DNA from: a virus
Virus record (IMG/VR): IMGVR_UViG_3300043788_000049
Coordinates: 23,272 to 87,271 of that record
Reading direction: 5' to 3' (one strand)
DNA: 64,000 nt
Shown here: positions 1-64,000 of the stretch, piece by piece
How the letters are laid out: each line of letters starts with the position of its first letter
How positions within the stretch are numbered: the stretch's first letter is position 1
Notes under the pieces: model-generated
What the model was told of the DNA's origin: nothing
The model's input: the letters and a program-made list of their open reading frames with translations, nothing else
The model's database searches: none
Translations under genes and position numbers: made by a program

Positions 1-50
1 TATAAAGCGGGTGGGAGCCGTTTAACCACAAAATCCGGTGATGCGCCAGC

Positions 51-239
51 GTGTCATGGCAAGACCTCGCGCCAAATGACTATCTGATGGTCCGGGTAGA
101 ATTTTCTGGCGATAGGGTCCCAAAAGAAGGTGACATGAAGCTTCAGTCTCTCGCGGATGCGCCCCGTCAGGGCTTCAAAATAAACCCAATCCTCAACTTC
201 TGGCGCTTTGATGGGGGTCAGTTGGCGCTCTCGACATAG
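51..239 (+). CDS. possible small hypothetical protein (GTG start)
   Basis: A 62-codon frame starts at GTG and ends 22 bases inside the 3' end of the convergent minus-strand gene. The frame is closed upstream by a stop at 39-41, so it is not the tail of a longer gene visible here. Composition is protein-like (mixed charge, aromatic residues near the C terminus) and base composition is less GC-rich than the neighbours. No family is recognised and there is no clear ribosome site, so it may be spurious. Bases 1-50 hold nothing recognisable. Confidence 0.3.
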   Translation: MSWQDLAPNDYLMVRVEFSGDRVPKEGDMKLQSLADAPRQGFKINPILNFWRFDGGQLALST

Positions 240-826
240 AGCGTCATCGTGGTCGAAACGCCGGTGGCGCCGGAGCCAGAGATCGCCTCAAGCGTCCAGT
301 AGATGAGCGCGGGGGTCCCGGACTGCAGGCGCAGAGAGACGACCGTCCCTGCTCCGGTCAGCGGCGAGCAGCGGGCGTAAGCCCCGTCGCCGCCCTGGAT
401 CATCGTGCAGGAGAAAGAGCCGAGATAGCCGGCGGAGCCGGTAGCGATGAGATAGGCCGCGCGATCGCCATTGGTCATGGTCGGCGCGGCGGCCCATAGA
501 TCGACCTGGATCGTCTTTGCGGGCCACGCGGTCGAAGTCGGATCGCTTGAAATCAGCCGAACGCCGGTCAGGATTGTCGGTAGACCTCCCGGCGATCCTG
601 GAGGCACGAAGGACGGGATGACGCCATTCGCGGGGGAAATCCATTGAGCGGCGGAATAGGCCGTAGTCTGGGTGGTAAGGGTGAAGCTGCTGCTCGGGTC
701 CGCATCGTTGATGGCGAAGGCGGGAGAGCCGAAGAGAAGCGCGGCCACTAAGGCCAGCCCAGAAAGGTAGGCCGCTAAGGCCAGCCCAGAGAAGATAGAG
801 CGCAGCATCGTGGTGGTCCCTGCCAA
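218..826 (-). CDS. secreted hypothetical protein with signal peptide
   Basis: A 202-residue protein with an N-terminal hydrophobic segment ending in an A-F-A signal-peptidase-like site near residue 38, followed by a Ser/Thr/Gly-rich beta-type body. This looks like an exported or virion-surface protein; no family is recognised. A second Met at residue 7 (808) is an alternative start and gives a more typical signal peptide. The hydrophobic core contains a duplicated S-G-L-A-L block produced by a 27-bp tandem repeat. It is the last gene of the leftmost minus-strand block. Confidence 0.6.
   Translation of the reverse strand: MAGTTTMLRSIFSGLALAAYLSGLALVAALLFGSPAFAINDADPSSSFTLTTQTTAYSAAQWISPANGVIPSFVPPGSPGGLPTILTGVRLISSDPTSTAWPAKTIQVDLWAAAPTMTNGDRAAYLIATGSAGYLGSFSCTMIQGGDGAYARCSPLTGAGTVVSLRLQSGTPALIYWTLEAISGSGATGVSTTMTLYVESAN
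744..797. repeat. 27-bp tandem duplication in a signal-peptide coding region
   Basis: Two adjacent copies (744-770 and 771-797) of about 27 bp share the core ctaaggccagcccaga and differ at a few positions. In the minus-strand gene they encode two successive nine-residue hydrophobic units beginning S-G-L-A-L, so the duplication lengthens the signal-peptide core without shifting the frame. Confidence 0.8.
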
Positions 827-858
827 GGCGGCCTTCGGAATAGCACGGCGCGAGCCTG

Positions 859-1245
859 TTAGGGAAGGATCAGCGGCGGCCCCTTGACCGTGGCGTCATC
901 GGGTGGGACGAGCCCGGTCTTTTGCTGAAATTCAAGATATTCGCCGGAATTGCAGGGCGTGAAGACGACGCGCGCGCGGTCCCAATCTGGCCTACCGCCC
1001 GAGGCGTCGGCGGTTTCACGGATTTGCGTCTTGACGGCTCTGGTCAGTAAATCATCGATCCGGACGTCCTGAGTGTGCCTACGACACAGATGGCAATCGT
1101 GCATGCTGACGATGGGCTTGCGGATTTTCTCGTGCCAGCCAACGAAGGGGACCAGAGCGCAAGGGGCATACGCGCCGTTTTCATCGCATCCATGCGAGTC
1201 ACAGCGAAACCCGAAGAGAGTGGTCCCTTCAACTCGACGTGCCAT
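859..1245 (-). CDS. cysteine-rich small hypothetical protein
   Basis: A 128-residue protein. The start was chosen at Met 1245, which overlaps the upstream stop as TGATG; a longer frame to 1320 would run deep into the upstream gene. Cysteines occur as C-x4-C near residue 15 and C-x2-C (C-H-L-C) near residue 52, with additional Cys and His, so a zinc-binding fold is plausible. The family is not recognised. It is translationally coupled to the tail-anchored protein upstream. Confidence 0.6.
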   Translation of the reverse strand: MARRVEGTTLFGFRCDSHGCDENGAYAPCALVPFVGWHEKIRKPIVSMHDCHLCRRHTQDVRIDDLLTRAVKTQIRETADASGGRPDWDRARVVFTPCNSGEYLEFQQKTGLVPPDDATVKGPPLILP

Positions 1246-1871
1246 CAGCGGAGCGCCCACTGAACGATCGTGGCGATGAGGGCCACAAAAGCGGACGCGA
1301 CTATCGCTACTAAGCTCCAATCAAGCCGAAGCGGCTTGGAGGAGAATGAAACTTGTGATGGCTGCGTCCTTGTCAGGGACTGCCACACCAGATGCTCATT
1401 GAGCTTCTCGTTCTTGTCCTCGATCGCGCCGAGAACATCCATGGCATGGAATAAAGCTCCGGCGCTATCGACGTAATAAATGCCATGGGGCGGCCCATAG
1501 CCGTGGACGGTCAGCACATTTCCGCCCCAATGGATATTGTAGGCCATCAAAAGGCCATGAGCCGCCTGAGTCGGCGCATAATCCTTGAGCGTCTCGCAAT
1601 ATTCTCTGACCTTTGCGGCATGGTCGGGATTGGCAAAGACCGAATCAGCCGGACAATCGAGCTGGGGCGGAACTTCGGGGATGATGGTGGGGGCGGGGGC
1701 AGGCTGGCTATAGACGCCGGCCTGTTGATAGGTGCCGCCGCCATACGGCTGGGTTGCGAGAACTTGCCCCATCCCCGACAGCCCATTGCCGCCGCCGCCA
1801 TATTGGCTTAGGGCGTGCTGGTAGGCTTGGGTGGCGGCGTTCATCTGCGCGAGCATCGCTGGGTGCATCAT
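1245..1871 (-). CDS. hypothetical protein with C-terminal membrane anchor
   Basis: A 208-residue protein. The N-terminal third is Gly/Gln/Tyr/Pro-rich and probably disordered. The middle (about 75-165) looks globular. The last 25 residues form a single hydrophobic helix (about 183-205) ending in Arg, a tail-anchor topology. Start and stop overlap both neighbours, so it belongs to one polycistronic unit. No family is recognised; a structural or membrane-associated phage role is only a guess. Confidence 0.6.
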   Translation of the reverse strand: MMHPAMLAQMNAATQAYQHALSQYGGGGNGLSGMGQVLATQPYGGGTYQQAGVYSQPAPAPTIIPEVPPQLDCPADSVFANPDHAAKVREYCETLKDYAPTQAAHGLLMAYNIHWGGNVLTVHGYGPPHGIYYVDSAGALFHAMDVLGAIEDKNEKLNEHLVWQSLTRTQPSQVSFSSKPLRLDWSLVAIVASAFVALIATIVQWALR

Positions 1872-2287
1872 CCACCCGCCACGAAATCGAGCAGCTCGCG
1901 AGCGATTCGGATGAGGTCTGCAGGCGGGGAGCCAGTGGGTAGCGACGAAGCCGCCATTTTCAGGACCTCCATTCTGATTTCCGGGGTGGCGGCGCTTTTG
2001 CCGCCGGATAGCCCCGTTGTCTCTGCGGGACGGTCCTTCATGGACTGCGCTTTCATGAGCGCCTGACGGGTTTCCGGGTCGATCCCAGCGGGGAGGGCTG
2101 GCGGTGCGCCTTCGTCCTCGGCAGGGGCGTTCGGGTCGATCACCTGCTTGGGGTTCGGATTGGTCCCGTCAAAGACATGGACGCGCTCTAAGGGCACATG
2201 CTTCTCCTTCTTCTCAGTCTTCCGAGCTTCGAGGGTTGCGGCCCATTGGCGGGCGCGGCGCAGCCGGCGGCTTTCGGACGCCGCCAC
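1868..2287 (-). CDS. hypothetical protein, basic N terminus
   Basis: A 139-residue protein. The first 30 residues are rich in Arg/Lys/Glu, the middle is Pro/Ala-rich and probably flexible, and a helical C-terminal segment ends D-L-I-R-I-A-R-E-L-L-D-F-V. Its first 74 bases overlap the end of the upstream gene in another frame, so the true start may lie further downstream, but no better Met is visible. It ends in an ATGA overlap with the next gene. Function unknown. Confidence 0.5.
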   Translation of the reverse strand: MAASESRRLRRARQWAATLEARKTEKKEKHVPLERVHVFDGTNPNPKQVIDPNAPAEDEGAPPALPAGIDPETRQALMKAQSMKDRPAETTGLSGGKSAATPEIRMEVLKMAASSLPTGSPPADLIRIARELLDFVAGG

Positions 2288-2858
2288 TTATCGAACCCTC
2301 GGCGACGCGCTTGGCGTAGGCCAGAATATGCTCGGCCAGCGCTTTCTGGACCTGAACGGGATCGTCATTGCTCAGAACAAGATTGCCCTTGATGTTCGAG
2401 CCCTCAATGTCGGGCGACCGGATGATAAGGGTTATCAGCTTCGAGTGGAACAGCTTCGCGATCTGGGCCAAATCCGCTTGGAGGGCGTGGCCGAGGGCTT
2501 CGGGGAGGTCCTTGGTGATCGGGGCGGCGAGGATGGCGGAGGCGATTTCCTCGTATATGAAATTGGCTTTATGGTCGGGACAATGAGCCCGCGCTATCTC
2601 CGCTGCCCGCTCGAAGGCGAGACGACGTTCAGAGCGGAGAACGCTCGTTGCCCTATCTTGACATTTACATTGAACGTCGGGGGCGCAGAGTAAGGCACAC
2701 CATTTTCGAGCCTCACTTTGTAATTCCCGCGCCCTCTCTTCCATCTCGCTCATCTCATCCCCCTTTGGAGCTAGTGAAGAAACTATTCTACACGAACCAA
2801 GTACAGGTCCATGCAATATGATCAATCCGGCTTGACTTAATGCTTCGTCGAGGGTCAT
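2214..2858 (-). CDS. hypothetical helical protein
   Basis: A 214-residue frame whose Met at 2858 follows AGGGAA with 7-nt spacing. An equally good start is Met 2753, preceded by AAAGGGGG. The body has Cys-containing segments (C-A-L-L-C, C-K-C) near residues 50-62 and a long mainly helical region with charged faces. The C terminus is Pro/Arg-rich. No family is recognised. It follows the 28-residue membrane peptide by 10 bases. Confidence 0.55.
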   Translation of the reverse strand: MTLDEALSQAGLIILHGPVLGSCRIVSSLAPKGDEMSEMEERARELQSEARKWCALLCAPDVQCKCQDRATSVLRSERRLAFERAAEIARAHCPDHKANFIYEEIASAILAAPITKDLPEALGHALQADLAQIAKLFHSKLITLIIRSPDIEGSNIKGNLVLSNDDPVQVQKALAEHILAYAKRVAEGSISGGVRKPPAAPRPPMGRNPRSSED

Positions 2859-2868
2859 GGTATGTTCC

Positions 2869-2955
2869 CTATCCACCAGCCTTGTATATAATCCAAAGTT
2901 GCTGAGCAGTTACAGCAACTATTAAGCCAGTGATGAACCCGAGTAAAAACAACAT
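2869..2955 (-). CDS. 28-residue membrane peptide
   Basis: A short frame (Met at 2955, TAG at 2869) encodes M-L-F-L-L-G-F-I-T-G-L-I-V-A-V-T followed by a short polar tail ending K-A-G-G: one transmembrane helix. An AAGGGA ribosome site overlaps the end of the upstream gene, whose TGA lies just before this start. It sits exactly in the otherwise empty gap between two genes, which supports it being real. Function unknown. Confidence 0.6.
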   Translation of the reverse strand: MLFLLGFITGLIVAVTAQQLWIIYKAGG

Positions 2956-2956
2956 C

Positions 2957-3343
2957 TCATTTCCCTTTGGAGTCGGTCAGCGCGGCGCGGGCGAGCAGCA
3001 CCATGCTGCCAGTGCGGAGATTAGGATTTGAAGCGATGTTCTCCAGCGCCTCCCGCAATCGCGCGAGTTCGGATTCGGCTTCCTCTCGCCGTCGGCTTGC
3101 GCTAGCCGCCCATATTCGCCAATGCAGCACATCATCCTCGAAAGGATGCGCGGTTAGGTTCAACCCCGCGACTGTATCTTGCGCCTCCTGCAGCGCGGCG
3201 ATGAGACGGCGGATACTTTTGGCATTGCGAACAATCCACGCGCCGAGATTTTCATAATCGGCTTCGCTGCTAAACTTCGCCGTCTGGTCTATGCGACTAA
3301 GCAATTCCCCAATCAGCGCTTCAATCTCGCTCGGATCGCTCAT
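2957..3343 (-). CDS. coiled-coil hypothetical protein
   Basis: A 128-residue, mostly helical, charged protein with a heptad-like segment R-R-R-E-E-A-E-S-E-L-A-R-L-R-E near residues 86-100. The Met at 3343 is preceded by CGTAGGAGAACCG. The same 13-base leader precedes the gene starting at 3780, so leaders have been duplicated. No family is recognised. Confidence 0.6.
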   Translation of the reverse strand: MSDPSEIEALIGELLSRIDQTAKFSSEADYENLGAWIVRNAKSIRRLIAALQEAQDTVAGLNLTAHPFEDDVLHWRIWAASASRRREEAESELARLREALENIASNPNLRTGSMVLLARAALTDSKGK

Positions 3344-3352
3344 TCGGTTCTC

Positions 3353-3538
3353 CTACGATGGGGAGGAAGGAGTGTTTGCTATTTTCTTCTTCGCCTCTTC
3401 AAGGCAATGAATGGCGACTTGGATGAGGTAGGCATTCCGCACATCTGTTGGGTTCTCCCACCACAGCTTTAGATTGCCCTCGGCTTCCCTGACGTTTTTC
3501 TGGGCAGTGTCGCCCAGAGGAAGAACAAATAATCCCAT
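3353..3538 (-). CDS. small hypothetical protein
   Basis: A 61-residue protein starting at Met 3538 after a GA-rich ribosome site (AGGGAGAGGGAG); a TTG at 3562 would only prepend Arg/Glu residues encoded by that site. The composition is polar and helical, with Trp-Trp near residue 25 and a Lys-rich C-terminal helix. No family recognised. Confidence 0.55.
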   Translation of the reverse strand: MGLFVLPLGDTAQKNVREAEGNLKLWWENPTDVRNAYLIQVAIHCLEEAKKKIANTPSSPS

Positions 3539-3558
3539 CTCCCTCTCCCTTTCTCTGC

Positions 3559-3780
3559 TCAATCAGGTGAACGCGGAACGAAGGGAGTAGTCATGCCATC
3601 GGCACTGGGGGATGTTGGGAAAAGTGGCGCACTTCCGTCTCTGATGTGTTTTATGAAGCGCTGTTGGACCTCATTGGTGGCAGTATCCCAATCCCATTCG
3701 ATGCCGGTCCAAGCACGAGATGTTTCCTCGTAAAGAGCCTTGGCGGCTTTAACGATCGTCGTTGCTGAAATAGCGCTCAT
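3559..3780 (-). CDS. small hypothetical protein
   Basis: A 73-residue protein with a tryptophan-rich middle (W-T-G-I-E-W-D-W-D, about residues 24-32) followed by an amphipathic helix and a Pro/Ser-rich tail. It has a strong ribosome site in the duplicated CGTAGGAGAACCG leader. No family recognised. Confidence 0.55.
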   Translation of the reverse strand: MSAISATTIVKAAKALYEETSRAWTGIEWDWDTATNEVQQRFIKHIRDGSAPLFPTSPSADGMTTPFVPRSPD

Positions 3781-3815
3781 TCACGGTTCTCCTACGGCGC
3801 CCAAACGACACGCGG

Positions 3816-4022
3816 TCATGCCGGCCGCTTTGCGGCTTCGACAATCGACTGGACCATGAGGGCGTCGCGGATGATGGTCGCTACGGCCTCCTGGCGGGTT
3901 TTATAGCCAAGGCGGGCGATGAGGCGATCGAACAGGGCGAGGTCCGGCCCCTCGATCGTGACGATGGCCTGGATCCCGATTACCGGGCGCTTGTCGTCTT
4001 CGAGGAGATCATCTTCGGTCAA
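3816..4022 (-). CDS. small ribbon-helix-helix-like protein
   Basis: A 68-residue protein starting at TTG that overlaps the upstream stop (TTGA). Residues 18-58 have the pattern of a short strand followed by two helices (V-T-I-E-G-P-D-L-A-L-F-D, then L-G-Y-K-T-R-Q-E-A-V-A-T-I-I-R-D-A-L), as in ribbon-helix-helix DNA-binding proteins. It could regulate phage genes, but this rests on pattern only. Confidence 0.5.
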   Translation of the reverse strand: MTEDDLLEDDKRPVIGIQAIVTIEGPDLALFDRLIARLGYKTRQEAVATIIRDALMVQSIVEAAKRPA

Positions 4023-4246
4023 AGGCCAGCCTCTTCTGCTGTGAGGATTCGATTATCGCTGCGCCGGTCGAGTTCTTTGGCCGCAGCCCTGAATAATCCG
4101 GCCAAGCGGGCCGCGGGGATAAGATTATCGTCGTCGCGCTGGGTTGCAATGCGAAAGGCGTTGCCGTCGTCCAACTCGACGGTCAGATAAACCCAGACCC
4201 CGTGCTCGTCGCCGCCGTAGTTGATGGCGGTGGATTTGACTTTCAT
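4019..4246 (-). CDS. small hypothetical protein
   Basis: A 75-residue protein starting at Met 4246, overlapping the upstream stop by four bases. The N-terminal half looks like a small beta sheet (alternating hydrophobic residues around G-V-W-V-Y-L-T-V), followed by a helix containing A-A-K-E-L-D-R-R. No family recognised. Confidence 0.55.
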   Translation of the reverse strand: MKVKSTAINYGGDEHGVWVYLTVELDDGNAFRIATQRDDDNLIPAARLAGLFRAAAKELDRRSDNRILTAEEAGL

Positions 4247-4476
4247 TTGAGCGCCTCGTCGATCATCGCTTGCCAGAACCCTTCTGCAACCTCTGCCGGT
4301 TCTCCGATGATTTCTCCAACGCCGCATGCCGCTACCATCGCCTTGGTCGGCTCGCGCATCGCGGCGATGGCGTCACGCGCGACGGTGCGATGCCAAATCT
4401 TCTGGCGATGATCTAACTCGTCCCATGCATCGCGACCGGCTATCGCTATTGCCACGCGCTCAACCATCTCGCTCAT
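4243..4476 (-). CDS. small hypothetical phage protein
   Basis: A 77-residue protein starting at Met 4476 in an ATGA overlap with the upstream membrane protein. Pattern: E-R-V-A-x-A-I, W-D, R-x-x-A-R-x-A-I-A-A-M, then a C-terminal W-Q-A-M-I-D-E-A-L. This resembles small proteins repeatedly found in phages of alpha- and gammaproteobacteria; their function is unknown. Confidence 0.6.
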   Translation of the reverse strand: MSEMVERVAIAIAGRDAWDELDHRQKIWHRTVARDAIAAMREPTKAMVAACGVGEIIGEPAEVAEGFWQAMIDEALK

Positions 4477-4658
4477 TTCTTTCTCCACCAGTCCTCGATC
4501 CTGACGTCCTCGATACGGTGTCTCCGGGCATGCCGTTCGGCCCGGACTGATTCGGCGATCATGAAGGGCGCGATCATCAGCATCGGCAGCAGCCAAATCG
4601 GGATGGTGACAATCGCCAGGACGACGAGGATGATGGTGTGGCTGAGCGGCTCGTCCAT
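4473..4658 (-). CDS. small membrane protein
   Basis: A 61-residue protein with one or two hydrophobic helices (about residues 8-40, rich in I/L/V/M) and a positively charged Arg/His/Lys C-terminal tail ending D-W-W-R-K-K. The Met at 4658 lies just after the stop of the 34-residue peptide upstream, with GGGAGAGGGAA as ribosome site. Part of a run of tiny membrane genes; role unknown. Confidence 0.6.
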   Translation of the reverse strand: MDEPLSHTIILVVLAIVTIPIWLLPMLMIAPFMIAESVRAERHARRHRIEDVRIEDWWRKK

Positions 4659-4659
4659 T

Positions 4660-4764
4660 TTATTTCCCTCTCCCAATCCACCACCACAAAAAACAATATC
4701 CGCCCACGAATAGGATCGTGCCGAAGATGAACACAAGGCCGCCCTCATAGGAGCCCTCATTCAT
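4660..4764 (-). CDS. 34-residue membrane peptide
   Basis: The frame from Met 4764 to TAA at 4660 encodes a peptide with a transmembrane helix (about residues 8-30: L-V-F-I-F-G-T-I-L-F-V-G-G-Y-C-F-L-W-W-W) and a short basic tail. It overlaps the upstream stop (ATGAATGA) and is followed two bases later by the next Met, so it fills the gap exactly. Confidence 0.6.
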   Translation of the reverse strand: MNEGSYEGGLVFIFGTILFVGGYCFLWWWIGRGK

Positions 4765-4957
4765 CCCAATTAACCGGCTGGCCGCGAGATTTTTGGGCGC
4801 GGGCGCATAAATCTAAGGTCAGAATATCCTTGCGGATTTGCGCGCCCTGCGCCCAGGCCAGCTCCCGCCACGAGTTGCGGTCTGTGACCATCCAGCCATC
4901 GACGATGAATAGAGCCGCCATGATCAGCACGTAGACGGCGACGCAGACCTTGCTCAT
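4757..4957 (-). CDS. small N-terminally anchored membrane protein
   Basis: A 66-residue protein starting at Met 4957 in an ATGA overlap. The first 23 residues form a hydrophobic helix (V-C-V-A-V-Y-V-L-I-M-A-A-L-F-I-V) followed by a soluble helical domain with Trp and Arg. It could be a small inner-membrane protein; an i-spanin role is possible by topology but not supported by position. Confidence 0.55.
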   Translation of the reverse strand: MSKVCVAVYVLIMAALFIVDGWMVTDRNSWRELAWAQGAQIRKDILTLDLCARAQKSRGQPVNWDE

Positions 4958-5184
4958 GCCGGCATCCTCTCGATGAACATCTTGTTGATTTCGAACGATC
5001 GCTTTTTCCCCTCCCACCGCACGATCACCGTCTGGGTCGGGTAGTGATCCTTGATCGGGTCGGCCACCACGGTCCCGAAGTCCCCATAGAGGTCGAGCCG
5101 GAGCGAACTTTGCCCCAGGTGCGAGAGGCGGACGATTTCGCCTCTGCGGTAGCGATCGCCGGAGAGATAGGTCACGTCGCTCAT
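4954..5184 (-). CDS. small hypothetical protein, SH3-like beta fold
   Basis: A 76-residue protein of alternating strands: Y-R-R-G-E-I-V-R-L, F-G-T-V-V-A-D-P, Q-T-V-I-V-R-W-E-G. The order resembles small SH3-like barrels seen in phage and plasmid proteins. No specific family is recognised. Overlaps both neighbours by four bases. Confidence 0.55.
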   Translation of the reverse strand: MSDVTYLSGDRYRRGEIVRLSHLGQSSLRLDLYGDFGTVVADPIKDHYPTQTVIVRWEGKKRSFEINKMFIERMPA

Positions 5185-5477
5185 TTGTCCGACTTCTTGT
5201 CTTCTGACGCTGGTTTCTCGGCCAGATGCTCTAGAATCCGCTCAGCTAAGGCTTTCGCATCGGATGGGATCATGACGACAGAGGCACGGACGCCTACTTC
5301 CCTGCCAATATATTGGTCGAAGAAAAATATCCGAATGAGCCCAGGATAGACCATGAAGGCGGCGCTATTGCAGAAAACTGACGGAAAATCTCCATGCTTG
5401 GAAATTGTAATGTCCGCCTCCTGGCTCATGGATGGCCCTCGTTTAATCGCCTCAAATAATTCCTCGATGCGGCTCAT
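5181..5477 (-). CDS. small hypothetical protein
   Basis: A 98-residue protein starting at Met 5477 (overlap with the upstream stop). Helix at the N terminus (E-E-L-F-E-A-I-K-R-G), central beta strands including I-R-I-F-F-F-D-Q-Y-I, and a Lys/Asp/Ser-rich C terminus. No family recognised. Confidence 0.55.
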   Translation of the reverse strand: MSRIEELFEAIKRGPSMSQEADITISKHGDFPSVFCNSAAFMVYPGLIRIFFFDQYIGREVGVRASVVMIPSDAKALAERILEHLAEKPASEDKKSDK

Positions 5478-5770
5478 GGCTTTTTCACCCCCATGACGAG
5501 TTGCGCCCAGGCGCGGCCGTTGAGCGGGCACTGGTGATTGACTTCCGGCGGCTCGGGCTCCGGGAAGGTCGCCCCCACCGTCGCGCGGCTTCGTCGGTGC
5601 TCCGCGTAGCGCGCTTTATATTCCGGGCAATCTCTGGCGGTCATGCCGTCGAAAAGCTGGGCCTTGCACTCGCCGCAGGTCGCCAGCGGCTTGAGGGCCG
5701 GCAATTCGGGCAAGGGCGGCGGCACGGCGGCGGCGGTGACTTTGGGCTTGCGTGGCTTGCGGGGGGTCAT
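5474..5770 (-). CDS. small zinc-ribbon-like protein
   Basis: A 98-residue protein starting at Met 5770, in TGATG overlap with the upstream gene. The N terminus is Lys/Pro/Ala-rich. A C-x2-C pair (C-G-E-C) near residue 32 and two further single cysteines (about 48 and 81) could bind zinc, but the spacing is unusual. Function unknown. Confidence 0.5.
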   Translation of the reverse strand: MTPRKPRKPKVTAAAVPPPLPELPALKPLATCGECKAQLFDGMTARDCPEYKARYAEHRRSRATVGATFPEPEPPEVNHQCPLNGRAWAQLVMGVKKP

Positions 5771-6240
5771 CACCAATTTCCTTCGCCGACGGCCTGACGG
5801 GCGATGAAGATAGCTTGGTCCAGCCGATCGATCGATGAGTGCGCCGGAACGGGATTGTTCTCACGCCATTCCTTGTGCGTCATAAACCGCGCGATTTTCT
5901 TGAGCGCGTCTTCCCAGACCTTCGCGACCCCTGGCTCGGTAAGCCGTGGTTTTGGGGCCTCCACCTTGGCGCAGGCGGAGTTGAGCCGTGCGCGCTGGGT
6001 TGGCGAAATGACCCCGTGGCCCTCGGACACCGCATAAACCTCGCCGCAAATATCGAGCAGTTCGCGGATGGCCAATTCGGAGGGGATCGTTTTTACCGGA
6101 TTGGCGAGCAAGGCCAAGTTCCGGGAGATCGAGGTCAAGACAGTCAGTTGGGTGATCTGAACCAATCCCCTCAAATCCTCTTTAGGAAATGCCCTGCCGA
6201 CTTCCCGAATCAGCGCGTTCACAGCCTCAAGATCGCTCAT
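5770..6240 (-). CDS. hypothetical helical protein
   Basis: A 156-residue protein, almost entirely helical by composition, with leucine- and isoleucine-rich segments between residues 20 and 75 and a conserved-looking C-terminal helix (R-L-D-Q-A-I-F-I-A-R-Q-A-V). The start overlaps the upstream 51-residue gene by ATGA. No family recognised. Confidence 0.6.
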   Translation of the reverse strand: MSDLEAVNALIREVGRAFPKEDLRGLVQITQLTVLTSISRNLALLANPVKTIPSELAIRELLDICGEVYAVSEGHGVISPTQRARLNSACAKVEAPKPRLTEPGVAKVWEDALKKIARFMTHKEWRENNPVPAHSSIDRLDQAIFIARQAVGEGNW

Positions 6241-6392
6241 TTCGCCCTCCGCGCGTGGCTATTCAAATACCGCTCCGGGTTCTTGATCTTCGTCGGCTTG
6301 GTCCCCGCCCGGCGGTGATATTTCGCCCATCGACGAACACCGCCTCGCACCGGCGGCGTCCCGGCCGCATCACGCTCGCTGGATTTGCTCAT
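6237..6392 (-). CDS. 51-residue basic peptide
   Basis: Met at 6392, TGA at 6237, overlapping the next gene by ATGA and the previous one by 23 bases. It is very basic (R-R-W-A-K-Y-H-R-R in the middle, Arg/Lys C terminus), suggesting nucleic-acid contact. No family recognised. Confidence 0.5.
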   Translation of the reverse strand: MSKSSERDAAGTPPVRGGVRRWAKYHRRAGTKPTKIKNPERYLNSHARRAK

Positions 6393-6597
6393 TCTGCTTC
6401 CCCCTCTTCCTGGCCGCCAGCCTTCGCTCCGCCAGATACTTCCTCAATTCCCGCGCCGCCTGCGCCAGCGCCTTCTTGGCGTCCGCCTCAGCCCATGCGC
6501 GCAGTTCTTCCTCGGTTATTTCCGCTCCCGCTGTAAGCTCTGCCGCCAATCCGGCCCGATCAATCGCGCCCAGACCTTCCCGATCAGCCGGCGACAC
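6370..6597 (-). CDS. small charged helical protein
   Basis: A 75-residue frame with a GTG start overlapping the upstream gene by 82 bases in another frame, so the real start may be an in-frame TTG further down. The second half is a long charged helix (A-R-E-L-R-K-Y-L-A-E-R-R-L-A-A-R-K-R). Function unknown. Confidence 0.45.
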   Translation of the reverse strand: MSPADREGLGAIDRAGLAAELTAGAEITEEELRAWAEADAKKALAQAARELRKYLAERRLAARKRGKQNEQIQRA

Positions 6598-6794
6598 CGC
6601 CGCTTCGACAGCCTATTACCCAACACCCTCGGAACCCCCAGCCCCAACAATTCCTCCCGCCACCGCTGGTCCCATTTCAGCAGCCACCCCTCCATCGTCG
6701 CACTCCCGAACGGCCCAGCAGCCCCGCTCCGGTAAATCCTCAGCACAACCCGCCGCGGACTTTCCTTCGACACAGCCCGGATCGGCCGCTTCAT
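6516..6794 (-). CDS. small basic hypothetical protein
   Basis: A 92-residue Arg-rich protein starting at Met 6794, overlapping the upstream stop by ATGA. Three tryptophans occur in W-D-Q-R-W-R-E-E-L-L-G-L-G-V-P near residues 41-55. A nucleic-acid role is possible; no family recognised. Confidence 0.5.
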   Translation of the reverse strand: MKRPIRAVSKESPRRVVLRIYRSGAAGPFGSATMEGWLLKWDQRWREELLGLGVPRVLGNRLSKRRCRRLIGKVWARLIGPDWRQSLQRERK

Positions 6795-7006
6795 TTCGGG
6801 GCCTTCTTTCGCTCGCGGTATTTCTCGGCGCAGCCACTATCGCAAAACCATAGCCCGTAAACCTTGATCCACGTCCCGGCCTGTAGAGCCCGAAGCGCGC
6901 TCCGTCGCGAATAACCAAGCCCTAAATTCGCCTCCTGGCACCACGGGCAAACTACGCCCCAATCGGCGACAAGCTTCCCATCCCGCGTGTTGTTTGCCGT
7001 CATCAT
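6791..7006 (-). CDS. small zinc-finger-like protein
   Basis: A 71-residue protein starting at Met 7006 (ATGATG overlapping the upstream stop). It carries C-P-W-C (about residues 20-23) and later C-D-S-G-C (about 55-59), a two-pair cysteine arrangement that could bind one zinc ion, and ends in a Lys/Arg tail. Probably a small nucleic-acid-binding protein. Confidence 0.55.
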   Translation of the reverse strand: MMTANNTRDGKLVADWGVVCPWCQEANLGLGYSRRSALRALQAGTWIKVYGLWFCDSGCAEKYRERKKAPK

Positions 7007-7506
7007 GCCACGTCCCTCATAATCCGCCGCGCCGTGATTTCGACATCCCGGTTCACAAGCCCAGGCCAAATCGCGATTAGCTTTTCCTCCATCGCCCGCG
7101 CCTGCTCGCGCGTCGCATAAGTCGCCATCTTGATCATCTTCGGCCTCACTCCGTGCTCCTGCATCCAGCAATAGACCGCGCTCTCGCGGCTGTGCATGTG
7201 CGAAAGCCTGCGGGAGGCCATATCCATCGTGATCCCCACATAAATCGGGCGGCGGTCACGAGGATCAATCCAATAATAAACGTGGTGGTAAACCGGCCAA
7301 ATTACGGGGTCCGCTTCTTCCCTCGCCGGTAGTCCTTCATGTAATCCCGCATATATTCCTTGTGATAACGCTGCCTGTCGAAGGGCTGCTTCGTCGCGGG
7401 CTCCGCAGGTTTCGCACTCGGAGGCTCCGGGGGAGGCACTGGAGCCACATTCGGCACAGACAATTTTTCCTCTTTCGGAGAGATGCTGCTTTTCGAAGGG
7501 CGACAT
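7003..7506 (-). CDS. zinc-ribbon GIY-YIG nuclease-like protein
   Basis: A 167-residue two-domain protein. Residues 17-34 form a perfect zinc ribbon (C-x2-C-x10-C-x2-C). Residues about 72-150 match the GIY-YIG endonuclease fold: V-Y-Y-W-I at 76-80 in place of G-I-Y, Y-V-G at 89-91, a following Arg pair and a downstream Glu (A-M-E-E-K). GIY-YIG domains cut DNA in homing, repair and restriction contexts. Its first ~200 bases are shared out of frame with the upstream gene. Confidence 0.7.
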   Translation of the reverse strand: MSPFEKQHLSERGKIVCAECGSSASPGASECETCGARDEAALRQAALSQGIYAGLHEGLPAREEADPVIWPVYHHVYYWIDPRDRRPIYVGITMDMASRRLSHMHSRESAVYCWMQEHGVRPKMIKMATYATREQARAMEEKLIAIWPGLVNRDVEITARRIMRDVA

Positions 7507-7592
7507 GCCGGCTCATCCCAAATGTGGACCTGATACGCGAAATGCCGGTGTTCGCAGATCGAGCACATCGGAGGCTCGGAGGCTTTAGCCAT
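7302..7592 (-). CDS. proline-rich small protein with basic C terminus
   Basis: A 96-residue protein starting at Met 7592. It has a C-S-I-C pair near residues 10-13, a Pro-rich linker and a Tyr/Arg/Lys C-terminal helix (R-Y-H-K-E-Y-M-R-D-Y-M-K-D-Y-R-R), a pattern common in small phage proteins. Its last 205 bases overlap the GIY-YIG gene in another frame; both frames look genuine. Two palindromic sites lie directly upstream of the start. Confidence 0.55.
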   Translation of the reverse strand: MAKASEPPMCSICEHRHFAYQVHIWDEPACRPSKSSISPKEEKLSVPNVAPVPPPEPPSAKPAEPATKQPFDRQRYHKEYMRDYMKDYRRGKKRTP

Positions 7593-7595
7593 CGT

Positions 7596-7640
7596 GTTAG
7601 ACCTAACGGCTGGGTTTAACGGCGTCAAGTTAGTTCTAAC
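7596..7640 (-). promoter_or_regulatory. twin palindromic operator candidate
   Basis: GTTAG-AC-CTAAC at 7596-7607 and GTTAG-TT-CTAAC at 7629-7640 are two 12-bp palindromes with centres 33 bp apart, about three helical turns, each followed by G on the plus strand. They lie 4-48 bases upstream of the minus-strand Met at 7592, where a promoter would be expected. A dimeric repressor or activator binding both is inferred. Confidence 0.5.
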
Positions 7641-7854
7641 GCCAGGAGCAAAATATCGCAACTTGCCCGGAAATTTCTGGCCAGATACCGATCCGAAAAT
7701 TTGGCGAAATCGTCGGTCAGTAGCTGGCGGCGGATCGAGGCTTCTCTTTCCACAGGCCCCCGGGGTCGCGATTTGACCCCCTCCGGCTTTGAGGGGTGGG
7801 GGGCCGCGATCGTTCGAGGTCGCGCGGGATGGTCGCTATGCGGTAGCTACGCCC
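7641..7854. other. intergenic region between terminase small subunit and operator
   Basis: About 210 bases without a convincing gene on either strand. Between about 7767 and 7804 there is a C-rich/G-rich inverted repeat (gaccccctc ... gaggggtgggg) that could form a GC-rich hairpin downstream of the terminase small subunit gene. No T tract follows, so it is not a classical terminator. Confidence 0.4.
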
Positions 7855-8583
7855 TCACCGCTCGTCAGGTTTACCTTTCGGATCAGAGGCTTGCTCGATT
7901 GGACTGCTACCTTCGCTAGGTAGAGCCTTCCCCTCGATCATCGGCGGGCCGGACTGCATCGCTGCGGCTTGTCGGATGAGGAACGCCACCTTCCGAGCCG
8001 CCTCGATCGAGGTCGAGACGCCAACGTTGAGCTGGTTGACTGTGACATTGGTTGGCGGTGGCTTGTCGTCAGCGAACGCGCCGGTGATTTTGAGAATGTC
8101 TACAAGGGCTTGGCGTTGGTCGTGCAGTTCGATGCGCGCGTGGCCGAACTTCGCGATGATGCCCTTGATGCTGGCTGCAGTTGCGGCGCTCATCTTCGAG
8201 CTGGGCGTCATCCGGACGTCTTCCTCGTAGCCCGTGACCTCGCCATCTGCATTGACGATCGCGCGCCTATCCCATTGAGCGATCTCGCGAATGTCCGTGA
8301 ATGCGATGGCTTCCAGGCGAGCCAATGCGCGTTGCTGCAGGTCGCCCGCTTTCGCTTGGCGGCGCACAAACCTGCGAGTTTGGGCTTTTACTCGGTCATC
8401 GAGGAGCTTTTGGACCTGAGCGGCGATGTCAGGTCGGTGTCTGCGGTGCCAAGCTTCTTGCTTGTTGTCGGAGAAGCCAGCGAGCCTATGGGCCTCGGCG
8501 AGTTTGTGGCCTTCAGCGATAGCGGCGGCGAAGGCGTGGTCACGCGGAGAGAGAGAGGCTCTTTTTTTTTGGTTTAAGGGCAT
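7855..8583 (-). CDS. terS: phage terminase small subunit
   Basis: A 242-residue protein starting at Met 8583 (a TTG at 8619 is an alternative). The N-terminal helix-turn-helix region (about residues 10-60, H-A-F-A-A-A-I-A-E-G ... A-E-A-H-R-L-A-G-F) and the middle segment I-A-F-T-D-I-R-E-I-A-Q-W-D, then L-V-D-I-L-K-I-T-G, match phage terminase small subunits. These recognise the packaging site and load the large subunit. The C terminus is Pro/Ser/Lys-rich. No large subunit gene is next to it. A run of nine A (coding strand) sits at codons 4-6. Confidence 0.75.
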   Translation of the reverse strand: MPLNQKKRASLSPRDHAFAAAIAEGHKLAEAHRLAGFSDNKQEAWHRRHRPDIAAQVQKLLDDRVKAQTRRFVRRQAKAGDLQQRALARLEAIAFTDIREIAQWDRRAIVNADGEVTGYEEDVRMTPSSKMSAATAASIKGIIAKFGHARIELHDQRQALVDILKITGAFADDKPPPTNVTVNQLNVGVSTSIEAARKVAFLIRQAAAMQSGPPMIEGKALPSEGSSPIEQASDPKGKPDER

Positions 8584-8719
8584 TTGGGGGAGGATATGTG
8601 TTTGTTGCCAGCAAGCCAAGGTGCGGCGGTTGCGGCGAAGTTGGGTTTGGGTTTAATGGCCCAACGCCTTATCAGAGGCGAGCGGTGGCAGGCAAAGGGG
8701 AAGTGGGAGGTAGGAGAGG
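8584..8719. promoter_or_regulatory. divergent intergenic region
   Basis: 136 bases separate the minus-strand terminase gene from the plus-strand gene at 8720 and must carry promoters for both directions. I see no confident -35/-10 pair. The plus-strand gene has a good ribosome site (GGTAGGAGAGG directly before ATG). Confidence 0.4.
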
Positions 8720-8929
8720 ATGTCGGAACGAGAATGGCCGCTGGTGAGGCTTGAAGGGGCGAGAAAGCCTCATTGTTTTCATCGTGAGGGGGAATGGATT
8801 TGTATCCAGCCCACAAAGCGCATCGGTTCTGGTGAACCAAAGGTCGTAGCCGTGAAAGGAACCGTGCGTGATTTGGCGTTTGCGTGGCGAATGGTCGTCA
8901 CAAGAGCGAAAGCATTGGGATTGGAGTGA
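8720..8929 (+). CDS. small hypothetical protein
   Basis: A 69-residue protein with a strong ribosome site (AGGAGAGG). It has a Trp/His/Cys-containing N-terminal half and a helical C terminus (D-L-A-F-A-W-R-M-V-V-T-R-A-K-A-L-G). First gene of a two-gene plus-strand cassette whose base composition is less GC-rich than the flanks. Function unknown. Confidence 0.6.
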   Translation: MSEREWPLVRLEGARKPHCFHREGEWICIQPTKRIGSGEPKVVAVKGTVRDLAFAWRMVVTRAKALGLE

Positions 8930-8935
8930 GGCGTG

Positions 8936-9409
8936 ATGGCTGAGACGAGAGAAGCGGTTCTGGAGGCTTCCAATGGCGATGGTGGCTATGATGAGGAAGT
9001 CATTGTGGCCAAGGATGCGGCGAATGCGGCTGGGTTTGACCATGTAGGCGCATATTGCGGGACGAAGATGATGGCTGCGGCTATTGCGGCGCTGGATGCA
9101 CATCGAAAGGCTAAGCGTGAACCAAAGGCTTCTGAGGCCAGCGTAGCGATGAGGGTTGGAAGCGCGGTTAAGGCCGAATGGGAGCGGTTCATGATGGGTC
9201 CGGACGGCGATGATGCTGTCAAAGAGACCCGAGCGCTTGGTCGCGCGGCGTTGGCGGCGCTTCGCGACCCGAATCACGAGATGATCGAGGTTGGCCGAAT
9301 GGAGTTGGGCACCTGGCAGGATATCCCAGGGTCCGGATTGACGGTGGCGCGCGAGAAGATGCGGCGAAGATGGAATGCAATGGTCGAATGGGCGATAGCC
9401 AGAGGGTGA
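8936..9409 (+). CDS. hypothetical protein, plus-strand cassette
   Basis: A 157-residue, acidic and Ala-rich helical protein starting at ATG 8936 (GTG three bases earlier is possible), seven bases after the previous stop. Segments such as W-E-R-F-M-M-G-P and the C-terminal R-R-R-W-N-A-M-V-E-W-A look globular. It ends five bases from the convergent minus-strand gene. No family recognised. Confidence 0.55.
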   Translation: MAETREAVLEASNGDGGYDEEVIVAKDAANAAGFDHVGAYCGTKMMAAAIAALDAHRKAKREPKASEASVAMRVGSAVKAEWERFMMGPDGDDAVKETRALGRAALAALRDPNHEMIEVGRMELGTWQDIPGSGLTVAREKMRRRWNAMVEWAIARG

Positions 9410-9413
9410 TGAG

Positions 9414-9665
9414 TTACGCCCTCTTGGCGCGTAGCTCATCAAGGACGTCGAAGAGATTGGGGGGATCGGTGAATGATTGCAAAGTCCAGACCCCGAATCT
9501 ATTTAATCGCCACGTCCATCCAGCCTGATGACCATTGAGCGCGTTTAGCCAAAGCACGCCACCGCGCCGGCGAAGCTGGAAATCAATATTCTTTGGGCAG
9601 ATAGAGAGGGGTCCTAGCTCATCCTCCGACAGATCGCCAACGCCTGGAAGCTTCTCAATGCTCAT
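9414..9665 (-). CDS. C-terminal DELR-tag family protein 1
   Basis: An 83-residue protein starting at Met 9665 (11-base overlap with the upstream gene). The body is a small Trp-rich beta-type domain (V-L-W-L-N-A-L, G-W-T-W-R-L, G-V-W-T-L). The last 15 residues carry the motif P-N-L-F-D-V-L-D-E-L-R-A found at the C terminus of at least six other small proteins in this window. The motif is predicted to be an amphipathic helix, perhaps a docking peptide. Function unknown. Confidence 0.65.
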   Translation of the reverse strand: MSIEKLPGVGDLSEDELGPLSICPKNIDFQLRRRGGVLWLNALNGHQAGWTWRLNRFGVWTLQSFTDPPNLFDVLDELRAKRA

Positions 9666-9933
9666 GGGCCCGCAATTCCTCAATGATGTCAAATAGATTG
9701 GGGTTTGGGTCCAACCACACCGGACAAAGCGTGCCGTCGCACCCGTAACGCCACTCGTTCCCCAAAAATATGCGCTGCCATGTAGAGTCTGGATACTTAG
9801 AGCGATCTTCCGCCATCAGAGGGCCAAGGATGCTCGGATAAGCCAGCCAATCGCCATCTTCCGGCAGCGCATTGACCGCTTCCAGCTCGATCGCCGTCAG
9901 CCGCCGCGCGCCTTCTCGAATCATGACGCTCAT
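9655..9933 (-). CDS. C-terminal DELR-tag family protein 2
   Basis: A 92-residue protein ending P-N-L-F-D-I-I-E-E-L-R-A followed by H-E-H. Its N-terminal segment (L-T-A-I-E-L-E-A-V-N-A-L) resembles the equivalent segment of the next gene (T-R-I-E-L-E-A-L-R-A-L), so these two are probable paralogues outside the tag as well. Overlaps its upstream neighbour by four bases. Function unknown. Confidence 0.65.
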   Translation of the reverse strand: MSVMIREGARRLTAIELEAVNALPEDGDWLAYPSILGPLMAEDRSKYPDSTWQRIFLGNEWRYGCDGTLCPVWLDPNPNLFDIIEELRAHEH

Positions 9934-10208
9934 TTGCGCAACTCGTCCAAGATGTCGAAAAGGTTGGGGCCGACCATCGCCCGGAACTCCTCATCGGGGC
10001 TTATCTGTTGCCACTGATACGAGTGGCCGCTCGAACTCACGTTGAGGGCGCAGACGACACTATTCTGGGTATTGCGCAGCCAAATCTTGCCGTCAGCGGC
10101 ACGCTCTACTGTCCAGTTCACCTTCTTATCCAGCGCCCGCAGAGCCTCTAATTCAATCCGCGTTGTGATGAATCTTCCGTCATTTGGTTCAAGTGTGAGG
10201 ACCGTCAT
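9930..10208 (-). CDS. C-terminal DELR-tag family protein 3
   Basis: A 92-residue protein starting at Met 10208, overlapping the methyltransferase stop by four bases. Body: helix I-E-L-E-A-L-R-A-L-D-K-K, then strands G-K-I-W-L-R-N and V-V-C-A-L-N-V. It ends G-P-N-L-F-D-I-L-D-E-L-R-K. Likely paralogue of the two genes downstream and of the tagged genes at 11.6-12.4 kb. Confidence 0.65.
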   Translation of the reverse strand: MTVLTLEPNDGRFITTRIELEALRALDKKVNWTVERAADGKIWLRNTQNSVVCALNVSSSGHSYQWQQISPDEEFRAMVGPNLFDILDELRK

Positions 10209-10987
10209 TTGCGTAACCAGCGAACCGAGAAGTCCACATGCGCCAGATAGGGCCTGATCCTCAGCGTTGAGAAGAACTCGTTGCAAGCGTCCCGACATCC
10301 TTTGAGGCACCAGTCATCGATAATCACGAAGCCGCCGGGCACGACCAGATCCCATAGGTGGTCGAACGCGACCTTGTAGCTGTCGTAGAGGTCGCCATCG
10401 AGCCGCAGGATTGCGATCGGGCCAACGTAATCGACCGGAACTGTGTGCTGGAACCAGCCCTTGTGGATGTGCAGATCGTCCAGCGGATAGCCGATTTGCG
10501 CCATCAGCCCGATCACATCGCCCAATTTAGCATCGCCGAGCGCGCCAGCGGCTTCGAGCGCGCCATCGCAGCGCCCAGGCGGCAATTTCTGCGTTTCGCA
10601 CGCCCAGATTATGTCGTCCTTGTCGAACCGAGGCCACGGAATGCCCTCGAAACTGTCAAAAGCGTGCAAAGCCCGGCGGCGAGAGCCAAACTTGAGATTG
10701 GCGAGCGCCATCGCGCCCAGAGCTCCGCCCCGCCAACAGCCCAATTCAACAAATGCGCCCGGTATCGCTTCCTCCTCGCAATAGCGGACCTGATCAATTA
10801 ATGTCGCAATCCCGTCATACGTGACCATGGTGTGAAGCTTGATGGCCTCGATGATCGGCCACATGACCGTGTGCTCGTCGCGATAGCCGCGCGACATGAA
10901 CTGCGAGTGGATCATCGCGTCCCCGATCGAGATAGCCTGCGATGAGAAACATTGGTCCGATGGGCCAACCCCTGGGTAAATCATCAT
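10205..10987 (-). CDS. TylF/MycF-like SAM-dependent methyltransferase
   Basis: A 260-residue protein. Residues 81-88 (E-L-G-C-W-R-G-G) are the SAM-binding loop. Residues 196-203 (L-D-G-D-L-Y-D-S) and the D-D pair at 224-225 after V-P-G-G-F-V-I-I match the metal-binding region of TylF/MycF (macrocin O-methyltransferase) enzymes, which methylate sugar hydroxyls. In a phage it might modify glycans or nucleotides; the substrate is unknown. It sits at the head of the tagged small-protein genes and overlaps the first by four bases. ATGATG gives two adjacent start choices. Confidence 0.75.
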   Translation of the reverse strand: MMIYPGVGPSDQCFSSQAISIGDAMIHSQFMSRGYRDEHTVMWPIIEAIKLHTMVTYDGIATLIDQVRYCEEEAIPGAFVELGCWRGGALGAMALANLKFGSRRRALHAFDSFEGIPWPRFDKDDIIWACETQKLPPGRCDGALEAAGALGDAKLGDVIGLMAQIGYPLDDLHIHKGWFQHTVPVDYVGPIAILRLDGDLYDSYKVAFDHLWDLVVPGGFVIIDDWCLKGCRDACNEFFSTLRIRPYLAHVDFSVRWLRK

Positions 10988-11032
10988 GCTTGATCCGGCG
11001 AGTTCCGTTGGTTAAGAGGCAGTTTATCACAG

Positions 11033-11236
11033 ATGGAGACGCGAGTGGAAACCCCGAGCGACAAATTGGACCGAGCGAAGCGCGATAAGCTGCTCGATAT
11101 TATCCGGCGAGTGATCGCCAACCCGGAGAACGCCAAGGAAGCCGCGGACGAGATCGCGCAAGACTGGTTTCCGATGATCAAGGTTGATGCCCGCGGCGCG
11201 ATACACTTTCGTGTGGGCTCGGGCCGCAAACGATAG
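11033..11236 (+). CDS. small hypothetical protein
   Basis: A 67-residue charged helical protein (S-D-K-L-D-R-A-K-R-D-K-L-L-D-I-I-R-R, then E-N-A-K-E-A-A-D-E-I-A-Q-D-W-F) with a basic tail. First gene of a three-gene plus-strand cassette; the next gene follows after nine bases. No family recognised. Confidence 0.55.
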   Translation: METRVETPSDKLDRAKRDKLLDIIRRVIANPENAKEAADEIAQDWFPMIKVDARGAIHFRVGSGRKR

Positions 11237-11245
11237 GAGCGACCA

Positions 11246-11425
11246 ATGAAGCTGATCCTCGCGTTGTTCGTGGCCCTCGGCCTCTCGGGATGCGCCACGG
11301 GCAACTATCCGAGCCAAGACTATAGCTGGGAGCACCACGAGGACCATGGATGGGACCACCCAGACCATCATGGCGACTGGCGTCATCCGAATCACCGCCG
11401 GCTCAAACATCAGGCAAAGCCATGA
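11246..11425 (+). CDS. histidine-rich lipoprotein, 59 residues
   Basis: ATG 11246 follows an AGGAG site with normal spacing; TGA at 11425. The N terminus is a lipoprotein signal (M-K-L-I-L-A-L-F-V-A-L-G-L then lipobox L-S-G-C at 13-16), so the mature protein should be lipidated at Cys16. The mature part is extremely rich in His, Asp and Trp (H-H-E-D-H-G-W-D-H-P-D-H-H) and could bind metal ions at the envelope. Overlaps the next gene by ATGA. Confidence 0.7.
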   Translation: MKLILALFVALGLSGCATGNYPSQDYSWEHHEDHGWDHPDHHGDWRHPNHRRLKHQAKP

Positions 11426-11631
11426 GCATCATTTCCAGCGTCGATCTGGCCCGCAAGCTCGTCATCATGGCGTCCGGCGAGGAAGTCCCGATCACCAATA
11501 TGTTCGATCGGCACGGCGAGGAAGTGACCGACCCGCGCCGCGCCGCGACCGTCGTTGCCGGGCCATGTGAGGCGGGATGGATTGCCACTGTCCTTAGCGA
11601 GGAGGAGCGGGAGGAGTTGGAGCCAGCGTAG
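11422..11631 (+). CDS. small hypothetical protein
   Basis: A 69-residue protein starting in an ATGA overlap with the His-rich lipoprotein. It begins with a hydrophobic strand/helix (I-S-S-V-D-L-A-R-K-L-V-I-M-A-S-G) and ends with an acidic helix (S-E-E-E-R-E-E-L-E-P-A). Its last 38 bases overlap the 3' end of the convergent minus-strand gene. Function unknown. Confidence 0.55.
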   Translation: MSIISSVDLARKLVIMASGEEVPITNMFDRHGEEVTDPRRAATVVAGPCEAGWIATVLSEEEREELEPA

Positions 11632-11902
11632 CGCGCAATTCCTCGATCACGTCAATGATGTTGGGGCCGGGCTCCTCCCACGCCTCAATGATCGGCCATT
11701 CCTCCAACTCGGGTTGGCGCAGATCGCGCGGCAGCCACCTGCCGTTGCTCATCAGAGCCCACACTCCTTGGATATTTCGTAGCATGAGCCCGTGGGCGTG
11801 CCGTGAGAGCACAAAATTAAGCGGAAGGTCTGAGCGCACTCGCTCGACCGCCCGTTCCTCAGCCTCACTCATCGGGAGGCAGTTAGGGTCATATCGGATC
11901 AT
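11594..11902 (-). CDS. C-terminal DELR-tag family protein 4
   Basis: A 102-residue protein starting at Met 11902 in an ATGA overlap. N-terminal helix (S-E-A-E-E-R-A-V-E-R-V-R), then strands (G-L-M-L-R-N-I-Q-G-V-W-A-L-M) resembling the W-L-R-N / C-A-L-N strands of tag protein 3. It carries P-N-I-I-D-V-I-E-E-L-R-A near the C terminus, followed by a Pro-rich tail that is absent in its relatives. Confidence 0.65.
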   Translation of the reverse strand: MIRYDPNCLPMSEAEERAVERVRSDLPLNFVLSRHAHGLMLRNIQGVWALMSNGRWLPRDLRQPELEEWPIIEAWEEPGPNIIDVIEELRATLAPTPPAPPR

Positions 11903-12147
11903 CGCCGCGCCCGCAGTTCGTCGAGGAGATCGAAGAGGTTGGGGGCGTCTACGGATAAGACGATCCAATGCCCGTCGAGCCCCGTTTCCTTTTCCCATGC
12001 CATTCTCGGGAAATGGCCATTTTCATCAACTGCGACGAAGGTGGCGAACTCGTAGCGAAACGTGCATATCCACTTGCCACCGCGAGGCAAAAGATCCGCG
12101 CCCGTGAAGATGCGCCCATCGGGCGTAAAGACCGGACTGCTAGCCAT
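11899..12147 (-). CDS. C-terminal DELR-tag family protein 5
   Basis: An 82-residue protein with a beta-rich body (K-W-I-C-T-F-R-Y, F-A-T-F-V-A-V-D-E-N-G, H-W-I-V-L-S-V-D) and the C-terminal motif A-P-N-L-F-D-L-L-D-E-L-R-A-R-R. Start overlaps the end of the membrane-anchored family member by eight bases. Function unknown. Confidence 0.65.
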   Translation of the reverse strand: MASSPVFTPDGRIFTGADLLPRGGKWICTFRYEFATFVAVDENGHFPRMAWEKETGLDGHWIVLSVDAPNLFDLLDELRARR

Positions 12148-12382
12148 CCCGCTTGGCCTCCAGCGCGCGTAGCTCCTCGATCACGTCCACAATGTCAGGG
12201 CCGGGAGGGGGCGGGTTCTTCCACGCATCATACTGCGCGGTCCAATCGATCCGGAGCGGATAGAGCCAATGAAGCACGAAGCCGAGAAGAAGCCCGAGCC
12301 CGAGGATCACGATTGAACCCATCATCACGATCGCCAGAAAGCCCAGGGCGATATTCACGACCATGTCGGGATCAATCATCAC
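12140..12382 (-). CDS. membrane protein with DELR-type C-terminal tag
   Basis: An 80-residue protein. Residues 8-42 are strongly hydrophobic (one long or two short helices, N-I-A-L-G-F-L-A-I-V-M-M-G-S-I-V-I-L). The soluble tail ends G-P-D-I-V-D-V-I-E-E-L-R-A-L-E-A-K-R. The body is unrelated to the other tagged proteins, which shows the tag is a separable module and could bring a common partner to the membrane. Overlaps the VWA gene stop by four bases. Confidence 0.65.
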   Translation of the reverse strand: MMIDPDMVVNIALGFLAIVMMGSIVILGLGLLLGFVLHWLYPLRIDWTAQYDAWKNPPPPGPDIVDVIEELRALEAKRDG

Positions 12383-13536
12383 GCACTCGGGTCCAGATCG
12401 AGCAACTTCCCGAACGGCGGCTTGTTCGAATAGCCTCCATATCGCACCCAGAGCACCGGACAGCCGGGTTCCTGGCCGAAGCTATGGCAGCACAGGTCGG
12501 TCAGATAAACGACGCCAGAGGCCTTGGGAGCGTGTTCTGCGGTCCATCGGAAGGCCGGAGCGAAATCTGTCCCCCCTCCAGGCTTCGGACACACGTTGAT
12601 GATGTCGCCGGCCTCGAACTCCAACGTCTCTTGGACCGCGCAATCGCAGAACCCGACAGTCAGCTTCTCGCACGCGCTCTCATCGAGGAAGCCCTGTAGC
12701 TCCGCCATGATCGCGGCCAGGGAGCGCTCGTCCATCGAGCCCGACGTGTCGACCCAAGCGACGATATGCGAGGGCGCGATCGAGCCCGACCCTGGAAGGA
12801 TTATCCCGTCGCCATAGTCGCGGCGCGACGGGCGCGTCCAATCGGTGTCAACGATGCGTGATTCGTCCGCCCAATCCCGGAATAGCTCCTTCCAGGTGAT
12901 CGTGGGCTTGTCCAAATCGGCCATCATCTTGACCAGGGGCGCGGGAATCGAGCCGACGTTCTTGGCGCGCGCCACCGCCATCGCTTGTCGCACCTGCACC
13001 TGGGCGCGGCGCTCGGCCTCCTTCATTTCCGAGGAGGCATAGGGCGGCGCAGCGTCCATCACCCCGCCGCACTTGCCGGGGTCGCTGCCATCGCCCCCCT
13101 TGACCTTCTTCGCGTTCTTGACCAGCAGGTTGTAGACCTGCTCGGTCGACATGCCCTCGTATTTCTGGTCGTAAAGGTGCGGGTTCGGCAGCTTGATGCC
13201 AGCGCGCCGCAGATCGGCGTTAATGACGAAATCGCCGGCAATGTTCCAGATGTCGCCCTGGCGATCGCCGCGGCGCGTGTGGTGGAGATAGCAAACGTGC
13301 ATCACTTCGTGCGCAAGGACAGCTTCAAGCTCCTCCATCTTCAGCTTCAGGACGAACGGCGCCCAATAGAACAGGCGCTTGCCATCCGTCGCCATCGTGT
13401 CGATGCCAGAGCCCTCGGGGCCCGGATGGACCCCCATGTGCATGATCAAGACGGCGAAGAATGGCTGGCTCATCATCAGCCGCGCCCGTGCCTTCAGGAT
13501 CTTCTTCTCAGCTTCGATCTGGTCTGGAGTCAGCAT
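12379..13536 (-). CDS. VWA-domain metallopeptidase-like protein (DUF2201 type)
   Basis: A 385-residue protein starting at Met 13536 in TGATG overlap with the phosphatase stop. N-terminal putative zinc peptidase region with H-E-V-M-H at 76-80. The C-terminal von Willebrand A-like domain has the metal-binding D-T-S-G-S at 263-267. This architecture (DUF2201/VWA-like) is normally encoded with a MoxR-type AAA ATPase, present here two genes upstream. Such pairs act as chaperone-like systems that remodel or insert cofactors into protein complexes; the phage target is unknown. Confidence 0.8.
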   Translation of the reverse strand: MLTPDQIEAEKKILKARARLMMSQPFFAVLIMHMGVHPGPEGSGIDTMATDGKRLFYWAPFVLKLKMEELEAVLAHEVMHVCYLHHTRRGDRQGDIWNIAGDFVINADLRRAGIKLPNPHLYDQKYEGMSTEQVYNLLVKNAKKVKGGDGSDPGKCGGVMDAAPPYASSEMKEAERRAQVQVRQAMAVARAKNVGSIPAPLVKMMADLDKPTITWKELFRDWADESRIVDTDWTRPSRRDYGDGIILPGSGSIAPSHIVAWVDTSGSMDERSLAAIMAELQGFLDESACEKLTVGFCDCAVQETLEFEAGDIINVCPKPGGGTDFAPAFRWTAEHAPKASGVVYLTDLCCHSFGQEPGCPVLWVRYGGYSNKPPFGKLLDLDPSA

Positions 13537-13967
13537 CAGAAATCTCCATCGGCGATCTGAGCGCAAGGGATTCCAAGCTTGCGCCATACATCCACGACGC
13601 GCTTCCTGTCCTCGAAAATCATGATCGGCTCGAACCCCGCCTCGCGCGCCTCAGCCAGCAACTCGACCTTGACCACGCTATCGTCTCGATAGTCGCCAGC
13701 CTTGCGCATGAAAAGGCCATGGATAAGCACTCCGTGCTTGGTCAGCCATTCCACTGTGAGTTGCCGGCACTCATCAGAGCGCCCCGAGAGGCACACGACT
13801 GGCGCAGGGAGCATCTGCGCCAGATCGATCATGTGAGGGATAGGCGCGTCGCCGTCGCACGCAGCGAAGAAGGCCCGCCAATCCTTTGGCTTCTTCTGGA
13901 TGTGATGCAGCCGATGTGACGGGTCCGAAAGCGTCCCATCGATGTCGAAAAACCATGCCCGCTTCAT
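13536..13967 (-). CDS. HAD-family phosphatase, polynucleotide 3'-phosphatase-like
   Basis: A 143-residue protein starting at Met 13967 after a G-rich ribosome site. D-I-D-G-T at 8-12 is HAD motif I (nucleophile Asp8). L-S-G-R is motif II-like, and H-G and M-R-K segments follow, with I-F-E-D-R as motif IV. The order matches the phosphatase half of T4-type polynucleotide kinase/phosphatase, which removes 3' phosphates during nucleic acid repair; the kinase half is missing. It lies between the MoxR and VWA genes, an unusual insertion. Confidence 0.75.
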   Translation of the reverse strand: MKRAWFFDIDGTLSDPSHRLHHIQKKPKDWRAFFAACDGDAPIPHMIDLAQMLPAPVVCLSGRSDECRQLTVEWLTKHGVLIHGLFMRKAGDYRDDSVVKVELLAEAREAGFEPIMIFEDRKRVVDVWRKLGIPCAQIADGDF

Positions 13968-13978
13968 TTTCTGCCCCC

Positions 13979-14968
13979 CTAGATCGAGATGTCCTGGTTC
14001 CGCGTCGCCCACTCGGTGTAGGCCTTGGTGGTCTTGAGCGAGGGATCGCGCTTGACCGCATCCGTGACCAGCGTCATCTCGAAGTCCTTGGTCAACCGGC
14101 CGCCATAGATGAGGATCGCTTCGAAATTTCCCCGATCCGCCTTGCGGGCCAGAGCGCCAACCACCGCAAATTGGGTGTTTGGAGCCGATGGAACCGCAGC
14201 CTTCCTCGGATGCGCGATGATCTCGGCCAAGGGCGGTAAGGTTTTATACGTCTGAATGAACGCCTCCAGTTCCGACGCCGCGCCCTCGCCAACTAATCCC
14301 TCGATCAGCTTTTGCCGAATATCGTCATCGGCATGGATGACCTTGGCGACCTGGACCCAGGACCGCGGCGACGGGAACGCCCGAACCTCGATGTTCTGCG
14401 GGACATTGTGGAGCAAGGCCGGCCGATAGCGCAGGAAGGCGCAGATGAGCGGTTCGATCAGCGCCTTGTTGGCCCAGGACTGCCAAGCGTCCATGTCCTC
14501 CTCGACGTCGATCCAGGCAAAGCGATTCGCCAAGCCAACCGGCATCTTGTTGACGCCGGAGCGGTCGATCTGCCGATTGCCCGCGGCGACGATCATTGTC
14601 CGGGGAGGCAATTTATGCAGGCCGACAGCCCGATTCCACACCAGTTGGAAAAATGCCGTTTGCACAGAAACGCTTCCCTGAACTAATTCGTCGATGAACA
14701 GCATCGTCGGCCTGTCGCCGTAGCTCTCCAGCTCCGTCAGCCACTTCGGCTTGGCCCAATCGACGCCCGCATCCGCCCGGAAGGGCAGGCCACGAACGTC
14801 AACTGATTCGAGCGTCGTCGCGCGCTCCTCGACCAGCACAGCGCCCAGCTCATCGGCGACCTGATAGACGCCCTCCGACTTGCCGATGCCGTTCTTGCCG
14901 GAAATCATCACCGACATCCCAGCCGCGAGATAGGCTTTCAGGCACTTCTTAGCCATCGTGACGTTCAT
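13979..14968 (-). CDS. MoxR-family AAA+ ATPase
   Basis: A 329-residue protein starting at ATG 14968 (AAAGGGG 8 nt upstream; a GTG six bases earlier is the alternative). Walker A G-K-N-G-I-G-K-S at 24-31, Walker B M-L-F-I-D-E-L near residue 90, sensor-1-like V-A-A-G-N near 128 and an Arg-finger region L-A-N-R-F near 148 identify a MoxR-type AAA+ ATPase. MoxR proteins work with VWA-domain partners; the partner is encoded downstream in the same operon. Confidence 0.85.
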   Translation of the reverse strand: MNVTMAKKCLKAYLAAGMSVMISGKNGIGKSEGVYQVADELGAVLVEERATTLESVDVRGLPFRADAGVDWAKPKWLTELESYGDRPTMLFIDELVQGSVSVQTAFFQLVWNRAVGLHKLPPRTMIVAAGNRQIDRSGVNKMPVGLANRFAWIDVEEDMDAWQSWANKALIEPLICAFLRYRPALLHNVPQNIEVRAFPSPRSWVQVAKVIHADDDIRQKLIEGLVGEGAASELEAFIQTYKTLPPLAEIIAHPRKAAVPSAPNTQFAVVGALARKADRGNFEAILIYGGRLTKDFEMTLVTDAVKRDPSLKTTKAYTEWATRNQDISI

Positions 14969-15037
14969 AGGCACAACCCCTTTCGTCGAAGCCTAATCGC
15001 TTCGGACAGCCGGCGCGAGGCCGGCTCCCCGCTGCGG

Positions 15038-15265
15038 TCACAGCAGATGCGCCAGCCGATCGTTCAGCTTGCCCGGAGGCAGCGGGCGATCGCTCTCGAT
15101 CGAAGACGTGCCGTGGGCATAGAAGAAGCAGCGCGGGTCGATCCTCTCCGCCTCATCGGCCGCAACCCTAACCGCAGCCCTGGCGCGTTCATGGTCGGCG
15201 AACGGCCCAAGCAGCCAAGCCGTGCGCTGGCCGTCCTTCAAGGTGACGTAATAGCCTTTTGCCAT
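15038..15265 (-). CDS. small hypothetical protein
   Basis: A 75-residue protein starting at Met 15265 after GAAAGGGGAAA. It begins Y-Y-V-T-L-K-D-G-Q-R-T-A-W-L-L-G-P-F, a strand-rich pattern, followed by an Ala/Arg/Glu helix and a polar tail. Conserved-looking phage accessory protein of unknown role; first gene of the minus-strand MoxR operon region. Confidence 0.6.
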   Translation of the reverse strand: MAKGYYVTLKDGQRTAWLLGPFADHERARAAVRVAADEAERIDPRCFFYAHGTSSIESDRPLPPGKLNDRLAHLL

Positions 15266-15429
15266 TTGGATTTCCCCTTTCCTCACTTTCCCATAAATGA
15301 GGCCGTAGAGCCGGTCAAGCGAAATCTGGCTGTTTCCCCCAATAATATGGGCGTGGGCAGTTGACATGCGCCAGAATATCATATCTAAGGAGCGTGGGGC
15401 GATCGTGTCCCAATCGAAAGGGGTTAAAA
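15266..15429. promoter_or_regulatory. divergent promoter region
   Basis: 164 bases between a minus-strand gene and the plus-strand tag operon; both directions must be promoted from here. Its AT content is higher than the surroundings around 15330-15400. No confident -35/-10 pair identified. The plus-strand leader contains AAAGGGG before the start codon at 15430. Confidence 0.4.
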
Positions 15430-15438
15430 ATGTTAACC
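15422..15438 (+). promoter_or_regulatory. hairpin enclosing a start codon
   Basis: GGTTAA (15422-15427) and TTAACC (15433-15438) are perfect inverted arms around the loop AAATG, which contains the ATG of the first plus-strand gene. The ribosome site AAAGGGG overlaps the 5' arm. Such a stem could mask initiation, or the palindrome could be a protein-binding site; either is inference. Confidence 0.4.
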
Positions 15439-15624
15439 ATTCACCGCACCGCCCAAGAATGCCAGAACCTCGCCGCTACCTTCGCCAAGGACGCCCTCGA
15501 AGCCCAGGAGCGCGGCGACGAAGGGATCGCCTGGGCCTTCATGGCCAAGTCAGCCTATTACGAGAATGAGGCCCTGGAGCAAATGAAGATCGAAGACCAG
15601 ATGGCCGAAGCCCTCGCGGCGTGA
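15430..15624 (+). CDS. small hypothetical helical protein
   Basis: A 64-residue protein whose start lies in a small hairpin. It is wholly helical (A-K-D-A-L-E-A-Q-E-R-G-D-E-G-I-A-W-A-F-M-A-K-S-A-Y-Y) with an acidic C terminus. First gene of the plus-strand operon. No family recognised. Confidence 0.6.
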   Translation: MLTIHRTAQECQNLAATFAKDALEAQERGDEGIAWAFMAKSAYYENEALEQMKIEDQMAEALAA

Positions 15625-15635
15625 AGGAGGACACC

Positions 15636-15725
15636 ATGAGAATCACACCGATCGAATTAGCTCTGATCCTCGCCCTGGTGGCGCTGGCTGTCACCGTCTC
15701 TATCGCAACAACCGCAGGGGTGTGA
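15636..15725 (+). CDS. 29-residue membrane peptide
   Basis: ATG 15636 follows a strong AAGGAGG site; TGA at 15725. The peptide begins M-R-I-T-P-I-E and continues as a single hydrophobic helix rich in Leu, Ala and Val. Its stop overlaps a GTG (15722) that is an alternative start of the next gene. Function unknown. Confidence 0.6.
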   Translation: MRITPIELALILALVALAVTVSIATTAGV

Positions 15726-15736
15726 GAATATTTGGC

Positions 15737-16015
15737 ATGAACCCCCACGCCCAGGCAGTCGAGGCGATCATGGAGGCGGTGGCGGAATATGCGCCGCCGC
15801 TGGATAAGCCTGTGGGGTTTCTCCATGAATTTCTCGACCGCGCGGCGTTATTGGACTTGGACGGAGCCGAAAACTATTTGCGGTGGTTGCTGAACTTGCC
15901 GACGGACACGCCCGGCATTCTCGTGCAACACGGATTCCGGTGGGAACGGGAGCCTAATAAGCGGCGCAGAGAGATCCTCGTGAACTGGCTCCGGCGCGTA
16001 AGGTTCATGAAATGA
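15737..16015 (+). CDS. N-terminal HAxxVExIL-tag family protein 1
   Basis: A 92-residue protein (start ATG 15737; GTG 15722 is possible). It starts with M-N-P-H-A-Q-A-V-E-A-I-M-E-A-V-A-E-Y-A-P, a helix shared with five other proteins of this operon. The remaining body, with L-R-W-L and I-L-V-Q-H-G-F-R-W-E, also resembles the family member at 17620, so these two are full-length paralogues. Function unknown. Confidence 0.65.
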   Translation: MNPHAQAVEAIMEAVAEYAPPLDKPVGFLHEFLDRAALLDLDGAENYLRWLLNLPTDTPGILVQHGFRWEREPNKRRREILVNWLRRVRFMK

Positions 16016-16557
16016 CCAAGCGCCACGTCCACCACATCGACGGCAACCCCAACAACCACGACCTCGCCAATCTGAGGTTGGTAAAGGCGAGCGTTGGCGT
16101 GTCGCCGAACTTGAACCCGGTGCCGCTTGGGAAGCTCTACGGCCGCTCCCCCGGCTCGCTCCCTGCCGACTTCGAAGAAGCGATGGACCGGATTAATTCA
16201 TTCAACCGTCGCTTCAAAACCCGCCTCGTGAAGGTGACGCCCCCGCCGGCTAACAAGGAACATGCGGCGGAGGTCCAGAGCATTCTGGAGACGGTGTGCT
16301 CGGTGGACTTCGCGCCATCGCCCCAAGGATTGCCAGGGATGCCCACTGAGGCTGATTTCGCCTATGCAGCCAGTATGGACAGCGCGGGCCGCGCCCTTGG
16401 GCATGTAGGCCGTCTTGCTGCCAATCTCTGCGGGTATTCAGAGCAAGTATTCGATTGGACTGTTGGCGAGGGACGCGCTTGGCTAGGGGCTACTCGCTCC
16501 TTCCGCCGCGATTGGCTCCGAGGCAAGGTCGAGCGCGCCTTGAGGGCCCGCCGATGA
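16012..16557 (+). CDS. HNH-motif fragment fused to the family helix
   Basis: A 181-residue protein. Residues 5-24 (H-V-H-H-I-D-G-N-P-N-N-H-D-L-A-N-L-R-L-V) reproduce the core beta-beta-alpha of HNH nucleases without the upstream half of the domain, so activity is doubtful. Near residue 83 it carries K-E-H-A-A-E-V-Q-S-I-L-E-T-V, the operon's shared helix, here internal. The C-terminal region is helical and basic. Both ends overlap neighbours by ATGA. Confidence 0.65.
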   Translation: MTKRHVHHIDGNPNNHDLANLRLVKASVGVSPNLNPVPLGKLYGRSPGSLPADFEEAMDRINSFNRRFKTRLVKVTPPPANKEHAAEVQSILETVCSVDFAPSPQGLPGMPTEADFAYAASMDSAGRALGHVGRLAANLCGYSEQVFDWTVGEGRAWLGATRSFRRDWLRGKVERALRARR

Positions 16558-16853
16558 CCCACGCCGCCGAGGTCGAGCGCATCCTGGCCCATGCCGAGGA
16601 GTATCTGGCTCCGCCGCAGCGGGTTTTTGATGCAGACTGGCTGACGGAGTGGTGCAAGGGCATGAGCGGTTTTTCGGCAGGGATCGCCGCCATATCCTGC
16701 GTGAGTTATTTCAAGCTAGATGAGCCAGAGGCGATGGTCGCCGACTTGCTTAACCGCCTTGGCTGGAGGGTGGCCGGAGCTACCGCGCGCGTCACAATCA
16801 TTCGCAATGCCTTGAGCATCTTTGGCGTCCGGACGAAGCAGGCTCGCCCATGA
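16554..16853 (+). CDS. N-terminal HAxxVExIL-tag family protein 2
   Basis: A 99-residue protein starting at Met 16554 with M-T-H-A-A-E-V-E-R-I-L-A-H-A-E-E-Y-L-A-P. The body contains W-L-T-E-W-C-K-G-M and a helix D-E-P-E-A-M-V-A-D-L-L-N-R-L-G-W, unlike the other members. Coupled to both neighbours by four-base overlaps. Confidence 0.65.
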   Translation: MTHAAEVERILAHAEEYLAPPQRVFDADWLTEWCKGMSGFSAGIAAISCVSYFKLDEPEAMVADLLNRLGWRVAGATARVTIIRNALSIFGVRTKQARP

Positions 16854-17149
16854 CCAACGACGCCCATAGCGCCCAGGTGGAGGCGATACTGGAGCAAATC
16901 GGGGCGTTTGCCTTCACCCCAGGAACCAACCTGCGGGTCTGCGTAGGCCAAATCGTTCCAGGTGATGTGATCGTTTGGGACACATGCCAAAGGATCGTGA
17001 GAAAAGTCCGGCATACCGGCGGCCAATATATCGAAGTCTCAATGAGAGGCGTTGACGGTAAGGTGTTCGACGTCGATTGGGACGTCACTCATCACGTCGA
17101 AATCCTCACCCCGCCATTGCCGGAATGTATCGCAAGAGGCTTGCTATGA
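16850..17149 (+). CDS. N-terminal HAxxVExIL-tag family protein 3
   Basis: A 99-residue protein with the shared helix (D-A-H-S-A-Q-V-E-A-I-L-E-Q-I-G-A-F) followed by a beta-rich body with G-D-V-I-V-W-D and Y-I-E-V-S-M-R-G, resembling a small beta-barrel. Body unrelated to the other members. Function unknown. Confidence 0.65.
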   Translation: MTNDAHSAQVEAILEQIGAFAFTPGTNLRVCVGQIVPGDVIVWDTCQRIVRKVRHTGGQYIEVSMRGVDGKVFDVDWDVTHHVEILTPPLPECIARGLL

Positions 17150-17373
17150 ACCCCGCCGATCACAAAGCCGCCGTCGAGGCGATCGAGGCAAAGGTCGCGG
17201 AGTATGAGGGGCCAGTGCCTGCCCACGATCGCTGGACTGTCGATTTGGGTAGCACAACCATCACGCCACTCTTGAGCGGCAACTTTAACGTGCTGAGTGG
17301 GTATTACCTTGTCGCAACGCCGGAAGAGGCAGCAAAAAACCAACGAGCCTTTTGGGAGAACCTAGACCTATGA
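17146..17373 (+). CDS. N-terminal HAxxVExIL-tag family protein 4
   Basis: A 75-residue protein starting at Met 17146 (ATGA overlap). The N-terminal helix (A-A-V-E-A-I-E-A-K-V-A-E-Y) is the operon tag. The C-terminal part contains N-F-N-V-L-S-G-Y-Y-L-V-A-T-P-E-E, closely similar to a segment of the virion-region protein at 51248. This is either shuffling or convergence. Confidence 0.65.
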   Translation: MNPADHKAAVEAIEAKVAEYEGPVPAHDRWTVDLGSTTITPLLSGNFNVLSGYYLVATPEEAAKNQRAFWENLDL

Positions 17374-17618
17374 CCGACGCCGTGACCATCAAGTCCTTCT
17401 CCGAACTCGCCAAGGAATGGCGGACCCGCAACCGCTACTCCCGCCCCCAGCTCTCCGAGCTGACGGGATACTCCCCCTCGGCCATCCAGGACATCGAGGA
17501 GGCGATCTACCGCTCCCCGCCCCATCCGGTCAGCCCGGAGGTCATGCGGCGCTACCGGCTGATCTGCGCCGCGGTGGAGCACAAACTGACGGATTGGGAA
17601 TTTACCGATCGGGGATGA
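17370..17618 (+). CDS. XRE-like helix-turn-helix protein
   Basis: An 82-residue protein starting at Met 17370 (ATGA overlap). Residues about 18-45 (S-R-P-Q-L-S-E-L-T-G-Y-S-P-S-A-I-Q-D-I-E) form a helix-turn-helix of the XRE/Cro type, followed by a helix bundle (R-R-Y-R-L-I-C-A-A-V-E-H-K-L). It lacks the family N-terminal tag and may regulate the operon. Confidence 0.6.
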   Translation: MTDAVTIKSFSELAKEWRTRNRYSRPQLSELTGYSPSAIQDIEEAIYRSPPHPVSPEVMRRYRLICAAVEHKLTDWEFTDRG

Positions 17619-17619
17619 A

Positions 17620-17892
17620 ATGACCCACGCCTCACAGGTCCAGGCCATCCTCGATCGCGTCGCGGAGTGGGAGACGCCGCATGCCGCGGTGATCGAAGCA
17701 GCCTTGGAGCAAGCCGCGCACATGGCTCCGGGCGAAGCCTTACGCTGGCTCAACGCTCGCTTCGGGACGCCAATCCCGCAGTTTTGGGTCCAGCACGAGG
17801 TAGGAACGTGGGGATCGATAATAAAGATTGAGGAGCGCATCGTTTGGCTGCGGCGAAATTGCCTCAGCCCGACGCTAGGCTCCGGGTCTTAA
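17620..17892 (+). CDS. N-terminal HAxxVExIL-tag family protein 5
   Basis: A 90-residue protein beginning [17 protein letters not shown]. The body (A-L-R-W-L-N-A-R-F, then [10 protein letters not shown]) is similar to family protein 1 at 15737. Last gene of the plus operon; its final 29 bases overlap the convergent minus gene. Confidence 0.65.
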
Positions 17893-18064
17893 CCCGCCGG
17901 GACGCCGTCGCTCGACGGGCGTCCGAGATATGACGGGCCGGAAGCTTGCCGCCAGGATCAGCTCTCATGAACTCCTGGCCAACCTTCTTCGGGATTCCGA
18001 GTGTGGAATGGCCCGAGGCAGCAGCGGCCATCGCACGCCGCTGAGGTTCGCTGACGGCGGGCAA
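17864..18064 (-). CDS. small conserved phage protein
   Basis: A 66-residue protein with a TTG start at 18064, one base after the upstream stop. Pattern [29 protein letters not shown] is typical of a small basic protein found in many phages and prophages (Q-R-R-A-M, then P-x-x-V-G-x-E-F); role unknown. The longer frame up to 18223 would run through the upstream gene and is rejected. Confidence 0.6.
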
Positions 18065-18065
18065 G

Positions 18066-18245
18066 TTAGTGCCTCGCCTTGGCGAAGGTTTGGGCCAAGG
18101 TCGCCATCCGACGAATGCGAGGGTTCTTCGAGTTCTTGGCTTCAGCCACGCGCGCTGCGGGGATTTTCTGGCCCATCGGAACGCCAAGGGCCCGGTGTAA
18201 TCCACCAGGGTGCCGCACGGCACCTGACATCCAACCTTTGGCCAT
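18066..18245 (-). CDS. small conserved phage protein, basic
   Basis: A 59-residue protein starting at Met 18245, which overlaps the stop of the Cys-rich protein. Sequence pattern [16 protein letters not shown], then Q-K-I-P-A-A-R-V, typical of a small phage protein often beside the previous one. Function unknown. Confidence 0.65.
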
Positions 18246-18853
18246 CAGAAGCCCTCCGGTTCGGGGATCTTTACCCAAGCATTACAGCACGCCGCGCCTT
18301 CAATTGTCTTATCGAGATCGAAAACCTCGGGCAACGCCTCGTTGAGCGCCTGATAAAGTTCGCATTCTGGAATGCCGGTCCCATCGCCATCCATGTCAGC
18401 CATCCGACAGTGCTGGCAGCGGACGCGAGTGTCGTAGACGTAGCCGGCCGTCGAGGGCGACACGGCACCGCGCAGGCCACGAGCAAGCTCTGCGGCGTTC
18501 GAGTCAACGATCGCTTGGCATGGCACACCGACAGCCCAAGGTTGCCAGAACCCGCAAGACGAATCGTCGGTCACTGAAAATTCGCTGCCAAGCAGGACGC
18601 ATCTGGCTCCGCGGACCGTGCCGTGCATGGAAGCTTCTGGGACGAATTGGGCACAATTCGAGCACTGGCCAAAATATCCCTTCCCGTCGAAGCCATCGCG
18701 CGGGGCCATATACAAAAACACGCTCCGATCCAGCCTTGGCTCGGCCTTGACGGGCTCCTCGCCGGCTTCGTTCTCGGCCGGAGCGCGGCGGCCGAGGTTA
18801 GATCCTGGTCTGACGGTGACGCGGACCGGGGTTGCGGCGAGGGGGCGGGCCAT
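18245..18853 (-). CDS. cysteine-rich phage protein
   Basis: A 202-residue protein with at least ten cysteines: C-S-N-C near residue 64, C-V, S-C-G-F, P-C-Q, C-Q-H-C near 146, P-E-C and a final C-C. It may bind zinc or an iron-sulfur cluster. Homologous-looking Cys-rich proteins occur in phage and prophage structural regions without known role. The first 40 residues are Pro/Arg-rich. Start overlaps the upstream stop (TGATG). Confidence 0.55.
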   Translation of the reverse strand: MARPLAATPVRVTVRPGSNLGRRAPAENEAGEEPVKAEPRLDRSVFLYMAPRDGFDGKGYFGQCSNCAQFVPEASMHGTVRGARCVLLGSEFSVTDDSSCGFWQPWAVGVPCQAIVDSNAAELARGLRGAVSPSTAGYVYDTRVRCQHCRMADMDGDGTGIPECELYQALNEALPEVFDLDKTIEGAACCNAWVKIPEPEGF

Positions 18854-19053
18854 CAGGCGTCTTCCTTTTCGTCAGGATCAGGCGCGGGGACGATGATAAA
18901 GCCGGCCAGATAGAGCCGCATCAGAATTTTGTCTGTGGCTCTGAGCAATCCCGTCCGCTCTGGCTTCGTTTCAATCTCGGTGTTGATGGCGTCAGCCAGG
19001 GCTATGCGCGCGGCCGCGCCGTGCCGGACCCGATCAGTCTTGACGTCGCTCAT
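18853..19053 (-). CDS. small hypothetical protein
   Basis: A 66-residue protein starting at Met 19053. Helical N terminus (D-R-V-R-H-G-A-A-A-R-I-A-L-A-D-A-I-N) and a C-terminal hydrophobic strand followed by an acidic tail. Overlaps the upstream lipoprotein gene by 20 bases. Function unknown. Confidence 0.55.
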   Translation of the reverse strand: MSDVKTDRVRHGAAARIALADAINTEIETKPERTGLLRATDKILMRLYLAGFIIVPAPDPDEKEDA

Positions 19054-19195
19054 CTGGATGCCTGTGGATGCCGAACTGGTGGGGATGGTGCTTGTCCCAC
19101 TCGTATTGGACGACCGCGCCGCCACCGAACGCAGCCACAGCGCAGCCGCCAAGCGTGACCGAGAGAAATGCGCAGATGATCAGGAGCCTCATCAT
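19034..19195 (-). CDS. small lipoprotein, His-containing, 53 residues
   Basis: Met 19195 overlaps the upstream stop by ATGA; TGA at 19034. Signal sequence M-M-R-L-L-I-I-C-A-F-L-S-V-T then lipobox L-G-G-C at 15-18. The mature part has a short glycine-rich stretch followed by His residues (K-H-H-P-H-Q-F-G-I-H-R-H). Likely an outer- or inner-membrane-anchored lipoprotein; an o-spanin role cannot be excluded. Confidence 0.6.
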   Translation of the reverse strand: MMRLLIICAFLSVTLGGCAVAAFGGGAVVQYEWDKHHPHQFGIHRHPDERRQD

Positions 19196-19434
19196 TCCCT
19201 CTCCATTTCGGCGATCATCATAACCGCGATCTGAGTATAGAGGATGGAGCCTTCATTAAGGTGATGCTTTGTCGCGAAGATTTCCTCTTTGTCCGCCAGG
19301 ATGGTCCAGATGAAAAGTCCGTCACGGTCGCTATCGAAGCCCGCAACCAGGGTATCGGCGACCCGATCGGGGACATGGCGCTTGCGCAGCTCCACCCCGA
19401 CCTTGGCCTCCAGGACGTTGTGGCGCCCTATCAT
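19192..19434 (-). CDS. small hypothetical protein
   Basis: An 80-residue alpha/beta protein: V-G-V-E-L-R-K-R-H-V-P-D-R-V-A-D-T-L, G-L-F-I-W-T-I-L-A-D-K-E-E and a C-terminal helix. Overlaps both neighbours by four bases, within a conserved-looking phage cluster. No family recognised. Confidence 0.55.
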   Translation of the reverse strand: MIGRHNVLEAKVGVELRKRHVPDRVADTLVAGFDSDRDGLFIWTILADKEEIFATKHHLNEGSILYTQIAVMMIAEMERE

Positions 19435-19631
19435 TTGAACAAAAGCGCCCTGACAGCCGCATCTTTTGCTTCCAATAACTTCCGTAGGGCGACCGTGCGC
19501 TCCGGATTCCGGGGCAGGCCCTCAATAAGCCTGTTCGCCAGGTCGCCAAATGGCTTGCTGACCTCCTGCAGCCCTGGCGGCAGGTGGTTGTAGCCGAAGA
19601 ACTGCATAATCGGTTCGTTTTCTTCTGACAT
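19431..19631 (-). CDS. Acb2/Tad1-type hairpin protein, candidate anti-defence nucleotide sponge
   Basis: A 66-residue protein. Pattern Y-x-H-L-P ... L-Q-x-V-S-x-P-F-x-x-L-A, then L-P-x-N-P-E-R-T-x-A-L-R-K-L-L-E-A-K-D-A-A-V-R-A, consistent with the small phage family annotated as Acb2/Tad1 hairpin domain. Characterised members form oligomers that bind the cyclic oligonucleotide signals of CBASS and related nucleotide signals of Thoeris, blocking host defence. Assignment is from remembered family pattern; binding residues were not checked. Confidence 0.55.
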   Translation of the reverse strand: MSEENEPIMQFFGYNHLPPGLQEVSKPFGDLANRLIEGLPRNPERTVALRKLLEAKDAAVRALLFK

Positions 19632-19843
19632 CAGGCTTTTCCTTTCATCATCGCGCCCAGCGCCGCGAGGCCGGCGAAGGTCCGGCGCATGGCCGCCTGC
19701 CGGTCCTTCTCAGACTGCGGCTTAGGAGGCTTGCCCATTGTCGCCATCGTGGCCGGCTGGGCCGGCTTCGATGTGACCTTGGGAGGACCCATGAGGGCCG
19801 ATGTCTGGGAGGGGACGAAGGCTTTCTGCGGGGCCAGATCCAA
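19631..19843 (-). CDS. small Pro/Lys-rich protein
   Basis: A 70-residue basic protein, probably disordered in the first 45 residues (Pro, Ser, Lys rich), with a helical C terminus (A-M-R-R-T-F-A-G-L-A-A-L-G-A-M-M-K-G-K). Touches its downstream neighbour at one base. Unknown function. Confidence 0.5.
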   Translation of the reverse strand: MDLAPQKAFVPSQTSALMGPPKVTSKPAQPATMATMGKPPKPQSEKDRQAAMRRTFAGLAALGAMMKGKA

Positions 19844-19854
19844 GGCGGCCTCCT

Positions 19855-20040
19855 TTAGGGCTTGAGGGCGCCCGCCGCGGCGATCCGCGCCAGATTGACC
19901 GCGATTCCGCCGAGCAAATCGATCAAATTCTCGACGGTCGCCACATAGGAAGGATCGGATTGTCCCGCGAGCGCGACAGCTTCAGCTTTCAGCTTTGCAA
20001 CGACAGCATCAACGGCGTCAGGCGTAATCGGCGTGTTCAT
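19855..20040 (-). CDS. small helical hypothetical protein
   Basis: A 61-residue protein starting at Met 20040. Helical with hydrophobic faces (A-V-D-A-V-V-A-K-L-K-A-E-A-V and L-I-D-L-L-G-G-I-A-V-N-L-A-R-I). It could be a membrane-peripheral or oligomeric helix bundle. No family recognised. Confidence 0.5.
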   Translation of the reverse strand: MNTPITPDAVDAVVAKLKAEAVALAGQSDPSYVATVENLIDLLGGIAVNLARIAAAGALKP

Positions 20041-20065
20041 TTGCGTCACCTGTGTTTTAAAGCTT

Positions 20066-20368
20066 TTAGCCCAGCGCTTTCTCCGTGCGCCCGAGAGCCT
20101 CTTCAATTCGGCTCAAGTGCGCGTGAGAGTGTTCGACAATCGACCCGAGAGTCTCATGCAGTCCGTTCGGAACCGGAGTGGGTGCATTGCCGGGTTTTTC
20201 CGCCTGCTGCGGATATACGCCGCCTACGCGACTTGCGACCCTCTCGGCAGCATTAGCCAATTCAGTGATGCGGTCGATCACAGATTTCAACGCCAGGATG
20301 CGACCGGCTACGGTATTTTGGTCTACCGGAGCACTCGCCGTTTGTAGATTTGAATATTCAGCAGCCAT
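20066..20368 (-). CDS. coiled-coil hypothetical protein
   Basis: A 100-residue protein with two helical segments (R-I-L-A-L-K-S-V-I-D-R-I-T-E-L-A-N-A-A and T-L-G-S-I-V-E-H-S-H-A-H-L-S-R-I-E-E-A-L) separated by a Pro-rich loop. Probably an oligomeric helical hairpin. Function unknown. Confidence 0.55.
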   Translation of the reverse strand: MAAEYSNLQTASAPVDQNTVAGRILALKSVIDRITELANAAERVASRVGGVYPQQAEKPGNAPTPVPNGLHETLGSIVEHSHAHLSRIEEALGRTEKALG

Positions 20369-20380
20369 TTTGTGCCCTCG

Positions 20381-20464
20381 TCAGTAATGCAGGATATAGC
20401 CCAGCAGGAATACCGTGGCGACCATCGGCAGCAGGAAGGCGTAGACGATCGCCACGTAAATCAT
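20381..20464 (-). CDS. 27-residue membrane peptide
   Basis: Met 20464 to TGA 20381 encodes one hydrophobic helix almost end to end, beginning M-I-Y-V-A-I-V-Y-A-F-L-L-P-M. It occupies the gap between two genes; no strong ribosome site is visible, so confidence is moderate. Confidence 0.45.
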   Translation of the reverse strand: MIYVAIVYAFLLPMVATVFLLGYILHY

Positions 20465-20468
20465 AGCA

Positions 20469-20771
20469 TCACCAGCAGAGGCCGAATAGGCCGCAAGGCG
20501 CGCTCTTGGGCTCCGGCTTTGCGACTACCGGGGTTGTCTCGGGAGGATAGTGGTCGTGGTGATGGCGATGATGATGGTGGTGATCCCGATCGCGGTCATG
20601 GTGGTGGTGGTGACGTCCATCTCGGTCGTGGTCGTGATGCCCCCGGTGCCCGTGGTGATGCCCTTCATGATGACCCCAATGGCCCTCGCCCTTACCCTTG
20701 CCGTGGTGGGCAAGAGCCGGCGAGGCAACTGCCAAGGTGAGAATAGCAGCGCAAGCAAGTAGTCTTTTCAT
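20469..20771 (-). CDS. secreted histidine-rich protein
   Basis: A 100-residue protein with a signal peptide (M-K-R-L-L-A-C-A-A-I-L-T-L-A-V-A-S-P-A-L-A, cleavage near 21). The mature part, to about residue 75, is dominated by His with Gly, Asp and Arg (runs of four or five His). The C terminus has two Cys. Likely periplasmic and metal-binding (Ni, Zn or Cu) by composition. Coupled by four bases to the cytosine methyltransferase upstream. Confidence 0.7.
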   Translation of the reverse strand: MKRLLACAAILTLAVASPALAHHGKGKGEGHWGHHEGHHHGHRGHHDHDRDGRHHHHHDRDRDHHHHHRHHHDHYPPETTPVVAKPEPKSAPCGLFGLCW

Positions 20772-21604
20772 ATGGTTAAGTCTCCTTTGAGCTGGGAATA
20801 TCCCCTGTCGTCTACACCCGGAACCACACGCAACACAGAACTAGCTTTAAACGTCGCCGCGATATGCCGCGCGAGCGGCAACGGTATCTTAGCGATCATG
20901 GCGCTAGCAGCTTTTCGGGCCGGGCTCTTGCTACTGCACATGCGGGACAATGATGGCTGGGATTGGTTTAACCAATCCCCTCCTTGTTTGATGCCATCGG
21001 CAAGAGCGTCCCGGCCATTTGCGGCATAGGGCCCGAACCAAGAGCCATTGCCGCCGTTCTTCACGCCTTCCCTCGCCTGTCTACCGGCAATGCGCGTAAA
21101 GTCTTGGCCGCGCTTGGTTTGGTCGCTCCAGTTCATGCCGGATGTTTTGTAAGAGTGACCTATCGGCATAAGCGCTGGTATGTCGCCCCATAGGTAGAAC
21201 GAGCCGAAGTTCCAGCGCGCGCGACCGACCCATTTCTGAGCGCCACGCACGTTCTCGACGATCAGCGGAATATGCCGCCCAGCCGCATCGCAAGCCTCGC
21301 GCTGAATGCGAAAGCACGCCTCGAATAGTGTGTTATCAGGCGGCGGAAGCGCCTTCGCCTTCTTCCAAGGCATGGCGCGGTAGCTGTAGGCTTGGCACGG
21401 CGGCGAGGCGACGATCAGCGCTACATCCCTGAATTGGCTGCCGTGGAGCGTCAGCACGTCTTGGAGCACGAGCTGGCCCGGATAGCGATGGCCGCCATAT
21501 TCGTGGCGTTCGATGTCGAACCCGATGACATCGTAGCCCTCGGCGAGAAGACCATCGGTCCAGCCGCCGAGCCCGCAGAACAGATCAATCGCGAGCGGCT
21601 TCAT
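20768..21604 (-). CDS. DNA (cytosine-5) methyltransferase
   Basis: A 278-residue protein starting at ATG 21604 (ATGA overlap). Motif I D-L-F-C-G-L-G-G at 7-14, motif IV with catalytic P-C-Q (Cys70), motif VI E-N-V at 117-119, and a C-terminal motif X-like P-L-P-L-A-R-H-I-A. It is shorter than typical bacterial enzymes, so the target-recognition region is compact. Probably modifies phage DNA against host restriction. Neighbours: HTH protein, m6A methyltransferase, HNH nuclease. Confidence 0.85.
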   Translation of the reverse strand: MKPLAIDLFCGLGGWTDGLLAEGYDVIGFDIERHEYGGHRYPGQLVLQDVLTLHGSQFRDVALIVASPPCQAYSYRAMPWKKAKALPPPDNTLFEACFRIQREACDAAGRHIPLIVENVRGAQKWVGRARWNFGSFYLWGDIPALMPIGHSYKTSGMNWSDQTKRGQDFTRIAGRQAREGVKNGGNGSWFGPYAANGRDALADGIKQGGDWLNQSQPSLSRMCSSKSPARKAASAMIAKIPLPLARHIAATFKASSVLRVVPGVDDRGYSQLKGDLTI

Positions 21605-21912
21605 GGCTGACACCGGAGAACCGCGCGCAAATCCGCCAACCCTATCTCCCCCCTGGCGAAAGCCTTGGCCGCCTCGCGCGCCGCCGCAGCGTCGTAGAGG
21701 CGTCGTGGCTGGCGCGGCTTGCGCTCAACCTTGGCAGGCTTCGGCTTACGCGCCCAATGCTGGCCCCTCGCGTCCACCAAGCGGCCGTTCAGCACCCGCC
21801 GGACCTGCGATTTCGATACCCCCACATGCCGGGCGATCGCCCCATTGCTCCAGCCCTCCTCGCGGAGTTCGCGGGCGGTCTGATGCCAGGGGATGGCGGC
21901 TCTATCGAGCAT
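21601..21912 (-). CDS. helix-turn-helix DNA-binding protein
   Basis: A 103-residue protein starting at Met 21912. Residues about 8-45 (T-A-R-E-L-R-E-E-G-W-S-N-G-A-I-A-R-H-V-G then V-S-K-S-Q-V-R-R-V-L-N-G-R) form a homeodomain/resolvase-like helix-turn-helix, followed by a basic linker and a C-terminal helix. Possibly recruits the neighbouring methyltransferases or regulates them. Confidence 0.65.
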   Translation of the reverse strand: MLDRAAIPWHQTARELREEGWSNGAIARHVGVSKSQVRRVLNGRLVDARGQHWARKPKPAKVERKPRQPRRLYDAAAAREAAKAFARGEIGLADLRAVLRCQP

Positions 21913-22504
21913 CAAACTTCGTCTTCTCGTTGCCCCAGACTGTCCAGCCTGAGCGGGATTGACGGCCGAAAAGTTCGAGATACGGCCCAGAGACCAAGCG
22001 CTCAATGCGCTCCTGGACGCAATCCGGTTTGCGACTGTGCTCGCGACGGGGCTCGATAATAGCCTGCCTAACCCCAGAATCGCGGCGCTTCGGCTTGCCT
22101 CGCGTTGCCAACAAACAGATTTCGGAATTTGAGCGCGTCCAATAACCGAGCGTCATATGCGGGTCGATGTCGTCGCGGAACATATCGATTTGGCCAGCAT
22201 GGGCCTTTACCCAGCAAAAACCGCAAGTCTTGTATTCAAAGCCCCACGCCTTGATCGTTCGGAACGACCATTCGATGACCGGCCAGCACGTCCAGAGGAA
22301 CAGCACGCAATCGTCAGCGGCCAAATCGGCAACCGGGAGCGCGTTCAATTCATGCTCGCGCATGACCTCGTAATGAGGACCGACTGCGCGCGAAGCATAG
22401 GCTGCAGGCGTTTTCTCAGAGCGTCCGCCCCACCACAAATTGAAGGCCCACGGCGGATCGGCCAAGATCGCCCCAAACTTGCCCGCCGGGAGAGGATCAA
22501 TCAT
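21902..22504 (-). CDS. MT-A70-family adenine-N6 methyltransferase
   Basis: A 200-residue protein starting at Met 22504. Catalytic D-P-P-W at 16-19; L-F-L-W-T near 71 and a W-G-F-E-Y-K segment follow as in MT-A70 enzymes; V-S-G-P-Y-L-E-L-F-G-R and a W-x-x-W-G end the domain. Common in phages, where such enzymes methylate DNA adenines to resist restriction. Overlaps the HTH gene by 11 bases. Confidence 0.85.
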   Translation of the reverse strand: MIDPLPAGKFGAILADPPWAFNLWWGGRSEKTPAAYASRAVGPHYEVMREHELNALPVADLAADDCVLFLWTCWPVIEWSFRTIKAWGFEYKTCGFCWVKAHAGQIDMFRDDIDPHMTLGYWTRSNSEICLLATRGKPKRRDSGVRQAIIEPRREHSRKPDCVQERIERLVSGPYLELFGRQSRSGWTVWGNEKTKFDAR

Positions 22505-22875
22505 TTGCGTCCGCGCTTCGGAAATGACCTCGACGGCCACTTCGACTTCGGCTTTTCCCGCCCCGGCTCTTTGGCCAGGAGCCGGGCGCGGAAGGCGGCT
22601 TGCTCTTTCGTGAGCCGCTTCGCCTTGGCGGCATTAGCGATGTCGGAGCCAGCAGTCGTTGCCGGCGAGCCGAAGGTCTTGAGTGTGTGGCAGTATTTGT
22701 GGACCGCCCGGAGGTTAGCCAGATCGTCGGCGCCGCCGATAGACAAAGCGATTTCGTGGTCAAAATCACAGTTATCCAGAGCCCCGATCCGCAAGCCGCA
22801 TAGCGGGCAGATGGCCTGACGCGCCAGGACCGAGGCTCTCGCCAAAACGCCCCAATGCCGGCGCTTGCGCTTCAC
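22501..22875 (-). CDS. HNH endonuclease
   Basis: A 124-residue protein with a GTG start at 22875 (GTGA overlap with the upstream stop). Zinc cysteines C-P-L-C at 23-26 and C-H-T near 62; catalytic D-H at 39-40; N in D-L-A-N-L. Very basic at both ends. It is encoded immediately before the m6A methyltransferase with a 4-base overlap, so it could be a free-standing phage nuclease or part of a restriction-like unit. Confidence 0.75.
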   Translation of the reverse strand: MKRKRRHWGVLARASVLARQAICPLCGLRIGALDNCDFDHEIALSIGGADDLANLRAVHKYCHTLKTFGSPATTAGSDIANAAKAKRLTKEQAAFRARLLAKEPGREKPKSKWPSRSFPKRGRK

Positions 22876-23354
22876 GGGTCGTCTTGCCTCGCTATTCCCA
22901 TGTCCATGCGCGCCTTGGACCCCTCCAGCATCTTGACCGCCACCGCCCGGAAGGCGTCGTAGGCCGCCAGGAACTCCTGCCGCTGCTCCGTGGTCATTTC
23001 GAGGCTTGTCGGGCCGTAGATGGAAACCCAATGATTGACGCCACCCTCGGTGGTGTTGAACTCCAGGCAGCGCTGGACGGGCGGGGGTGCGGGTTGTGAC
23101 GCGATTGCAGGGTGCCTAACTGTTTGCTCCGCGACGACCTTTCGCATTTCTGCCTCTAACCCCCTCTCGGCGGCGATGAGCTGTGCGCTCAGACCGTCAG
23201 CCAACGGCAGTCCATTACGGAGGGCCGGACGCACTTTCGTGGCATTGAACATCTGCGGTTTTCTCCTGAGTCGGGCCCCTATTTGATCGGCCCATAGGGC
23301 GACCGCCAGCAGGACCCCGATGGCGGCGGTGATGGCCCAATGGGCGGAGGTCAT
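22872..23354 (-). CDS. membrane-anchored hypothetical protein
   Basis: A 160-residue protein with one N-terminal transmembrane helix (residues 7-24, I-T-A-A-I-G-V-L-L-A-V-A-L-W-A), a charged helical stretch and a globular C-terminal domain with F-N-T-T-E-G-G-V-N-H-W-V-S-I-Y-G. Lies between the recombination and methylation genes. No family recognised. Confidence 0.55.
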   Translation of the reverse strand: MTSAHWAITAAIGVLLAVALWADQIGARLRRKPQMFNATKVRPALRNGLPLADGLSAQLIAAERGLEAEMRKVVAEQTVRHPAIASQPAPPPVQRCLEFNTTEGGVNHWVSIYGPTSLEMTTEQRQEFLAAYDAFRAVAVKMLEGSKARMDMGIARQDDP

Positions 23355-24424
23355 GCGTGTCCTTCCAGTTCCTTCTTTCTTGCCTCGATGATCGCCAGCG
23401 CCTCGTGCTCGACGTCACTAGTCATATTGGGGAGGGAGTTGCGGAGCTTGCGCTGGGCCGGTTGTTTCCACCAACGGTCCAGTTCACCCCGATCCGTAAT
23501 CCGCCCGATCGTGAGAAAAACATAGTTCGGATAATCCTGACCGGTTCGCGCCTCGATCACATCCGCTAACGGGCCAGCGGGGACGGCTGGGTCCGCGTCA
23601 GCCGCCCCCGTCACGCCCGCGGAAGGCTCCAGAGCAGGGGTAGGACCCTGGGCTTCCGCGGGCGCTGGCGATGCTCCCTTGTCGATCGTGGAAGGAGCGC
23701 TCGCTTCGGTCGCCGGAGCGCTTTGCTCCAGCGTTTGGTGGACATGGTCGGCATTGAAGCCCGCGCGCGCCGCAGCGGCGGGGCTGAGCCGGCCGAGCAC
23801 GTTCGTCTTGGGGGTCACATCCTTGGCGTTGTCGGCGCCGATCGCCGAATCCTCAAGCTCGTCCTTACCGTAGGCACCCAGGAGAATATCTGGGCAATAG
23901 CGCCGGCACCATGCGCGCGCCGCCATATATGCCTGCTGTTGGTCGGGATCATTCTTCCAAAGCGGTGAATTTTTTGGGTTAATGTCCTTGAACTTTGGTG
24001 TCCGATATTCGAGGGCGTCGACCTCGCCCTTCATGTGGCCGGTGCAGATGCAGACGCGCTCTGGCCCTTCGCCTTCATAGGTAAACCGCAGGCGTTGTTT
24101 CAATGGAGCCCGGCGCTCGATGACGGCATGAAGAAGCTGGGCAAAATATCCTATCTGATCGTTGACGACATAAGACATTCGGGCAAGCGCAAAAGGCGAA
24201 AACCCCCACTCGTCCGCCTGAACGCAGATAGCCAAACACGATCCTATGTTACCACGTAAATAGAGCGGGACTGCCTTGTCGGAGACGGCCATTAACCGCG
24301 AGAAATCCATCATCTCGGCGACGTTCTTGAACGAAATGCCGCCGACCTTATCGTCAATTTTGATAAGAGCTGTCTTTTCCTGATCGATTTTGCTCTCGAT
24401 AGCTAAAACACGGTTGTCGCTCAT
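23351..24424 (-). CDS. recT: RecT-family single-strand annealing protein
   Basis: A 357-residue protein starting at Met 24424. The N-terminal ~200 residues match RecT recombinases: Y-L-R-G-N-I-G-S-C-L-A-I-C-V-Q-A-D-E-W-G near 60, a central Y-F-A-Q-L-L-H-A-V-I-E-R-R and W-K-N-D-P-D-Q-Q-Q-A-Y-M-A-A-R-A-W near 155. The rest is Ala/Pro-rich and flexible. It anneals single strands produced by the phage exonuclease encoded two genes upstream, for recombination and end repair. Confidence 0.8.
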   Translation of the reverse strand: MSDNRVLAIESKIDQEKTALIKIDDKVGGISFKNVAEMMDFSRLMAVSDKAVPLYLRGNIGSCLAICVQADEWGFSPFALARMSYVVNDQIGYFAQLLHAVIERRAPLKQRLRFTYEGEGPERVCICTGHMKGEVDALEYRTPKFKDINPKNSPLWKNDPDQQQAYMAARAWCRRYCPDILLGAYGKDELEDSAIGADNAKDVTPKTNVLGRLSPAAAARAGFNADHVHQTLEQSAPATEASAPSTIDKGASPAPAEAQGPTPALEPSAGVTGAADADPAVPAGPLADVIEARTGQDYPNYVFLTIGRITDRGELDRWWKQPAQRKLRNSLPNMTSDVEHEALAIIEARKKELEGHA

Positions 24425-24978
24425 TGTTGCCCCCATTTGCCCCAATATTTTACGGCCGCTGCGGAATACGCAGCGCTTGCTTCTTCCGGCGTTCCAAATG
24501 CGCCAAGATGGATGAGCGTGCCGTTAATTCTTATCTTCGCGTGCCACCGCACGGTCTTCCTAACGGCTCGAAAAACACCCCTAAATCCAGACGTATTGTC
24601 GATTTGCTTGTTGCGGTTGCGAGCGTTTTCAACCTGCGTTGCAGGTCTAAGATTTTTCCACCTATTGTCAGACTTAACCCGGTTTATATGATCAATTTCG
24701 GCGATCGGCCATTCGCCGGTAATTATCAGCCAGATTAAGCGATGCGCTAGATACAGCCGACGCTTAATCTGGACCGCGACATACCCCTTTTTACCAATGG
24801 TGCCAGCAATTTGCCCAGCCCACCTTTTGCGCCACCACAAAAGCTTTCGGCCAGTAAACCCAGGCCATTCTTTCCACCGTAAAATTCCTGTTTCGCTTTC
24901 ATATTCCAATATTGACCTGACAAATTGCGCCGACAGGTCGCTCTTCAATGGCTGGCCGTTATTGGCGAGAGCAGTCAT
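24421..24978 (-). CDS. HNH-AP2 homing-type endonuclease
   Basis: A 185-residue protein starting at Met 24978 (ATGA overlap). HNH nuclease region around H-R-L-I-W-L-I-I-T-G-E-W-P then I-D-H-I-N-R and N-L-R-P-A-T; AP2 DNA-binding domain at the C terminus (S-G-F-R-G-V-F-R ... H-L-G-A-F-G-T-P-E-E-A). Typical of selfish endonucleases that invade phage genomes; it separates recT from its exonuclease and is less GC-rich than they are. Confidence 0.8.
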   Translation of the reverse strand: MTALANNGQPLKSDLSAQFVRSILEYESETGILRWKEWPGFTGRKLLWWRKRWAGQIAGTIGKKGYVAVQIKRRLYLAHRLIWLIITGEWPIAEIDHINRVKSDNRWKNLRPATQVENARNRNKQIDNTSGFRGVFRAVRKTVRWHAKIRINGTLIHLGAFGTPEEASAAYSAAAVKYWGKWGQQ

Positions 24979-25913
24979 TCCCCTTCCATCCTTAGCTTTT
25001 GCTCGATCACGCCGCGGCGGCGCTCGCTTATTTCCAGATATTGAACTTCCTCTTGATTTCCCCCAGGGCCAGCCCACAGGCCCGAGTTGAACGCCTTGAC
25101 GAAACGCTCCAGGGCAAAATGGTTTTGCTTTTCCCCTAAAACCAGATCGTGCGGCTTGAGCGTGACCATCCGAGCCGAATAGGGAGGGGTCTTGCGGACG
25201 AAGTAGAAGGAGAAGTCCTCGATCTCCTGACCGAATAAAATCCGGTGGCCCTCCGCGACTAATGCAGCTTGTTGCTGATAATTATATTCCCCGACGGTGC
25301 GAACGAGATCGTCCCACTTCACGCTCTGGGTTGTCTTGAGATCCAAGTAGTTGCCCGAATCAGTCGGGATGACGTCGGGCCGCGCGAGCAGCCAGATCCC
25401 CGTGCTCTCGTCCTGCCATGCCATGGTCATTTCTATCAAACCATTGAGCACTCCCGCGCGCACCAGGGGCAGCTTGCCCAGCCCCGTCGCCATGCCTTTG
25501 ATGTCCTCGACCATGTCGGGCGTCAGGACGGTCAGGTCCGCCTCGGCGGCCTCGACGAGCCACTTCTTGCATTTGAGAGAATTGCCGCTCCATGGCTTCT
25601 CGTTGCCCTTCTCGTCCGTGTAGGTTTCCGGCCGGATGACGAAGCTCTTGCGAAACTCGGATTCCCCCATGAGCAAATGGTGGGTCGCGCGCCCGATGAT
25701 GAGGTCTTTGTTCTCGGGCTTCTCGATCCGCTCCGGGTTGTAGGGCGAAAACGCCCAATAGTCGGCCTCCGAATCATCGAAGATTGTGCGGAGACTGGAC
25801 GAGGACAGGGTGGGACCGACGCAAAGTCGTCCACTATGATAAGCGGAAATTCCTACGTTCGAATAAACGCCGGGCCTGTCGATGGGCTGGCCGGACCAGG
25901 GGATGATCTTCAT
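24975..25913 (-). CDS. PD-(D/E)XK exonuclease, RecE/exonuclease VIII-like
   Basis: A 312-residue protein starting at Met 25913. It has the architecture of phage exonuclease VIII-like nucleases: V-G-I-S-A-Y-H-S ... L-S-S-S-S-L-R near the start, G-R-A-T-H-H-L-L, then the catalytic R-P-D-V ... Y-L-D-L-K-T-T near residue 195 and a Y-N-Y-Q-Q-Q-A-A motif. Degrades double-stranded ends to give single strands for RecT. Confidence 0.75.
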   Translation of the reverse strand: MKIIPWSGQPIDRPGVYSNVGISAYHSGRLCVGPTLSSSSLRTIFDDSEADYWAFSPYNPERIEKPENKDLIIGRATHHLLMGESEFRKSFVIRPETYTDEKGNEKPWSGNSLKCKKWLVEAAEADLTVLTPDMVEDIKGMATGLGKLPLVRAGVLNGLIEMTMAWQDESTGIWLLARPDVIPTDSGNYLDLKTTQSVKWDDLVRTVGEYNYQQQAALVAEGHRILFGQEIEDFSFYFVRKTPPYSARMVTLKPHDLVLGEKQNHFALERFVKAFNSGLWAGPGGNQEEVQYLEISERRRGVIEQKLRMEGE

Positions 25914-26104
25914 CGCCTTGCCCACAGCACGAGAAACGGCAGGCCGGTCACGGCGCACAAGACTAGCCCGAACAAAAAGCCGGGGATGCCGTGATGAAGG
26001 CAATATTCAGCTATTTGGAACCCATCGACGATGTCCGTGACAAACAAAACGAACATGGAAAGCACGGCAGTCATTATCCAAGCACCCAATAGATCTCTTT
26101 TCAT
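25910..26104 (-). CDS. small two-helix membrane protein
   Basis: A 64-residue protein with two transmembrane helices (about 7-28 and 40-62) joined by a short polar loop with Cys/His. Overlaps the exonuclease and regulator genes by four bases each. Function unknown; may be a superinfection or membrane factor. Confidence 0.55.
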   Translation of the reverse strand: MKRDLLGAWIMTAVLSMFVLFVTDIVDGFQIAEYCLHHGIPGFLFGLVLCAVTGLPFLVLWARR

Positions 26105-26439
26105 CTTACGCGCCCCTCCAGAGCCTTGACCGCCAATCCCAGCGCCGAACTGACCACGAGGCGCTTGGTCGCGTCCTCGATCTCGTCCATGCGGTCGAGG
26201 GTCCCACGAACCGTTTGTAGGATTGAGAACTCGTTGTCGGCCGGAATGAGGTTTCGATAGTGGCCTTTGTCGGGGACCAGAAAGCCGTCCCGAATCATCC
26301 GGCCGATCATCTGTGACGTCCCGCCGATCGAGGAATAATTAAACTCCGTCATCACGTCTCGGAAACTCGGCGATATGCGATGCTTGGCGATATAGCGCCG
26401 GTAGAAGGCCAGGATGTCGTTCTGTTGCTTGCTGGGCAT
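26101..26439 (-). CDS. LexA-like winged-helix regulator
   Basis: A 112-residue protein. Residues 5-52 (D-I-L-A-F-Y-R-R-Y-I-A-K-H-R-I-S-P-S-F-R-D-V ... G-G-T-S-Q-M-I-G-R-M-I-R-D-G-F-L) match the LexA DNA-binding winged helix, without the peptidase domain. First gene of the minus-strand recombination operon, divergent from the early plus operon, so a switch-type repressor is plausible. Confidence 0.65.
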   Translation of the reverse strand: MPSKQQNDILAFYRRYIAKHRISPSFRDVMTEFNYSSIGGTSQMIGRMIRDGFLVPDKGHYRNLIPADNEFSILQTVRGTLDRMDEIEDATKRLVVSSALGLAVKALEGRVR

Positions 26440-26484
26440 TAGCCGGCGATCCTCGGTGGGGCCGAAGCGATTTCCATTAAACGT

Positions 26485-26545
26485 GTTCCCTTATGTTCCT
26501 TTCCGCCCAATTTAGTTTCCCCATTCGCCCCGTCAAGCCTTGACG
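26485..26545. promoter_or_regulatory. divergent promoter/operator region with back-to-back TTGACG
   Basis: CGTCAA-gcc-TTGACG (26531-26545) is a perfect palindrome giving a -35-like TTGACG in both directions. On the minus side a TAAATT follows at 16-bp spacing; on the plus side only weak -10 candidates exist. Downstream on the minus transcript, TGTTCC repeats 10 bp apart (26484-26489, 26494-26499), similar to but not matching the alphaproteobacterial LexA GTTC-N7-GTTC spacing. Confidence 0.5.
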
Positions 26546-26602
26546 CGCACAATTCCGACTATTTAAGTGAAAAATTATTTCCACCAGCAAACGGACCAAC
26601 CA

Positions 26603-27199
26603 ATGTCGGACATCAACGAAGACCAGCCCCCGAAGCGCAAGCCTGGGCGCCCTCCCGGCTCCAAAAATAAAACCTCGAACGGCGCAGAAGCAGCGCCTTC
26701 AAACGGTGAGGGCCACAACATCAAGCCGCTCACCGACGAGCAAAAGCAAAAGCTCTTTTTCGAGCACGTCGCGAGCTACCAGAAGGCCCTCAAGAAATTC
26801 AAGACGGCCCAAGCTGACCTGAAAAATGTGGGCAAAGTCATCAAGGGCGAAGGCACGAATCTCGCCGATGTGAAGCTGGCGATCGCGCTCGAAGACCCAG
26901 ACCAAGAGGAAGCGCTACGCGAGCGCATCCAGTCCCAACTCAAGGTCGCGGCGTGGCTCGGCCTGCCGATCGGCTACCAAGCGGGCCTTTTCTCGGCGCT
27001 CCCCGAGGTCAGCAATTCCGATCAGCGGCATTTCGAGGATGGCAAGCGCGCCGGCCTCAAAGGCGAATCAGCCAAGCCGCCAGATCACTTCGGGCAAGCG
27101 GCGGCCGACCACTGGCTCCAGGGCTATCACGTCGGGCAGGCCGTCATCCTCGGCAAGTTCAAGAAGAAGGGCGATGGCGGCGATGAGGCTCACGCCTAA
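26603..27199 (+). CDS. AT-hook and RMF-like early protein
   Basis: A 198-residue protein starting at Met 26603. N terminus has an AT-hook-type K-R-K-P-G-R-P-P-G-S-K-N-K. The middle is a Lys/Glu helical region. The C terminus (about 150-190), F-E-D-G-K-R-A-G-L-K-G then A-A-D-H-W-L-Q-G-Y-H-V-G-Q, matches the ribosome modulation factor/CrpP-like pattern. A host-takeover DNA- or ribosome-binding role is inferred. First gene of the early plus operon. Confidence 0.65.
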   Translation: MSDINEDQPPKRKPGRPPGSKNKTSNGAEAAPSNGEGHNIKPLTDEQKQKLFFEHVASYQKALKKFKTAQADLKNVGKVIKGEGTNLADVKLAIALEDPDQEEALRERIQSQLKVAAWLGLPIGYQAGLFSALPEVSNSDQRHFEDGKRAGLKGESAKPPDHFGQAAADHWLQGYHVGQAVILGKFKKKGDGGDEAHA

Positions 27200-27602
27200 G
27201 CGCGACCTGAACCAGGAGGCCCGGGCACAGGCCGCGATCGTCGATTTCATCAGGACGGTCGCCCCGCAATGCCTCTGCATCCATATCCCCATGGGCGGTC
27301 TCCGCACGAAATCGGAGGCCGCCAAGCTCAAGTGGATGGGAGCGATGGCCGGCGTGCCCGACCTCCTCCTGGTTGACGAACATTCGCTTTGCTACTTCAT
27401 AGAAATAAAAGGGCTTGAGGGCCGCTTGAGCGAAAGCCAGCTCGCCTTCCGCGAACTCTGCCGCGCGCGCGGCTGGCCGTGGGGCATCTGCCGATCAATA
27501 GAAGACGCGCGGAATTTCCTAGCGCGCTGGAAAATAGTGAACCGCGAGGTGAAGAATGGCGAAACCGAAGCAGCTACCCAGCGCAGAATACCTGCGAACT
27601 AG
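27183..27602 (+). CDS. VRR-NUC nuclease
   Basis: A 139-residue protein starting at ATG 27183. It has the VRR-NUC (PD-(D/E)XK) core: A-A-I-V-D-F-I, H-I-P-M-G-G-L-R, G-V-P-D-L-L-L near residue 57, F-I-E-I-K-G near 71 and a following Q. Stand-alone VRR-NUC proteins in phages are likely structure-specific nucleases for replication or recombination intermediates. Its last 47 bases overlap the HNH-AP2 gene. Confidence 0.8.
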   Translation: MRLTPKRDLNQEARAQAAIVDFIRTVAPQCLCIHIPMGGLRTKSEAAKLKWMGAMAGVPDLLLVDEHSLCYFIEIKGLEGRLSESQLAFRELCRARGWPWGICRSIEDARNFLARWKIVNREVKNGETEAATQRRIPAN

Positions 27603-28116
27603 GTTTAACTACGATGAAGCCACAGGCATTTTAACCTGGAAACCAATAAATGCCTTTATGGGATGGGAGTATTCTTGGAATCGACGTTGCGCGGGTAAGA
27701 TTGCTGGAGCTATCAGTCTGGGGCATTACATGGTTTCCTTGGCTGGAGTTGGCAGCGTAGGTGCTCATCGTATCATTTGGAAAATAATCCACGGCGAAGA
27801 CCCTCCGCCGATGCTTGACCACAAAAACAGAAACCCCCTCATCAATACCTTAGCAAATTTACGCCCAGCTACGGCCGAACAAAACTGCCAGAACGGGCGG
27901 CTCCGATCTGACAACACCACGGGCGCGAGGGGAGTCTATCTTCACGAAAGCGGTCGATATCGTGTCCTCATCACCGCAGCCCACAAACAACACCACATCG
28001 GTTATTTCGCCACATTAGAAGAAGCCGTTGCCGCTCGAAAAATTGCGGCCGAGAAGCTTCATGGCGAATTTGCATCTCACCTTGCAGGGGATATTCATGG
28101 GGCCAGCGCCGCTTAG
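27556..28116 (+). CDS. HNH-AP2 homing-type endonuclease
   Basis: A 186-residue protein. HNH region: G-A-H-R-I-I-W-K-I-I-H-G, L-D-H-K-N-R-N and N-L-R-P-A-T; AP2-like C terminus: T-G-A-R-G-V-Y-L-H ... H-I-G-Y-F-A-T-L-E-E-A. Same architecture as the gene at 24421 but divergent in sequence. Ribosome site GAGGTGAAG lies inside the VRR-NUC gene. Less GC-rich than its neighbours, in line with recent entry. Confidence 0.8.
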   Translation: MAKPKQLPSAEYLRTRFNYDEATGILTWKPINAFMGWEYSWNRRCAGKIAGAISLGHYMVSLAGVGSVGAHRIIWKIIHGEDPPPMLDHKNRNPLINTLANLRPATAEQNCQNGRLRSDNTTGARGVYLHESGRYRVLITAAHKQHHIGYFATLEEAVAARKIAAEKLHGEFASHLAGDIHGASAA

Positions 28117-28303
28117 CCATAGCGCACATGTCGCCGACTATTATCGCCACCACGCATTCGCGAACCGCGAATCACCCGCCGAATATTTCCGGCTCCATCG
28201 CCACCGCCGCACCCACCTGATTCTCTCCGGGGCGCCGATTCGATTCGTCGAGAAGCAGATCAGGATGCCGCGCGAGCCATCGCGGCCTGTGGAAAACCCT
28301 TAG
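28097..28303 (+). CDS. small hypothetical protein
   Basis: A 68-residue basic protein starting at Met 28097 within the end of the endonuclease gene. Rich in His/Arg/Tyr (H-V-A-D-Y-Y-R-H-H, F-R-L-H-R-H-R-R). Could be a small nucleic-acid-binding protein; moderate confidence that it is translated. Confidence 0.45.
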   Translation: MGPAPLSHSAHVADYYRHHAFANRESPAEYFRLHRHRRTHLILSGAPIRFVEKQIRMPREPSRPVENP

Positions 28304-28490
28304 AAATCCGAGAGCAGACGATGGCTTATTGACGGCGAGCCAAAAGCTTGCCTACAAAATGCAGATCGGGCCACTCCAGCCAGAAGTGAGCCCGATCCTG
28401 GATATCAACGTGTGCGCCCGGTGACATCTTGAATAAGCTTTCACCATACTTTTATTGCGGTTTCAAGTCGGCTCGCGAGGTATTGTCCTC
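28304..28490. other. intergenic region before the replication gene
   Basis: No convincing gene. It contains an inverted repeat GATCGGGC (28364-28371) / GCCCGATC (28390-28397) with an 18-base loop, and an AT-richer stretch 28428-28462 with a TTGAAT hexamer that might belong to a promoter for the replication gene. A 21-codon frame at 28359-28424 is too short to support. Confidence 0.4.
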
Positions 28491-29315
28491 GTGAGTTTCG
28501 ATCCAACCCTTATTGCCGATCTCGTTCGATCTGGCACAGACCCCGATCTGATCGCCAGAGTAGCCGCGGCACTGACGGCCTTTCCAGTGTGCAGCGCAAT
28601 AGCACCCGTTAGCGAACGGGAGCAAGCTACAGATGATGACCGGCAAAAAGTGCGGCGCGAGGCTGCAGCAAAACGTCAGGCGCGGTGTCGGGAGCGCCGC
28701 CGAGAGGCCGAGAGAGGGGCCCTCACAGCGTTACTTTTGCGTGACGCAGAGCGTGACGTCACGCGTGACAAAGCGTTACTTTTGCGTGACGTCACGCCCC
28801 CCGAAGCCTCGCGTGCGCGCGCGTTCTCTGTTGTCGAAGAAGAAGATAATTACCCCCCAGGTGCTTCGCACCTCCCTACCCCCACGAAAGAACTCAGCGT
28901 GACAAGCGTGACTATTCCTGACAACTCTGTTGACCTTTTTGGAGACAAACTAAAGTCGAAGGCCCTCATCAGAGCCGAGGGTAATCAAGCCCTGCTCGAT
29001 CGCATCACAGGCTTGTGGAACGCTTGGGCGGTGCAACATGGATCACCGCAGGTCCAAGGCTTGACCAAAGCGCGTGGCGTCCATTGCCGGCGGCGCATTG
29101 CCGATTTGATGGAATTTGGGCCAAAGACACCAGAGGAAGCTTTCAAATTCCTGCTCACAAAATGCGATCAATCTTTTTTTGCGCATGGCGCATCGAGAGC
29201 GCCGCTGAAATTCAATCAGCTAATGCGAGAAGACTTCATGATCGAAATGATCGAAGACGGTTTTATTTACAGAAAGCCGAACGGAGAAAAAAAATGGTCA
29301 AACGGAAAGATCTGA
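28491..29315 (+). CDS. phage replication initiator-like protein
   Basis: A 274-residue protein, GTG start at 28491 (a TTG at 28455 is possible). Basic charged middle (about 55-85), a low-complexity central part that coincides with DNA repeats, and a C-terminal domain (about 175-265) with L-W-N-A-W-A-V, G-L-T-K-A-R, F-F-A-H-G and F-N-Q-L-M-R-E-D-F-M-I-E-M-I-E-D-G-F-I-Y, the pattern of the C-terminal region of phage replication proteins analogous to lambda O. Likely binds the repeats in its own gene to start replication. Confidence 0.6.
   Translation: MSFDPTLIADLVRSGTDPDLIARVAAALTAFPVCSAIAPVSEREQATDDDRQKVRREAAAKRQARCRERRREAERGALTALLLRDAERDVTRDKALLLRDVTPPEASRARAFSVVEEEDNYPPGASHLPTPTKELSVTSVTIPDNSVDLFGDKLKSKALIRAEGNQALLDRITGLWNAWAVQHGSPQVQGLTKARGVHCRRRIADLMEFGPKTPEEAFKFLLTKCDQSFFAHGASRAPLKFNQLMREDFMIEMIEDGFIYRKPNGEKKWSNGKI
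28727..28912. repeat. iteron cluster, candidate replication origin
   Basis: A 20-bp direct repeat AGCGTTACTTTTGCGTGACG occurs at 28727-28746 and 28772-28791. The 14-bp palindrome GCGTGACGTCACGC occurs at 28751-28764 and 28784-28797. The unit GCGTGAC appears six times on the plus strand (28739, 28751, 28763, 28784, 28897, 28906) and twice inverted. An AT-richer stretch (28836-28853) lies inside the cluster. All is inside the initiator gene, as in lambdoid origins. Confidence 0.6.
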
Positions 29316-29884
29316 CGGTCATCGCAGGGGGCGGCGGCGTAGGTTCGGGCCCGACGACGAAGGGGAATTATCAGGCGCGCGCCTTGGAGTTCATTAAGAC
29401 GAGGGGCCTTGGCAAGGGCTTCGTGATCCGCACCGCATATCCGCTGGGCGAGCCGTCGAAGTGGCCTGTCAGGGATTTCCCGATGACCGAGGCGCAATGG
29501 AACGCTTGGATGATTTATCTGGCGCGGATTAATTTCAAAACGCATTTCGTTCGGTCGCAGGGCTTGATGACGGTGCCGGCGGAGTGGCCCGAAGAATTTG
29601 ATTCTGACGCGCCACTGAGTGACCGGGATTATCGACCGCTACCGAAGCCGTCCAGGGACTATCGGCCAGAAATTGCCAGGATGATGAAGGAGCTTGCCGC
29701 CTCGATCCAGTCCACAGCGGACGAGCGCCGGGCCGCAGCGAATCCACCGAGGACGCCCGAGCAGCACGAAGCGCATCTGGCGGCCTTGAGAACTAAATAT
29801 TACGACAAGCCTATCACCGAGCCGCTCCACCCGGCGATGCTCAAGCGGCCACCGGAGGCCGACTTTCCGGTCGAGGGGATTTAA
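29294..29884 (+). CDS. hypothetical protein downstream of replication initiator
   Basis: A 196-residue protein starting at Met 29294, overlapping the initiator gene by 22 bases. N terminus K-R-K-D-L-T-V-I-A-G-G-G-G, a central globular part with W-P-V-R-D-F-P-M-T-E-A-Q-W-N-A-W, and a charged helical C terminus. Position suggests a replication accessory factor, but no family is recognised. Overlaps the convergent gene by four bases. Confidence 0.55.
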   Translation: MVKRKDLTVIAGGGGVGSGPTTKGNYQARALEFIKTRGLGKGFVIRTAYPLGEPSKWPVRDFPMTEAQWNAWMIYLARINFKTHFVRSQGLMTVPAEWPEEFDSDAPLSDRDYRPLPKPSRDYRPEIARMMKELAASIQSTADERRAAANPPRTPEQHEAHLAALRTKYYDKPITEPLHPAMLKRPPEADFPVEGI

Positions 29885-30096
29885 TGCCTGTGCTTCCGGT
29901 CCCGCCATCCCTTACCCAAGGGCTTCTTGAACCGGAAGGGCCATTCCTCCGCGCGGAGTTTGCGACGCCGTATCCCGCCAACCCAAGTAGTAAGGCCGAT
30001 GACGAGCATCACCAGGGCCATGAGGATGATAGCGAGCACGGCGCCCCCAGGATCAACAGGGGCGCTCACTGGCGGCAAGGTGACTTCGGTGGTCAT
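29881..30096 (-). CDS. small membrane protein
   Basis: A 71-residue protein with one transmembrane helix (about 18-42, G-G-A-V-L-A-I-I-L-M-A-L-V-M-L-V-I-G) and a strongly basic C-terminal tail. Last gene of the long minus-strand late block. Function unknown. Confidence 0.55.
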   Translation of the reverse strand: MTTEVTLPPVSAPVDPGGAVLAIILMALVMLVIGLTTWVGGIRRRKLRAEEWPFRFKKPLGKGWRDRKHRH

Positions 30097-30101
30097 CGAC
30101 C

Positions 30102-30479
30102 CTACTGCGCGCCCTCGTGCGGGCCTCCGTCGATCTTATTGAGGCGCTGGAGCACGGTCTCCCAATGCTTCTTGTTGTCCGCCGCTTCGAGGGTCCGCTG
30201 GGCCTGCACGGCGCTTAGGGTCTGGGAGAGCGTCGCGAAGTTAGAGCTAAGGCTATTCAGGTGGACCTTCATGCCCTGATCGGGATCGGCGATGGTTGTT
30301 ATGACTTGATTGATGGCCTTCCCGTGGTCTGCAAGGGTCGTCTTCTGATCCTGTTGGGTCCATTGGATTTGGGACAGGGAGATGTCGTGGTCGTGGGTTT
30401 CTTTCACGATCCAGAGGACGCCGGATGCGATGACCGTCGTGGCAATGCCCGAGACGATCTTGCCAACGCTGATGTCCAT
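30102..30479 (-). CDS. membrane-anchored coiled-coil protein
   Basis: A 125-residue protein starting at Met 30479. N-terminal helix (I-V-S-G-I-A-T-T-V-I-A-S-G-V-L-W-I-V) followed by about 95 residues of coiled-coil pattern. Topology mirrors the upstream gene (coiled coil plus C-terminal anchor), so the two could interact across or along the membrane. Might be a lysis or entry component. Confidence 0.55.
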   Translation of the reverse strand: MDISVGKIVSGIATTVIASGVLWIVKETHDHDISLSQIQWTQQDQKTTLADHGKAINQVITTIADPDQGMKVHLNSLSSNFATLSQTLSAVQAQRTLEAADNKKHWETVLQRLNKIDGGPHEGAQ

Positions 30480-30486
30480 TTGCCCC

Positions 30487-31074
30487 TCACGGATGCCGTG
30501 TGAAAACTTCAAAGGTCATGACCAGCGCGTAGATTAGCCCACCGGCGCCGATAATGTAACCCCAGAGGTCGCCCCGGCCCGCGCCGCGCGCCTCTATCAC
30601 CGTGAGGCGATCCTTCATGTCGTCGATGACCGACGTCAGCCCATCCACCTGCTTGGTGAACAACTGCTCAGTCTTTGTGATCGAATCCTTGGTGTTGTCG
30701 TTCTGAAGATCAACCAAAGTCTGGGCGGCTTTCAGCGCCGCATCGAGGGCCGTCTGCTTATAGGTGTCGGATTGAGTGAGGCGTGTCCCAAGCTCGGTGA
30801 ACCGGGTCCCGACGCCGACGAACTTTTCCTCATGAAGTAGCTTAAGGCTCTCGATCTTTGCCTCAGTCAGGTCACTGACATTCTTGGCCGCGATGTCGAC
30901 GTGCCGCGTGATCGTAATTTCCACGTCCTTGCTGATCTTCTCCATAGAATCGAGACGAACTTCTAGCTTCTCCCGGAGGGCGTTTGTGGCCTTCTCGACC
31001 AGCTCGTTGGTGAGCGTCGTCGGGTCGGGGATCGGCCGGACGATCATGTTCGGCGCGTCGTTGGCGGCGGCCAT
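30487..31074 (-). CDS. long coiled-coil protein with C-terminal membrane anchor
   Basis: A 195-residue protein starting at Met 31074 (TGATG overlap). Continuous helical heptads from about 20 to 160 (L-V-E-K-A-T-N-A-L-R-E-K-L-E-V ...) and a C-terminal hydrophobic helix (G-Y-I-I-G-A-G-G-L-I-Y-A-L-V-M-T-F). Function unknown. Confidence 0.6.
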   Translation of the reverse strand: MAAANDAPNMIVRPIPDPTTLTNELVEKATNALREKLEVRLDSMEKISKDVEITITRHVDIAAKNVSDLTEAKIESLKLLHEEKFVGVGTRFTELGTRLTQSDTYKQTALDAALKAAQTLVDLQNDNTKDSITKTEQLFTKQVDGLTSVIDDMKDRLTVIEARGAGRGDLWGYIIGAGGLIYALVMTFEVFTRHP

Positions 31075-31217
31075 CAAATCCTCCCCGTTATGGCGAGGAT
31101 GATGACCACGACCAGGATAACGCCGACGAGGCTTAGGCCGCCGCCAACGCCAGCCCCGACATAGCCGAAGCCGCCAAAGATAACGATCAGCAGGAGAAGG
31201 ATGAGGAGGAGGGGCAT
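31074..31217 (-). CDS. 47-residue DUF3309-like membrane peptide
   Basis: Met 31217 to TGA 31074, overlapping the next start as TGATG. The sequence is two hydrophobic stretches of Leu/Ile/Val separated by a Gly/Tyr-rich loop (F-G-G-F-G-Y-V-G-A-G-V-G-G-G), ending G-R-I, closely like the DUF3309 family of tiny membrane proteins common in alphaproteobacteria. Function of the family is unknown. Confidence 0.65.
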   Translation of the reverse strand: MPLLLILLLLIVIFGGFGYVGAGVGGGLSLVGVILVVVIILAITGRI

Positions 31218-31218
31218 G

Positions 31219-31311
31219 TTATTGCAGGAGCCTCCCCGCCGTCTCAACGAGGATCACGCCGATGAAGCCCAGGAAGAAAGCCAGGATGCCGCTGGCGAAC
31301 CGATCAATCAT
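31219..31311 (-). CDS. 30-residue membrane peptide
   Basis: Met 31311 follows AAGGAG; TAA at 31219, one base before the next Met. A single hydrophobic helix (G-I-L-A-F-F-L-G-F-I-G-V-I-L-V) with a short polar C terminus. Start overlaps the upstream stop by ATGA. Confidence 0.6.
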   Translation of the reverse strand: MIDRFASGILAFFLGFIGVILVETAGRLLQ

Positions 31312-31532
31312 GGCCGTCTCCTTCGCGGCTCAAAGGCCCATTCCATCAACGCCTTCTTCAACCTACGCCATTCCCGCACGTCTGCGTTCCGGGGGTTCGC
31401 CCTGGCTATGTCCTCCACGCTCTTACCGGGTTCTATGAAGGCAACGCGGCGCGCGGCCGCCTTCGCCTGCTCAATCAGGATGACGCGACGCCGTCGATGG
31501 GCGTCGTCACCCAAGCAATGTCGCAGCTCCAA
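31308..31532 (-). CDS. small basic hypothetical protein
   Basis: A 74-residue Arg-rich protein, helical (V-I-L-I-E-Q-A-K-A-A-A-R-R, then W-R-R-L-K-K-A-L-M-E-W-A-F). Its first 26 bases overlap the upstream membrane protein gene. No family recognised. Confidence 0.5.
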   Translation of the reverse strand: MELRHCLGDDAHRRRRVILIEQAKAAARRVAFIEPGKSVEDIARANPRNADVREWRRLKKALMEWAFEPRRRRP

Positions 31533-31770
31533 GGGGGAAGAGTTGGACTAGATGCACACACTCGATCAGCATGAAGAAGACGACGATGATCGCGATGATC
31601 ACCGCTCCCCAGATCAAGATGTTGATCGCCCCCATCACAAGGCCGCCGGACGCGCCGAGCGCCGAGAGGATGGTCGGGAGAACCAGCTTGACGAACGCCA
31701 CAACCATGCAAACGACCACGAGCACGATCAGAATATGCTCGATCCAAGAGAGTGATGCACAGCCGCCCAT
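31507..31770 (-). CDS. membrane protein with two or three helices
   Basis: An 87-residue hydrophobic protein with helices at about 11-33, 35-50 and 52-70. An N-terminal Cys4 after G-G could resemble a lipobox but there is no signal before it. Size and topology would allow a holin; position is several kb from the endolysin, so this is only an option. Confidence 0.55.
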   Translation of the reverse strand: MGGCASLSWIEHILIVLVVVCMVVAFVKLVLPTILSALGASGGLVMGAINILIWGAVIIAIIVVFFMLIECVHLVQLFPLGAATLLG

Positions 31771-31786
31771 GGCAGTTGTCCTTCTG

Positions 31787-31987
31787 TTACTTCTGGCCCG
31801 GCCTCGGTTCGCTTGGCCCAGGCTTGAAGGTCGAAAACCAAGTCTTCAGACGCCCGGCTGAAGCGTCGAGCGCCGCGTCAACATGAGCCAGGGCGTCGGC
31901 GCCCTTGTTCAGGCCCGCGACCAAATCCGCTCGGAGCGCGGCAAGCTCCGCATCGATCTTCGCCATCGCCGTAGTGTGGTCGGTCAT
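31787..31987 (-). CDS. small helical protein
   Basis: A 66-residue Ala/Asp/Leu-rich helical protein (A-K-I-D-A-E-L-A-A-L-R-A-D-L-V-A-G-L) with a Pro-rich end. Likely a coiled-coil oligomer. Function unknown. Confidence 0.5.
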   Translation of the reverse strand: MTDHTTAMAKIDAELAALRADLVAGLNKGADALAHVDAALDASAGRLKTWFSTFKPGPSEPRPGQK

Positions 31988-31990
31988 CGC

Positions 31991-32326
31991 TCACGGTCCC
32001 TTTGCTGGCGGCGTTGAGGCCGCAGCCACCGCCGAATTGAGCGCCGTCACCTGCGTGTTGATCTGCTGCACAATCGCTTCGACGGCAGCGTCGGGGGTCC
32101 CAGCCGTCGCGGCGCCCAACTGAGTGAGGAGAGACGAGATTTCCGTCGTGGCGCTCGTGATCGCCGTGGTGAGAGAGGCCATGGAAGCCTGGAGGTCGGT
32201 AAGAGCGGACATGATGGCAGTTCCTTGCTTGATGAGAAGCGCGAGAGAAGCCGAAATATTCTTCTGGCCCGCCAGAATGGCGTTCAGTTGTTGGTAGGTG
32301 GAGGGCCCGAAGCCGTCGTCACTCAT
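31991..32326 (-). CDS. coiled-coil Ser/Thr/Ala-rich protein
   Basis: A 111-residue protein, almost all helix with Ser, Thr and Ala (S-A-L-T-D-L-Q-A-S-M-A-S-L-T-T-A-I). Resembles small phage virion coil proteins by composition. An inverted repeat lies directly upstream of its start. Confidence 0.55.
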   Translation of the reverse strand: MSDDGFGPSTYQQLNAILAGQKNISASLALLIKQGTAIMSALTDLQASMASLTTAITSATTEISSLLTQLGAATAGTPDAAVEAIVQQINTQVTALNSAVAAASTPPAKGP

Positions 32327-32332
32327 CCCATT

Positions 32333-32375
32333 GGTATACGCTAAAGTTCTGGAGAACCCAAGACGGTCGTATACC
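32333..32375. promoter_or_regulatory. inverted repeat with GTATAC cores
   Basis: GGTATACG (32333-32340) and CGTATACC (32368-32375) are perfect 8-bp inverted arms 27 bases apart, in the only sizeable gap of this part of the late block, directly upstream of the Met at 32326. Could be an operator pair or promoter element (TATAC cores resemble -10 boxes). Confidence 0.4.
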
Positions 32376-32386
32376 TACGGAGATAC

Positions 32387-33157
32387 TCAGACCGAGAGCT
32401 GGCCGCCGCCCATCGCCTGATAGGCTGCGACGATCTGGGCATAGGCAAGTTTGTTCGGGGCTGCGCCATTTGCTGCAATCCAATCCTTGGAAAGAATGCA
32501 ATAGCTTTCCTCGACATAGGTGTCCCACCACGCCCAAGTAAGTTGCTTAAGGCCGCCCCATGTGATGCAGGTAAGGCCGCGAAGAGTATATGAAATCGTC
32601 AAAAAACAATGTCCCCCCCATGAGCCGGGTTTGCCTCTGCCGACAGGACCGCCAGCCGGGACATCCCAAACATCCTGTGTTTGAGCCGAAAGCGGCATGG
32701 CAGCCCCGGTATAGACGCCGCCGAAAATTTCGATCCCATCCCTCACGCTTTCCTGGTTTTCAGGAGCCACGGCGACAAAGGCATCCGGCTTATGGCCCGC
32801 TAGACCGTTTTTGACCCACCACGTCAAAACATCTGCGCAGACACCGCCAACGTCCGATGTCGGATCGGAGGGGTCGTAACCACAGGATGCCTCATACATG
32901 GTCTCAACGGAAATGTCGGGCGGAGTAAATTCGGAACTAGCATTTAATGTCCAGACTTGTTCCTGGTGGCCAGCAGCAGCGCAGGTGCAATCACTGATTC
33001 GGTCGTTCAGGAGGACTCCCCAACTCGTCACGTCACGCGACCAATCGCAAACGTCCGGAGCCAGTGGAAGTTTTGCCGTATATGCCGATAGCAATGGCAA
33101 TCCTGGTAGCGGTTTCACTGGCAGGCGGCCGAGTTTCATCGCAGAATGGTCAGCCAT
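32387..33157 (-). CDS. papain-like cysteine peptidase-type phage protein
   Basis: A 256-residue protein starting at Met 33157 after GGGAGAAA. The pattern N-D-R-I-S-D-C-T-C-A-A-A-G-H (51-64), Y-E-A-S-C-G-Y ... V-G-G-V, G-G-H-C near 181-184 and T-W-G-G near 199 matches a widespread phage and bacterial family with a papain-like fold (Cys and His as presumptive catalytic residues). Substrate unknown; possibly virion-associated. Confidence 0.55.
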   Translation of the reverse strand: MADHSAMKLGRLPVKPLPGLPLLSAYTAKLPLAPDVCDWSRDVTSWGVLLNDRISDCTCAAAGHQEQVWTLNASSEFTPPDISVETMYEASCGYDPSDPTSDVGGVCADVLTWWVKNGLAGHKPDAFVAVAPENQESVRDGIEIFGGVYTGAAMPLSAQTQDVWDVPAGGPVGRGKPGSWGGHCFLTISYTLRGLTCITWGGLKQLTWAWWDTYVEESYCILSKDWIAANGAAPNKLAYAQIVAAYQAMGGGQLSV

Positions 33158-33252
33158 TGAATTTCTCCCAAGCCCTATGTTAAAAATGACGGAGCCGTAG
33201 GACGCGCTAACGCCCAACGGCTCCTTGACACTGAGCCTTCGTGAGAGGTCCA

Positions 33253-33855
33253 ATGCCATCCCTCAAAATATGCTCGATCCAAGGCTGCAGCAAACGCGTT
33301 GCGGGACGCGGATGGTGTATGACCCACTATTCCCGCTGGCGCATCAATGGCGATCCCCTGATCGTCCATTGCGTGATACCCCCAAAGGAAGCCGTTAAGC
33401 AATTCTTCGAAAAAGCGCTTTCTTATTGCGGCGAAGAATGCCTGATTTGGCCCTACAGTCGCGATCGGATGGGCTATGCGACAATGCACCGAGGCAAAGA
33501 AGCGCCCAACAATACCTGTTTTGTTTCCCGGCGTATTTGTTATGCAGTTCATGGGGCACCCCCAACGCCCAAGCACGAGGCCGCTCATTCGTGTGGCAAA
33601 GGTGGCCTTGGGTGCATCGCCCCGTTGCATTTGAGATGGGCGACGCACCGGGAAAATGTCCACGACGGGTTTATCCACGGCACCATAGGTCGCGGGGAGA
33701 CCCATCGCGGAGCCAAGCTTACCGACGCTGCGGTGAGGGAAATACGGTTGCTCGCTCCAGTGCTCACACATAAAGAAATTGCTCGGCGTTTCGGCGTAGC
33801 GGCCGCAACCATTGATTACGTGGTATGCCGCAGGACTTGGCGTCACGTCCTCTGA
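33253..33855 (+). CDS. HNH homing-type endonuclease on the opposite strand
   Basis: A 200-residue protein starting at ATG 33253 after GAGAGGTCC. N-terminal zinc finger (C-S-I-Q-G-C-S-K-R ... G-W-C-M-T-H-Y-S-R-W), an HNH-like centre with H-E-A-A-H-S-C-G ... C-I-A-P-L-H-L-R-W-A-T-H-R-E-N and a C-terminal helix-turn-helix (L-T-H-K-E-I-A-R-R-F-G-V). The only plus-strand gene in a 34-kb minus-strand block, which points to insertion of a selfish nuclease. Confidence 0.8.
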   Translation: MPSLKICSIQGCSKRVAGRGWCMTHYSRWRINGDPLIVHCVIPPKEAVKQFFEKALSYCGEECLIWPYSRDRMGYATMHRGKEAPNNTCFVSRRICYAVHGAPPTPKHEAAHSCGKGGLGCIAPLHLRWATHRENVHDGFIHGTIGRGETHRGAKLTDAAVREIRLLAPVLTHKEIARRFGVAAATIDYVVCRRTWRHVL

Positions 33856-34070
33856 TTCCTAGAAACCGGGCGGCGACGGAGGCTTGGTCTACGTAGTCCG
33901 CGGCCATCCGCGTCACTCATATTGTCACCCGCAGCCCAAATCTTGAACAGCCGCTCCCAGCGGTCGAACGCCTCGTCCCTGTTAACGTTGCGCCGGTGGC
34001 ACATTAGCCAGCCGGCGCAGAAGGAAAACAAAGCGGTGACCGGCAGGAACGCCCAGACCCAGCCGCACAT
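33843..34070 (-). CDS. small membrane protein
   Basis: A 75-residue protein starting at ATG 34070 (TGATG overlap). N-terminal hydrophobic helix (V-W-A-F-L-P-V-T-A-L-F-S-F-C-A-G-W-L-M) followed by a basic cytoplasmic part. Its last 13 bases overlap the convergent endonuclease gene. Confidence 0.5.
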   Translation of the reverse strand: MCGWVWAFLPVTALFSFCAGWLMCHRRNVNRDEAFDRWERLFKIWAAGDNMSDADGRGLRRPSLRRRPVSRNQRT

Positions 34071-34477
34071 CACGCAATCGGCGGGAAGCCGCAGGCTTTA
34101 ATGAACGCGATGGCCCCGGCATAGCCGGCCGCGCTGATCGCCGCGATCGTATCGGAGTTCTCGAACGAGGCTCCGGTCACGACTATCTCCGAGGAATAGG
34201 TCGGAGGGGTTGTCGCCGCCGCCGCGAGCTTGATCATGGTGTGTGGCTTGAGCCACAGCATCCCGGCCGCATCCGCCGAGAGGACCATCCCGTCCGGGCT
34301 CGCCATGCAGTTCGAGAGCGTGATCGCCGTATTGTGGTCGGCGGGATTGTCTGGGTCCGAACCAGCATCCCAGATGCGCGTCTGGACTGCCAAGCTCGTC
34401 GGCCCGCTCTGCATAAGGGTGACTTTGTTGAGCGCCCCCGACACGACCGAGACGATGGTAAACATATTGACGGCCAT
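34070..34477 (-). CDS. hypothetical virion-associated protein
   Basis: A 135-residue Ala/Thr-rich beta-type protein with little charge (A-V-Q-T-R-I-W-D-A-G-S-D-P, L-W-L-K-P-H-T-M-I-K-L, E-I-V-V-T-G-A-S-F). Composition fits a small structural or decoration protein. No family recognised. Confidence 0.5.
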   Translation of the reverse strand: MAVNMFTIVSVVSGALNKVTLMQSGPTSLAVQTRIWDAGSDPDNPADHNTAITLSNCMASPDGMVLSADAAGMLWLKPHTMIKLAAAATTPPTYSSEIVVTGASFENSDTIAAISAAGYAGAIAFIKACGFPPIA

Positions 34478-34491
34478 TGCGGTGCTCCCTG

Positions 34492-34890
34492 TCAGACCCG
34501 CGTTCCGTGGATGACAATTTGCTTATTGTTGATCGTGACGACCGGGAGCGGCAGCCCGCGGCGGCGCGCGCTGGCGGTGGTCGCCGGGGTGGCGTTGACC
34601 GCATCGCAGATGACCTTGGCGACCGCCTCGACGGGCACGATGACGGTGCCGGCGGGGCCATAGGCGGCAAGGACGGCGGCGACGCTCTCGATGGTCGGCA
34701 GGAAGCTACAGCCCGCAACGACGGCCGAGCGCACCGAGTTGATGAACGCCGTGACGTCCTGCTGGACGACAGGCGGCACGCCGCCAGCGCAAGCGGCAAG
34801 GCTGAGGGCCGCGGCGACCGGCAGGGCGTTGACCAGTCCCCGGAGGGCGAGCGATCCGGCGAAGATCGGGATAGCAATGGCCTTCTGCAT
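34492..34890 (-). CDS. lipoprotein-like secreted protein
   Basis: A 132-residue protein starting at Met 34890. Hydrophobic N terminus of about 30 residues with L-S-L-A-A-C-A-G-G (lipobox-like A-A-C), then an Ala/Val-rich helical domain with two further Cys. Sits beside the holin candidate and near the endolysin, so an envelope role in lysis (spanin-like) is possible but unproven. Confidence 0.5.
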   Translation of the reverse strand: MQKAIAIPIFAGSLALRGLVNALPVAAALSLAACAGGVPPVVQQDVTAFINSVRSAVVAGCSFLPTIESVAAVLAAYGPAGTVIVPVEAVAKVICDAVNATPATTASARRRGLPLPVVTINNKQIVIHGTRV

Positions 34891-34891
34891 G

Positions 34892-35269
34892 TCAGGCTCC
34901 CTTCTTGAGCTGCGCGGTTCCGCTGACGTTGCCGCTGACCACAACATTGTCGGTGATGAAGTCCGAGGCCGTGACGACCTTGTCGTTGTCGTTGTGGGCC
35001 GCATTGTTGGCGACCGCAGGCGTGGTGATGACGCTCACAACTCCAGGCGCGTGGCTGGCGGCCGTGATGACGGCGTCCGGCGTGTGCTGGTAGGACTTGT
35101 AGCGCTCGATCACGAAGCCGACGATCAGCATGATGATGGTGCCGAAGGCCGCGGTCGTCGAATCGAGGTCCGGCGAAGTGACGATGCCCTTGCTGACGAG
35201 CCAAGCGGCGACTGCGCCGGCAAGCCACATGGCTGCGCTGGTGACGGTGCTCTTAAGCTGCGGGTCCAT
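34892..35269 (-). CDS. holin-like membrane protein
   Basis: A 125-residue protein starting at Met 35269. Two transmembrane helices in the first half (A-M-W-L-A-G-A-V-A-A-W-L-V and T-I-I-M-L-I-V-G-F-V-I) separated by a short loop, then a basic segment and a polar tail. Size, topology and closeness to the glucosaminidase gene fit a holin; no family motif confirms it. Confidence 0.5.
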   Translation of the reverse strand: MDPQLKSTVTSAAMWLAGAVAAWLVSKGIVTSPDLDSTTAAFGTIIMLIVGFVIERYKSYQHTPDAVITAASHAPGVVSVITTPAVANNAAHNDNDKVVTASDFITDNVVVSGNVSGTAQLKKGA

Positions 35270-35423
35270 TGGGTGTTCCTTTTGGTTTTTTCCATGCTCC
35301 TGGTGGAAAAGAAGGAAGGCTAAAGAACGGCCAGTTTTTCCACCAAAGCACAAGTCGCCAAGGCCATTTGAACGCATACAGTCGAACACCTAACGGGCCA
35401 ATACCGAAACCGGGCGTTGTCAT
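35253..35423 (-). CDS. small Pro/Trp-rich protein
   Basis: A 56-residue protein starting at Met 35423 (ATGA overlap) with R-L-Y-A-F-K-W-P-W-R-L-V-L-W-W-K-N-W-P-F-F-S-L, probably membrane-interacting. Its end overlaps the holin-like gene start by 17 bases. Function unknown. Confidence 0.45.
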   Translation of the reverse strand: MTTPGFGIGPLGVRLYAFKWPWRLVLWWKNWPFFSLPSFPPGAWKKPKGTPNGPAA

Positions 35424-35665
35424 TCCACTCTCCAAATACGGACGCCTTCTTTAAGCTTTCGCGTCGTGAACTTGCGGCCGGTCTCGCGCGTGATCGCAGT
35501 CGCGAACGCGCTCAGGTTATGCTGGGTCCTCTCCGGGAATAGCACGCTGTCGCCTATTTCCATATCCCGCAAGATAGAGCGTTCCTGCGAGGGCGCGGGG
35601 ATCGGGACCCCCTTCTCGATCTCTGGGGCAGCGAACAACGCCTTATGGTTCAGGAAATCTGGCAC
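35420..35665 (-). CDS. small conserved phage protein
   Basis: An 81-residue protein. Pattern G-V-P-I-P ... M-E-I-G-D-S-V-L-F-P near residue 35 and a C-terminal T-G-R-K-F-T-T-R-K-L-K-E-G-V-R-I-W-R-V, as in a family of small phage proteins thought to bind nucleic acid through a compact alpha/beta domain. Nine bases downstream of the endolysin. Confidence 0.55.
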   Translation of the reverse strand: MPDFLNHKALFAAPEIEKGVPIPAPSQERSILRDMEIGDSVLFPERTQHNLSAFATAITRETGRKFTTRKLKEGVRIWRVE

Positions 35666-35673
35666 ATGGTTCC

Positions 35674-36138
35674 TTAAAGGGTCTGGTCAAACTGTTTCAG
35701 GTTACTCGTTTGGATAATGTTAAGCAATTCAGCGGCATAGTGAATGTCCGTCGCATAGCCGCAGTCGTGGAGGGCCTGACAATACGCCTCGACGGTCGGG
35801 GCGTCGATGCAGAGCTGGTAGTGCGGTGTCACCAGCAGCGCCGCGTGCGCGTCGAAGCCCGCCTCGACCGTCGAGTAGTTCGCGAAGTTCTGCCATATCG
35901 CATAGACATGGCCGGAAGGCGTCTGCTCCTTGGTCATGCGCCGGGTGTAGTCGCCCGCCGCAACCTGCGCCACCGTGGCCTTGATCCCGAAGTAGTTGTT
36001 CGCCCCCGATGCGTATTTCCCCCATCCGCTCTCTAGCGCCCATTGCGCGATCGTGACCGAAACGAATGGGCCCCGCGGCCAGAACGTCTTGTGAGAGGCT
36101 TGGGCGGCCTCGATGATCTCGGCGGGAATGTCTGTCAT
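35674..36138 (-). CDS. glucosaminidase-type endolysin (GH73-like)
   Basis: A 154-residue protein starting at Met 36138 (TGATG overlap). S-V-T-I-A-Q-W-A-L-E-S-G-W-G-K-Y at 27-42 is the catalytic helix of GH73/FlgJ-like N-acetylglucosaminidases (Glu36 as acid), followed by N-N-Y-F-G-I-K-A and the later F-x-N-Y-x-T segment and H-Y-A-A-E-L. It would cut peptidoglycan for lysis. No signal peptide, so it needs a holin. Confidence 0.8.
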   Translation of the reverse strand: MTDIPAEIIEAAQASHKTFWPRGPFVSVTIAQWALESGWGKYASGANNYFGIKATVAQVAAGDYTRRMTKEQTPSGHVYAIWQNFANYSTVEAGFDAHAALLVTPHYQLCIDAPTVEAYCQALHDCGYATDIHYAAELLNIIQTSNLKQFDQTL

Positions 36139-36764
36139 CAGGCAGCCCTCCGAGACCACGTCGTCCTTAGTGCCATTTCGACAGCTTTCTGAGCTGCCAT
36201 CCCTCTATAAACACGGCCATGCACAGTGCCATATTTTAAGGTGCAACCGGATCGTTCGAATATTTCGGGCAGCGTTAGCGCTTCGCCTTTATAGGGATGA
36301 AGATGCGAGACGGTGCGGTTGCGCGCTTGTTCCTTTACGGTTGCCCAGCGGCAATTCCCCGGCTCGTAGTTGCCGTCATTGTCGATCCGATCAAGCGATA
36401 GACCACGGGGCCTTTTGCCCATGTCTGCAAGAAATGCCTCAAAACTATCCCACCGCGAACAAATAACAATGCCGCGATCCGCATACCACTTGCGGTTCTT
36501 TTTATCGCTAATTTTTACGCGCTGACGCATTGAGACCCATGCACTATAGGTAGTGGAGCGCTCGTTTCGCCTATTGTGGCCATGAGAGAGAGACCGCGCA
36601 GTTATGGCGCTGCGTGCGTAACAGCCGCAGGAAGTTGTATGACCACTCTTCACATGCTGGAGAGTTGTTTCGAATTCCTTTCCGCATTCGCATCTGAAAA
36701 CGCCACGCGTGATGAATCCGCGACCGCCAGTCCGTGGCAATCTCTGAATCAGCAATGGCGTCAT
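36138..36764 (-). CDS. HNH-type homing endonuclease-like protein
   Basis: A 208-residue protein. N-terminal zinc-ribbon-like part (F-R-C-E-C-G-K-E-F, then S-C-G-C), centre W-V-S-M-R-Q-R-V and the conserved L-S-L-D-R-I-D-N-D-G-N-Y-E-P-G-N-C-R-W-A-T (about 126-146) typical of phage-borne endonucleases, then a DNA-binding C-terminal repeat-like region. Unlike the one at 33253 it lies on the sense strand of the late block, overlapping both neighbours. Confidence 0.75.
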   Translation of the reverse strand: MTPLLIQRLPRTGGRGFITRGVFRCECGKEFETTLQHVKSGHTTSCGCYARSAITARSLSHGHNRRNERSTTYSAWVSMRQRVKISDKKNRKWYADRGIVICSRWDSFEAFLADMGKRPRGLSLDRIDNDGNYEPGNCRWATVKEQARNRTVSHLHPYKGEALTLPEIFERSGCTLKYGTVHGRVYRGMAAQKAVEMALRTTWSRRAA

Positions 36765-37204
36765 AGTCCCAGCCCCTCATGACTAATGAAACCTTGGCCA
36801 ACTTGGTCGATCATGTCGACCAACTGCTTTGGCGCTTTCATAGGTGTGCAGGCGTTTGGTCCATCGATCCAGAAGATAACGCCTCCGTCTCCTATTCGAG
36901 CCAGAACGGCCTTATCGCCGGATGGAAAGCCGGCCCCTGTTTGTGGGTTTAGGATGTAAATGCCGCGCAAGAACTCCCATTGGTCTCTATTTAACTCAAT
37001 CCAGGCTGTGCTGCCATTTGCGATAGCAAGCGCTTTAGCCTCTTCGATCGTCCTACAGGGGCCTCGTGGCGTCTGAGCCGCCGCCTTGTGCTGCATGTCG
37101 GCCATCACGAACAAGAGAAATATCACGATGGCCAGGACTGCGGCGATGAGCCAGTCGGTGCGGCTGAGATCCTCGGGCTTCTTCCGATACTGCCGCAATG
37201 TCAT
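36761..37204 (-). CDS. membrane-anchored hypothetical protein
   Basis: A 147-residue protein: short basic N terminus, one transmembrane helix (about 19-36, A-A-V-L-A-I-V-I-F-L-L-F-V), then an exported-side domain with two Cys and W-I-E-L-N-R-D-Q-W-E-F-L. Upstream of the endolysin; spanin or envelope role possible. Confidence 0.5.
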   Translation of the reverse strand: MTLRQYRKKPEDLSRTDWLIAAVLAIVIFLLFVMADMQHKAAAQTPRGPCRTIEEAKALAIANGSTAWIELNRDQWEFLRGIYILNPQTGAGFPSGDKAVLARIGDGGVIFWIDGPNACTPMKAPKQLVDMIDQVGQGFISHEGLGL

Positions 37205-38482
37205 TTACCCCCCCCAGATTGTTGCATCGGCGGTATAGTGGAGGAAGGCCGATGAGATGCTGGTGGTCGATCCATCGAAGAGAAATGAGGCTGTCGAGAT
37301 ATTGAATGGCGGCTGCGTGGCCGTGACGCCGGCCGTAAAGGCCGAACTGGTTTGCAGAATGACCGAAACCTTGTTGACCGTCCCAGCACTATCCCAATAG
37401 CTGACCGTGGGGACATTGCGCATCAGGGTCGGGAACATCACGAGGCCGGCATTGACGCCTGCGTTATTGGTGAGGGCCGGCCCTGCGATATTCAGCGTGG
37501 TGGCGGTCCCGGCGGAGCTTCCATTCGCATAGCTCTGCGCCCAGAAGCGGTAATTCCACTGAATGTCGCTGGCCGGATCGCGAACCTCTGGAGTGGGCGG
37601 GCTCGCATTGAGGCCGATGGTTGCGCCAGGGGTGACGCGCGCATCGAAGCCGGCGTTGAGAGTGAACGTCTTGCCGGAAGTCGAGAAGTTATTGCCAAGA
37701 TCCACAATGAACTCGTAGCCGGTGGTAGCTCCTGAATTGGCGGCAAAGGTGTAGGCTTCCGTGCAGCTCGTGTTGTTCAAGCACGCTTGCAGGTTGACCG
37801 AGGAAAGATCGGTTGTGGAGCCCGCCCAAGCTCCCCCTGCCGTAACCCCGCCATCCTGACCGCCTGTGGCGTATTTCGTCGTTAGGGTCGGCGTGATGGT
37901 CGCGCCGGAATTATTAAACCAGGGAAGTTGAAAGGTTACGGTCTGCCCCGCAAACTTTGCCGCCGTGTAGCTTTCGACAACGAACCGCAGTTTCACATCG
38001 GTTACGCTCGCTGCCCCGGTGACTTTGAGAGCGTTGTAGCCAAGAGAGCCAACCGGACCAGCAGACTGCGTCCAGGTCACGGCGGCGCCAGATGCGACGA
38101 CAAAGACACCCTCGGCGGTCCAATCCGCATTCCCCACGACAGTCGATGTCGTCCCGCTGGTTCCGTGGAACCATGCGGTTAGGGTGGCGTTCCGCAGAAC
38201 GTTGGTGAAGCCCTCGGTGTTGCCGGCGATCACCGCATTGCCGATGTTGTTGCAGCCGAAGGCTGACATCGAAGCCGTCCAGGTCAAGGCTTGAGCAGCG
38301 CCGTGGCAATCCGTCATCGTGAAGAAATGCTGGATGCCGGATTGGTCAATGCCGCCTGAAGGTTGCGAACCCGCAGTCCCCGACGATTGAAGGCGGTTGA
38401 TGTAATCCTGCGCCGCCGCCGGCTCGGCCAGCAAGGCGAATGGGGAGCAAGCCAGAAGGAGGCCGAGGCGGTGAGGCTTCAT
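37205..38482 (-). CDS. exported fibre-like protein
   Basis: A 425-residue protein with a signal-like N terminus (L-G-L-L-L-A-C-S-P-F-A-L-L-A-E-P-A-A-A) followed by a Thr/Ser/Gly/Asn-rich beta body resembling carbohydrate-binding phage fibre proteins (jelly-roll-type segments, Y-R-F-W-A-Q-S-Y, then a C-terminal T-V-S-Y-W-D-S-A-G-T-V-N). A signal peptide on a virion protein is odd; it may be secreted instead. Overlaps the next gene by four bases. Confidence 0.55.
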   Translation of the reverse strand: MKPHRLGLLLACSPFALLAEPAAAQDYINRLQSSGTAGSQPSGGIDQSGIQHFFTMTDCHGAAQALTWTASMSAFGCNNIGNAVIAGNTEGFTNVLRNATLTAWFHGTSGTTSTVVGNADWTAEGVFVVASGAAVTWTQSAGPVGSLGYNALKVTGAASVTDVKLRFVVESYTAAKFAGQTVTFQLPWFNNSGATITPTLTTKYATGGQDGGVTAGGAWAGSTTDLSSVNLQACLNNTSCTEAYTFAANSGATTGYEFIVDLGNNFSTSGKTFTLNAGFDARVTPGATIGLNASPPTPEVRDPASDIQWNYRFWAQSYANGSSAGTATTLNIAGPALTNNAGVNAGLVMFPTLMRNVPTVSYWDSAGTVNKVSVILQTSSAFTAGVTATQPPFNISTASFLFDGSTTSISSAFLHYTADATIWGG

Positions 38483-39099
38483 CGGTTTGTCTGCGCAGTT
38501 GATTGGATCGTCGCGATTTGCGCCGAGGTCAGCCCAAGAGAGCTTTGGACCAAGGCCCAGATAGAGCCGCCGACCGGCCAGAACGCATCGCTATAGGCAA
38601 TGTTCTGAGAGTTGGTCGTGTCCGGCGGCACGGCGGCCTCGAAGGTTTCGAGCGTATAGCCCTGCGTCACGATCGCCCGCTTGGCTTGCCCCGAGGTAAT
38701 GGGCAGCGTGTTGATCGTCGGGGCAGCAGCAGTGAACTGGATGAAATTGATTGGTGTCACGCCAACGATGATCGGGTTAGGCGTCGCGACCGCGAAGATC
38801 GCGTTGGCGTAGAGCAGGCCATTAGTGATAAGAGTTTGTGTGCCCTGGACGACGTTGGAATCGCCATTAAAATCAATTGCTAACGTCCATGCACCAAGCT
38901 GCGCATTGTAAATTCCGTTCGTGGTCGCCGATGTATTTGCCCGGACGAGGATGCGGTCGCCGGCCAAAGTCTGATAACCATCGATCACGAGCAGACCGAT
39001 CATTCCATTCGTGCGGTCCATTGTCGTGGCGGCCTGACAGGGCGCTTTGATCGCCACCTGATCGGGAATGCCGCCGAGAATATCGAGGGAGGTCGACAA
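38479..39099 (-). CDS. phage fibre/structural protein with conserved repeat
   Basis: A 206-residue protein. Segment V-I-D-G-Y-Q-T-L-A-G-D-R-I-L-V-R-A-N-T-S-A-T-T then N-G-I-Y and W-T-L-A-I-D-F (about 38-80) is a pattern frequent in phage tail-fibre or head-fibre proteins. C-terminal half beta-rich. Probably part of the host-recognition apparatus. Confidence 0.6.
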   Translation of the reverse strand: MSTSLDILGGIPDQVAIKAPCQAATTMDRTNGMIGLLVIDGYQTLAGDRILVRANTSATTNGIYNAQLGAWTLAIDFNGDSNVVQGTQTLITNGLLYANAIFAVATPNPIIVGVTPINFIQFTAAAPTINTLPITSGQAKRAIVTQGYTLETFEAAVPPDTTNSQNIAYSDAFWPVGGSIWALVQSSLGLTSAQIATIQSTAQTNR

Positions 39100-39160
39100 G
39101 CCTGGACCTCAACCAATAGAGGAACGAGCCTGACGGATTACCACGGATAGCCGCTAGGGG

Positions 39161-39301
39161 CTACCGCCCCCGCGTATTGCGGGTGCCCGGTGGCGGCTTC
39201 GTGATCTTGACCACCTGGGGAGCCGAGCGGACCACGCGCCCGCTGGCGTCGCGGCGCACGATGACGACCTTGCCGGGGCGATGGCTGTAGATCGCCTTCA
39301 C
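39161..39301 (-). CDS. 46-residue basic peptide
   Basis: GTG start at 39301 overlapping the upstream stop (GTGA). Basic with a small beta pattern (K-V-V-I-V-R-R-D-A-S-G-R-V-V-R-S-A-P-Q-V-V) and a Pro/Arg-rich tail. No family recognised. The 61 bases after it (39100-39160) hold nothing clear. Confidence 0.5.
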   Translation of the reverse strand: MKAIYSHRPGKVVIVRRDASGRVVRSAPQVVKITKPPPGTRNTRGR

Positions 39302-39528
39302 TTCTTCCCCCGCTCGGCCTCGATCCGGTGGACCTCGGCGATCATGTCGAAGATGTCGGGCTCCGGCGGGTCCTCCTCTTCGTCGAGCAGGCCGATATCC
39401 CGCAGATAGTCGTGGCTGACATAGGTGATGCCGCCCGCCCATGGGTGGTTAAGAGCGTGTCCGCCTGCCGGTGTTTCGAAGGCGTCGACGAGCAAGCCTT
39501 GCCAGTTCGGAGGATCGCCAATGGTCAT
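39298..39528 (-). CDS. small protein with WAGGIT and DELR-like motifs
   Basis: A 76-residue protein. Residues 29-40 (P-W-A-G-G-I-T-Y-V-S-H-D-Y) match a segment of the lipoprotein at 43419. The C terminus P-E-P-D-I-F-D-M-I-A-E-V-H-R is a diverged form of the C-terminal tag shared by the small proteins at 9.4-12.4 kb. Coupled to the internal virion protein gene. Confidence 0.55.
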   Translation of the reverse strand: MTIGDPPNWQGLLVDAFETPAGGHALNHPWAGGITYVSHDYLRDIGLLDEEEDPPEPDIFDMIAEVHRIEAERGKK

Positions 39529-42251
39529 CGCGGAGCCGGAGTAAAGATGCGGGGCCAGCGGGAGGGTAGCATTTCTCCCGGTTTCCAGAAATACTGCTGG
39601 CCTGTTTCCTTCCTAAGTTTTTCAGCTTGCTGCCAGAACTCACGGTGCGCATCCGGGTCGGTCGCATACTGCGCCTGATCGAGGATCATCCGGTTGAACG
39701 CCGCGCGGATCGGCCATGCTGTCGCGGCGACGGGCGTATAGCCTTGCGCAAATCGCCGCCCCGCCTTCGCGAAGACCTTGCGCCACGGCTGCTTCTGCGT
39801 GCCGGATTGCCAGTTGCGAAGAAGATCGAGGGCGCCCTGCCCGGCGTTGATGGGGAATGTGGCGACCGGCCCCGCCAGGGTTTCGAGCGGCCCTTGGCCG
39901 AAGGATGAAATGTCGGAGGTCAGGAAGTCGCCGAATAGACCGAAGGAGGCCGAGGTCGCCAGGGCGCGAACCCAGGTCGAGAAGCCAACGCGCGATGTAG
40001 GGTCCATAGGCAGCGCATCCTTGCCAGCGGCGATCTGCTTTAACTGGAGCGACATCATCCCCATCATCCAGAGGATCGGGATGAAAGCGGCGAGATAAGC
40101 GATGCCGTGCCAGTTGCTTCGGGCGAACTCGCGCTGGAGCCCGAGGGCTTGGGTGATCGTGTAGGTGCCAATGAAACCCTTGAACATGCCGAAGGATAGC
40201 GCGAGCGCTCTGGGCGCCCCCCCCGGCACCGTGCCGCCAAGCATTGTCGCCGAAAAGCGCATGGAGTGTTGCGGGACGGCGACCTCTCGCTCGCCCTGCA
40301 TATAGGTGTTGAGGTTGATCCCCACCTGCCGGGCGATCTCCTCGGCGGCCTCTTGGTCCTTGGTCGGATCGAGCGATGGGCGGCCATAGGCTTGCAGGAC
40401 TTCCTGCGGCTTCAGGCTCCCAGCATCGGGAATGTCGATCGGCCGGAGCCACTTCGCGGAGCCGACCGATGGCTCATAAAGCTCGGCGAGCTGCATGACC
40501 TTCCAGTCGCGCTCATCCATCCCGTAGCCCTGGAGCTTCGTGCGCACGCGCTCAGGAAGCCCGGACCAGGACTGCTTGATGTTGTCGGCGAAGAAAGCCA
40601 TGTGGCCGCGGAAGTTGGCGGCCTTGTGGGCATTGACGACCGGGATAAGGCCCGTCCAGTGGGTGGTGCGGTCGGGGAGCCAGCGCGACCAGTTCGCCGC
40701 CTTGGCGAGCGCGCCGGACTGGCGAGCGAGCGCGCCGATGTGGAAGGCTCCAGTCTCGATGTCCAAGCCAGCGCGGAGCATTTCGGCATGATTCGCGCCG
40801 CCTCGGATGAGAGCGCTAAGGACCGTCGGCACGACGTTCGCCCAGCCAATGCCGTTCAAATAGCGAGCCTGGGTCTGGATGACGGGATTGGAGAAGACGT
40901 GCGGAATGACTGCCGAGCCAAGCAATGCGCTATAGGCGTCATTGCGCAGGATCGTGCCAGCCATGGCCCATTTCCCCTCCGTAGCGTCCGCCCCACGGAA
41001 TTGCTCGTAGTAGCCGTCCAGAACTTTCTCGGCCCGCCTCACGCGACGGGTGAGACTTTCGTAGCGATCAGGATTGATCCGCGTTCCCTCGGCGTATTTC
41101 CCTACGAGGCTGGATTGTCCGCCGAGTTCCCGTTCAGCCTCTAAGGACATCAGCTTCTTCAAATGGACGAGCGTTGCCGGAGGGTTGGTGCCGAAAATCT
41201 CCATGAGCGCCGCCTCGCGGGCGATGCTGTGGGTGTGGTGCATCATCTGCGCGAAGAGAGGGCCGTCGCCGACTTCTTTATTGTAGGTCGCCGCAACGTC
41301 GGAATTCTTGAACTTGAAAAAGCGATGGTCGATGTGTGCGAAGGCAAGACCACCGCCGCCCTTGCCGCCATGCGGCTGTAATCGGGCATAGTGGCGGGAG
41401 GAGCCGTCTGTCACCTGATTGAGCCAAGCATGGCGAAGCGTTTGCAGCTTCTTCTCGCGCGGCATGTTGGCGGGGAATTTCTCGCCGGTGAGGGCGTCGA
41501 ACATCCCCGGCCAGTCCAGAAGCGGCTCCAGCCAGTTGGCATAAAGTTCGGCCGCGCGGACCTGCGGCTTGAGATTGGCCTTCTGGATTGCCGAATACTG
41601 AGAGGGCGGCATTCCCTCCGGGGCCTTTCGGCCAAAGCGAACCAGCGCGTAGGGATCCGCTTTCTGCGGGACGCCCCAATTCTCCATCTTTGGGATCATG
41701 CCACCCCAGCGGTTGAACTCCTGCCGGACGAATTCATTGCCGGTGATGTAGGCGTCGTAGACCGCCTTGGCCTCCGGGGTGCTGCGCTCGCCATAGGCCG
41801 CGCGCAGGATGTCCCGCTCCAGGGCTTTGTTGATGTGGTTGCCGCTGAGCTTCGAGCGCCGGAAGGCCAGGAGAAATTGGCCCATCTTCGCATGAGCTAT
41901 ACCGATCAGCGATTCGCCGCGAAAGCGCGCACTCGGAAAGCCGGCATGGCCGAAATCCTCAAACAGTGAGAACTCTGCGCCGATCAGGTCCGGCCGCCCG
42001 CGCGCATCGCGGTAGTTGACGATGTTGCGTGAGACGCGGTCGATGGCCCGGAGCTGGAACAGCGCGGCCCGCTCCTGGGCCATGCCGATGATGTCCTGCC
42101 GGCGCTGCAGTTCGGTCTGGGCTTCTTTCGGTGTCTTCCCGGTCTTCATCAAGCCGGCAAAATCGCGCAGCGTATCGTCGGCCTCTTCCTGGCTGATGTC
42201 GCCGCGGGCGAGCTGGCCTTTGACGCAATTTACGAAATCTTCGGCAGCCAT
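39525..42251 (-). CDS. large internal virion (ejection) protein
   Basis: A 908-residue protein, mostly helical. The C-terminal third has hydrophobic segments (L-A-L-S-F-G-M-F-K-G-F-I-G-T-Y near 685 and A-Y-L-A-A-F-I-P-I-L-W-M-M-G-M-M near 720), then a conserved-looking end. This is the arrangement seen in large internal virion/ejection proteins of podophages, which leave the capsid with the DNA and form a trans-envelope channel. It follows the polyvalent protein in the same operon. Confidence 0.65.
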   Translation of the reverse strand: MAAEDFVNCVKGQLARGDISQEEADDTLRDFAGLMKTGKTPKEAQTELQRRQDIIGMAQERAALFQLRAIDRVSRNIVNYRDARGRPDLIGAEFSLFEDFGHAGFPSARFRGESLIGIAHAKMGQFLLAFRRSKLSGNHINKALERDILRAAYGERSTPEAKAVYDAYITGNEFVRQEFNRWGGMIPKMENWGVPQKADPYALVRFGRKAPEGMPPSQYSAIQKANLKPQVRAAELYANWLEPLLDWPGMFDALTGEKFPANMPREKKLQTLRHAWLNQVTDGSSRHYARLQPHGGKGGGGLAFAHIDHRFFKFKNSDVAATYNKEVGDGPLFAQMMHHTHSIAREAALMEIFGTNPPATLVHLKKLMSLEAERELGGQSSLVGKYAEGTRINPDRYESLTRRVRRAEKVLDGYYEQFRGADATEGKWAMAGTILRNDAYSALLGSAVIPHVFSNPVIQTQARYLNGIGWANVVPTVLSALIRGGANHAEMLRAGLDIETGAFHIGALARQSGALAKAANWSRWLPDRTTHWTGLIPVVNAHKAANFRGHMAFFADNIKQSWSGLPERVRTKLQGYGMDERDWKVMQLAELYEPSVGSAKWLRPIDIPDAGSLKPQEVLQAYGRPSLDPTKDQEAAEEIARQVGINLNTYMQGEREVAVPQHSMRFSATMLGGTVPGGAPRALALSFGMFKGFIGTYTITQALGLQREFARSNWHGIAYLAAFIPILWMMGMMSLQLKQIAAGKDALPMDPTSRVGFSTWVRALATSASFGLFGDFLTSDISSFGQGPLETLAGPVATFPINAGQGALDLLRNWQSGTQKQPWRKVFAKAGRRFAQGYTPVAATAWPIRAAFNRMILDQAQYATDPDAHREFWQQAEKLRKETGQQYFWKPGEMLPSRWPRIFTPAPR

Positions 42252-43417
42252 CAGACCTCACACTCCCCGATCAGCTTCGCCAGCACCCGCCCGCGCCCGG
42301 CGCGATTGAGGAATTCCTGCCGGGTGACGTAGCTGCCGTCTTCCATCGGGACCTTGTTGAACAGATCATCGGGGCCGCGCGTGGCGTCGTCAAACAGGGG
42401 CTCCGGCTGGGGCGCGGTTGGAGGGGCTTGTGCGGGTGGTGGGGGCGCAGCTTGCGCCCCCTTCGGGAACATCGCCTCGATGGCCGGCGGCCCTTCCGTC
42501 TCCAACACCTGCCCTATGCGCTGGTCGAGCGGCTCTGGCGATTGCGAGGCCGCCACCGTCGCATGATGCAGAGCTTGGCGAACCACGCCTTCCGCAGGAC
42601 TGCCGCGATGTGCGGCCAGCGCCGCCTCGCCCTCGATCCGTAGCTTGTTGGCCTTGGCCTCTCCCTCCTTCTCGAAGGAAGAGAAGCTCCCGCCCTTATC
42701 TCGTGAAGCAAGATGGTCATCGTCATGCGGATAGGGCTTCTGGTAGAGATCGGGCGGCGGGTTCTTGGGGTTCTCGTGATCGATCGGCTTTAGCCATTTG
42801 GCCCAATTGTCCTGGTATCCCTGCCATGCGTTCGGCCCTATGTTCTTGGCAACCCATGCTTCCTCCGCAGGTTCGGCCCAGCCAAAGTGGGCGATCGGAT
42901 AGGCGCGATCATCCGACAGGCCGGCAGCCGTCAGAAGATTGAAGACGTGCTTCTCGACCTGCTCGTGGACGACCACAGGGATGGCCGGGTCATATTTCAC
43001 GCCATCGACCTCGGCCTCCTTCGGGACGTGGCGATCGACATTGGTCACGCCGTCGTTGGCGTTGTTCGGCCCCGCCCCGTAGGGCACATCGTTCTCGCGA
43101 TTGATCTTCGGATTGGCGATGGCGCCGGCGACATAAGGGTCGGCCAGGACGCGATCGACCTCGGGAATGCCGGTCAGGGGCTCGGCCCCAGCGGCGATCT
43201 GCGGGCGTTCGAGGGGGTGCCCGGCCGGGATGGGCTGGCCGATCTCGGCCTTGGCTTTCTGGATCAGGTCATGCCCAGCGCGGCGCAGCGGGCGCGGCAC
43301 GCCGGCCGCGTCGTGCCTTTCATAGAGATTGTAGACCTCGTTGAGCACGCGCGCTGCGGCCTCGTGGTCCAGGCCGGACGCCGCGGCGATCGCCTCGATG
43401 CAGTTATCGAACGCCAT
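42251..43417 (-). CDS. virion-associated protein with conserved HE..EK segment
   Basis: A 388-residue protein. The central part has V-D-R-H-V-P-K (near 127) then I-P-V-V-V-H-E-Q-V-E-K-H (near 146) and F-G-W-A-E-P-A-E-E-A, a module seen in phage virion polyproteins; it is peptidase-like in look but lacks a classical HExxH. The flanks are Ala/Pro-rich. One-base overlap with the internal virion protein gene. Confidence 0.5.
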   Translation of the reverse strand: MAFDNCIEAIAAASGLDHEAAARVLNEVYNLYERHDAAGVPRPLRRAGHDLIQKAKAEIGQPIPAGHPLERPQIAAGAEPLTGIPEVDRVLADPYVAGAIANPKINRENDVPYGAGPNNANDGVTNVDRHVPKEAEVDGVKYDPAIPVVVHEQVEKHVFNLLTAAGLSDDRAYPIAHFGWAEPAEEAWVAKNIGPNAWQGYQDNWAKWLKPIDHENPKNPPPDLYQKPYPHDDDHLASRDKGGSFSSFEKEGEAKANKLRIEGEAALAAHRGSPAEGVVRQALHHATVAASQSPEPLDQRIGQVLETEGPPAIEAMFPKGAQAAPPPPAQAPPTAPQPEPLFDDATRGPDDLFNKVPMEDGSYVTRQEFLNRAGRGRVLAKLIGECEV

Positions 43418-43418
43418 T

Positions 43419-43682
43419 TTATAGCTCGATTAGGAAGAGAGGCGTCAAGGCGCGACCAGTGCGCTCATCATATTCATGATCGACCCACGTAATGCCGCCG
43501 GCCCAAGTGTTCACACCGCCTTGGATGACCTCCCCGATCTGGGCATAATCGGGCCAAGTGATGGCTGGCGCAGGGAACCACGATTGCCCGGATGGTCGTA
43601 TGGCAGAGCTTTGAGGTCGCGTGCATCCGACCAGAGCCACAGGAGCGCCTAAGAGGACGGCAAAAAATCTACGTCTATCCAT
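43419..43682 (-). CDS. lipoprotein with twin-arginine-like start
   Basis: An 87-residue protein beginning M-D-R-R-R-F-F-A-V-L-L-G-A-P-V-A-L-V-G-C: a signal with an R-R-x-F-F twin-arginine-like motif and lipobox at Cys20. The mature part carries T-W-A-G-G-I-T-W-V-D-H-E-Y, shared with the gene at 39298. Located between virion genes; could be an envelope-exclusion or spanin-type lipoprotein. Overlaps the upstream repeat protein gene by eight bases. Confidence 0.55.
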   Translation of the reverse strand: MDRRRFFAVLLGAPVALVGCTRPQSSAIRPSGQSWFPAPAITWPDYAQIGEVIQGGVNTWAGGITWVDHEYDERTGRALTPLFLIEL

Positions 43683-46600
43683 TATCTCCGAACCTCGATT
43701 TGATGAGCGGCATGATCCTATCCAGAATGTCCATGATGTCCTGGGTGTGATTGCGGACCATCGGTCCTTTCCCTTGGACAGTCGGCGGAATGGCGTCGAA
43801 GGCCAACCTATACCTCATCTTGATCGAATGGACCCCGACCTCCGAGGATCGGTCGATCGCGGTGATCGCAATTACCCTGGCCTTATAGACTACCTTCACG
43901 CCCGGCGAATGGACAGTGCCTCTCGGCGCTATCTCCCGCGCCTCGATGACGCTGCTGGGGAAGTCCTCGAAGTCGAACCCGCCGTGGGCGTGCCTGAAGA
44001 ACTCTGGGCCGCCCTCGCCGGGTTTGAGCGGATATTTCGGGCCACCGCCGCCAGAGGGCGGGATCTCCAAGACGATCGGCGGCACGACCGGAGGCAGCAC
44101 GATCGGCGGGGTTGGAGGCGCTGGCGGTGGAGGCGGCGGCGCGCTCTGCGGAATGCCGAGCGTCGCGATTTCGAACATCGGGTCCGGCGGCGTCCAGGTC
44201 GCCAGGACGGTCGGCAGCGACAACCTGCCGCCAATCAGTGGTGGGTTCTGCGGGGTTGGCCCGCTCGGGGTAAACTTCGGCCCGACGATGGGCGCAGGAT
44301 CAGGCGGGAGCCATGCGGTCAGGAATGCCGCGAGCTGGCCCGCGCCGCTTACGGGTTGCAGGGGAGGAGCCGACGGTGTGAACCACTTGACGCCCCATTG
44401 AGGAGCAGGATCAGGCGGTATCCAAGCCGCGAGGATCGCGGGGAGTTGCCCCGAGCCACCGATCAGCGGCGGGTTTGAAATCCCCGATGGCGTGAAGACG
44501 CGGGTTCCGAGTTGCGGCGCAGGCTCAGGCGGGAGCCAAGTCGTAAGGACCGCTTGGAACTGCGCCGAGCCGCCGATGAGGGGCGGGTTCGCCTGCGGGA
44601 CGAGCTTCGGCCCGAACTGCGGGAGTGGATCGGGCGGCAGCCACGCGTTGAGGATCGCGTCCGGAACCCTCGATCCGACAGGCGTCGGCTGCGGGGCGGA
44701 TGGCGTGAAGACCTTCGTCCCGAGTTGCGGGAGTGGGTCTGCAGGCAGCCAGGAGTTGAGAACCGCGATCGGGATGCGCGCGCCGATCAGCGGCGGGTTC
44801 TGAGCCGCCGGACCAGAGGACGTTAACTTAGGTCCAGACTGCGGAGCGGGGTCTGGGGAACCCCATGTCGTCAGGACGCCGGGCAACCACGGGTTGGCTG
44901 CGAGCACGGGCGTCGGCGGGGCGCTTACCGGGAGACCACTCGGCCCGAGAAGGACGTATGCCGGGTCCTGAGCGAACCAAGCGAACGCCGGCCACTGTTG
45001 CTCGCCGGGAGGGATAACCTGGGATGTTGCCGGGCCGGAAGCAGTTAGTTTGGGACCAAATTGCGGGGCCGGATCGGGAGGAGCCCATGACGCAATGATC
45101 GCCGCGAATTGGCCAACGTTGCTTACTGAAAGCTTTGGCGGGGCTGATGGCGTGAACTGCCGCGTCCCCAATTGCGGGAGTGGGTCAGGCGGTATCCATG
45201 CCGCGAGGATCGTTTGTAGCGCCGCAAGGCTTCCGCCAATGACCGGCGGGCTTTGCGGGTTTGGCGCGCTGGGGCCGTATAGGTCGATCCCAAGCGCTGG
45301 TTGGGCGAACCAGGAATAGACGCTCTGTTGGTTGGCCCCGATGATCGGCGGCCGCTGCGGGGCCGGCCCCGAGGGGGTGAGCTTCGGCCCCCATTGCGGG
45401 GCTGGATCAGCCGGCGTCCATGAGGCGAGGACGATGGGCAGCCAGGAATTAGCCGAGAGTTGCGGCGCGGGTGGCGCAGACGCAGTTAGGTTCGGACCAA
45501 GGACGACATAAGCCGGCGCTTGCGCGAACCACGCATAGGCAGGCCACTGTTGTTCCCCTGGCGGGATGACCTGGGAGGCTGCGGGTCCAGAAGCGGTTAG
45601 CTTTGGACCGCCTTGCGGCAGAGGATCGGGCGCGGCCCAAGTAGCAAGGACCGTCTGGAGCCATGGATTGCTGGGGCTGAGATAGGCGGCCGCGGTTGGC
45701 TGAGGGACTATCTTGGGCCCGAACTGCGGAGCGGGATCGCTGGGCGTCCAAGTGGATAGAACAGAAGCTAATGTGCCGCGACCCGCGAGCGGTGGCGCTT
45801 GCGGCGTAGGGCCGGACGGCGTGAATTTTGGACCCCATTGAGGAGCCGGATCGGGCGGCATCCAGGCGGCAAGGAGGGCCGGAAGCGCTCGGGCCCCACC
45901 GACCAGCGGCGGCGGAGTCGGCGCAGACGAAGTTAGCTTTGGACCATACTGCGGGGCCGGGTCTGGAGGCGTCCAAGTCGCGAGGATGGACGGAAGTGCA
46001 GGCAATCCGCCGATGACCGGCGGGGCCTGCGGTGTCGGTCCAGACGGAGTGACCTTGGGACCCCACTGTGGCGCGGGATCAGGAGGAAGCCAGTCATTCA
46101 GCGTCGCTTGGAACTGGCCGGCCCAACGATCGATGAGTGGTGGGTTCTGCGCCGCCGGGCCGCTCGGGGTAAGTTTCGGGCCCCACTGTGGAGCAGGGTC
46201 CGGAGGCAGCCACGCGACTTGGGTTGCCGTTAGGTGCTCAGGCTCGCCGCCAATGACCGGAGGGTTCTGGGGAGTTGGACCAGAGGGTGGGATCAGCAGG
46301 TTCGGCGCATACGGCTGTTCGTCGAGGCTGAGATTGAAGTTGGCGGCTGCCGCCGCATCCCACACGCCGAGGATGGCCGGGAGTCTGCCGAGGCCAACGA
46401 GAGGCGGATTCGTCGGGGCCGCGATCGGGATGCCCAGCGGGCCGAGGAGGACATAGGTCGGCGCTTGCGCGAACCACGCATAAGCGGGCCAGCTCTGTTG
46501 CCCTGGAGGCGGGGGCTGAGCTACTGGCGCGATGATGGAAAATCGCTGTGTTTGCGCCGGCTGATCAACTGGCGTCCACGCAGCAAGGATCGTCGTGAGA

Positions 46601-47025
46601 TTTGTTTTGCTGCCGCCGGTCAGGGGTGGGGTCTGTGGGGCAGGACCGGAAATCGGTGGAACCAGCCGCTTAGCCTGGAGAGGTTGCTGATTGCCAATGT
46701 GCCGGGGGAAGTCCGCAGCGGTGGCGGCATCCCAAGTGCTCAGGATCGAATAGAGATTATGCGTGGTGGCGCACGGCGCCCCCGGCCCCGAAATTGGCGG
46801 GGTTAACCGCTTCGCTTGGAGCGGCTGTGCGGCCCCTATGTGCGGCGGAAAGTCCGCGGCGGTTGCGGCGGCCCAGATCGCCATCGTTGCGACGAGCGCG
46901 GCCTGGAGACTACGGAGGGGCGGATTGTTAACCGCCGGCCCCGCCTGTGGCGGGACGAGCTTTTTCTGCTCTAGCGGCTGCTTGTTGCCAACATTAGGCT
47001 GGGGCGGATCGTAATAAATGCCCAC
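43675..47025 (-). CDS. proline-rich repeat protein, likely elongated virion fibre
   Basis: A 1116-residue protein. Residues 1 to about 975 are some twenty imperfect repeats of about 45-50 residues with the core W-x-P-P-D-P-A-P-Q-x-G-P-K, then P-S-G-P-x-x-Q-x-P-P-L-I-G-G and L-x-x-I-L-A-x-W. The last ~110 residues form a separate non-repetitive domain (R-H-A-H-G-G-F-D-F-E-D-F, V-V-Y-K-A-R-V-I-A-I-T-A). Its place between fibre genes and internal virion genes suggests an extended structural protein. No family recognised. Confidence 0.65.
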   Translation of the reverse strand: MGIYYDPPQPNVGNKQPLEQKKLVPPQAGPAVNNPPLRSLQAALVATMAIWAAATAADFPPHIGAAQPLQAKRLTPPISGPGAPCATTHNLYSILSTWDAATAADFPRHIGNQQPLQAKRLVPPISGPAPQTPPLTGGSKTNLTTILAAWTPVDQPAQTQRFSIIAPVAQPPPPGQQSWPAYAWFAQAPTYVLLGPLGIPIAAPTNPPLVGLGRLPAILGVWDAAAAANFNLSLDEQPYAPNLLIPPSGPTPQNPPVIGGEPEHLTATQVAWLPPDPAPQWGPKLTPSGPAAQNPPLIDRWAGQFQATLNDWLPPDPAPQWGPKVTPSGPTPQAPPVIGGLPALPSILATWTPPDPAPQYGPKLTSSAPTPPPLVGGARALPALLAAWMPPDPAPQWGPKFTPSGPTPQAPPLAGRGTLASVLSTWTPSDPAPQFGPKIVPQPTAAAYLSPSNPWLQTVLATWAAPDPLPQGGPKLTASGPAASQVIPPGEQQWPAYAWFAQAPAYVVLGPNLTASAPPAPQLSANSWLPIVLASWTPADPAPQWGPKLTPSGPAPQRPPIIGANQQSVYSWFAQPALGIDLYGPSAPNPQSPPVIGGSLAALQTILAAWIPPDPLPQLGTRQFTPSAPPKLSVSNVGQFAAIIASWAPPDPAPQFGPKLTASGPATSQVIPPGEQQWPAFAWFAQDPAYVLLGPSGLPVSAPPTPVLAANPWLPGVLTTWGSPDPAPQSGPKLTSSGPAAQNPPLIGARIPIAVLNSWLPADPLPQLGTKVFTPSAPQPTPVGSRVPDAILNAWLPPDPLPQFGPKLVPQANPPLIGGSAQFQAVLTTWLPPEPAPQLGTRVFTPSGISNPPLIGGSGQLPAILAAWIPPDPAPQWGVKWFTPSAPPLQPVSGAGQLAAFLTAWLPPDPAPIVGPKFTPSGPTPQNPPLIGGRLSLPTVLATWTPPDPMFEIATLGIPQSAPPPPPPAPPTPPIVLPPVVPPIVLEIPPSGGGGPKYPLKPGEGGPEFFRHAHGGFDFEDFPSSVIEAREIAPRGTVHSPGVKVVYKARVIAITAIDRSSEVGVHSIKMRYRLAFDAIPPTVQGKGPMVRNHTQDIMDILDRIMPLIKSRFGDNG
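44090..47020. repeat. array of ~150-bp coding repeats
   Basis: The DNA of the proline-rich protein is a run of about twenty diverged repeats with period roughly 135-160 bp, recognisable by the plus-strand core tgcggggctggatcaggcgg and variants. Repeats differ at many third positions, so they are old or under selection for protein sequence. Recombination between them could change protein length. Confidence 0.65.
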
Positions 47026-47057
47026 AGCCGTTTGTCTCCAAGGCTACGAAGCGAACC

Positions 47058-47948
47058 TTATCTCCTAATGACGACAAAGTCCGGGTTCTGGGCTCTTATA
47101 TCAAATGGAGGCATGCGCTGAGGGTAAGGAGGCGGGTTCACGGGGCCAACGGCTGCGGCCGCGCCAACCAATGTCGCGAATATTTCATCTTCAGGCCAGA
47201 TCAGAAAGCCGTAGGGATCAGCATCTAAGTTAGCTTGATCGGTATCCGACAAATTGCGAGTATAGAAATAAGCACAATAAACATCCGCGTTCAGGATCGC
47301 ATTATCACCGCCGGCTGGCTCGCAGGCCAAGCATATCTGAGAGGTAGCCGCAGGCGTTGTCTTGGTGCCGTTTGTGAAACCGCATAGGTACGACACTCCG
47401 TTAACGTAACCGAATTGTGTGTCTTGCGTCATATTAAAGGAACCGCCACAACTGTTGGTTTTTCCAGTTGTCCAACTCGCCGTCGCGAATTGTGAATAGG
47501 TGCTGCCCCCATTATATTGTAGAACAATACCATTACCCGTGGTTCCCGTCGTATTTGCGCGAAAACCCATGAATATATATGGCGGGCTCCACGAATTGTG
47601 GTCGCTGATCGCAATGATTGGAGCAGCTGCGCTTGTATTGGAATTCGCCGAGACAAACCCACGCCAGTAAAACGAAAAATAATTCCCGGCATAAAATGTT
47701 GGTGGAGTCGTCCCAATCAACCCAGCGGTAGCCGTGGTTACAGCGGCCACGCCTTCCTGATCCACAGCGGTCCCTGTGCCGCTTTGGAAGGTCAGCGCGC
47801 CGCCCATGCCCGTCAGATTTACTCCTCCGACAATCCCCGGAAGATAACAACCGACTAGTCCTTGCGCTAACGGGTGTGACCAATCAATTCGGGGAATGCC
47901 CGGACTCAGCCATCTAGGTTTTGGTCGGACTAGGATAGGAAGCTGCAT
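47058..47948 (-). CDS. LamG/concanavalin-like tail fibre protein
   Basis: A 296-residue protein. Beginning I-P-R-I-D-W-S-H-P-L-A-Q-G-L-V-G-C-Y-L-P, a beta-sandwich middle and A-Y-F-Y-T-R-N-L-S-D-T-D-Q-A-N-L-D-A-D-P-Y-G-F-L (about 228-251) match phage LamG/ConA-like lectin proteins. Probably binds host-surface glycans. The C-terminal 45 residues are Pro-rich. Confidence 0.7.
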   Translation of the reverse strand: MQLPILVRPKPRWLSPGIPRIDWSHPLAQGLVGCYLPGIVGGVNLTGMGGALTFQSGTGTAVDQEGVAAVTTATAGLIGTTPPTFYAGNYFSFYWRGFVSANSNTSAAAPIIAISDHNSWSPPYIFMGFRANTTGTTGNGIVLQYNGGSTYSQFATASWTTGKTNSCGGSFNMTQDTQFGYVNGVSYLCGFTNGTKTTPAATSQICLACEPAGGDNAILNADVYCAYFYTRNLSDTDQANLDADPYGFLIWPEDEIFATLVGAAAAVGPVNPPPYPQRMPPFDIRAQNPDFVVIRR

Positions 47949-47960
47949 CGCAGCCCCCGG

Positions 47961-48443
47961 TCAATATTGGATCGCGACGGGCGCCGCTTTGATGACATTT
48001 CCCGTCGCCGGCAGTGTAGCCCCGGCGTGGCTATTGATGAAAACCTTGTTGCTCCAGAAGGGCACGCGGACAAGCCCGGATGCCTGAGAAACACTGTTTG
48101 TTGCGTAAGCCGACACAAACAAAGGAATGATGAAATCAGGGGCGCGCGGCAGGTCAGTGTTCGAGACAGTCGCCTCGAACGTAGTGCCCCCATCCGGGGA
48201 AAACAGAAACCACCCGGCAAGATAATTTGGGGCGGCGGGAGTGAATGCCCCGCCCGATTGAAAATAGACCTCGGCCCATATGGCGTTAGCGTAGTTCGTT
48301 TGGGTGAAGACGCCACCCGCGCCGCCGACGCTGGATGCTGTGCTGGTAGCCGTCGCAAGGGCGTTCAGTTCCGTTGACAGGAGATTAAACGGCGTCGCGA
48401 GAAAGCCATTAGTGCCAGCGCTCTCTAAGAAGTTAGTGGGCAT
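47961..48443 (-). CDS. virion-associated beta protein
   Basis: A 160-residue protein, Ala/Thr/Asn-rich, with F-L-A-T-P-F-N-L-L-S-T-E-L-N-A-L near the start and W-A-E-V-Y-F-Q-S-G-G-A-F-T-P in the middle. Found in fibre gene clusters of many phages in similar form; likely a structural or fibre-connected protein. Coupled by one base to the next gene. Confidence 0.55.
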   Translation of the reverse strand: MPTNFLESAGTNGFLATPFNLLSTELNALATATSTASSVGGAGGVFTQTNYANAIWAEVYFQSGGAFTPAAPNYLAGWFLFSPDGGTTFEATVSNTDLPRAPDFIIPLFVSAYATNSVSQASGLVRVPFWSNKVFINSHAGATLPATGNVIKAAPVAIQY

Positions 48444-48895
48444 CAGGTAAGCCCTCCGGCTGCGGTCAGGTCATTCTGATTGAAGGGACCCCCATACCCA
48501 TTCGCTTGCCACCAGGGTTGCACCGTTCCTTGGGCGAGCGCCGTCAGATTGGTGATGGTCGCCCCTGCGTGATTGGAAAAATACGACAGGAGCATCCCAT
48601 CCACGATGTTCGCGGTGTTGGCGCTGCCGCCGAGAAGAGGCCCCGATATGGAGCAAAGAGCCAGGAGGTTGGTTTGTTGGGCCGGCAGGAGCGCTGCGAA
48701 TTCTGTCCAATTGAAACAGTTGGCGATTTGGGCGCCGGTCGCATAAAGGGTCGTAGGCACAACCCCCGTCACGGTCCAAGCATTGATGTTGGCGAGCTTT
48801 ACGGCGGTCGTCTGCCCGGTGAGCGCGGAGCCGGTCACGCCGCCGGGGACCGTGCCGGTGTTCCAGGCGTTGATGAGGGCGGTATAGTAGGCCAT
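48443..48895 (-). CDS. virion-associated hypothetical protein
   Basis: A 150-residue protein. The N terminus Y-Y-T-A-L-I-N-A-W-N ... V-K-L-A-N-I-N-A-W-T-V-T-G and the central W-T-E-F-A-A-L-L-P-A-Q-Q-T-N-L look like a small helical domain repeated in phage tail regions. Function unknown; encoded with the spike genes. Confidence 0.55.
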   Translation of the reverse strand: MAYYTALINAWNTGTVPGGVTGSALTGQTTAVKLANINAWTVTGVVPTTLYATGAQIANCFNWTEFAALLPAQQTNLLALCSISGPLLGGSANTANIVDGMLLSYFSNHAGATITNLTALAQGTVQPWWQANGYGGPFNQNDLTAAGGLT

Positions 48896-48904
48896 TCGAT
48901 CCTC

Positions 48905-51094
48905 TCAGAACTGCGTCACGGAATAGGAAGCTTGCAGGATTGAGTTTGGCGTGTAAACCGTCGTCTTGGTCCCAGCCAGCAGGCTGAAGCTGGTGTCGCT
49001 CGTCGTCTCACAGACCGTGATATAGCCGAGGGCAGGATAGACGCCGGTTACTACATATGGAACCGAACCGCCGCCGTTATTGAGGTTTATGGAAAGACCC
49101 GCGAACATATAGGTGATGCTCAAGACGTCCAGATAGACGACATCAGTCTGCCCCTTGTAGGATACCGTCAGACCACTGACATTGCTGGTGGTGAGATTGG
49201 TTCCATAGCTTGCAAACGTGTGAGCCCATCTCGCGAAGTGTGTCGCGGGAGCGCCGGTGTTCCAATCCGTAACCTGATAATCGACATTGCCGAAGACGGT
49301 ATTGTAAGAGCCAAGAGCGCCAAGCGACCCTAGTGCGGTGACTTCAGTCGGCGTCAGGCGCGGCGCCTTATCAAATGCCGGCTGCGAACCCCAGAATTCC
49401 GTATTGTCATTCGACCATGGCTTGTTGAAAGGCGTCGAGGTATGGGCCAGAAAAGGCGTCCTATCCCATTCGCCCCCACCCGTCGCTAGGCAATCGTTAA
49501 ATTGTGGCGCGGCTCCATTGGAGCAAGTTATGACCGTGAACCCCTGGATGGAGCGACCGTTGCGTACATTCGGAGCGTAGATAGTGTTCCCGTTATCTCT
49601 GAAAATAAGTCTTGCCGTTGTATTTGGTTGGATGTCGATGATAATCGGTTCGCTTTGGTAGTTTTGCCCAAAGGTATTTGCATCAAACGTAATATCCCCG
49701 GCACTTGCTTCTTGCACTATAAAAGGAAAGGATTGAGCGCAGTAGAATAAAGCTAAGTTAGGTCCCGTAGGACTGTTCGACGGTTTATAAGTGGTCATCC
49801 CCGGGTCATAGTTAAAGTACGACCGTTGAATTAGGGATTTCGCATCTCCAGTGAATCCAGAGAAACTATCCACAAATGTCGTACAGCCACCTGGATTCTC
49901 TATATGAACACCGAGGGTATTGAATGCCGTTCCGTAGAATACTGTTACGCGTTCCGCTCCATATACTGTTGTTACCGCTTGAATCTCATTTTGGAAATCT
50001 GTTGCGGTCGCTACGTTCGCATTGTTGTAGTTACCGACAATCCAATTCTGCAAAACCTGAAACGTCCCGACGCCGGTGCTCGTGTTGAACTGCGTCATGG
50101 TCGCCGGAACGACGCCAAAGTGGGCCGTGTTGAACATCCACGAATTATAGACGCAAGCGCTGACCAAATTTGACCCGATCGTTGGACAACCGGTTATCGT
50201 CGAATCTGGCGACGCAACAACGGCGGTGAACGTCAATGTGAATGTGTTTCCGACCGGAGTCGCCGTGACTGATGAAACACTTGATATAGAAAAAGAGTTT
50301 GATTTGCCCGACACGGCTGATGGGTTGCCGCCAAGGACCGTTACCGCTCTACCCATGCTCGAATTGTAGGCGATCGTTGCGCCTATGCTATCCTCAACCG
50401 CGTCGTTTATGTCGTTCTGGGCTTGTGAGAAATAGAGGCCATTATAGCAATTGGTGAAAACCGACTTTCGGATCGTGTTGCTGTCCGCTAGGTTCGAATT
50501 GCCATTCGCCCCTGTTTCGAAGCATGAGTAGAAATTTTCGACCCAGACATTTTCGATAAGCGTTCGAGAGGTTCCGCCGGAGCCCCCCGCAACACCGATC
50601 CCGACTCCGTTCGCGTTAAGTTGCCCTCTATAGCCGTTGTTCGGCCCTTGAATGAGCACGTCAGTGACGCCCATTCCCTGGCCTGTGCCAACCCATAAGG
50701 CGACACCATTATTGAAGTTGGGGCATATGCGAGTGCCCCAGCCCTCGTGATTTGCCCCTCCGCTTGGCTCGCCCGCAAGCGTCATAGAGAAGGCGAATAT
50801 TGTCGGATTGGATAAGCTTGAGCGGAGGTTGCCCGGAGCATCGAGGAAGAGTGACGAGGTGGTTTTGTAGCAGTTGCCGGTAGGAGGGAGATAGACTCTC
50901 TGAATCCCCGCCGCGTATGCCGCGTCTATCGTTGCCTGAATGGCAGCCGTGTCGTCGGTTGACCCGTTGCCTACCGCGCCGAAATCCTTGGCGTTGACGC
51001 TACCCCAATAGTTTTGGAAGGTCGTATTTGCGTAAACCCCACTGTAGACGAAACAGACGAGGCCAATCAGAAAGACTTTCAGGGCCTTCGTCAT
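48905..51094 (-). CDS. pectate-lyase-like tail spike
   Basis: A 729-residue protein. The segment V-N-A-K-D-F-G-A-V-G-N-G-S-T-D-D-T-A-A-I-Q (about 33-53) is the signature start of the right-handed beta-helix fold (Pectate_lyase_3) of phage tail spikes, followed by a long Asn/Thr/Gly-rich helix and a C-terminal domain. It likely binds or degrades host polysaccharide. The first 22 residues resemble a signal peptide (L-K-V-F-L-I-G-L-V-C-F-V-Y-S-G-V-Y-A), unusual for a virion protein. DNA here is less GC-rich than the flanks. Confidence 0.8.
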   Translation of the reverse strand: MTKALKVFLIGLVCFVYSGVYANTTFQNYWGSVNAKDFGAVGNGSTDDTAAIQATIDAAYAAGIQRVYLPPTGNCYKTTSSLFLDAPGNLRSSLSNPTIFAFSMTLAGEPSGGANHEGWGTRICPNFNNGVALWVGTGQGMGVTDVLIQGPNNGYRGQLNANGVGIGVAGGSGGTSRTLIENVWVENFYSCFETGANGNSNLADSNTIRKSVFTNCYNGLYFSQAQNDINDAVEDSIGATIAYNSSMGRAVTVLGGNPSAVSGKSNSFSISSVSSVTATPVGNTFTLTFTAVVASPDSTITGCPTIGSNLVSACVYNSWMFNTAHFGVVPATMTQFNTSTGVGTFQVLQNWIVGNYNNANVATATDFQNEIQAVTTVYGAERVTVFYGTAFNTLGVHIENPGGCTTFVDSFSGFTGDAKSLIQRSYFNYDPGMTTYKPSNSPTGPNLALFYCAQSFPFIVQEASAGDITFDANTFGQNYQSEPIIIDIQPNTTARLIFRDNGNTIYAPNVRNGRSIQGFTVITCSNGAAPQFNDCLATGGGEWDRTPFLAHTSTPFNKPWSNDNTEFWGSQPAFDKAPRLTPTEVTALGSLGALGSYNTVFGNVDYQVTDWNTGAPATHFARWAHTFASYGTNLTTSNVSGLTVSYKGQTDVVYLDVLSITYMFAGLSINLNNGGGSVPYVVTGVYPALGYITVCETTSDTSFSLLAGTKTTVYTPNSILQASYSVTQF

Positions 51095-51236
51095 GATAGT
51101 GGCCTCTCGTCAGGGGCGACCCCCCTCCCGTCGTCAATGGATCGCCTGCGCCCGTCGTCAGAAAATCTGTTGGGATAGCGGATGCCGGGAATGGCCTATT
51201 CCTCATGACCAGAAAGAATGCCGACGTGGAGAGCAT
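51000..51236 (-). CDS. short tail-region protein
   Basis: A 78-residue frame starting at Met 51236 and overlapping the spike start by 95 bases. Pattern F-L-V-M-R-N-R-P-F-P-A-S-A-I-P-T-D-F-L-T then repeated G-D-P-L-T-T-G-G-G-S-P-L-T resembles very small proteins found beside phage fibre genes. The 3' half lies in the spike frame and may not be real; moderate to low confidence. Confidence 0.4.
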   Translation of the reverse strand: MLSTSAFFLVMRNRPFPASAIPTDFLTTGAGDPLTTGGGSPLTRGHYHDEGPESLSDWPRLFRLQWGLRKYDLPKLLG

Positions 51237-51247
51237 CGTCAGGCCGC

Positions 51248-51745
51248 TTAGACGCCTTCGGCGTAGTTGATGCCGGCACCCCAATTGGTCAATGAAGCGG
51301 CGGCGGCGGGCAGATATAGCGCGAAGCCCGAGGTCGAGCCGGGAGGCATATCGATCTGCTCACGCGGGGTCGCGACCCAGAGATAGCCGTTCAGCACGTT
51401 GAAGTTGTCGCCAAACATGACGACCCTCGCGCCGGCGCCCTCAGTGGAGGCATTGATGCCCGTCGTTCCCGCTGCTCCGGTGGTTCCACCGGCCAGGATC
51501 GAGGCGGTCGCGTCGCCGAATTTCAGATGCTTCGGCGTTACCGTCACTAATGACGGAAAGACTGAGACCTGCGTCACAGCCTGGATACGCTGCTGCGCCG
51601 AGGTCGCCGAACCCTGCTGCGATGCCCACATGCGCATGATCAAAAGATCAATGTTCGGCGCGGCAGGCGGGTTCATGAAAATGAGCGTTACGGGATTGTT
51701 GGTGATGGAGAGGCCATCAAACCCTACGGAAAACTCGCGCGCCAT
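51248..51745 (-). CDS. virion-associated hypothetical protein
   Basis: A 165-residue protein with a beta-rich body (F-S-V-G-F-D-G-L-S-I-T, V-S-V-F-P-S-L-V-T-V-T-P-K) and D-N-F-N-V-L-N-G-Y-L-W-V-A-T-P-R-E (near 114-130), a segment also present in the small plus-strand protein at 17146. Likely a structural/adaptor protein in the tail cluster. Confidence 0.55.
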   Translation of the reverse strand: MAREFSVGFDGLSITNNPVTLIFMNPPAAPNIDLLIMRMWASQQGSATSAQQRIQAVTQVSVFPSLVTVTPKHLKFGDATASILAGGTTGAAGTTGINASTEGAGARVVMFGDNFNVLNGYLWVATPREQIDMPPGSTSGFALYLPAAAASLTNWGAGINYAEGV

Positions 51746-51788
51746 GGGTCCACCTTATAGGTTTGAGGACTGTCCTCAGAGGGGCATT

Positions 51789-52892
51789 CTACTCGGACTC
51801 TCGGTAAGCCGCCACGATATTCTCAAAGCGGTCCTTTTTCCAGATGATTCTCTGGTTGGGGCCTGACCACGGATATTGCCCGACCCCCATTTCTATTCCC
51901 ACATATCGATCCCAAAACTCGGGCGTATTTGCGTAATAGGTGCTGCCCTGATCCTCGACCGGGATAAACATCATCCAGGGAGCCTTGCTGTGAACGGCCA
52001 GGGTCGCCGGGCCATTGGAGACGAAGCAGTTGAGCTTGGCGTTTTCATAGAGCGCCATGCGGAAATCGAGATCGCGTGAGGCTTGCGGTGACGTGGTGAA
52101 ATCGCCGAAGGGCTCGTCCGCCTTGGCCGTGTCCCGAACGATGACGACATGCTCTCCGTGCCGATCGAGATATTCGGCAAACAGCCCCCAGGCAACCAGA
52201 TCGCTATTGCGTTGCGGCCACTTGCCGCTCTCGCGGAGAGTGATCGTCACCGATCCGGGGTGCTGATTTGATTGAATGACTGATCGAAGGAGCGGGACCT
52301 TCTCGCCCTCCTCCGCCGCCTCGACGATCACTCTGGGCGTGAAGTGGCGGGTTCCGCGTCCCCGGCATGCGGCGGGGTCCTCGACCGCGCCGATCATCGG
52401 CAAGGCTGGCCGGAAGACGTTGTTGAGCCACATGGATAGAGTGTCGGTCGGCGTCCTGTGCTTACCGAACTCAGTCCAAAAGCCGACCTTGAGCGGCGCA
52501 GGAGCGCCCAGCCGGACGCGCCTCATTTCCATGGCGATCAGCCAAACGATGAAATCGTAACCATTCGGGTCGGTCGCCATGTTGTAGCAGACGTAGCTGG
52601 CGTCGAGACTTTGGTCTTGCTCCGGCGATTGCCATGCGGCGATCGACTGATCCAATTCCCCGTCGAGGTTCTTAATCGCTTTCTTTAGCTCGTGCTCCAT
52701 CAGCGCTTCGCCGGCAAACCCTCTGCTTTGGACATTGGTTGGATAGCCGTCTTCGTCTCGACCGCAGCCGATGAGGCATATGGCGATCCCGCTGACCGGG
52801 GTCAGTTGCACAAGCTTATGATATGTCTCGATAAGCTGAAGGACCTCTGGGGAGCTTTGGTCCCTGGTTGGAATGATGCGAGTGACAGACAT
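51789..52892 (-). CDS. glycosyltransferase-like protein
   Basis: A 367-residue protein. The C-terminal half contains L-N-C-F-V-S-N-G-P-A-T-L-A-V-H-S-K-A-P-W-M-M-F-I-P, similar in order to the nucleotide-sugar-binding end of GT-B heptosyltransferase-type enzymes (S-x-G-P-x-H-x-A-x-A); the N-terminal half is alpha/beta with I-A-I-C-L-I-G-C-G-R. A glycan-modifying or nucleotide-sugar role is possible, but the match is weak. Placed among tail genes. Confidence 0.35.
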   Translation of the reverse strand: MSVTRIIPTRDQSSPEVLQLIETYHKLVQLTPVSGIAICLIGCGRDEDGYPTNVQSRGFAGEALMEHELKKAIKNLDGELDQSIAAWQSPEQDQSLDASYVCYNMATDPNGYDFIVWLIAMEMRRVRLGAPAPLKVGFWTEFGKHRTPTDTLSMWLNNVFRPALPMIGAVEDPAACRGRGTRHFTPRVIVEAAEEGEKVPLLRSVIQSNQHPGSVTITLRESGKWPQRNSDLVAWGLFAEYLDRHGEHVVIVRDTAKADEPFGDFTTSPQASRDLDFRMALYENAKLNCFVSNGPATLAVHSKAPWMMFIPVEDQGSTYYANTPEFWDRYVGIEMGVGQYPWSGPNQRIIWKKDRFENIVAAYRESE

Positions 52893-53206
52893 CAGATGAA
52901 GGCCCTCCGACTACGGCTGAATGTCTTCCAGCCATAATGGCCGAAGATCCTCACTCGCCCGCGCACATATTCTATCCGCTTGGCGACTTCCTTCATGTCG
53001 ACATCGTTGCGCATGACGGGAAATTCGAACTCGCCATTGTGGGTCTCATACTGGCCCGCGCCGAATGTCCACATCGCGCCGTCGCTGTCGGTGATGAGAA
53101 AGGCCGGCGGAACCGTAACGTAGTTCTCTGATTTGTTCTCGCGCTCGTAGCGCACGCCATTGATCACGCCCGCGAGGATGCCTTTGTCGAAGAGAAGTTC
53201 AGCCAT
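52892..53206 (-). CDS. small virion-region protein
   Basis: A 104-residue protein starting at Met 53206 (A-E-L-L-F-D-K-G-I-L-A-G). Acidic middle and a basic C terminus (R-G-R-V-R-I-F-G-H-Y-G-W-K). One-base overlap with the next gene. Possibly a tail connector or baseplate component; no family recognised. Confidence 0.5.
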   Translation of the reverse strand: MAELLFDKGILAGVINGVRYERENKSENYVTVPPAFLITDSDGAMWTFGAGQYETHNGEFEFPVMRNDVDMKEVAKRIEYVRGRVRIFGHYGWKTFSRSRRAFI

Positions 53207-53217
53207 AGCGGCTCCTT

Positions 53218-54120
53218 TCATTGCGCGACGAGCGGGCCGAGTTGCCGCCAGGGGTTAAACGGAAGGAATGGCGTATAGACAACGACGATGAGGCCCGCAG
53301 CGCCGGCATTGCCGGTCCCGCCGCTTGTCGTGCCGCCGCCGCCATAGAGCGTGCCGGGGACGCCGTTTCCGAAGGTCGAGTTGTTGGCGGTGCCCGCACC
53401 ACCATTGCCGCCGCCTGGGCCGTGCGTTCCATCGTAGGTTTGTTTCGTCGCGCCGGCCGCGCCGTTCCCATCGAGTGTTGCTAAGGGGCCGCCGCCACCG
53501 CCGCCACCGCCATTGAGGCCCGCCGTCGCAGCCACAATTGACGTTCCGCCAGCAGCGTTAACGCCACTGCCGCCCGTGCCACCCGTCCCCCCCGACCCGC
53601 CGGTTGTCGATGAACCAGCGGTGACGCCGGTTCCTCCGTCTGCGCCGCCACCGCCGCCGCCAGCTCCAGGAGTGACGCCGCCCGTGCCGCCAGCGACGCC
53701 GCCTACTTCGCCATCCGCATTGGTTCCGCCTGCGCCGCCGCTGCCATCGCCGCCCGAGGTCGTTCCGCCTGCCCCGCCGCCTGCGCCGCCGGAATGTTTA
53801 TTCGTCCCGGTTCCGCTCGCCGCCGCGCCACCCGCGCCGCCATTGAGACCGGAGGAGACGCCTGCCCCGCCTTTCGCGACGACGGCCGATCCGTTCCATG
53901 TAGTGTCGCCACCGGGACTTGTGCCCGCTGCAACGCCGGCTGCGCCGACGACATAGTTAATCGTGCCGGGGGTAATCGTCTCATTCGGCGTCTGCGACCA
54001 AGCGCCGGCGCCGCCGCCCGTTCCGGCCTGATCGCCACCACCGGCGCCAATGCAATCGGGCGTGACCGGAGAGACCGGGAATGGCGAGGAAGTGCCCGAT
54101 GTGATGATGACCTGCGTCAT
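53218..54120 (-). CDS. glycine-rich tail adhesin
   Basis: A 300-residue protein starting at Met 54120 (ATGA overlap). After 20 residues the sequence is almost wholly Gly/Ala/Thr with repeated G-G-A-G-G and G-G-G-G-G-G-A blocks, ending Y-G-G-G-G-T-T ... G-A-A-G-L-I-V-V-V-Y-T-P. This is the pattern of phage glycine-rich receptor-binding or fibre-tip domains (polyglycine helix sandwiches). Ends in a short Trp/Pro tail. Confidence 0.65.
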   Translation of the reverse strand: MTQVIITSGTSSPFPVSPVTPDCIGAGGGDQAGTGGGAGAWSQTPNETITPGTINYVVGAAGVAAGTSPGGDTTWNGSAVVAKGGAGVSSGLNGGAGGAAASGTGTNKHSGGAGGGAGGTTSGGDGSGGAGGTNADGEVGGVAGGTGGVTPGAGGGGGGADGGTGVTAGSSTTGGSGGTGGTGGSGVNAAGGTSIVAATAGLNGGGGGGGGPLATLDGNGAAGATKQTYDGTHGPGGGNGGAGTANNSTFGNGVPGTLYGGGGTTSGGTGNAGAAGLIVVVYTPFLPFNPWRQLGPLVAQ

Positions 54121-54590
54121 CCGACCAACCAATGCCAACTACGCCCCAACCAGCCTTCCTTATGCGGAGGGGTCAGAACGCCCTTGACGAGCCTCCAATC
54201 GAAGCCGGCCTCGGGATGCTGAACGAGAACGTGACCTGGGCCTATGTGCTCGCCGCTATCGCCGCAGGTCGGATCGGCGTGGATGAAATTCACCACATGG
54301 CCGTCAGGGTGAACAACCGCATGGCGGCTTGCCATTGGGTCGGGCGCTTTGGCGAACCCTGCGTGCTGGGCGACATGATCGTTGAGCGCATGGGCGTGCG
54401 GGAACCCGTCGTAGGTCGCGTGGTCGAGGTAGACCATCCCCTCGCCGGGATGGAGCCGTTCTTCGTGCCACGCATATTCGCCATCGTCATCTGCATCGAT
54501 CACGCGGCGGCGCTCGCCGGTCGCTTTCGAATAGACGACGAGGTTCTTGGTTGCGGTAGGGCGAAGATGGCGGGTGAGATGGCGGGTCAT
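54117..54590 (-). CDS. hypothetical virion-region protein
   Basis: A 157-residue protein rich in His (H-A-H-A-L-N-D-H-V-A-Q-H), with a beta-type N terminus (K-N-L-V-V-Y-S-K-A-T-G-E-R) and V-V-H-P-D-G-H-V-V-N-F-I-H. Overlaps both neighbours by four bases. Unknown; the His clustering might bind metal. Confidence 0.5.
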   Translation of the reverse strand: MTRHLTRHLRPTATKNLVVYSKATGERRRVIDADDDGEYAWHEERLHPGEGMVYLDHATYDGFPHAHALNDHVAQHAGFAKAPDPMASRHAVVHPDGHVVNFIHADPTCGDSGEHIGPGHVLVQHPEAGFDWRLVKGVLTPPHKEGWLGRSWHWLVG

Positions 54591-54997
54591 AGCCTGAAGA
54601 TCGTCTTACCTGATTCCCAGCCGATATGAACGTCACCCGCCTGTGGCGAAAAGGGAAATTTGCCGCTACCGAGGGTGTCAATATGGGCGATCAGCCGGCT
54701 CGTGGCTCGGGAGCCGGTATCCTGGTAGACGACGATGAAATCGACGGAGGCCGCATCGACCGCCTCGATGACGACGCTATTGGCGCAGGCGACGCCGTTC
54801 TCCCCCGTCTTGCCCGTCAACACGACGCTCTTGGACACCACCGCCGCGCCGAGGTCGGCCAGAAAGCGATCCTTCTGGATATTGGCCTTGCGCTGCTTGC
54901 CATCGCAGAGGACCGCGCAGATTTTGTCCTCCAGCCACTTAATCTGGCCGCAGAGGAAGGCTTCACGCCCTTTCTCAAAGAGACTGTTCGCCATCAT
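54587..54997 (-). CDS. conserved small structural protein
   Basis: A 136-residue protein: S-L-F-E-K-G-R-E-A-F-L-C-G-Q-I-K-W, D-R-F-L-A-D-L-G-A-A, L-T-G-K-T, G-V-A-C-A-N-S-V, Y-Q-D-T-G, L-I-A-H-I-D and G-W-E-S-G-K-T-I-F-R-L at the end. This order is characteristic of a conserved small structural protein found in many tailed phages near tail genes. Function unknown. Confidence 0.6.
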   Translation of the reverse strand: MMANSLFEKGREAFLCGQIKWLEDKICAVLCDGKQRKANIQKDRFLADLGAAVVSKSVVLTGKTGENGVACANSVVIEAVDAASVDFIVVYQDTGSRATSRLIAHIDTLGSGKFPFSPQAGDVHIGWESGKTIFRL

Positions 54998-57900
54998 TCG
55001 ATCCTTGCGCCAGTGATCATGCCGGTTTCGTCGCGTGAGAAAGAGACCTTCGTCTTGTTCTCGGCTCCGACCGTCGCCCCGGTGATGAAGCCATTCTCAT
55101 CGCGAGAGAAGGAGACGCTCTTGGCCCCGCCCTCCATGCACTTGACTGCGGCCTTATAGGCTTTCTCAAGCTGGTCCGCCATTTCTTGGGTCATGACGTG
55201 AGGCGGTTCGGGGACGCCAGCCTCTTTCGCGGTGCGCGCGGCGGCGGCGATTTCCTCATCGGTCGCCAGCAAGCGGTCGTAGACGCCGCGCATTTCTTCG
55301 GAGATCGGACGCCCAAGGCGCAAGAGGCCACGGTAAATCTTGCGCAGCCAGTCCTTGAACATCTCGAAGACGCGGGCGAGGCCTTCCGATGGAGCTTTCC
55401 CTGAGGCCAGATAGTCCTCGAAGCCATCAGAGAACTTTTCGCGGTGTTCTGGCGTGAGGCTCTCGCGGTCTTTGGCTCCCACAAAGGCTAGCGCCGTGGC
55501 GGCGTCTGCCTTGATCTGGGGTGAAGCGTCCGGCGCGGAGGCATCCTCCAGCAGCTCGTCGAACCAAAGATGCGAACCCTCGTGCATGACTGTCGAGGCG
55601 TCCGCCGTCTCGAACAGCTTGATGATCCGCTGGTTGCCCTGGAAGGTGATGGCCCCGCGCTGCGCGCCGCCGGGTAGCGCCGGCCCTTGAGCCAATTCCT
55701 TCTCAGTCTCCGGCTCGATCGTCGCCGCGGGGTTCGGCGCCTTCATCGAATCGGATAGCGCTTTGATCTTCTGAAGCGTCTGCTGGTATTCGGCCTCCTT
55801 CGGCCATTTGCCGGCGGCCAGCTTTTCGAGCTTCTCGAGGTCCTTGCGCCGATCGGCCAGCGCCGTCTCGGTCGCCTTGGCCCTGCTGGCGATATTGCCC
55901 AGGAGGTTCTCAAAACGCCGGATCAGGCCGCCGGGGTCCGTCTCCTTATTAAGTATGGTCTGGGTCGGCGAGCCATAGGGGTCCGTGCCCTTGAGCATCG
56001 GCGTGCCCTTTAGATAGAGCCCGTCGCTGTCGTATTGGGTCTGGACCTGCATCTGCATTTCAAAGCCGGACAACTCGCCCAGGTTGATGATTTTGGGCGT
56101 GTAATAGCGGCTGGCGTCCAGAGCCAGCACGGTCTTGAGGATGGCTTCGCCAGCCGCCTTGCGCTCGGTGATCACCTTGCCGCCGACCGTGATCTTGAAC
56201 TTGTCGCCGGCAAGGTCCTGCACGCGATCGCCGTCGGCCTTCTCGGTCGGCAGGCGCTCCTCGTAGGTGGCGATGGCCGCGCGACTGGCGTTGATCTGCC
56301 AGGAGGCGCGATCGACGTTCTGCTTATGCGCGCGCCGCTGGGCGGAGAGTTGCCGAGCCTGCCGATCGAGTTCCGCCAATTCCATGATGCGAGTATCGCC
56401 GGAGGCCGCCGCCTTCATTTCCGCCGCCTCGGGGAGCGGGTTGTCGATGTCCTCGGCGTGGCGCGAGCCCTTGGCGCCCGACAAGACTTGGCTGATGAAC
56501 TTCGACTTCGTGTCGAGCTTTTGCCACATGAAGGCGTCGAACGAGCGCTTGGTCACGTAGCGGAAGATTTGCACCTGCTTGTTGAGGTTGCCTTGGCGGA
56601 CAATGCGCCCGTCGCGCTGTTCGACCTCCGCCGGCTTCCATGGCGCATCCAGATGGTGCATCGCGATCAGGCGATCCTGAACGTTAGTGCCGACGCCCAT
56701 CTTTCCCGACGAGCCGATAAGGACACGAATATCGCCAGCGCGGACCTTCTTGAATAAGCGCCCCTTGGCAGCATCGTCCTTGGCGTCGTGGATCGCCGCG
56801 ATCTGCTCCGCAGGAATGCCCTTATCGACCAAGCGCTGTTTGATGTCGGCATAGAGGTCAATCTTGGGTTGTTCGATCTGCGCCGGGTCGCCCATCTCAT
56901 CCTCGATAGGCTTCTTTGCCGCCACTTTGGTCTGCGGCACGCCCATGTCGAGGAAGACCATCTGGACAGTGCCCGGCTCTTTGCCCTTCTTCCAAATCTC
57001 GTGAATATTTTTAACAGCGAGCGCGATCTTGCCTTTGGGGTTGAAATCGAAATTAGGATCGATAAGGCGACCGTCCGTCGCAACCTTGCGTCCGGCCGTC
57101 ACGACCGAGAGCATGTTCGGTTGGCCCTTCTCAGGCCGCTTGCCTTTCAGACTCTCCGCCAATTCCACGAGCTTCTGAATGTGCAGTTCTTCCTCTTCCG
57201 AAGGGGTCGCTTGGACAATCTCAATCCCTGGTCCGCCCGCTTTGGTCCGAACCTCGGGCCGCGGCAGTTTGAGCATGTCCGCCGTCTTGGTGTCGGCGAT
57301 CTCGGAATAGAGGCTGATGAGTTCTGGAACGTTGACGAATTTCGAGAAGGACGAGACTTCCTTGAAGGTCCGGCCGTCCGCTGAAAGCTCCATGTTGTTG
57401 ACGACCTTGCCGAAGGTCGAGGCCCAGGCATCGAAGTTCTCCAGCCCCGCTTCCTTCAGACGGTCGAGTTCGAGATAGCGCATCATCGTCCAGAGTTCGG
57501 CCATCGTGTTGGAGACGGGAGTGCCGGTCGCGAACACCGCTGATCGGCCGGGGCGCTTTTGTTCGAGGTAGCGGATTTTGAGGAACAGGTCCTCAGCCCG
57601 CTGGCTGTCGCCCTGGGCGAGACCCTTAACATTCCCTAACCTACTGGAAAAATACAGATTTTTGAAAAAATGCGATTCGTCGATTACCAAATGATCGATC
57701 CCGGTCTCTTCAAATGAAACGCCAGTGTCCTTGCGTTCCTCGTTCAGGAGCTTTTGCAGCTTGTCCTCCAGTTTCTTCTTGGCCTTTTCGAGCGCCTTGA
57801 CCGTCGGCGAGCGCTTGTCATCGGTGTCGGCAATCTCCGCCTTGCGCGCCCGCTCCAATTCGTCGAGTTGCTCCTGGATGAAATTCTGCCGATGCTCCAA

Positions 57901-60900
57901 GCTTGTGTTGATACGCCCGAAGGCGGAATGGGTCATAATGACGCCATCCCAATCGTTCGCTGCGACCTTGGCGATAAACGCCTTCCGGTGCTCTCTAGTC
58001 ATTTCCTCCTTCTGAGCAACCAGAATTTTGGCGTTTGGATAGGCTTCGATGAACTCTCGGGCGAATTGCTCCAGCATATGGTCGGGGATAGCAAAAGCGC
58101 CTTTATTGATGAGCCCTAAGCGCTTCTGTTCCATCACAGCGGCAATGCTCGTGACGGTTTTTCCACTTCCAACACTGTGCGCCAGAAGCGTATTTCCACT
58201 CTGGACAATGCGCCAAACTGCATCCTTCCGATGCTTACGATCGGCGAATTTGGGATTGAGGCCGGGGAAGGTCTGGTGGGCGCCGTCGAATTGCCGCGGG
58301 ACGAGGTTGTTGTAGGTCCGATTGTAGATGGCCTCCAGGCGCTGCGCGCGCTCCGGATCGGCGAAGGCCCAGGCGTCGATGCCGCGCTCCGGGTCGCCGG
58401 TGAAGGCTTCCTTGAGCGCCTCGACGCGCACGCGCGCCGCCTCGGTTGCGCCTTGGTCGACCTCATAGACATCAGGATTGCTGCTGACGTGGTTCCGGAC
58501 GGTGATCTGGCGGTTGTTGATCGCAGCGTCGATCACATCGTCCACGCTCACCCGGTCGGTCCCGTAGGTGGTGTGGGCAGAGGATGAATACTGGCCGTGC
58601 TTGACCTTCCAGCCGCCGGTGACGGGAATGGTCGAAATCCGGGTGTTGTAGCCGCCGATCTCCTTGATGAACGCCTCGTAGACGTCCGCCGGGATCCATG
58701 GGGCCCCGAACTGCGCCATGATGTCCGTGCCGGTCAACGGGGTCGGCTGAACCTTCTCCAAGGCCGCGACATTGCGTGAGTAGGCCGGGTCGCCATCGGC
58801 AATGACGCGGGCCTCTTCGAGCTTCTTGACCACATCGCCGGAGAGATAGCGGTCCGCCGGCTCCCATTGCCGCCCGTTCGGGTTCTGGAAGATCAGATCG
58901 CCTAGCGCTTTCGCGGCGGCTTCCTCGCTCCCGACATTGAGCATCTGGCCGATCTGTTGCAGATCGACGCGGCCGGTGGCGTCGAGCGTCGCCGCGAGCG
59001 CATCGGCGGGGCCATTGATCTGGCGCTCCTTCGGCGGGGCGATGATGTCCTTCTTCTGAATGTCGGCGGGCTTGGCCGTGCCCGTCTCGGCGTCATATTG
59101 CTCGATCGCCGCGACCTTCCAGGAATCGGGGTCATCCTTGAATGGCGCGAAGTTTGGCGTCTTGGTGATCGTGACCGGCTCGCCCGCGCGCGTGAGGCGC
59201 TTGGTGGTCTTTGTTTCTTCCTTGTTGATCGGGCCATGCGCCTTGACGAACTGGTCATAGGCTTCGCGGAGTTGCTTGCGGAGAGCATCGGCCTTGTCGC
59301 CACCCGAGAGTTGCTCCTTGAGCAAGTCGTTGACGATATCGCGAATGCCGGAGAGCTTCTTGACCCTGCTTTCGTCATCCCCGGATAGCCTCTGCTCGAC
59401 GCCGCGGCCCTGCTCGCGCCGATAGACCTTGCCGCCCTTCGAGAAGTAGGCCCCTTCCTTGGAGGCTCCCGGCTCAATATCGCGCTGGTCGATGACGGGC
59501 GGCCGCGGCGAGCCTCTGGGGACGAAGGCTCCTTCCCGCATGGTCGCGCCAGCGCCGTGGATTGCCATTCCAAGGTCCTGCGGGTCGCCTATTAGCACCG
59601 GCTCATTCTTGGCATACATCGAGCCCATCAACCGCATCTCGCCCAGCATCATCTTCGGATGGTCGGCAAAATACTCGTTGATCTTGACCGGCCCCTCGGG
59701 AGTCGAAATCTCCTTGAGATTGGTCCAGTTCTCGCCCGGATAGTCCGGCTCGCCGGGGACCTTCTTGCGCAGAAAGATAATGTCGGTCGTGACCTCGGTG
59801 CCGGCATTCCCCGCGAATGCGCCCTTGTCTCCGCCGGGCAGGCGAATAGCGCCAACGAAATCCGCCGTCTTGGAAAGCTCGCGGCGTGTTCCCGCGTCCA
59901 CGCGATCCATCGTGTAGCGCGACGTGATGAACGAAACGACGCCGCCGGGGCGAACCTTATCGAGCGACTTGACGAAGAAGAAATCATGGATCGGATAGGA
60001 GCCGTAGGGCTTTTCGGTCAGATTGAAATTGCCGAACGGCACGTTCGAGATTGCGAGGTCGAAGTAATTGCTGGGCCGCTTCAGCGTCTCGAAGCCCTGG
60101 ACGTTAATGTCAGCATCCCCGTAGAGCGCCTTGGCGATCCGGCCGGTCAGCGAGTCCAGCTCCGTCGCGGTCCAGGCGGTGCGGCTCGCGAGGCTGTCGG
60201 GGATCAGGCCGATGAAGTGCCCAACGCCCGCGGCCGGTTCGAGCGCGAGGCCGCCGTTGAACCCCAAATGCTGGAGAGCGCCCCAGATGCCGCGGATGAC
60301 GTCGGGAGACGTGTAATGGGCATTGAGGGTCGAGGCGCGCGCGGCGGCGTATTCCTCATCGGTGACGAGCGCTCGGAGGGCGTCGCGCTGCTGCTTGAAC
60401 TCGGGCCCACGGTCGGAGAACATCTTTTGGGCGAACGCGCCCCAGCCGGTGTATTTGACGAGGGTCGCCTTTTCCTCCGGCGTCGCCTCGCGCGCCTCGT
60501 CCTCGATCAGCTTGAGAACCCGGATGGCGTCGATGTTGGCGTTGATCTTCGTCTTGGGGCCACCGACGCCGACTTGGTCATCGGGAGTGATGCGATAGTT
60601 CGAGCGGGTGCGCTCCGCGATCTTCTCCTCGGCCTCGGCTAGTCCTGCGCCTCGGGGGTCGGTTGATGGATCTGGTCGTGCCTCACCTGCTCCTGGACCT
60701 CCGCTTGGCGGCTTTGTAACTCCCTCACTCGGTCCAGGTAGGGCAGCTTCTGCACCTCCGGCTTGTTGTGGTGCTCCGCCATCAGGTGCTCGTCCATCTC
60801 CGACGCCGAGTTCCCCACCCCCTCCAGATAGCTCTGGAGGTTTCCGGATGCGCTTAGGTCTTTGAGGACGTGCGGCATTGCCTCCTTCAGGTATTGGTGG

Positions 60901-63900
60901 TGCTCCTGGCCGTATCTCTCCGCCGTCGGGTTGTTGAACATTGGCTTCCTCGCCAGTCGGGATGGGTGCGGGCTCGGTTATCCCCGGTCCCCACTCAGGG
61001 TCCTTGTTCCAGGCGTTGTCGTAAAGCTGCCGTCCCAACGCCATCACGTCCTTGTAGTGAGCGAGATTGGCGGGGTCTGACAGATCGAGGCGCTTGACCG
61101 GCTGTCGGATCGCATGGGCCTTTCTCATCACCTCGGCGATCGGCTTCGGGACGATCTGCAATTCCGCTGACGTGCCGTCCCCCAGACCGACTTGCAGGTG
61201 ATAAGCCCGGTAGCCCTCCTTGCTCGTCTCCATGGAGCTTTCAGCTTCCAGGACGCCGCCGGTGCGGTCGAGCTTGGCTAGGATTTCATCCATCGCGGCG
61301 CGAGTGTCGACGACGATGCGCGCGCCGAGGTAATCGGAGATTGTCGAGGCCGGGCGCCCCTTGACCTTGATCTTCTGCTCTAGGCCGGACTTGTCCTTGA
61401 CGCGGCTGTTGTAGACATGGGCGCCGTCGATGCCCGCGACCAATTGGCGCAACCCCTCGTCCAGCCGGGGTTTATTCTCTTCCGCAGCGGCATGGAGGGC
61501 TTGCCAATCGTTGCTCCCCTGAATAATTAATTTATTGGTGGAAGGGTCAATGTCTCCCAACCGGAAATCCGAAAATCGAGTGATCGCCGGCCCCTCGAAG
61601 ATTGATGGCGGCATTTCGCGGGTGATTGAACTGCCCAACGGCTCGGGCAGGGTCGAAACTTGGAAGCCCGGCGTCGGCTGGGTCGAGGGCGGCGCTTCGC
61701 CGGATGAATTTATCGGGGCGATGCCGGTATCCAAGGCATTGGCCGCGAGAGCCGGCATTCCCTCATCCGAACTCTGAGCCAGCCGGATTTCGACATTCTG
61801 CTTCGAATAGAGGTCCCAGGCGTCGCCCGCGCCGGTGCGCGCCGCGCGCGCGTTATAGCGGGCCGCCCAGACCGTCGCCGCTGCGTCTGCCACCGCTGGG
61901 TCCGTGCCCCCCGCGATCAGCTTCCGCCGCACGTCCTCGTAAACCATCTGGGAAGGCCCAGGAGGGGCAACGGGCGGCGCGGTGGCTAGATCAGCCTCCA
62001 ATGCCTTCGCCTGCTCCTGGCGGCCTTGCGGCGTGTCCAGATCGGGTGTTTCCGGCTCGGCGTCGGTGCGATCGAGGTCCGTGAGGTTGAAACCGTCCCT
62101 GGCGATCAGTTTCGCCACTTCATCGAGAAAGACGCGCGCGGCCTTACGGGGCTCCATCCCATCCACCACGCTCGACGCCGCGCGGTTCAAGGCCGCCGAA
62201 ATCGGCCCCGATCGGGTGGCAAGTTTCTGGAGCAATTGCCCAAGCTGCGCGGCTTGCTCGGCGCGGTCGGCATTGGTGTCGACAAGAACATTCCCCTGGC
62301 CCTCGATCCGCTCCGCCTCGCGCGCCAGAGTGGCGAAGATGCGCTTGTCCTCGCTGATGAGCGACATCGCGGCGCCGTAGACCTGCGCGCGCTCCTGGTA
62401 GAGCGAGCGGGTCACTTCCTCCTTGCCGAATAGCGTCTCCTGGACTTCCCTGGCGAAGCCGGCCGAATTGGCGTCGGCAATCATCATCCGGGCTTCGTTC
62501 TCGTTTTGCGGCTTGAACTTCGCCAATTCCCCCATGACCGCCGCATGGTTCTCCTTGCCCGGCATCATATTGCCGACCAGGGCCGCGTGGTTCTGCGGCA
62601 CAACGCCGTTGAGCGTCATTTCCCAAGCGGGGTCCGAAAGTTCGGAGAGGCCCTTGGCCTGCCGCAGTTTGCCCGACGTGATCGGCAGGCTGTCGTCCCA
62701 CATATCCGGGCGGTCGCGGAAGACGCGCGCAGTGTCGAGCGCATCGCCAGAGCCTTCCTGGATATTCTTCTTCGCCGAGATTGCGCGGGCATCGGCTGGC
62801 GTCCAGCCGTCCTTCTCACGCAAAAGAGCGCCGGTCATGCGGATCGATGATGTCAAGTTTTCCGCCCTCAGATGCGTCTCTTCCGGGCGCTTTGTTTGAG
62901 CGGCATTCTGGGCGATTTCCTGGGCTTCTCTCCTACCGACATAGCGGCCTTTGGAGGTAATGAAGCCGTCCAAGCCGATGGCGTCGATGTCCTTTATGTC
63001 GATCCCGGCGGCCATCGCCTTCGCATAGGCATCAGAGTGAAGAGGCCCTGTGAATACGCGACCATCCTTGGCCTTGATCGCCGATGAGACAATGCGCTCA
63101 GGACCTGTGGCCTCTTGTTCGGACAGAAGCCGCTTCGCCAGCCCAAGGCGCTGATGGCCATCAACAATGGTCCGCGTCCCATCGGCGCTTTCGTAAACGA
63201 CGACGTTCCCCGCCGCGAGCGGGTCCCAGCGCTGCACGCCCGAGAGCCGATCCGTCACGCCCTGCTGGTTGGCCCCGCCCTTATATTGGAACGCCTGGGC
63301 GTCGGTGCCGAGAGTGCGGGGATCGAAGCTCGTATAGGTGATCGGCTTCCCCTCGACCATTTCGGTGTGGCCGGCGGCGCGCTCGGGAAAGCCCTGGTGA
63401 TCCGGGATGACGGCGATCGGCCCGGCCGGCGGCGCGTGCATCGGCGGCTGCGGCGGCGCGACAATGTCCGGGTTCTCAGCGTGCCGGACCATTCCCTCGT
63501 AGGAGCGGAGGTTTTCTTCCGCCGGCACGCCGGGGACTGCCGGCGGCGAGGCAAGGTGATCGTTCTCGGCCCGATCGACGAGGCCGTGGTTGGCGGAGGT
63601 CTGCGGGGCTTCGCGATCGGCGGCGGCGGGCGGGACGAAGGGCTTCGGCGGTCCAGGCAACGCCTTGGGAGGGCCGGTGGGCGCGGTTGGCGGCGCGGGC
63701 TCCTCGACCTTCGGGGGCTTTCCCGTCGCCGCGGCGCGCGCGGCCTCACGGGTCGAACCGACCGGCAGCCCGTTATCTTTCTCCCAATCCGCGACGCTAT
63801 CCCAGAATTGCTTGGCTCCCGGCGATGTGTCCTCGCCTCCATTCTGGGCCATGCGGATGAAGTGGTTGATCCCAGCCTGACCGAGAAGGCGCCCAACTTC

Positions 63901-64000
63901 CGAGATGCCCTGCATGAACCCAGACGGGACCGCGCCGTAGAGTGCGGCCGTCCCCACATCGCGAAGCGCCGGCATGAGACCATTATCCTCGCCGGCCGCC
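54994..64000 (-). CDS. giant polyvalent protein, DarB-like (5' end outside window)
   Basis: At least 2993 residues from Met 63975; the frame is open to the window edge, so the true start is probably outside. Numbering from that Met: ParB-like D-G-H-Q-R segment near 266; RelA/SpoT-like domain about 850-965; adenine-methyltransferase-like domain about 1150-1450 with N-V-P-F-G (near 1311) instead of N-P-P-Y; SNF2-type helicase with Walker A G-S-G-K-T near 1936, D-E-S-H near 2098 and an R-Q-G-N motif near 2459; zincin-like H-E-G-S-H near 2797; two C-terminal V-S-F-S-R-D-E repeats. Such polyvalent proteins (P1 DarB is the known example) are packaged and injected to block restriction. Confidence 0.85.
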   Translation of the reverse strand, partial: AAGEDNGLMPALRDVGTAALYGAVPSGFMQGISEVGRLLGQAGINHFIRMAQNGGEDTSPGAKQFWDSVADWEKDNGLPVGSTREAARAAATGKPPKVEEPAPPTAPTGPPKALPGPPKPFVPPAAADREAPQTSANHGLVDRAENDHLASPPAVPGVPAEENLRSYEGMVRHAENPDIVAPPQPPMHAPPAGPIAVIPDHQGFPERAAGHTEMVEGKPITYTSFDPRTLGTDAQAFQYKGGANQQGVTDRLSGVQRWDPLAAGNVVVYESADGTRTIVDGHQRLGLAKRLLSEQEATGPERIVSSAIKAKDGRVFTGPLHSDAYAKAMAAGIDIKDIDAIGLDGFITSKGRYVGRREAQEIAQNAAQTKRPEETHLRAENLTSSIRMTGALLREKDGWTPADARAISAKKNIQEGSGDALDTARVFRDRPDMWDDSLPITSGKLRQAKGLSELSDPAWEMTLNGVVPQNHAALVGNMMPGKENHAAVMGELAKFKPQNENEARMMIADANSAGFAREVQETLFGKEEVTRSLYQERAQVYGAAMSLISEDKRIFATLAREAERIEGQGNVLVDTNADRAEQAAQLGQLLQKLATRSGPISAALNRAASSVVDGMEPRKAARVFLDEVAKLIARDGFNLTDLDRTDAEPETPDLDTPQGRQEQAKALEADLATAPPVAPPGPSQMVYEDVRRKLIAGGTDPAVADAAATVWAARYNARAARTGAGDAWDLYSKQNVEIRLAQSSDEGMPALAANALDTGIAPINSSGEAPPSTQPTPGFQVSTLPEPLGSSITREMPPSIFEGPAITRFSDFRLGDIDPSTNKLIIQGSNDWQALHAAAEENKPRLDEGLRQLVAGIDGAHVYNSRVKDKSGLEQKIKVKGRPASTISDYLGARIVVDTRAAMDEILAKLDRTGGVLEAESSMETSKEGYRAYHLQVGLGDGTSAELQIVPKPIAEVMRKAHAIRQPVKRLDLSDPANLAHYKDVMALGRQLYDNAWNKDPEWGPGITEPAPIPTGEEANVQQPDGGEIRPGAPPIPEGGNAARPQRPKRIRKPPELSGGGGELGVGDGRAPDGGAPQQAGGAEAALPGPSEGVTKPPSGGPGAGEARPDPSTDPRGAGLAEAEEKIAERTRSNYRITPDDQVGVGGPKTKINANIDAIRVLKLIEDEAREATPEEKATLVKYTGWGAFAQKMFSDRGPEFKQQRDALRALVTDEEYAAARASTLNAHYTSPDVIRGIWGALQHLGFNGGLALEPAAGVGHFIGLIPDSLASRTAWTATELDSLTGRIAKALYGDADINVQGFETLKRPSNYFDLAISNVPFGNFNLTEKPYGSYPIHDFFFVKSLDKVRPGGVVSFITSRYTMDRVDAGTRRELSKTADFVGAIRLPGGDKGAFAGNAGTEVTTDIIFLRKKVPGEPDYPGENWTNLKEISTPEGPVKINEYFADHPKMMLGEMRLMGSMYAKNEPVLIGDPQDLGMAIHGAGATMREGAFVPRGSPRPPVIDQRDIEPGASKEGAYFSKGGKVYRREQGRGVEQRLSGDDESRVKKLSGIRDIVNDLLKEQLSGGDKADALRKQLREAYDQFVKAHGPINKEETKTTKRLTRAGEPVTITKTPNFAPFKDDPDSWKVAAIEQYDAETGTAKPADIQKKDIIAPPKERQINGPADALAATLDATGRVDLQQIGQMLNVGSEEAAAKALGDLIFQNPNGRQWEPADRYLSGDVVKKLEEARVIADGDPAYSRNVAALEKVQPTPLTGTDIMAQFGAPWIPADVYEAFIKEIGGYNTRISTIPVTGGWKVKHGQYSSSAHTTYGTDRVSVDDVIDAAINNRQITVRNHVSSNPDVYEVDQGATEAARVRVEALKEAFTGDPERGIDAWAFADPERAQRLEAIYNRTYNNLVPRQFDGAHQTFPGLNPKFADRKHRKDAVWRIVQSGNTLLAHSVGSGKTVTSIAAVMEQKRLGLINKGAFAIPDHMLEQFAREFIEAYPNAKILVAQKEEMTREHRKAFIAKVAANDWDGVIMTHSAFGRINTSLEHRQNFIQEQLDELERARKAEIADTDDKRSPTVKALEKAKKKLEDKLQKLLNEERKDTGVSFEETGIDHLVIDESHFFKNLYFSSRLGNVKGLAQGDSQRAEDLFLKIRYLEQKRPGRSAVFATGTPVSNTMAELWTMMRYLELDRLKEAGLENFDAWASTFGKVVNNMELSADGRTFKEVSSFSKFVNVPELISLYSEIADTKTADMLKLPRPEVRTKAGGPGIEIVQATPSEEEELHIQKLVELAESLKGKRPEKGQPNMLSVVTAGRKVATDGRLIDPNFDFNPKGKIALAVKNIHEIWKKGKEPGTVQMVFLDMGVPQTKVAAKKPIEDEMGDPAQIEQPKIDLYADIKQRLVDKGIPAEQIAAIHDAKDDAAKGRLFKKVRAGDIRVLIGSSGKMGVGTNVQDRLIAMHHLDAPWKPAEVEQRDGRIVRQGNLNKQVQIFRYVTKRSFDAFMWQKLDTKSKFISQVLSGAKGSRHAEDIDNPLPEAAEMKAAASGDTRIMELAELDRQARQLSAQRRAHKQNVDRASWQINASRAAIATYEERLPTEKADGDRVQDLAGDKFKITVGGKVITERKAAGEAILKTVLALDASRYYTPKIINLGELSGFEMQMQVQTQYDSDGLYLKGTPMLKGTDPYGSPTQTILNKETDPGGLIRRFENLLGNIASRAKATETALADRRKDLEKLEKLAAGKWPKEAEYQQTLQKIKALSDSMKAPNPAATIEPETEKELAQGPALPGGAQRGAITFQGNQRIIKLFETADASTVMHEGSHLWFDELLEDASAPDASPQIKADAATALAFVGAKDRESLTPEHREKFSDGFEDYLASGKAPSEGLARVFEMFKDWLRKIYRGLLRLGRPISEEMRGVYDRLLATDEEIAAAARTAKEAGVPEPPHVMTQEMADQLEKAYKAAVKCMEGGAKSVSFSRDENGFITGATVGAENKTKVSFSRDETGMITGARIE
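60639..60941 (-). CDS. nested gene inside the polyvalent protein, alternative frame
   Basis: A 100-residue frame on the same strand, out of frame with the host gene. Start ATG 60941 is preceded by GAGGAAG at good spacing. The product looks like a folded helical protein (Y-L-K-E-A-M-P-H-V-L-K-D-L-S-A-S-G-N-L-Q, A-S-E-M-D-E-H-L-M-A, P-Y-L-D-R-V-R-E-L-Q-S), weakly like TnpV-type proteins, whereas the polyvalent frame here is only a Pro/Gly/Ala linker. This supports real dual coding. Confidence 0.5.
   Translation of the reverse strand: MFNNPTAERYGQEHHQYLKEAMPHVLKDLSASGNLQSYLEGVGNSASEMDEHLMAEHHNKPEVQKLPYLDRVRELQSRQAEVQEQVRHDQIHQPTPEAQD

Follow-up and report, generated by a model that had tools for sequence, protein, structure and literature searches.

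A short module shared by six small phage proteins with mostly differing bodies

Results

A run of overlapping small genes

The window, a stretch of 64,000 bases, corresponds to bases 23272-87271 of an 87,271-base IMG/VR record whose large genes lie on the − strand and in which a short run of small genes, from 15430 to 17892 of the window, lies on the + strand. Six of these small genes, named here by their first base, encode proteins that have a module of about 20 residues in common. The first, 15737 (15737..16015, 92 amino acids), carries the module as MNPHAQAVEAIMEAVAEYAPP in front of a body that is predicted to be helical and is homologous to that of the last gene of the run, 17620 (17620..17892, 90 amino acids), in which a 20-residue module precedes the body. 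Between them lie 16012 (16012..16557, 181 amino acids), which consists of the C-terminal half of an HNH_3 domain, a linker, the module and a body; 16554 (16554..16853, 99 amino acids), with MTHAAEVERILAHAEEYLAPP and a body of its own; 16850 (16850..17149, 99 amino acids), with MTNDAHSAQVEAILEQIGAFAFTP and a body that is strand-rich in a low-confidence model; and 17146 (17146..17373, 75 amino acids), with MNPADHKAAVEAIEAKVAEYEGP and a short body. The positions and genes of the original prediction for 15737-17892 are correct. Two genes of the run lack the module: an XRE-type helix-turn-helix gene within it (17370..17618), which matches the profiles HTH_31 (E = 3.8e-5, under Pfam's cut-off) and capH HTH (E = 1.9e-4), and a likely earlier member (15430..15624, 64 amino acids) that has AAAGGGG upstream of its start.

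Four-base ATGA overlaps, which had been ascribed to the whole set, link the successive genes 15737, 16012, 16554, 16850, 17146 and 17370; they do not extend to 17620, which starts one base past the stop of 17370. The codon scores of the + strand frames are positive (0.04 to 0.63), whereas those of competing open reading frames are zero or negative. Together, the overlaps and the scores support real, coupled genes. Neither a terminator nor a promoter was detected above chance level around the operon.

The phage has a terminase similar to that of Bordetella phage BPP-1 and to those of related phages, with at most 39% identity in named phages and 47% to the nearest terminase found. Its portal-like and tail proteins are of the podovirus type, and its capsid protein belongs to Phage_capsid_2. 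A DarB-like antirestriction protein of 2,993 amino acids with matches to helicase and methyltransferase families is encoded on the − strand (54994-63975); this protein and a BPP-1-like terminase co-occur in one phage. The phage also encodes a RecT-like annealing protein and exonuclease VIII, and the genes for these two surround a − strand gene with a complete HNH_3 domain (24421-25077, E = 4.4e-14). Adjoining genes for a MoxR-like ATPase, a HAD/PNKP-type phosphatase and a DUF2201 VWA-metallopeptidase occupy 12379-14974 of the − strand; the MoxR-like ATPase, near which the DUF2201 VWA protein is encoded, is related to proteins of N4-like phages.

The module is conserved at the amino acid level

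The module, H-x-x-x-V-[EQ]-x-I ... P, is N-terminal in five of the six proteins and internal in 16012. Its H, V, I and later P are invariant in the alignment of the six copies, and a regular-expression scan of all six frames returned these six places and a few loose matches that are unrelated. The original pattern had the module right and was too strict in its details, as 16850 has H-S, 17146 has H-K and I-E, and 16012 lacks E-[YW].

In leave-one-out searches, in which five copies trained a hidden Markov model, the sixth copy was the best non-training match in the entire 87-kb record in all six cases. The E values were 1.2e-7 for 17620, 3.3e-5 for 17146, 5.2e-5 for 16850 and 2.6e-4 for 15737, and they were weaker for the internal copy of 16012 (0.0065) and for 16554 (0.014); the next matches had E values of 0.14 or worse. 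A profile of all six copies revealed no seventh copy in the record, the next match having E = 1. At the DNA level, a degenerate pattern that fits three of the copies produced three matches against 0.00 expected from 100 shuffles. In pairwise comparison, 14 of the 15 module pairs exceeded shuffled sequences at p ≤ 0.002 (p = 0.04 for the last one). Considering the recovery of every copy by profile and the zero expectation from shuffles, the shared element of the six proteins is beyond chance.

The modules have a negative net charge in all copies, from −2 to −3, which speaks against nucleic-acid binding. Significant amphipathicity (p < 0.05) was found in one copy of the six.

At module positions where the residues are identical, the codons are identical in 57% of cases against an expectation of 46% from codon usage; the least conserved codon positions in the copies are the third ones. 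Since synonymous sites are near random while the residues are kept, conservation acts on amino acids and not on DNA. This points to module copies that are old and have been retained through selection on the protein; it does not demonstrate the rapid diversification that the original prediction considered possible. The same evidence bears on a reading in which the N-terminus would be kept for expression or turnover, as a start context for coupled genes or a signal for a host protease, and not for binding a partner. In five genes that are linked by ATGA overlaps or adjoin, the module begins within the first residues, which would suit such a role. Nevertheless, codons are not conserved where residues are, the sixth copy lies about 80 residues from its start, and the coupled helix-turn-helix gene 17370 has no module. 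We consider this explanation very improbable, with the protease signal as its more tenable form.

Most of the bodies are not detectably related

To compare the bodies, we removed the module and aligned the remainders locally in all 15 pairs with BLOSUM45 and BLOSUM62 against shuffled sequences. A clear relationship was seen for 15737 and 17620 (BLOSUM45 z = 4.3, 0 of 1000 shuffles; BLOSUM62 z = 2.8, p = 0.013), and the full-length proteins are about 35% identical from end to end. The 16554/16850 pair is marginal (z = 3.2 and 2.8, p = 0.008 and 0.019 with the two matrices, uncorrected for 15 pairs); we do not count it as related, a relationship being possible. None of the remaining 13 pairs stands out from shuffled sequences. 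The notion that the bodies differ therefore holds for most of the set and fails for 15737 and 17620, with 16554 and 16850 weakly similar. An end-to-end alignment of all members as a single paralog family was looked for and was not found, as one of the 15 body pairs is clear and one is marginal. Remote homology below the level of detection may nonetheless connect some of the bodies.

AlphaFold models of 16850 and 15737, which were calculated without deep alignments and are of low confidence, both contain a helix at residues 3-17. In the 16850 model (pLDDT 41), this front helix is followed mainly by strands, and in that of 15737 (pLDDT 58) by four helices. Foldseek returned no match at E ≤ 0.001 for the weak 15737 model. 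PADLOC, Pfam, PHROGs and NCBIfam profiles identified the HNH piece alone in the six genes, all other matches having E values of 0.017 or worse, so that the HNH fragment of 16012 is the sole recognizable activity among the bodies.

This fragment, amino acids 5-27 of 16012, corresponds to positions 20-42 of the 46 positions of the HNH_3 profile (PF13392) and scores 22.6 bits against a curated cut-off of 24.8; the domain is thus incomplete, and its missing first half was not found upstream in the frame of 16012. Phage HNH_3 endonucleases resemble 16012 in this stretch, yet 16012 has only the C-terminal half of their domain and the remainder is unrelated. The internal module, NKEHAAEVQSILETVCSVDFAP, is encoded at 16252-16317 of the + strand, about 80 residues from the start. 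It is closely preceded by in-frame GTG codons at 16228 and 16234, where an internal start is possible, though a clear ribosome site is absent.

The comparison of the bodies leaves room for ordinary divergent paralogs: a single small ancestral gene would have been duplicated in tandem, the products would belong to one class of fold and function, and the helix would be the best-preserved part of a common domain. The end-to-end similarity of 15737 and 17620, the weak one of 16554 and 16850 (z about 3) and the adjoining genes of identical orientation all agree with this, as does the relatedness of some bodies in the second family described below. This is a serious rival, given that 15737 and 17620 are plain paralogs and that similarity soon becomes undetectable in bodies of this size, 50 to 80 residues. 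On the other hand, the similarity of most pairs of bodies does not rise above noise, the secondary structures predicted with low confidence differ (all-helical in 15737, strands in 16850), and the 16012 module sits in the middle of the protein, behind the HNH piece. We regard divergent paralogs as possible, on balance somewhat doubtful.

A second family with a C-terminal tag

Six small genes of the − strand within 9414..12382 (lower ends at 12140, 11899, 11594, 9930, 9655 and 9414) encode products that end, or nearly end, in the tag PNLFD[ILV][IL][DE]ELR. That a second, C-terminally tagged family lies nearby was part of the original prediction and is borne out by leave-one-out profiles, which recover every copy (E = 8.1e-8 to 2.8e-5). 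A DNA pattern of this tag fits five of the six genes and has no match in IMG/VR. Two of the 15 pairs of bodies are related, 11899/9930 (z = 5.7) and 9930/9655 (z = 4.7), and one is marginal (p = 0.014). The body of 12140 contains a likely transmembrane stretch.

The proximity of this cluster to the + strand run, in the opposite orientation, suggests a common theme; a functional link between the two is speculation. Its boldest form, in which the N-terminal and C-terminal helices dock onto one another or onto a common hub, so that interchangeable small effectors are put together in varying combinations, strikes us as highly unlikely.

Searches for relatives of the module

The profile search that had been proposed as a check finds all six copies in the record and no relative beyond it among 43 records with related terminases (mostly short contigs) and a sample of 754 Alpha- and Gammaproteobacteria. 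For the 385 Alphaproteobacteria, three matches at E ≤ 0.02 compare with about eight expected by chance. The 369 Gammaproteobacteria yielded four matches at E ≤ 0.005 compared to about two expected, two of them at 2e-4 and 3.5e-4. All four are embedded in longer frames whose translations look like different proteins, in our assessment a DUF559-like protein, an RsmD-like protein, an iron-sulfur protein and a methyltransferase, and we therefore regard them as look-alike helices.

Five of the six proteins were compared by tblastn with 50,697 phage records, and 16850 was searched against phages by pattern in IMG/VR. No relative was found by tblastn: the best match (E = 0.05) is in the HNH stretch of 16012, and elsewhere there was no match or one with E of 0.2 or worse. 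A match to Rhizobium phage RHEph21 was discarded (E = 5). Matches of the degenerate DNA pattern in IMG/VR and in 84,980 prokaryote species are attributable to chance, as the best of them scores 13 bits, where the real copies reach 42 to 51, and six stretches retrieved from IMG/VR with an alignment-derived pattern contain no relative. Most of these searches rest on exact short patterns, and records very near the source may be omitted from them.

Discussion

A candidate docking tag

We propose the following model for the origin and function of the run. Tandem duplication would have given rise to a block of small co-translated genes. Each copy would have retained a short N-terminal helix of acidic character, H-x-x-x-V-[EQ]-x-I-x-x-x-V-x-E-Y..P, whereas the other parts of the proteins underwent divergence, replacement or fusion; in 16012, the helix came to follow a broken HNH endonuclease. 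As a docking tag, the helix would bind a single partner shared by all six proteins, either from the phage or from its host, and would thereby recruit the various small bodies to one site or complex, much as the capsid targeting sequence does for the internal proteins of phage T4.

The modular part of this model, one tag on differing bodies that are translated together, was already contained in the original prediction and is supported by the profiles and the pairwise tests. Binding of a partner by the helix, the sharing of one partner by all six proteins and an effector role of the bodies are inferred; 'effector set' is a plausible term for the six proteins. Of the readings considered, we favor, with moderate confidence, a docking tag for several bodies, because a conserved short N-terminus in front of unrelated bodies matches the pattern of the T4 internal proteins. 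Counting against docking, 15737 and 17620 are paralogs of the ordinary kind over their full length, and kinship among the remaining bodies may have been obscured by divergence. The significant amphipathicity of a single module copy, the low confidence of the structure models and the failure of the searches to find the module in another phage weigh against it as well.

Short tags common to unrelated small phage proteins offer a means of spotting genes with linked functions among the phage ORFans, on which homology searches shed no light. If the docking model is true, a 20-residue peptide would be a handle on six proteins, and the C-terminal tag on six more.

Comparison with known systems

Polymorphic effector and toxin systems combine a common N-terminal part with variable C-terminal bodies. 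The proteins described here have the same constant front and variable rear, but they are far smaller, have no recognized secretion, trafficking or toxin domain and are accompanied by no immunity gene.

The literature on small phage proteins with a shared terminus provided one useful precedent, that of T4. Its internal proteins are diverse and conserved only in the targeting sequence (PMC3012670), and they are injected (PMC9391042). These properties, together with a sequence signature equal to that of ipI, ipII and ipIII and the presence of a DarB-like antirestriction protein in our phage, suggest a special case of docking in which the module, as a capsid targeting sequence, would bind the scaffold and the bodies would be packaged and injected as counter-defense. 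The gene neighborhood is unfavorable to such packaging: the operon is on the + strand, apart from the − strand head and tail genes, and adjoins the MoxR/VWA-type genes. Furthermore, no prohead protease was found among the structural proteins scanned, a subset of the phage proteins; an [LIF]-x-E cleavage site is present in some modules only; and the modules do not resemble the T4 targeting sequence, MKT[YF].EF, a comparison by eye having revealed no common motif. Packaging is an unlikely form of docking here.

In its general features, the run resembles T4 IPI, IPII and IPIII, which are likewise small, share a short stretch at the N-terminus in front of bodies that are for the most part unrelated, and give the same signature in the pairwise test: the N-terminal 25 amino acids of ipI, ipII and ipIII reach z = 5.7 to 13 and their bodies z = −1.3 to 2.6. 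The run conforms to this pattern with the exceptions of the related pair 15737/17620, the marginal pair 16554/16850 and the internal copy of 16012. It differs from the T4 internal proteins in that its six genes form a single run in a non-structural neighborhood.

Follow-up and report, generated by a model that had tools for sequence, protein, structure and literature searches.

The late cluster and its giant polyvalent protein gene

The window, a stretch of 64,000 nucleotides covering positions 23,272 to 87,271 of the metagenomic virus record IMGVR_UViG_3300043788_000049, ends in a very large gene on the minus strand, whose frame runs from 63975 to 54994, counts 2,993 codons starting at the first ATG and reaches the contig end without a stop codon (Table 1). 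The two ends of the contig carry an exact 127-base direct repeat, with window positions 63874-64000 identical to record positions 1-127 (L055:1-127; L numbers denote the loci compared here). Assemblers leave exact end repeats on circular contigs, and this record, of about 87,144 bases, is likely to be circular or complete, with the polyvalent protein gene spanning the junction. Since the contig ends share this repeat, we take the protein really to be of ~3,364 residues. Between stops the joined gene has 3,364 codons; its start codon (ATG) shares bases with the stop codon (TGA) of an upstream gene for a 1,151-residue protein with a Phage_lysozyme2 domain (E 2e-19).

Polyvalent proteins are very large, combine several unrelated enzymatic domains and are encoded together with packaging or virion genes. 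The protein of the window has, within its ~3,364 residues, a RelA/SpoT-type synthetase (SYNTH) domain and an SNF2 part recognised by Pfam, and a methylase part recognised by homology. Upstream on the same strand lie genes for tail (phrog_376), major head (phrog_3437) and head-tail adaptor (phrog_332) proteins as well as the lysozyme, and the terminase small subunit gene is also on this strand. Such a setting fits a virion protein and makes delivery with the virion likely. Elsewhere in the window (23351-26003), genes for a RecT-like annealing protein and exonuclease VIII adjoin (phrog_561, phrog_412).

Table 1. Features of the polyvalent protein gene and of the late cluster, in window coordinates
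Feature	Position	Strand	Basis
Part of the polyvalent protein gene within the window, frame open to contig end	54994..63975	-	ORF; ~363 more residues at contig 1-1215
N-terminal region common to L002 and L007	61858..63444	-	35-43% identity; no Pfam family match
Pro/Ser/Thr-rich linker preceding the domain	61576..61788	-	50-53% identity over 40-74 aa to L010, L005, L018, L019, L017
RelA/SpoT-type SYNTH (pyrophosphotransferase) domain, 201 aa as modelled	60979..61581	-	PF04607 match, AlphaFold2, VIA-align
Core PF04607 match with R60, K62, K70, D83, G86, R88, Y124, H128, E140, Q142 (201-aa numbering)	61153..61407	-	Invariant in 12/12 members
DarB-type adenine methylase part	59600..60603	-	tblastn and phmmer across loci; Pfam Eco57I just E 0.21
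SNF2-type helicase/translocase, first half	57658..58200	-	PF00176 E 1.9e-7
Helicase_C half	56590..56811	-	PF00271 E 1.4e-4, slightly under cut-off
HExxH motif (HEGSH), possible zincin-type peptidase	55570..55584	-	Pattern alone, without Pfam support
Tail-spike-like protein	48905..51094	-	phrog_7458 E 5.5e-7, residues 28-80 only
Virion structural protein phrog_684, late cluster	39525..42251	-	PHROGs E 4.4e-85

The body of the protein is widely shared. In tblastn searches it matched 139 phage records, 48 of them covering at least 80% of the query and many annotated as DarB-like antirestriction proteins, and 2,134 plasmid records. Judged by this homology, the surrounding protein is a DarB-type methylase-SNF2 polyvalent protein. 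It shares the methylase-SNF2 body with DarB of phage P1 and DarB-like proteins (32-38% identity over most of 1,767 residues in the phages listed), whereas its RelA/SpoT domain has no match in the phage collection. The N-terminal region, which L002 and L007 have too, is presumably ParB-like, to judge by eye from a DGHQR motif. Near the C-terminus of the part within the window is an HExxH pattern, which is also found in L005 and may mark a zincin-type peptidase like those of other polyvalent proteins. DarB is a component of the P1 head, and metallopeptidase domains have been proposed to cut polyvalent proteins into their units (PMC5512222).

A RelA/SpoT-type domain and its relatives

From the DNA alone, an earlier note had placed a RelA/SpoT-like nucleotidyltransferase domain at 61085-61440. 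Its four motifs are all present there, in the same order, in the minus-strand frame of 54994-63975, and the span falls inside a structured module that is somewhat wider than proposed, about 60979-61581. Against the 201-residue piece, PF04607 (RelA_SpoT) scored 32.8 bits (33.6 in a repeat run) at E 8.9e-8, above the curated cut-off of 27, and the same domain searched within the whole polyvalent protein scored 27.7 bits. The SYNTH domain of the window is a complete member of the RelA/SpoT-type superfamily PF04607. The key residues are also in place, with one correction: the basic residues of the ATP site are R60, K62 and K70 (in RVKDKSGLEQK), directly before the KVKGRPAS that had been quoted. 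The metal-binding aspartate is that of ISDYLG (D83), the second acidic residue is the glutamate of AELQ (E140), accompanied by Q142, and the G-loop reads GYRAYH (Y124, H128).

An AlphaFold2 model of the domain, built from eight aligned members, reached a mean pLDDT of 92.4 and a pTM of 0.87, and superseded an earlier model from three sequences (pLDDT 73.6). The top matches of this model in a Foldseek search of the PDB include RelP/SAS2 (8.2e-8) and Tas1 (1.2e-7). In VIA-align the first 32 rows are all of the SYNTH fold, with non-SYNTH entries beginning at Z 6.5; Z is 15.6 for both SAS1 and SAS2 of B. subtilis, 13.5 for Tas1, 13.4 for CapRel and 8.1 for FaRel2. The earlier note had named a fold mismatch or misplaced key residues as grounds for giving up the assignment; the fold matched, and the residues are in place as judged by spacing along the sequence rather than by distances within the model.

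Relatives of the domain came to light through profiles, as a single-sequence search with the window domain found nothing among viral contigs, phages (50,697 records) or solved structures, and a second family member gave four phage records, the best at E 2. An iterative search leading from the window domain via L005 (58%) and L007 (51%) yielded 11 further members, so that the family now has 12 members on 12 viral contigs, with identity to the window domain down to 23%. Of 24 stretches put forward by one family scan, 11 were confirmed. Two of the members, L018 and L019, are near-duplicates. PF04607 scores over its cut-off in five members (the window, L005, L007, L014 and L016) and below it in five (L010, L013, L015, L017 and L019), and misses L018 and L020. 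A second Pfam domain was recognised in the same protein in only five of the 12 (the window, L005, L010, L013 and L015). Two scans of genome contigs with narrow peptide patterns returned no relative, and given how narrow the patterns were, the domain may also occur in bacteria. Two weak matches were set aside. One, in an ORF of L041, was scattered (18.7 bits); the other, a Deinococcus plasmid gene (E 0.2, with weak PF04607), has a GYRDL motif and by its look belongs to a separate pair of HTH and synthetase genes. The plasmid of Deinococcus sp. QL22 (L009:5573-6821) may carry a toxin-antitoxin set made up of three successive genes: one coding for an HTH protein, a divergent RelA-like one (PF04607 E 0.0015) and a small one.

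The 12-member alignment has 18 invariant columns, including all of the residues named in Table 1. The residues of FaRel2 that bind its ligands, namely ATP analogue, metal and acceptor, are R64, K66, S70, K74, R77, D90, G93, R95, Y128, E145 and Q147 (PMC11782079). Mapped by spacing, nine of these 11 positions are invariant in all 12 members (hypergeometric 2e-9), the two that are not kept in the alignment being S70 and R77. Because nine of the 18 invariant columns fall on FaRel2 ligand positions, across 12 viral contigs, the domain is more than a chance resemblance. Among seven members dN was below dS in 20 of 21 pairs, with dS mostly saturated and the remaining pair not computable.

Activity, acceptor and delivery

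With this pattern of conservation, a working enzyme is a better fit than a sensor, and since nearly every catalytic position is kept, of the activities suggested in the earlier note, making alarmone-like nucleotides is more likely than sensing them. Its alarmone synthetase-like domain in a polyvalent protein has held up as regards the fold, the key residues and the late-cluster position; the activity, the acceptor, the delivery and the effect on the host are inferred. The domain is real and looks intact, and we consider it probable, with some reserve, that the whole constitutes a virion-delivered polyvalent protein with an active ATP-dependent 3'-pyrophosphotransferase SYNTH module. The giant protein would be packaged or attached in the virion and would enter the cell with the DNA. 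Upon entry, and before phage gene expression, the module would use ATP to pyrophosphorylate an acceptor of the host, moving the beta,gamma-pyrophosphate onto its 3'-OH. This may quickly slow the translation and growth of the host, or suppress a host defence. Meanwhile the methylase-SNF2 part would protect the incoming DNA. As the acceptor, we would give GDP or GTP, yielding (p)ppGpp, about an even chance; the CCA end of tRNA comes in as a minority candidate, some other acceptor as a slight prospect and adenine nucleotides as a slighter one.

The comparison with characterised SYNTH enzymes bears on this choice. The closest by fold, SAS1 and SAS2 (RelQ/RelP), align with the model over 164-167 residues at an rmsd of 2.7-3.0 Å, and have in common with it the ATP-site and metal residues, the G-loop tyrosine and the syn3 histidine. 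They differ in overall sequence (16-21% identity) and in being stand-alone tetramers, where the window domain is a module of a giant protein. They differ also in two motifs: syn3 is GYRAxH in all 12 family members, with alanine where (p)ppGpp enzymes have serine, and the syn4 arginine is replaced by valine in 11 of 12, L016 alone retaining it. Guanosine enzymes have SxH in syn3 and IR in syn4, and Apk2 has GxN and YH (PMC12226406); the 12 members thus show neither signature. Owing to the syn3 alanine and the syn4 valine in 11 of 12, the acceptor may be an unusual one. The Apk class appears unlikely on these motifs, which do not separate the (p)ppGpp class from the tRNA class. The sequence profile favours the (p)ppGpp enzymes, as a search of solved structures with the family profile finds RelP (6fgk, 1.1e-11) and also Rel, RelA and RelQ, whereas FaRel2, CapRel and Tas1 are absent from it at E <= 10.

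That the acceptor is tRNA, as for the pyrophosphokinases CapRel-SJ46 and FaRel2, is possible, though we think it unlikely. These enzymes share the SYNTH core and, by spacing, the donor-site residues; the fold score of CapRel is close to that of Tas1, and CapRel likewise lacks the syn3 serine (GYSGIH, with VQLR at the other motif). Among the SYNTH rows of VIA-align, CapRel and FaRel2 are those whose alignments begin at model residue 1 or 2, the others beginning at 23-31, a hint of N-terminal order like that of the tRNA enzymes, and the model does have an ordered N-terminal hairpin. Against this, SAS1 and SAS2 score higher by fold, the sequence match to CapRel and FaRel2 is weak, neither being found in the profile search described above, and the basic pair K28/R29 of FaRel2 would map by offset to N24/D25, neither of them basic. 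Mesh1 hydrolyses both (p)ppGpp and (p)ppApp (PMC12691689), and PaSpo, a small alarmone hydrolase of phage SSU5, reverses the tRNA modification (PMC11559606).

An inactive SYNTH fold that binds nucleotides, alarmones or a host Rel, in keeping with the sensing option, would account for the loss of the syn4 arginine and of the positions of FaRel2 S70 and R77. It is made quite improbable by the invariance, in all 12 members and despite identity as low as 23%, of the ATP-site basic residues, the metal aspartate, the glutamate, the glutamine and the G-loop tyrosine and histidine. We hold in similarly low regard an ordinary late intracellular function without delivery, or a role in lysogens as an effector of defence or superinfection. 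One such defence gene is CapRel, from Salmonella phage SJ46 (PMC9712102), and the genome with its RecT and exonuclease would suit such a role; but CapRel stands alone as a gene, whereas the domain of the window forms part of a DarB-type protein encoded in a late cluster, and no HD gene was found nearby with a single query. Very improbable is a (p)ppApp synthetase draining ATP in the manner of Tas1, Apk1 and the MuF-linked Apk2: the Tas1 fold score and a shared delivery logic, a phage protein fused to a synthetase (PMC12226406), speak for it, if the window protein is indeed delivered, but GYRAxH and the ELQ-like motif followed by valine in 11 of 12 replace the Apk2 signatures, Pfam matched no MuF domain in the window protein or its upstream 405-residue part, and a single query, the HD-hydrolase gene of phage PHB04, found no relative in the window or the 11 family loci.

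In that Bordetella phage, vB_BbrM_PHB04 (L008:5014-7279), a synthetase-like gene lies directly after the portal gene, and two genes on there is an HD-domain gene annotated as a (p)ppGpp synthetase/hydrolase; the pair looks like an Apk2-type toxin-immunity set. Its synthetase-like gene has GYRDL, as has the Deinococcus plasmid gene.

Earlier proposals and a possible exchangeable module

The earlier note had suggested that an injected protein of this sort would be a new early takeover activity. The concept is not wholly new, as RelA/SpoT domains were reported from polyvalent proteins of phages by Iyer et al., 2017, who suggested for them an alarmone-like host shut-down or takeover (PMC5512222), and MuF-linked Apk2 toxins with (p)ppApp synthetase domains are characterised phage cases (PMC12226406, PMC12691689). 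What does look distinct from the phage domains described is the branch to which the window belongs. In the account of Iyer et al., 2017, the RelA/SpoT domains in question occur only in phage-type polyvalent proteins and were gained independently in Spirochaetes and in epsilon-proteobacterial (pro)phages (PMC5512222). The proteins are alike in carrying SYNTH in giant multi-domain proteins with ParB, LPD, methylase and SNF2 parts, and in their proposed role; by description they are set apart, the 2017 text naming Spirochaetes, epsilon-proteobacterial (pro)phages and MuF fusions, whereas here the scaffold is of DarB type and the phage metagenomic. Our literature search recognised no test of a RelA/SpoT domain within a polyvalent protein, and with a compact domain of 201 residues, a confident model and 12 diverged members the 2017 proposal becomes directly testable. 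If active and delivered, this would be an enzyme carried in by the virion to put the host into a stringent-like or tRNA-blocking state at entry. It would thereby mirror bacterial defences like CapRel, in which the same fold is turned against phages.

The domain is found in varied surroundings. In L005 it stands before the methylase, as in the window, and in L010 after the helicase, in a protein of at least 4,675 residues with InPase, ddrB-ParB and LPD38; in L013 it is joined to RadC, ddrB-ParB and LPD38, and in L015 its partners are LPD38 and a beta-clamp part of DNA polymerase III. The Pro/Ser/Thr-rich stretch directly before the domain recurs in otherwise different proteins (11-member alignment), as if linker and domain travelled together as a cassette, and the linker may serve as a cleavage site, a spacer or a translocation aid. 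When family profiles were run against the ORFs of 32 DarB-type loci, the sole clear match was the contig of L005 (L040 in that set).

In other close relatives a different domain takes this place. A Zeta_toxin kinase lies in the N-terminal part of L002 (aa 854-987, E 5.6e-14), L004 (aa 712-843, E 5.1e-18) and L026 (aa 468-605, E 1e-19), the part where the window and L005 have RelA/SpoT. In none of these five proteins were both found, the Pfam search of L004 and L026 covering the part before the methylase only. Because Pfam covered some of the contigs, namely N-terminal parts or whole proteins of L002, L004, L005, L022, L023, L026, L027, L042 and L046, the count of Zeta-bearing relatives is at least three. 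This alternation suggests that, next to modules for DNA protection, such proteins have a toxin-like one that can be exchanged. A bolder and rather unlikely extension would be a phage-only SYNTH class, marked by GYRAxH, E-[LIVM]-Q-x-V-P and the conserved linker, carried as a cassette between ejection proteins in alternation with Zeta-type kinases and entering with the DNA; it would use an acceptor unlike those of the (p)ppGpp, (p)ppApp and FaRel2-type enzymes and would arrest the host instantly, before phage expression.

The beta-clamp part of L015 lies at residues 2323-2585 of a polyvalent protein of 3,888 residues with the RelA-like domain (L015:6230-17893), where PF02767 matches at E 1.1e-8 and PF02768 weakly.
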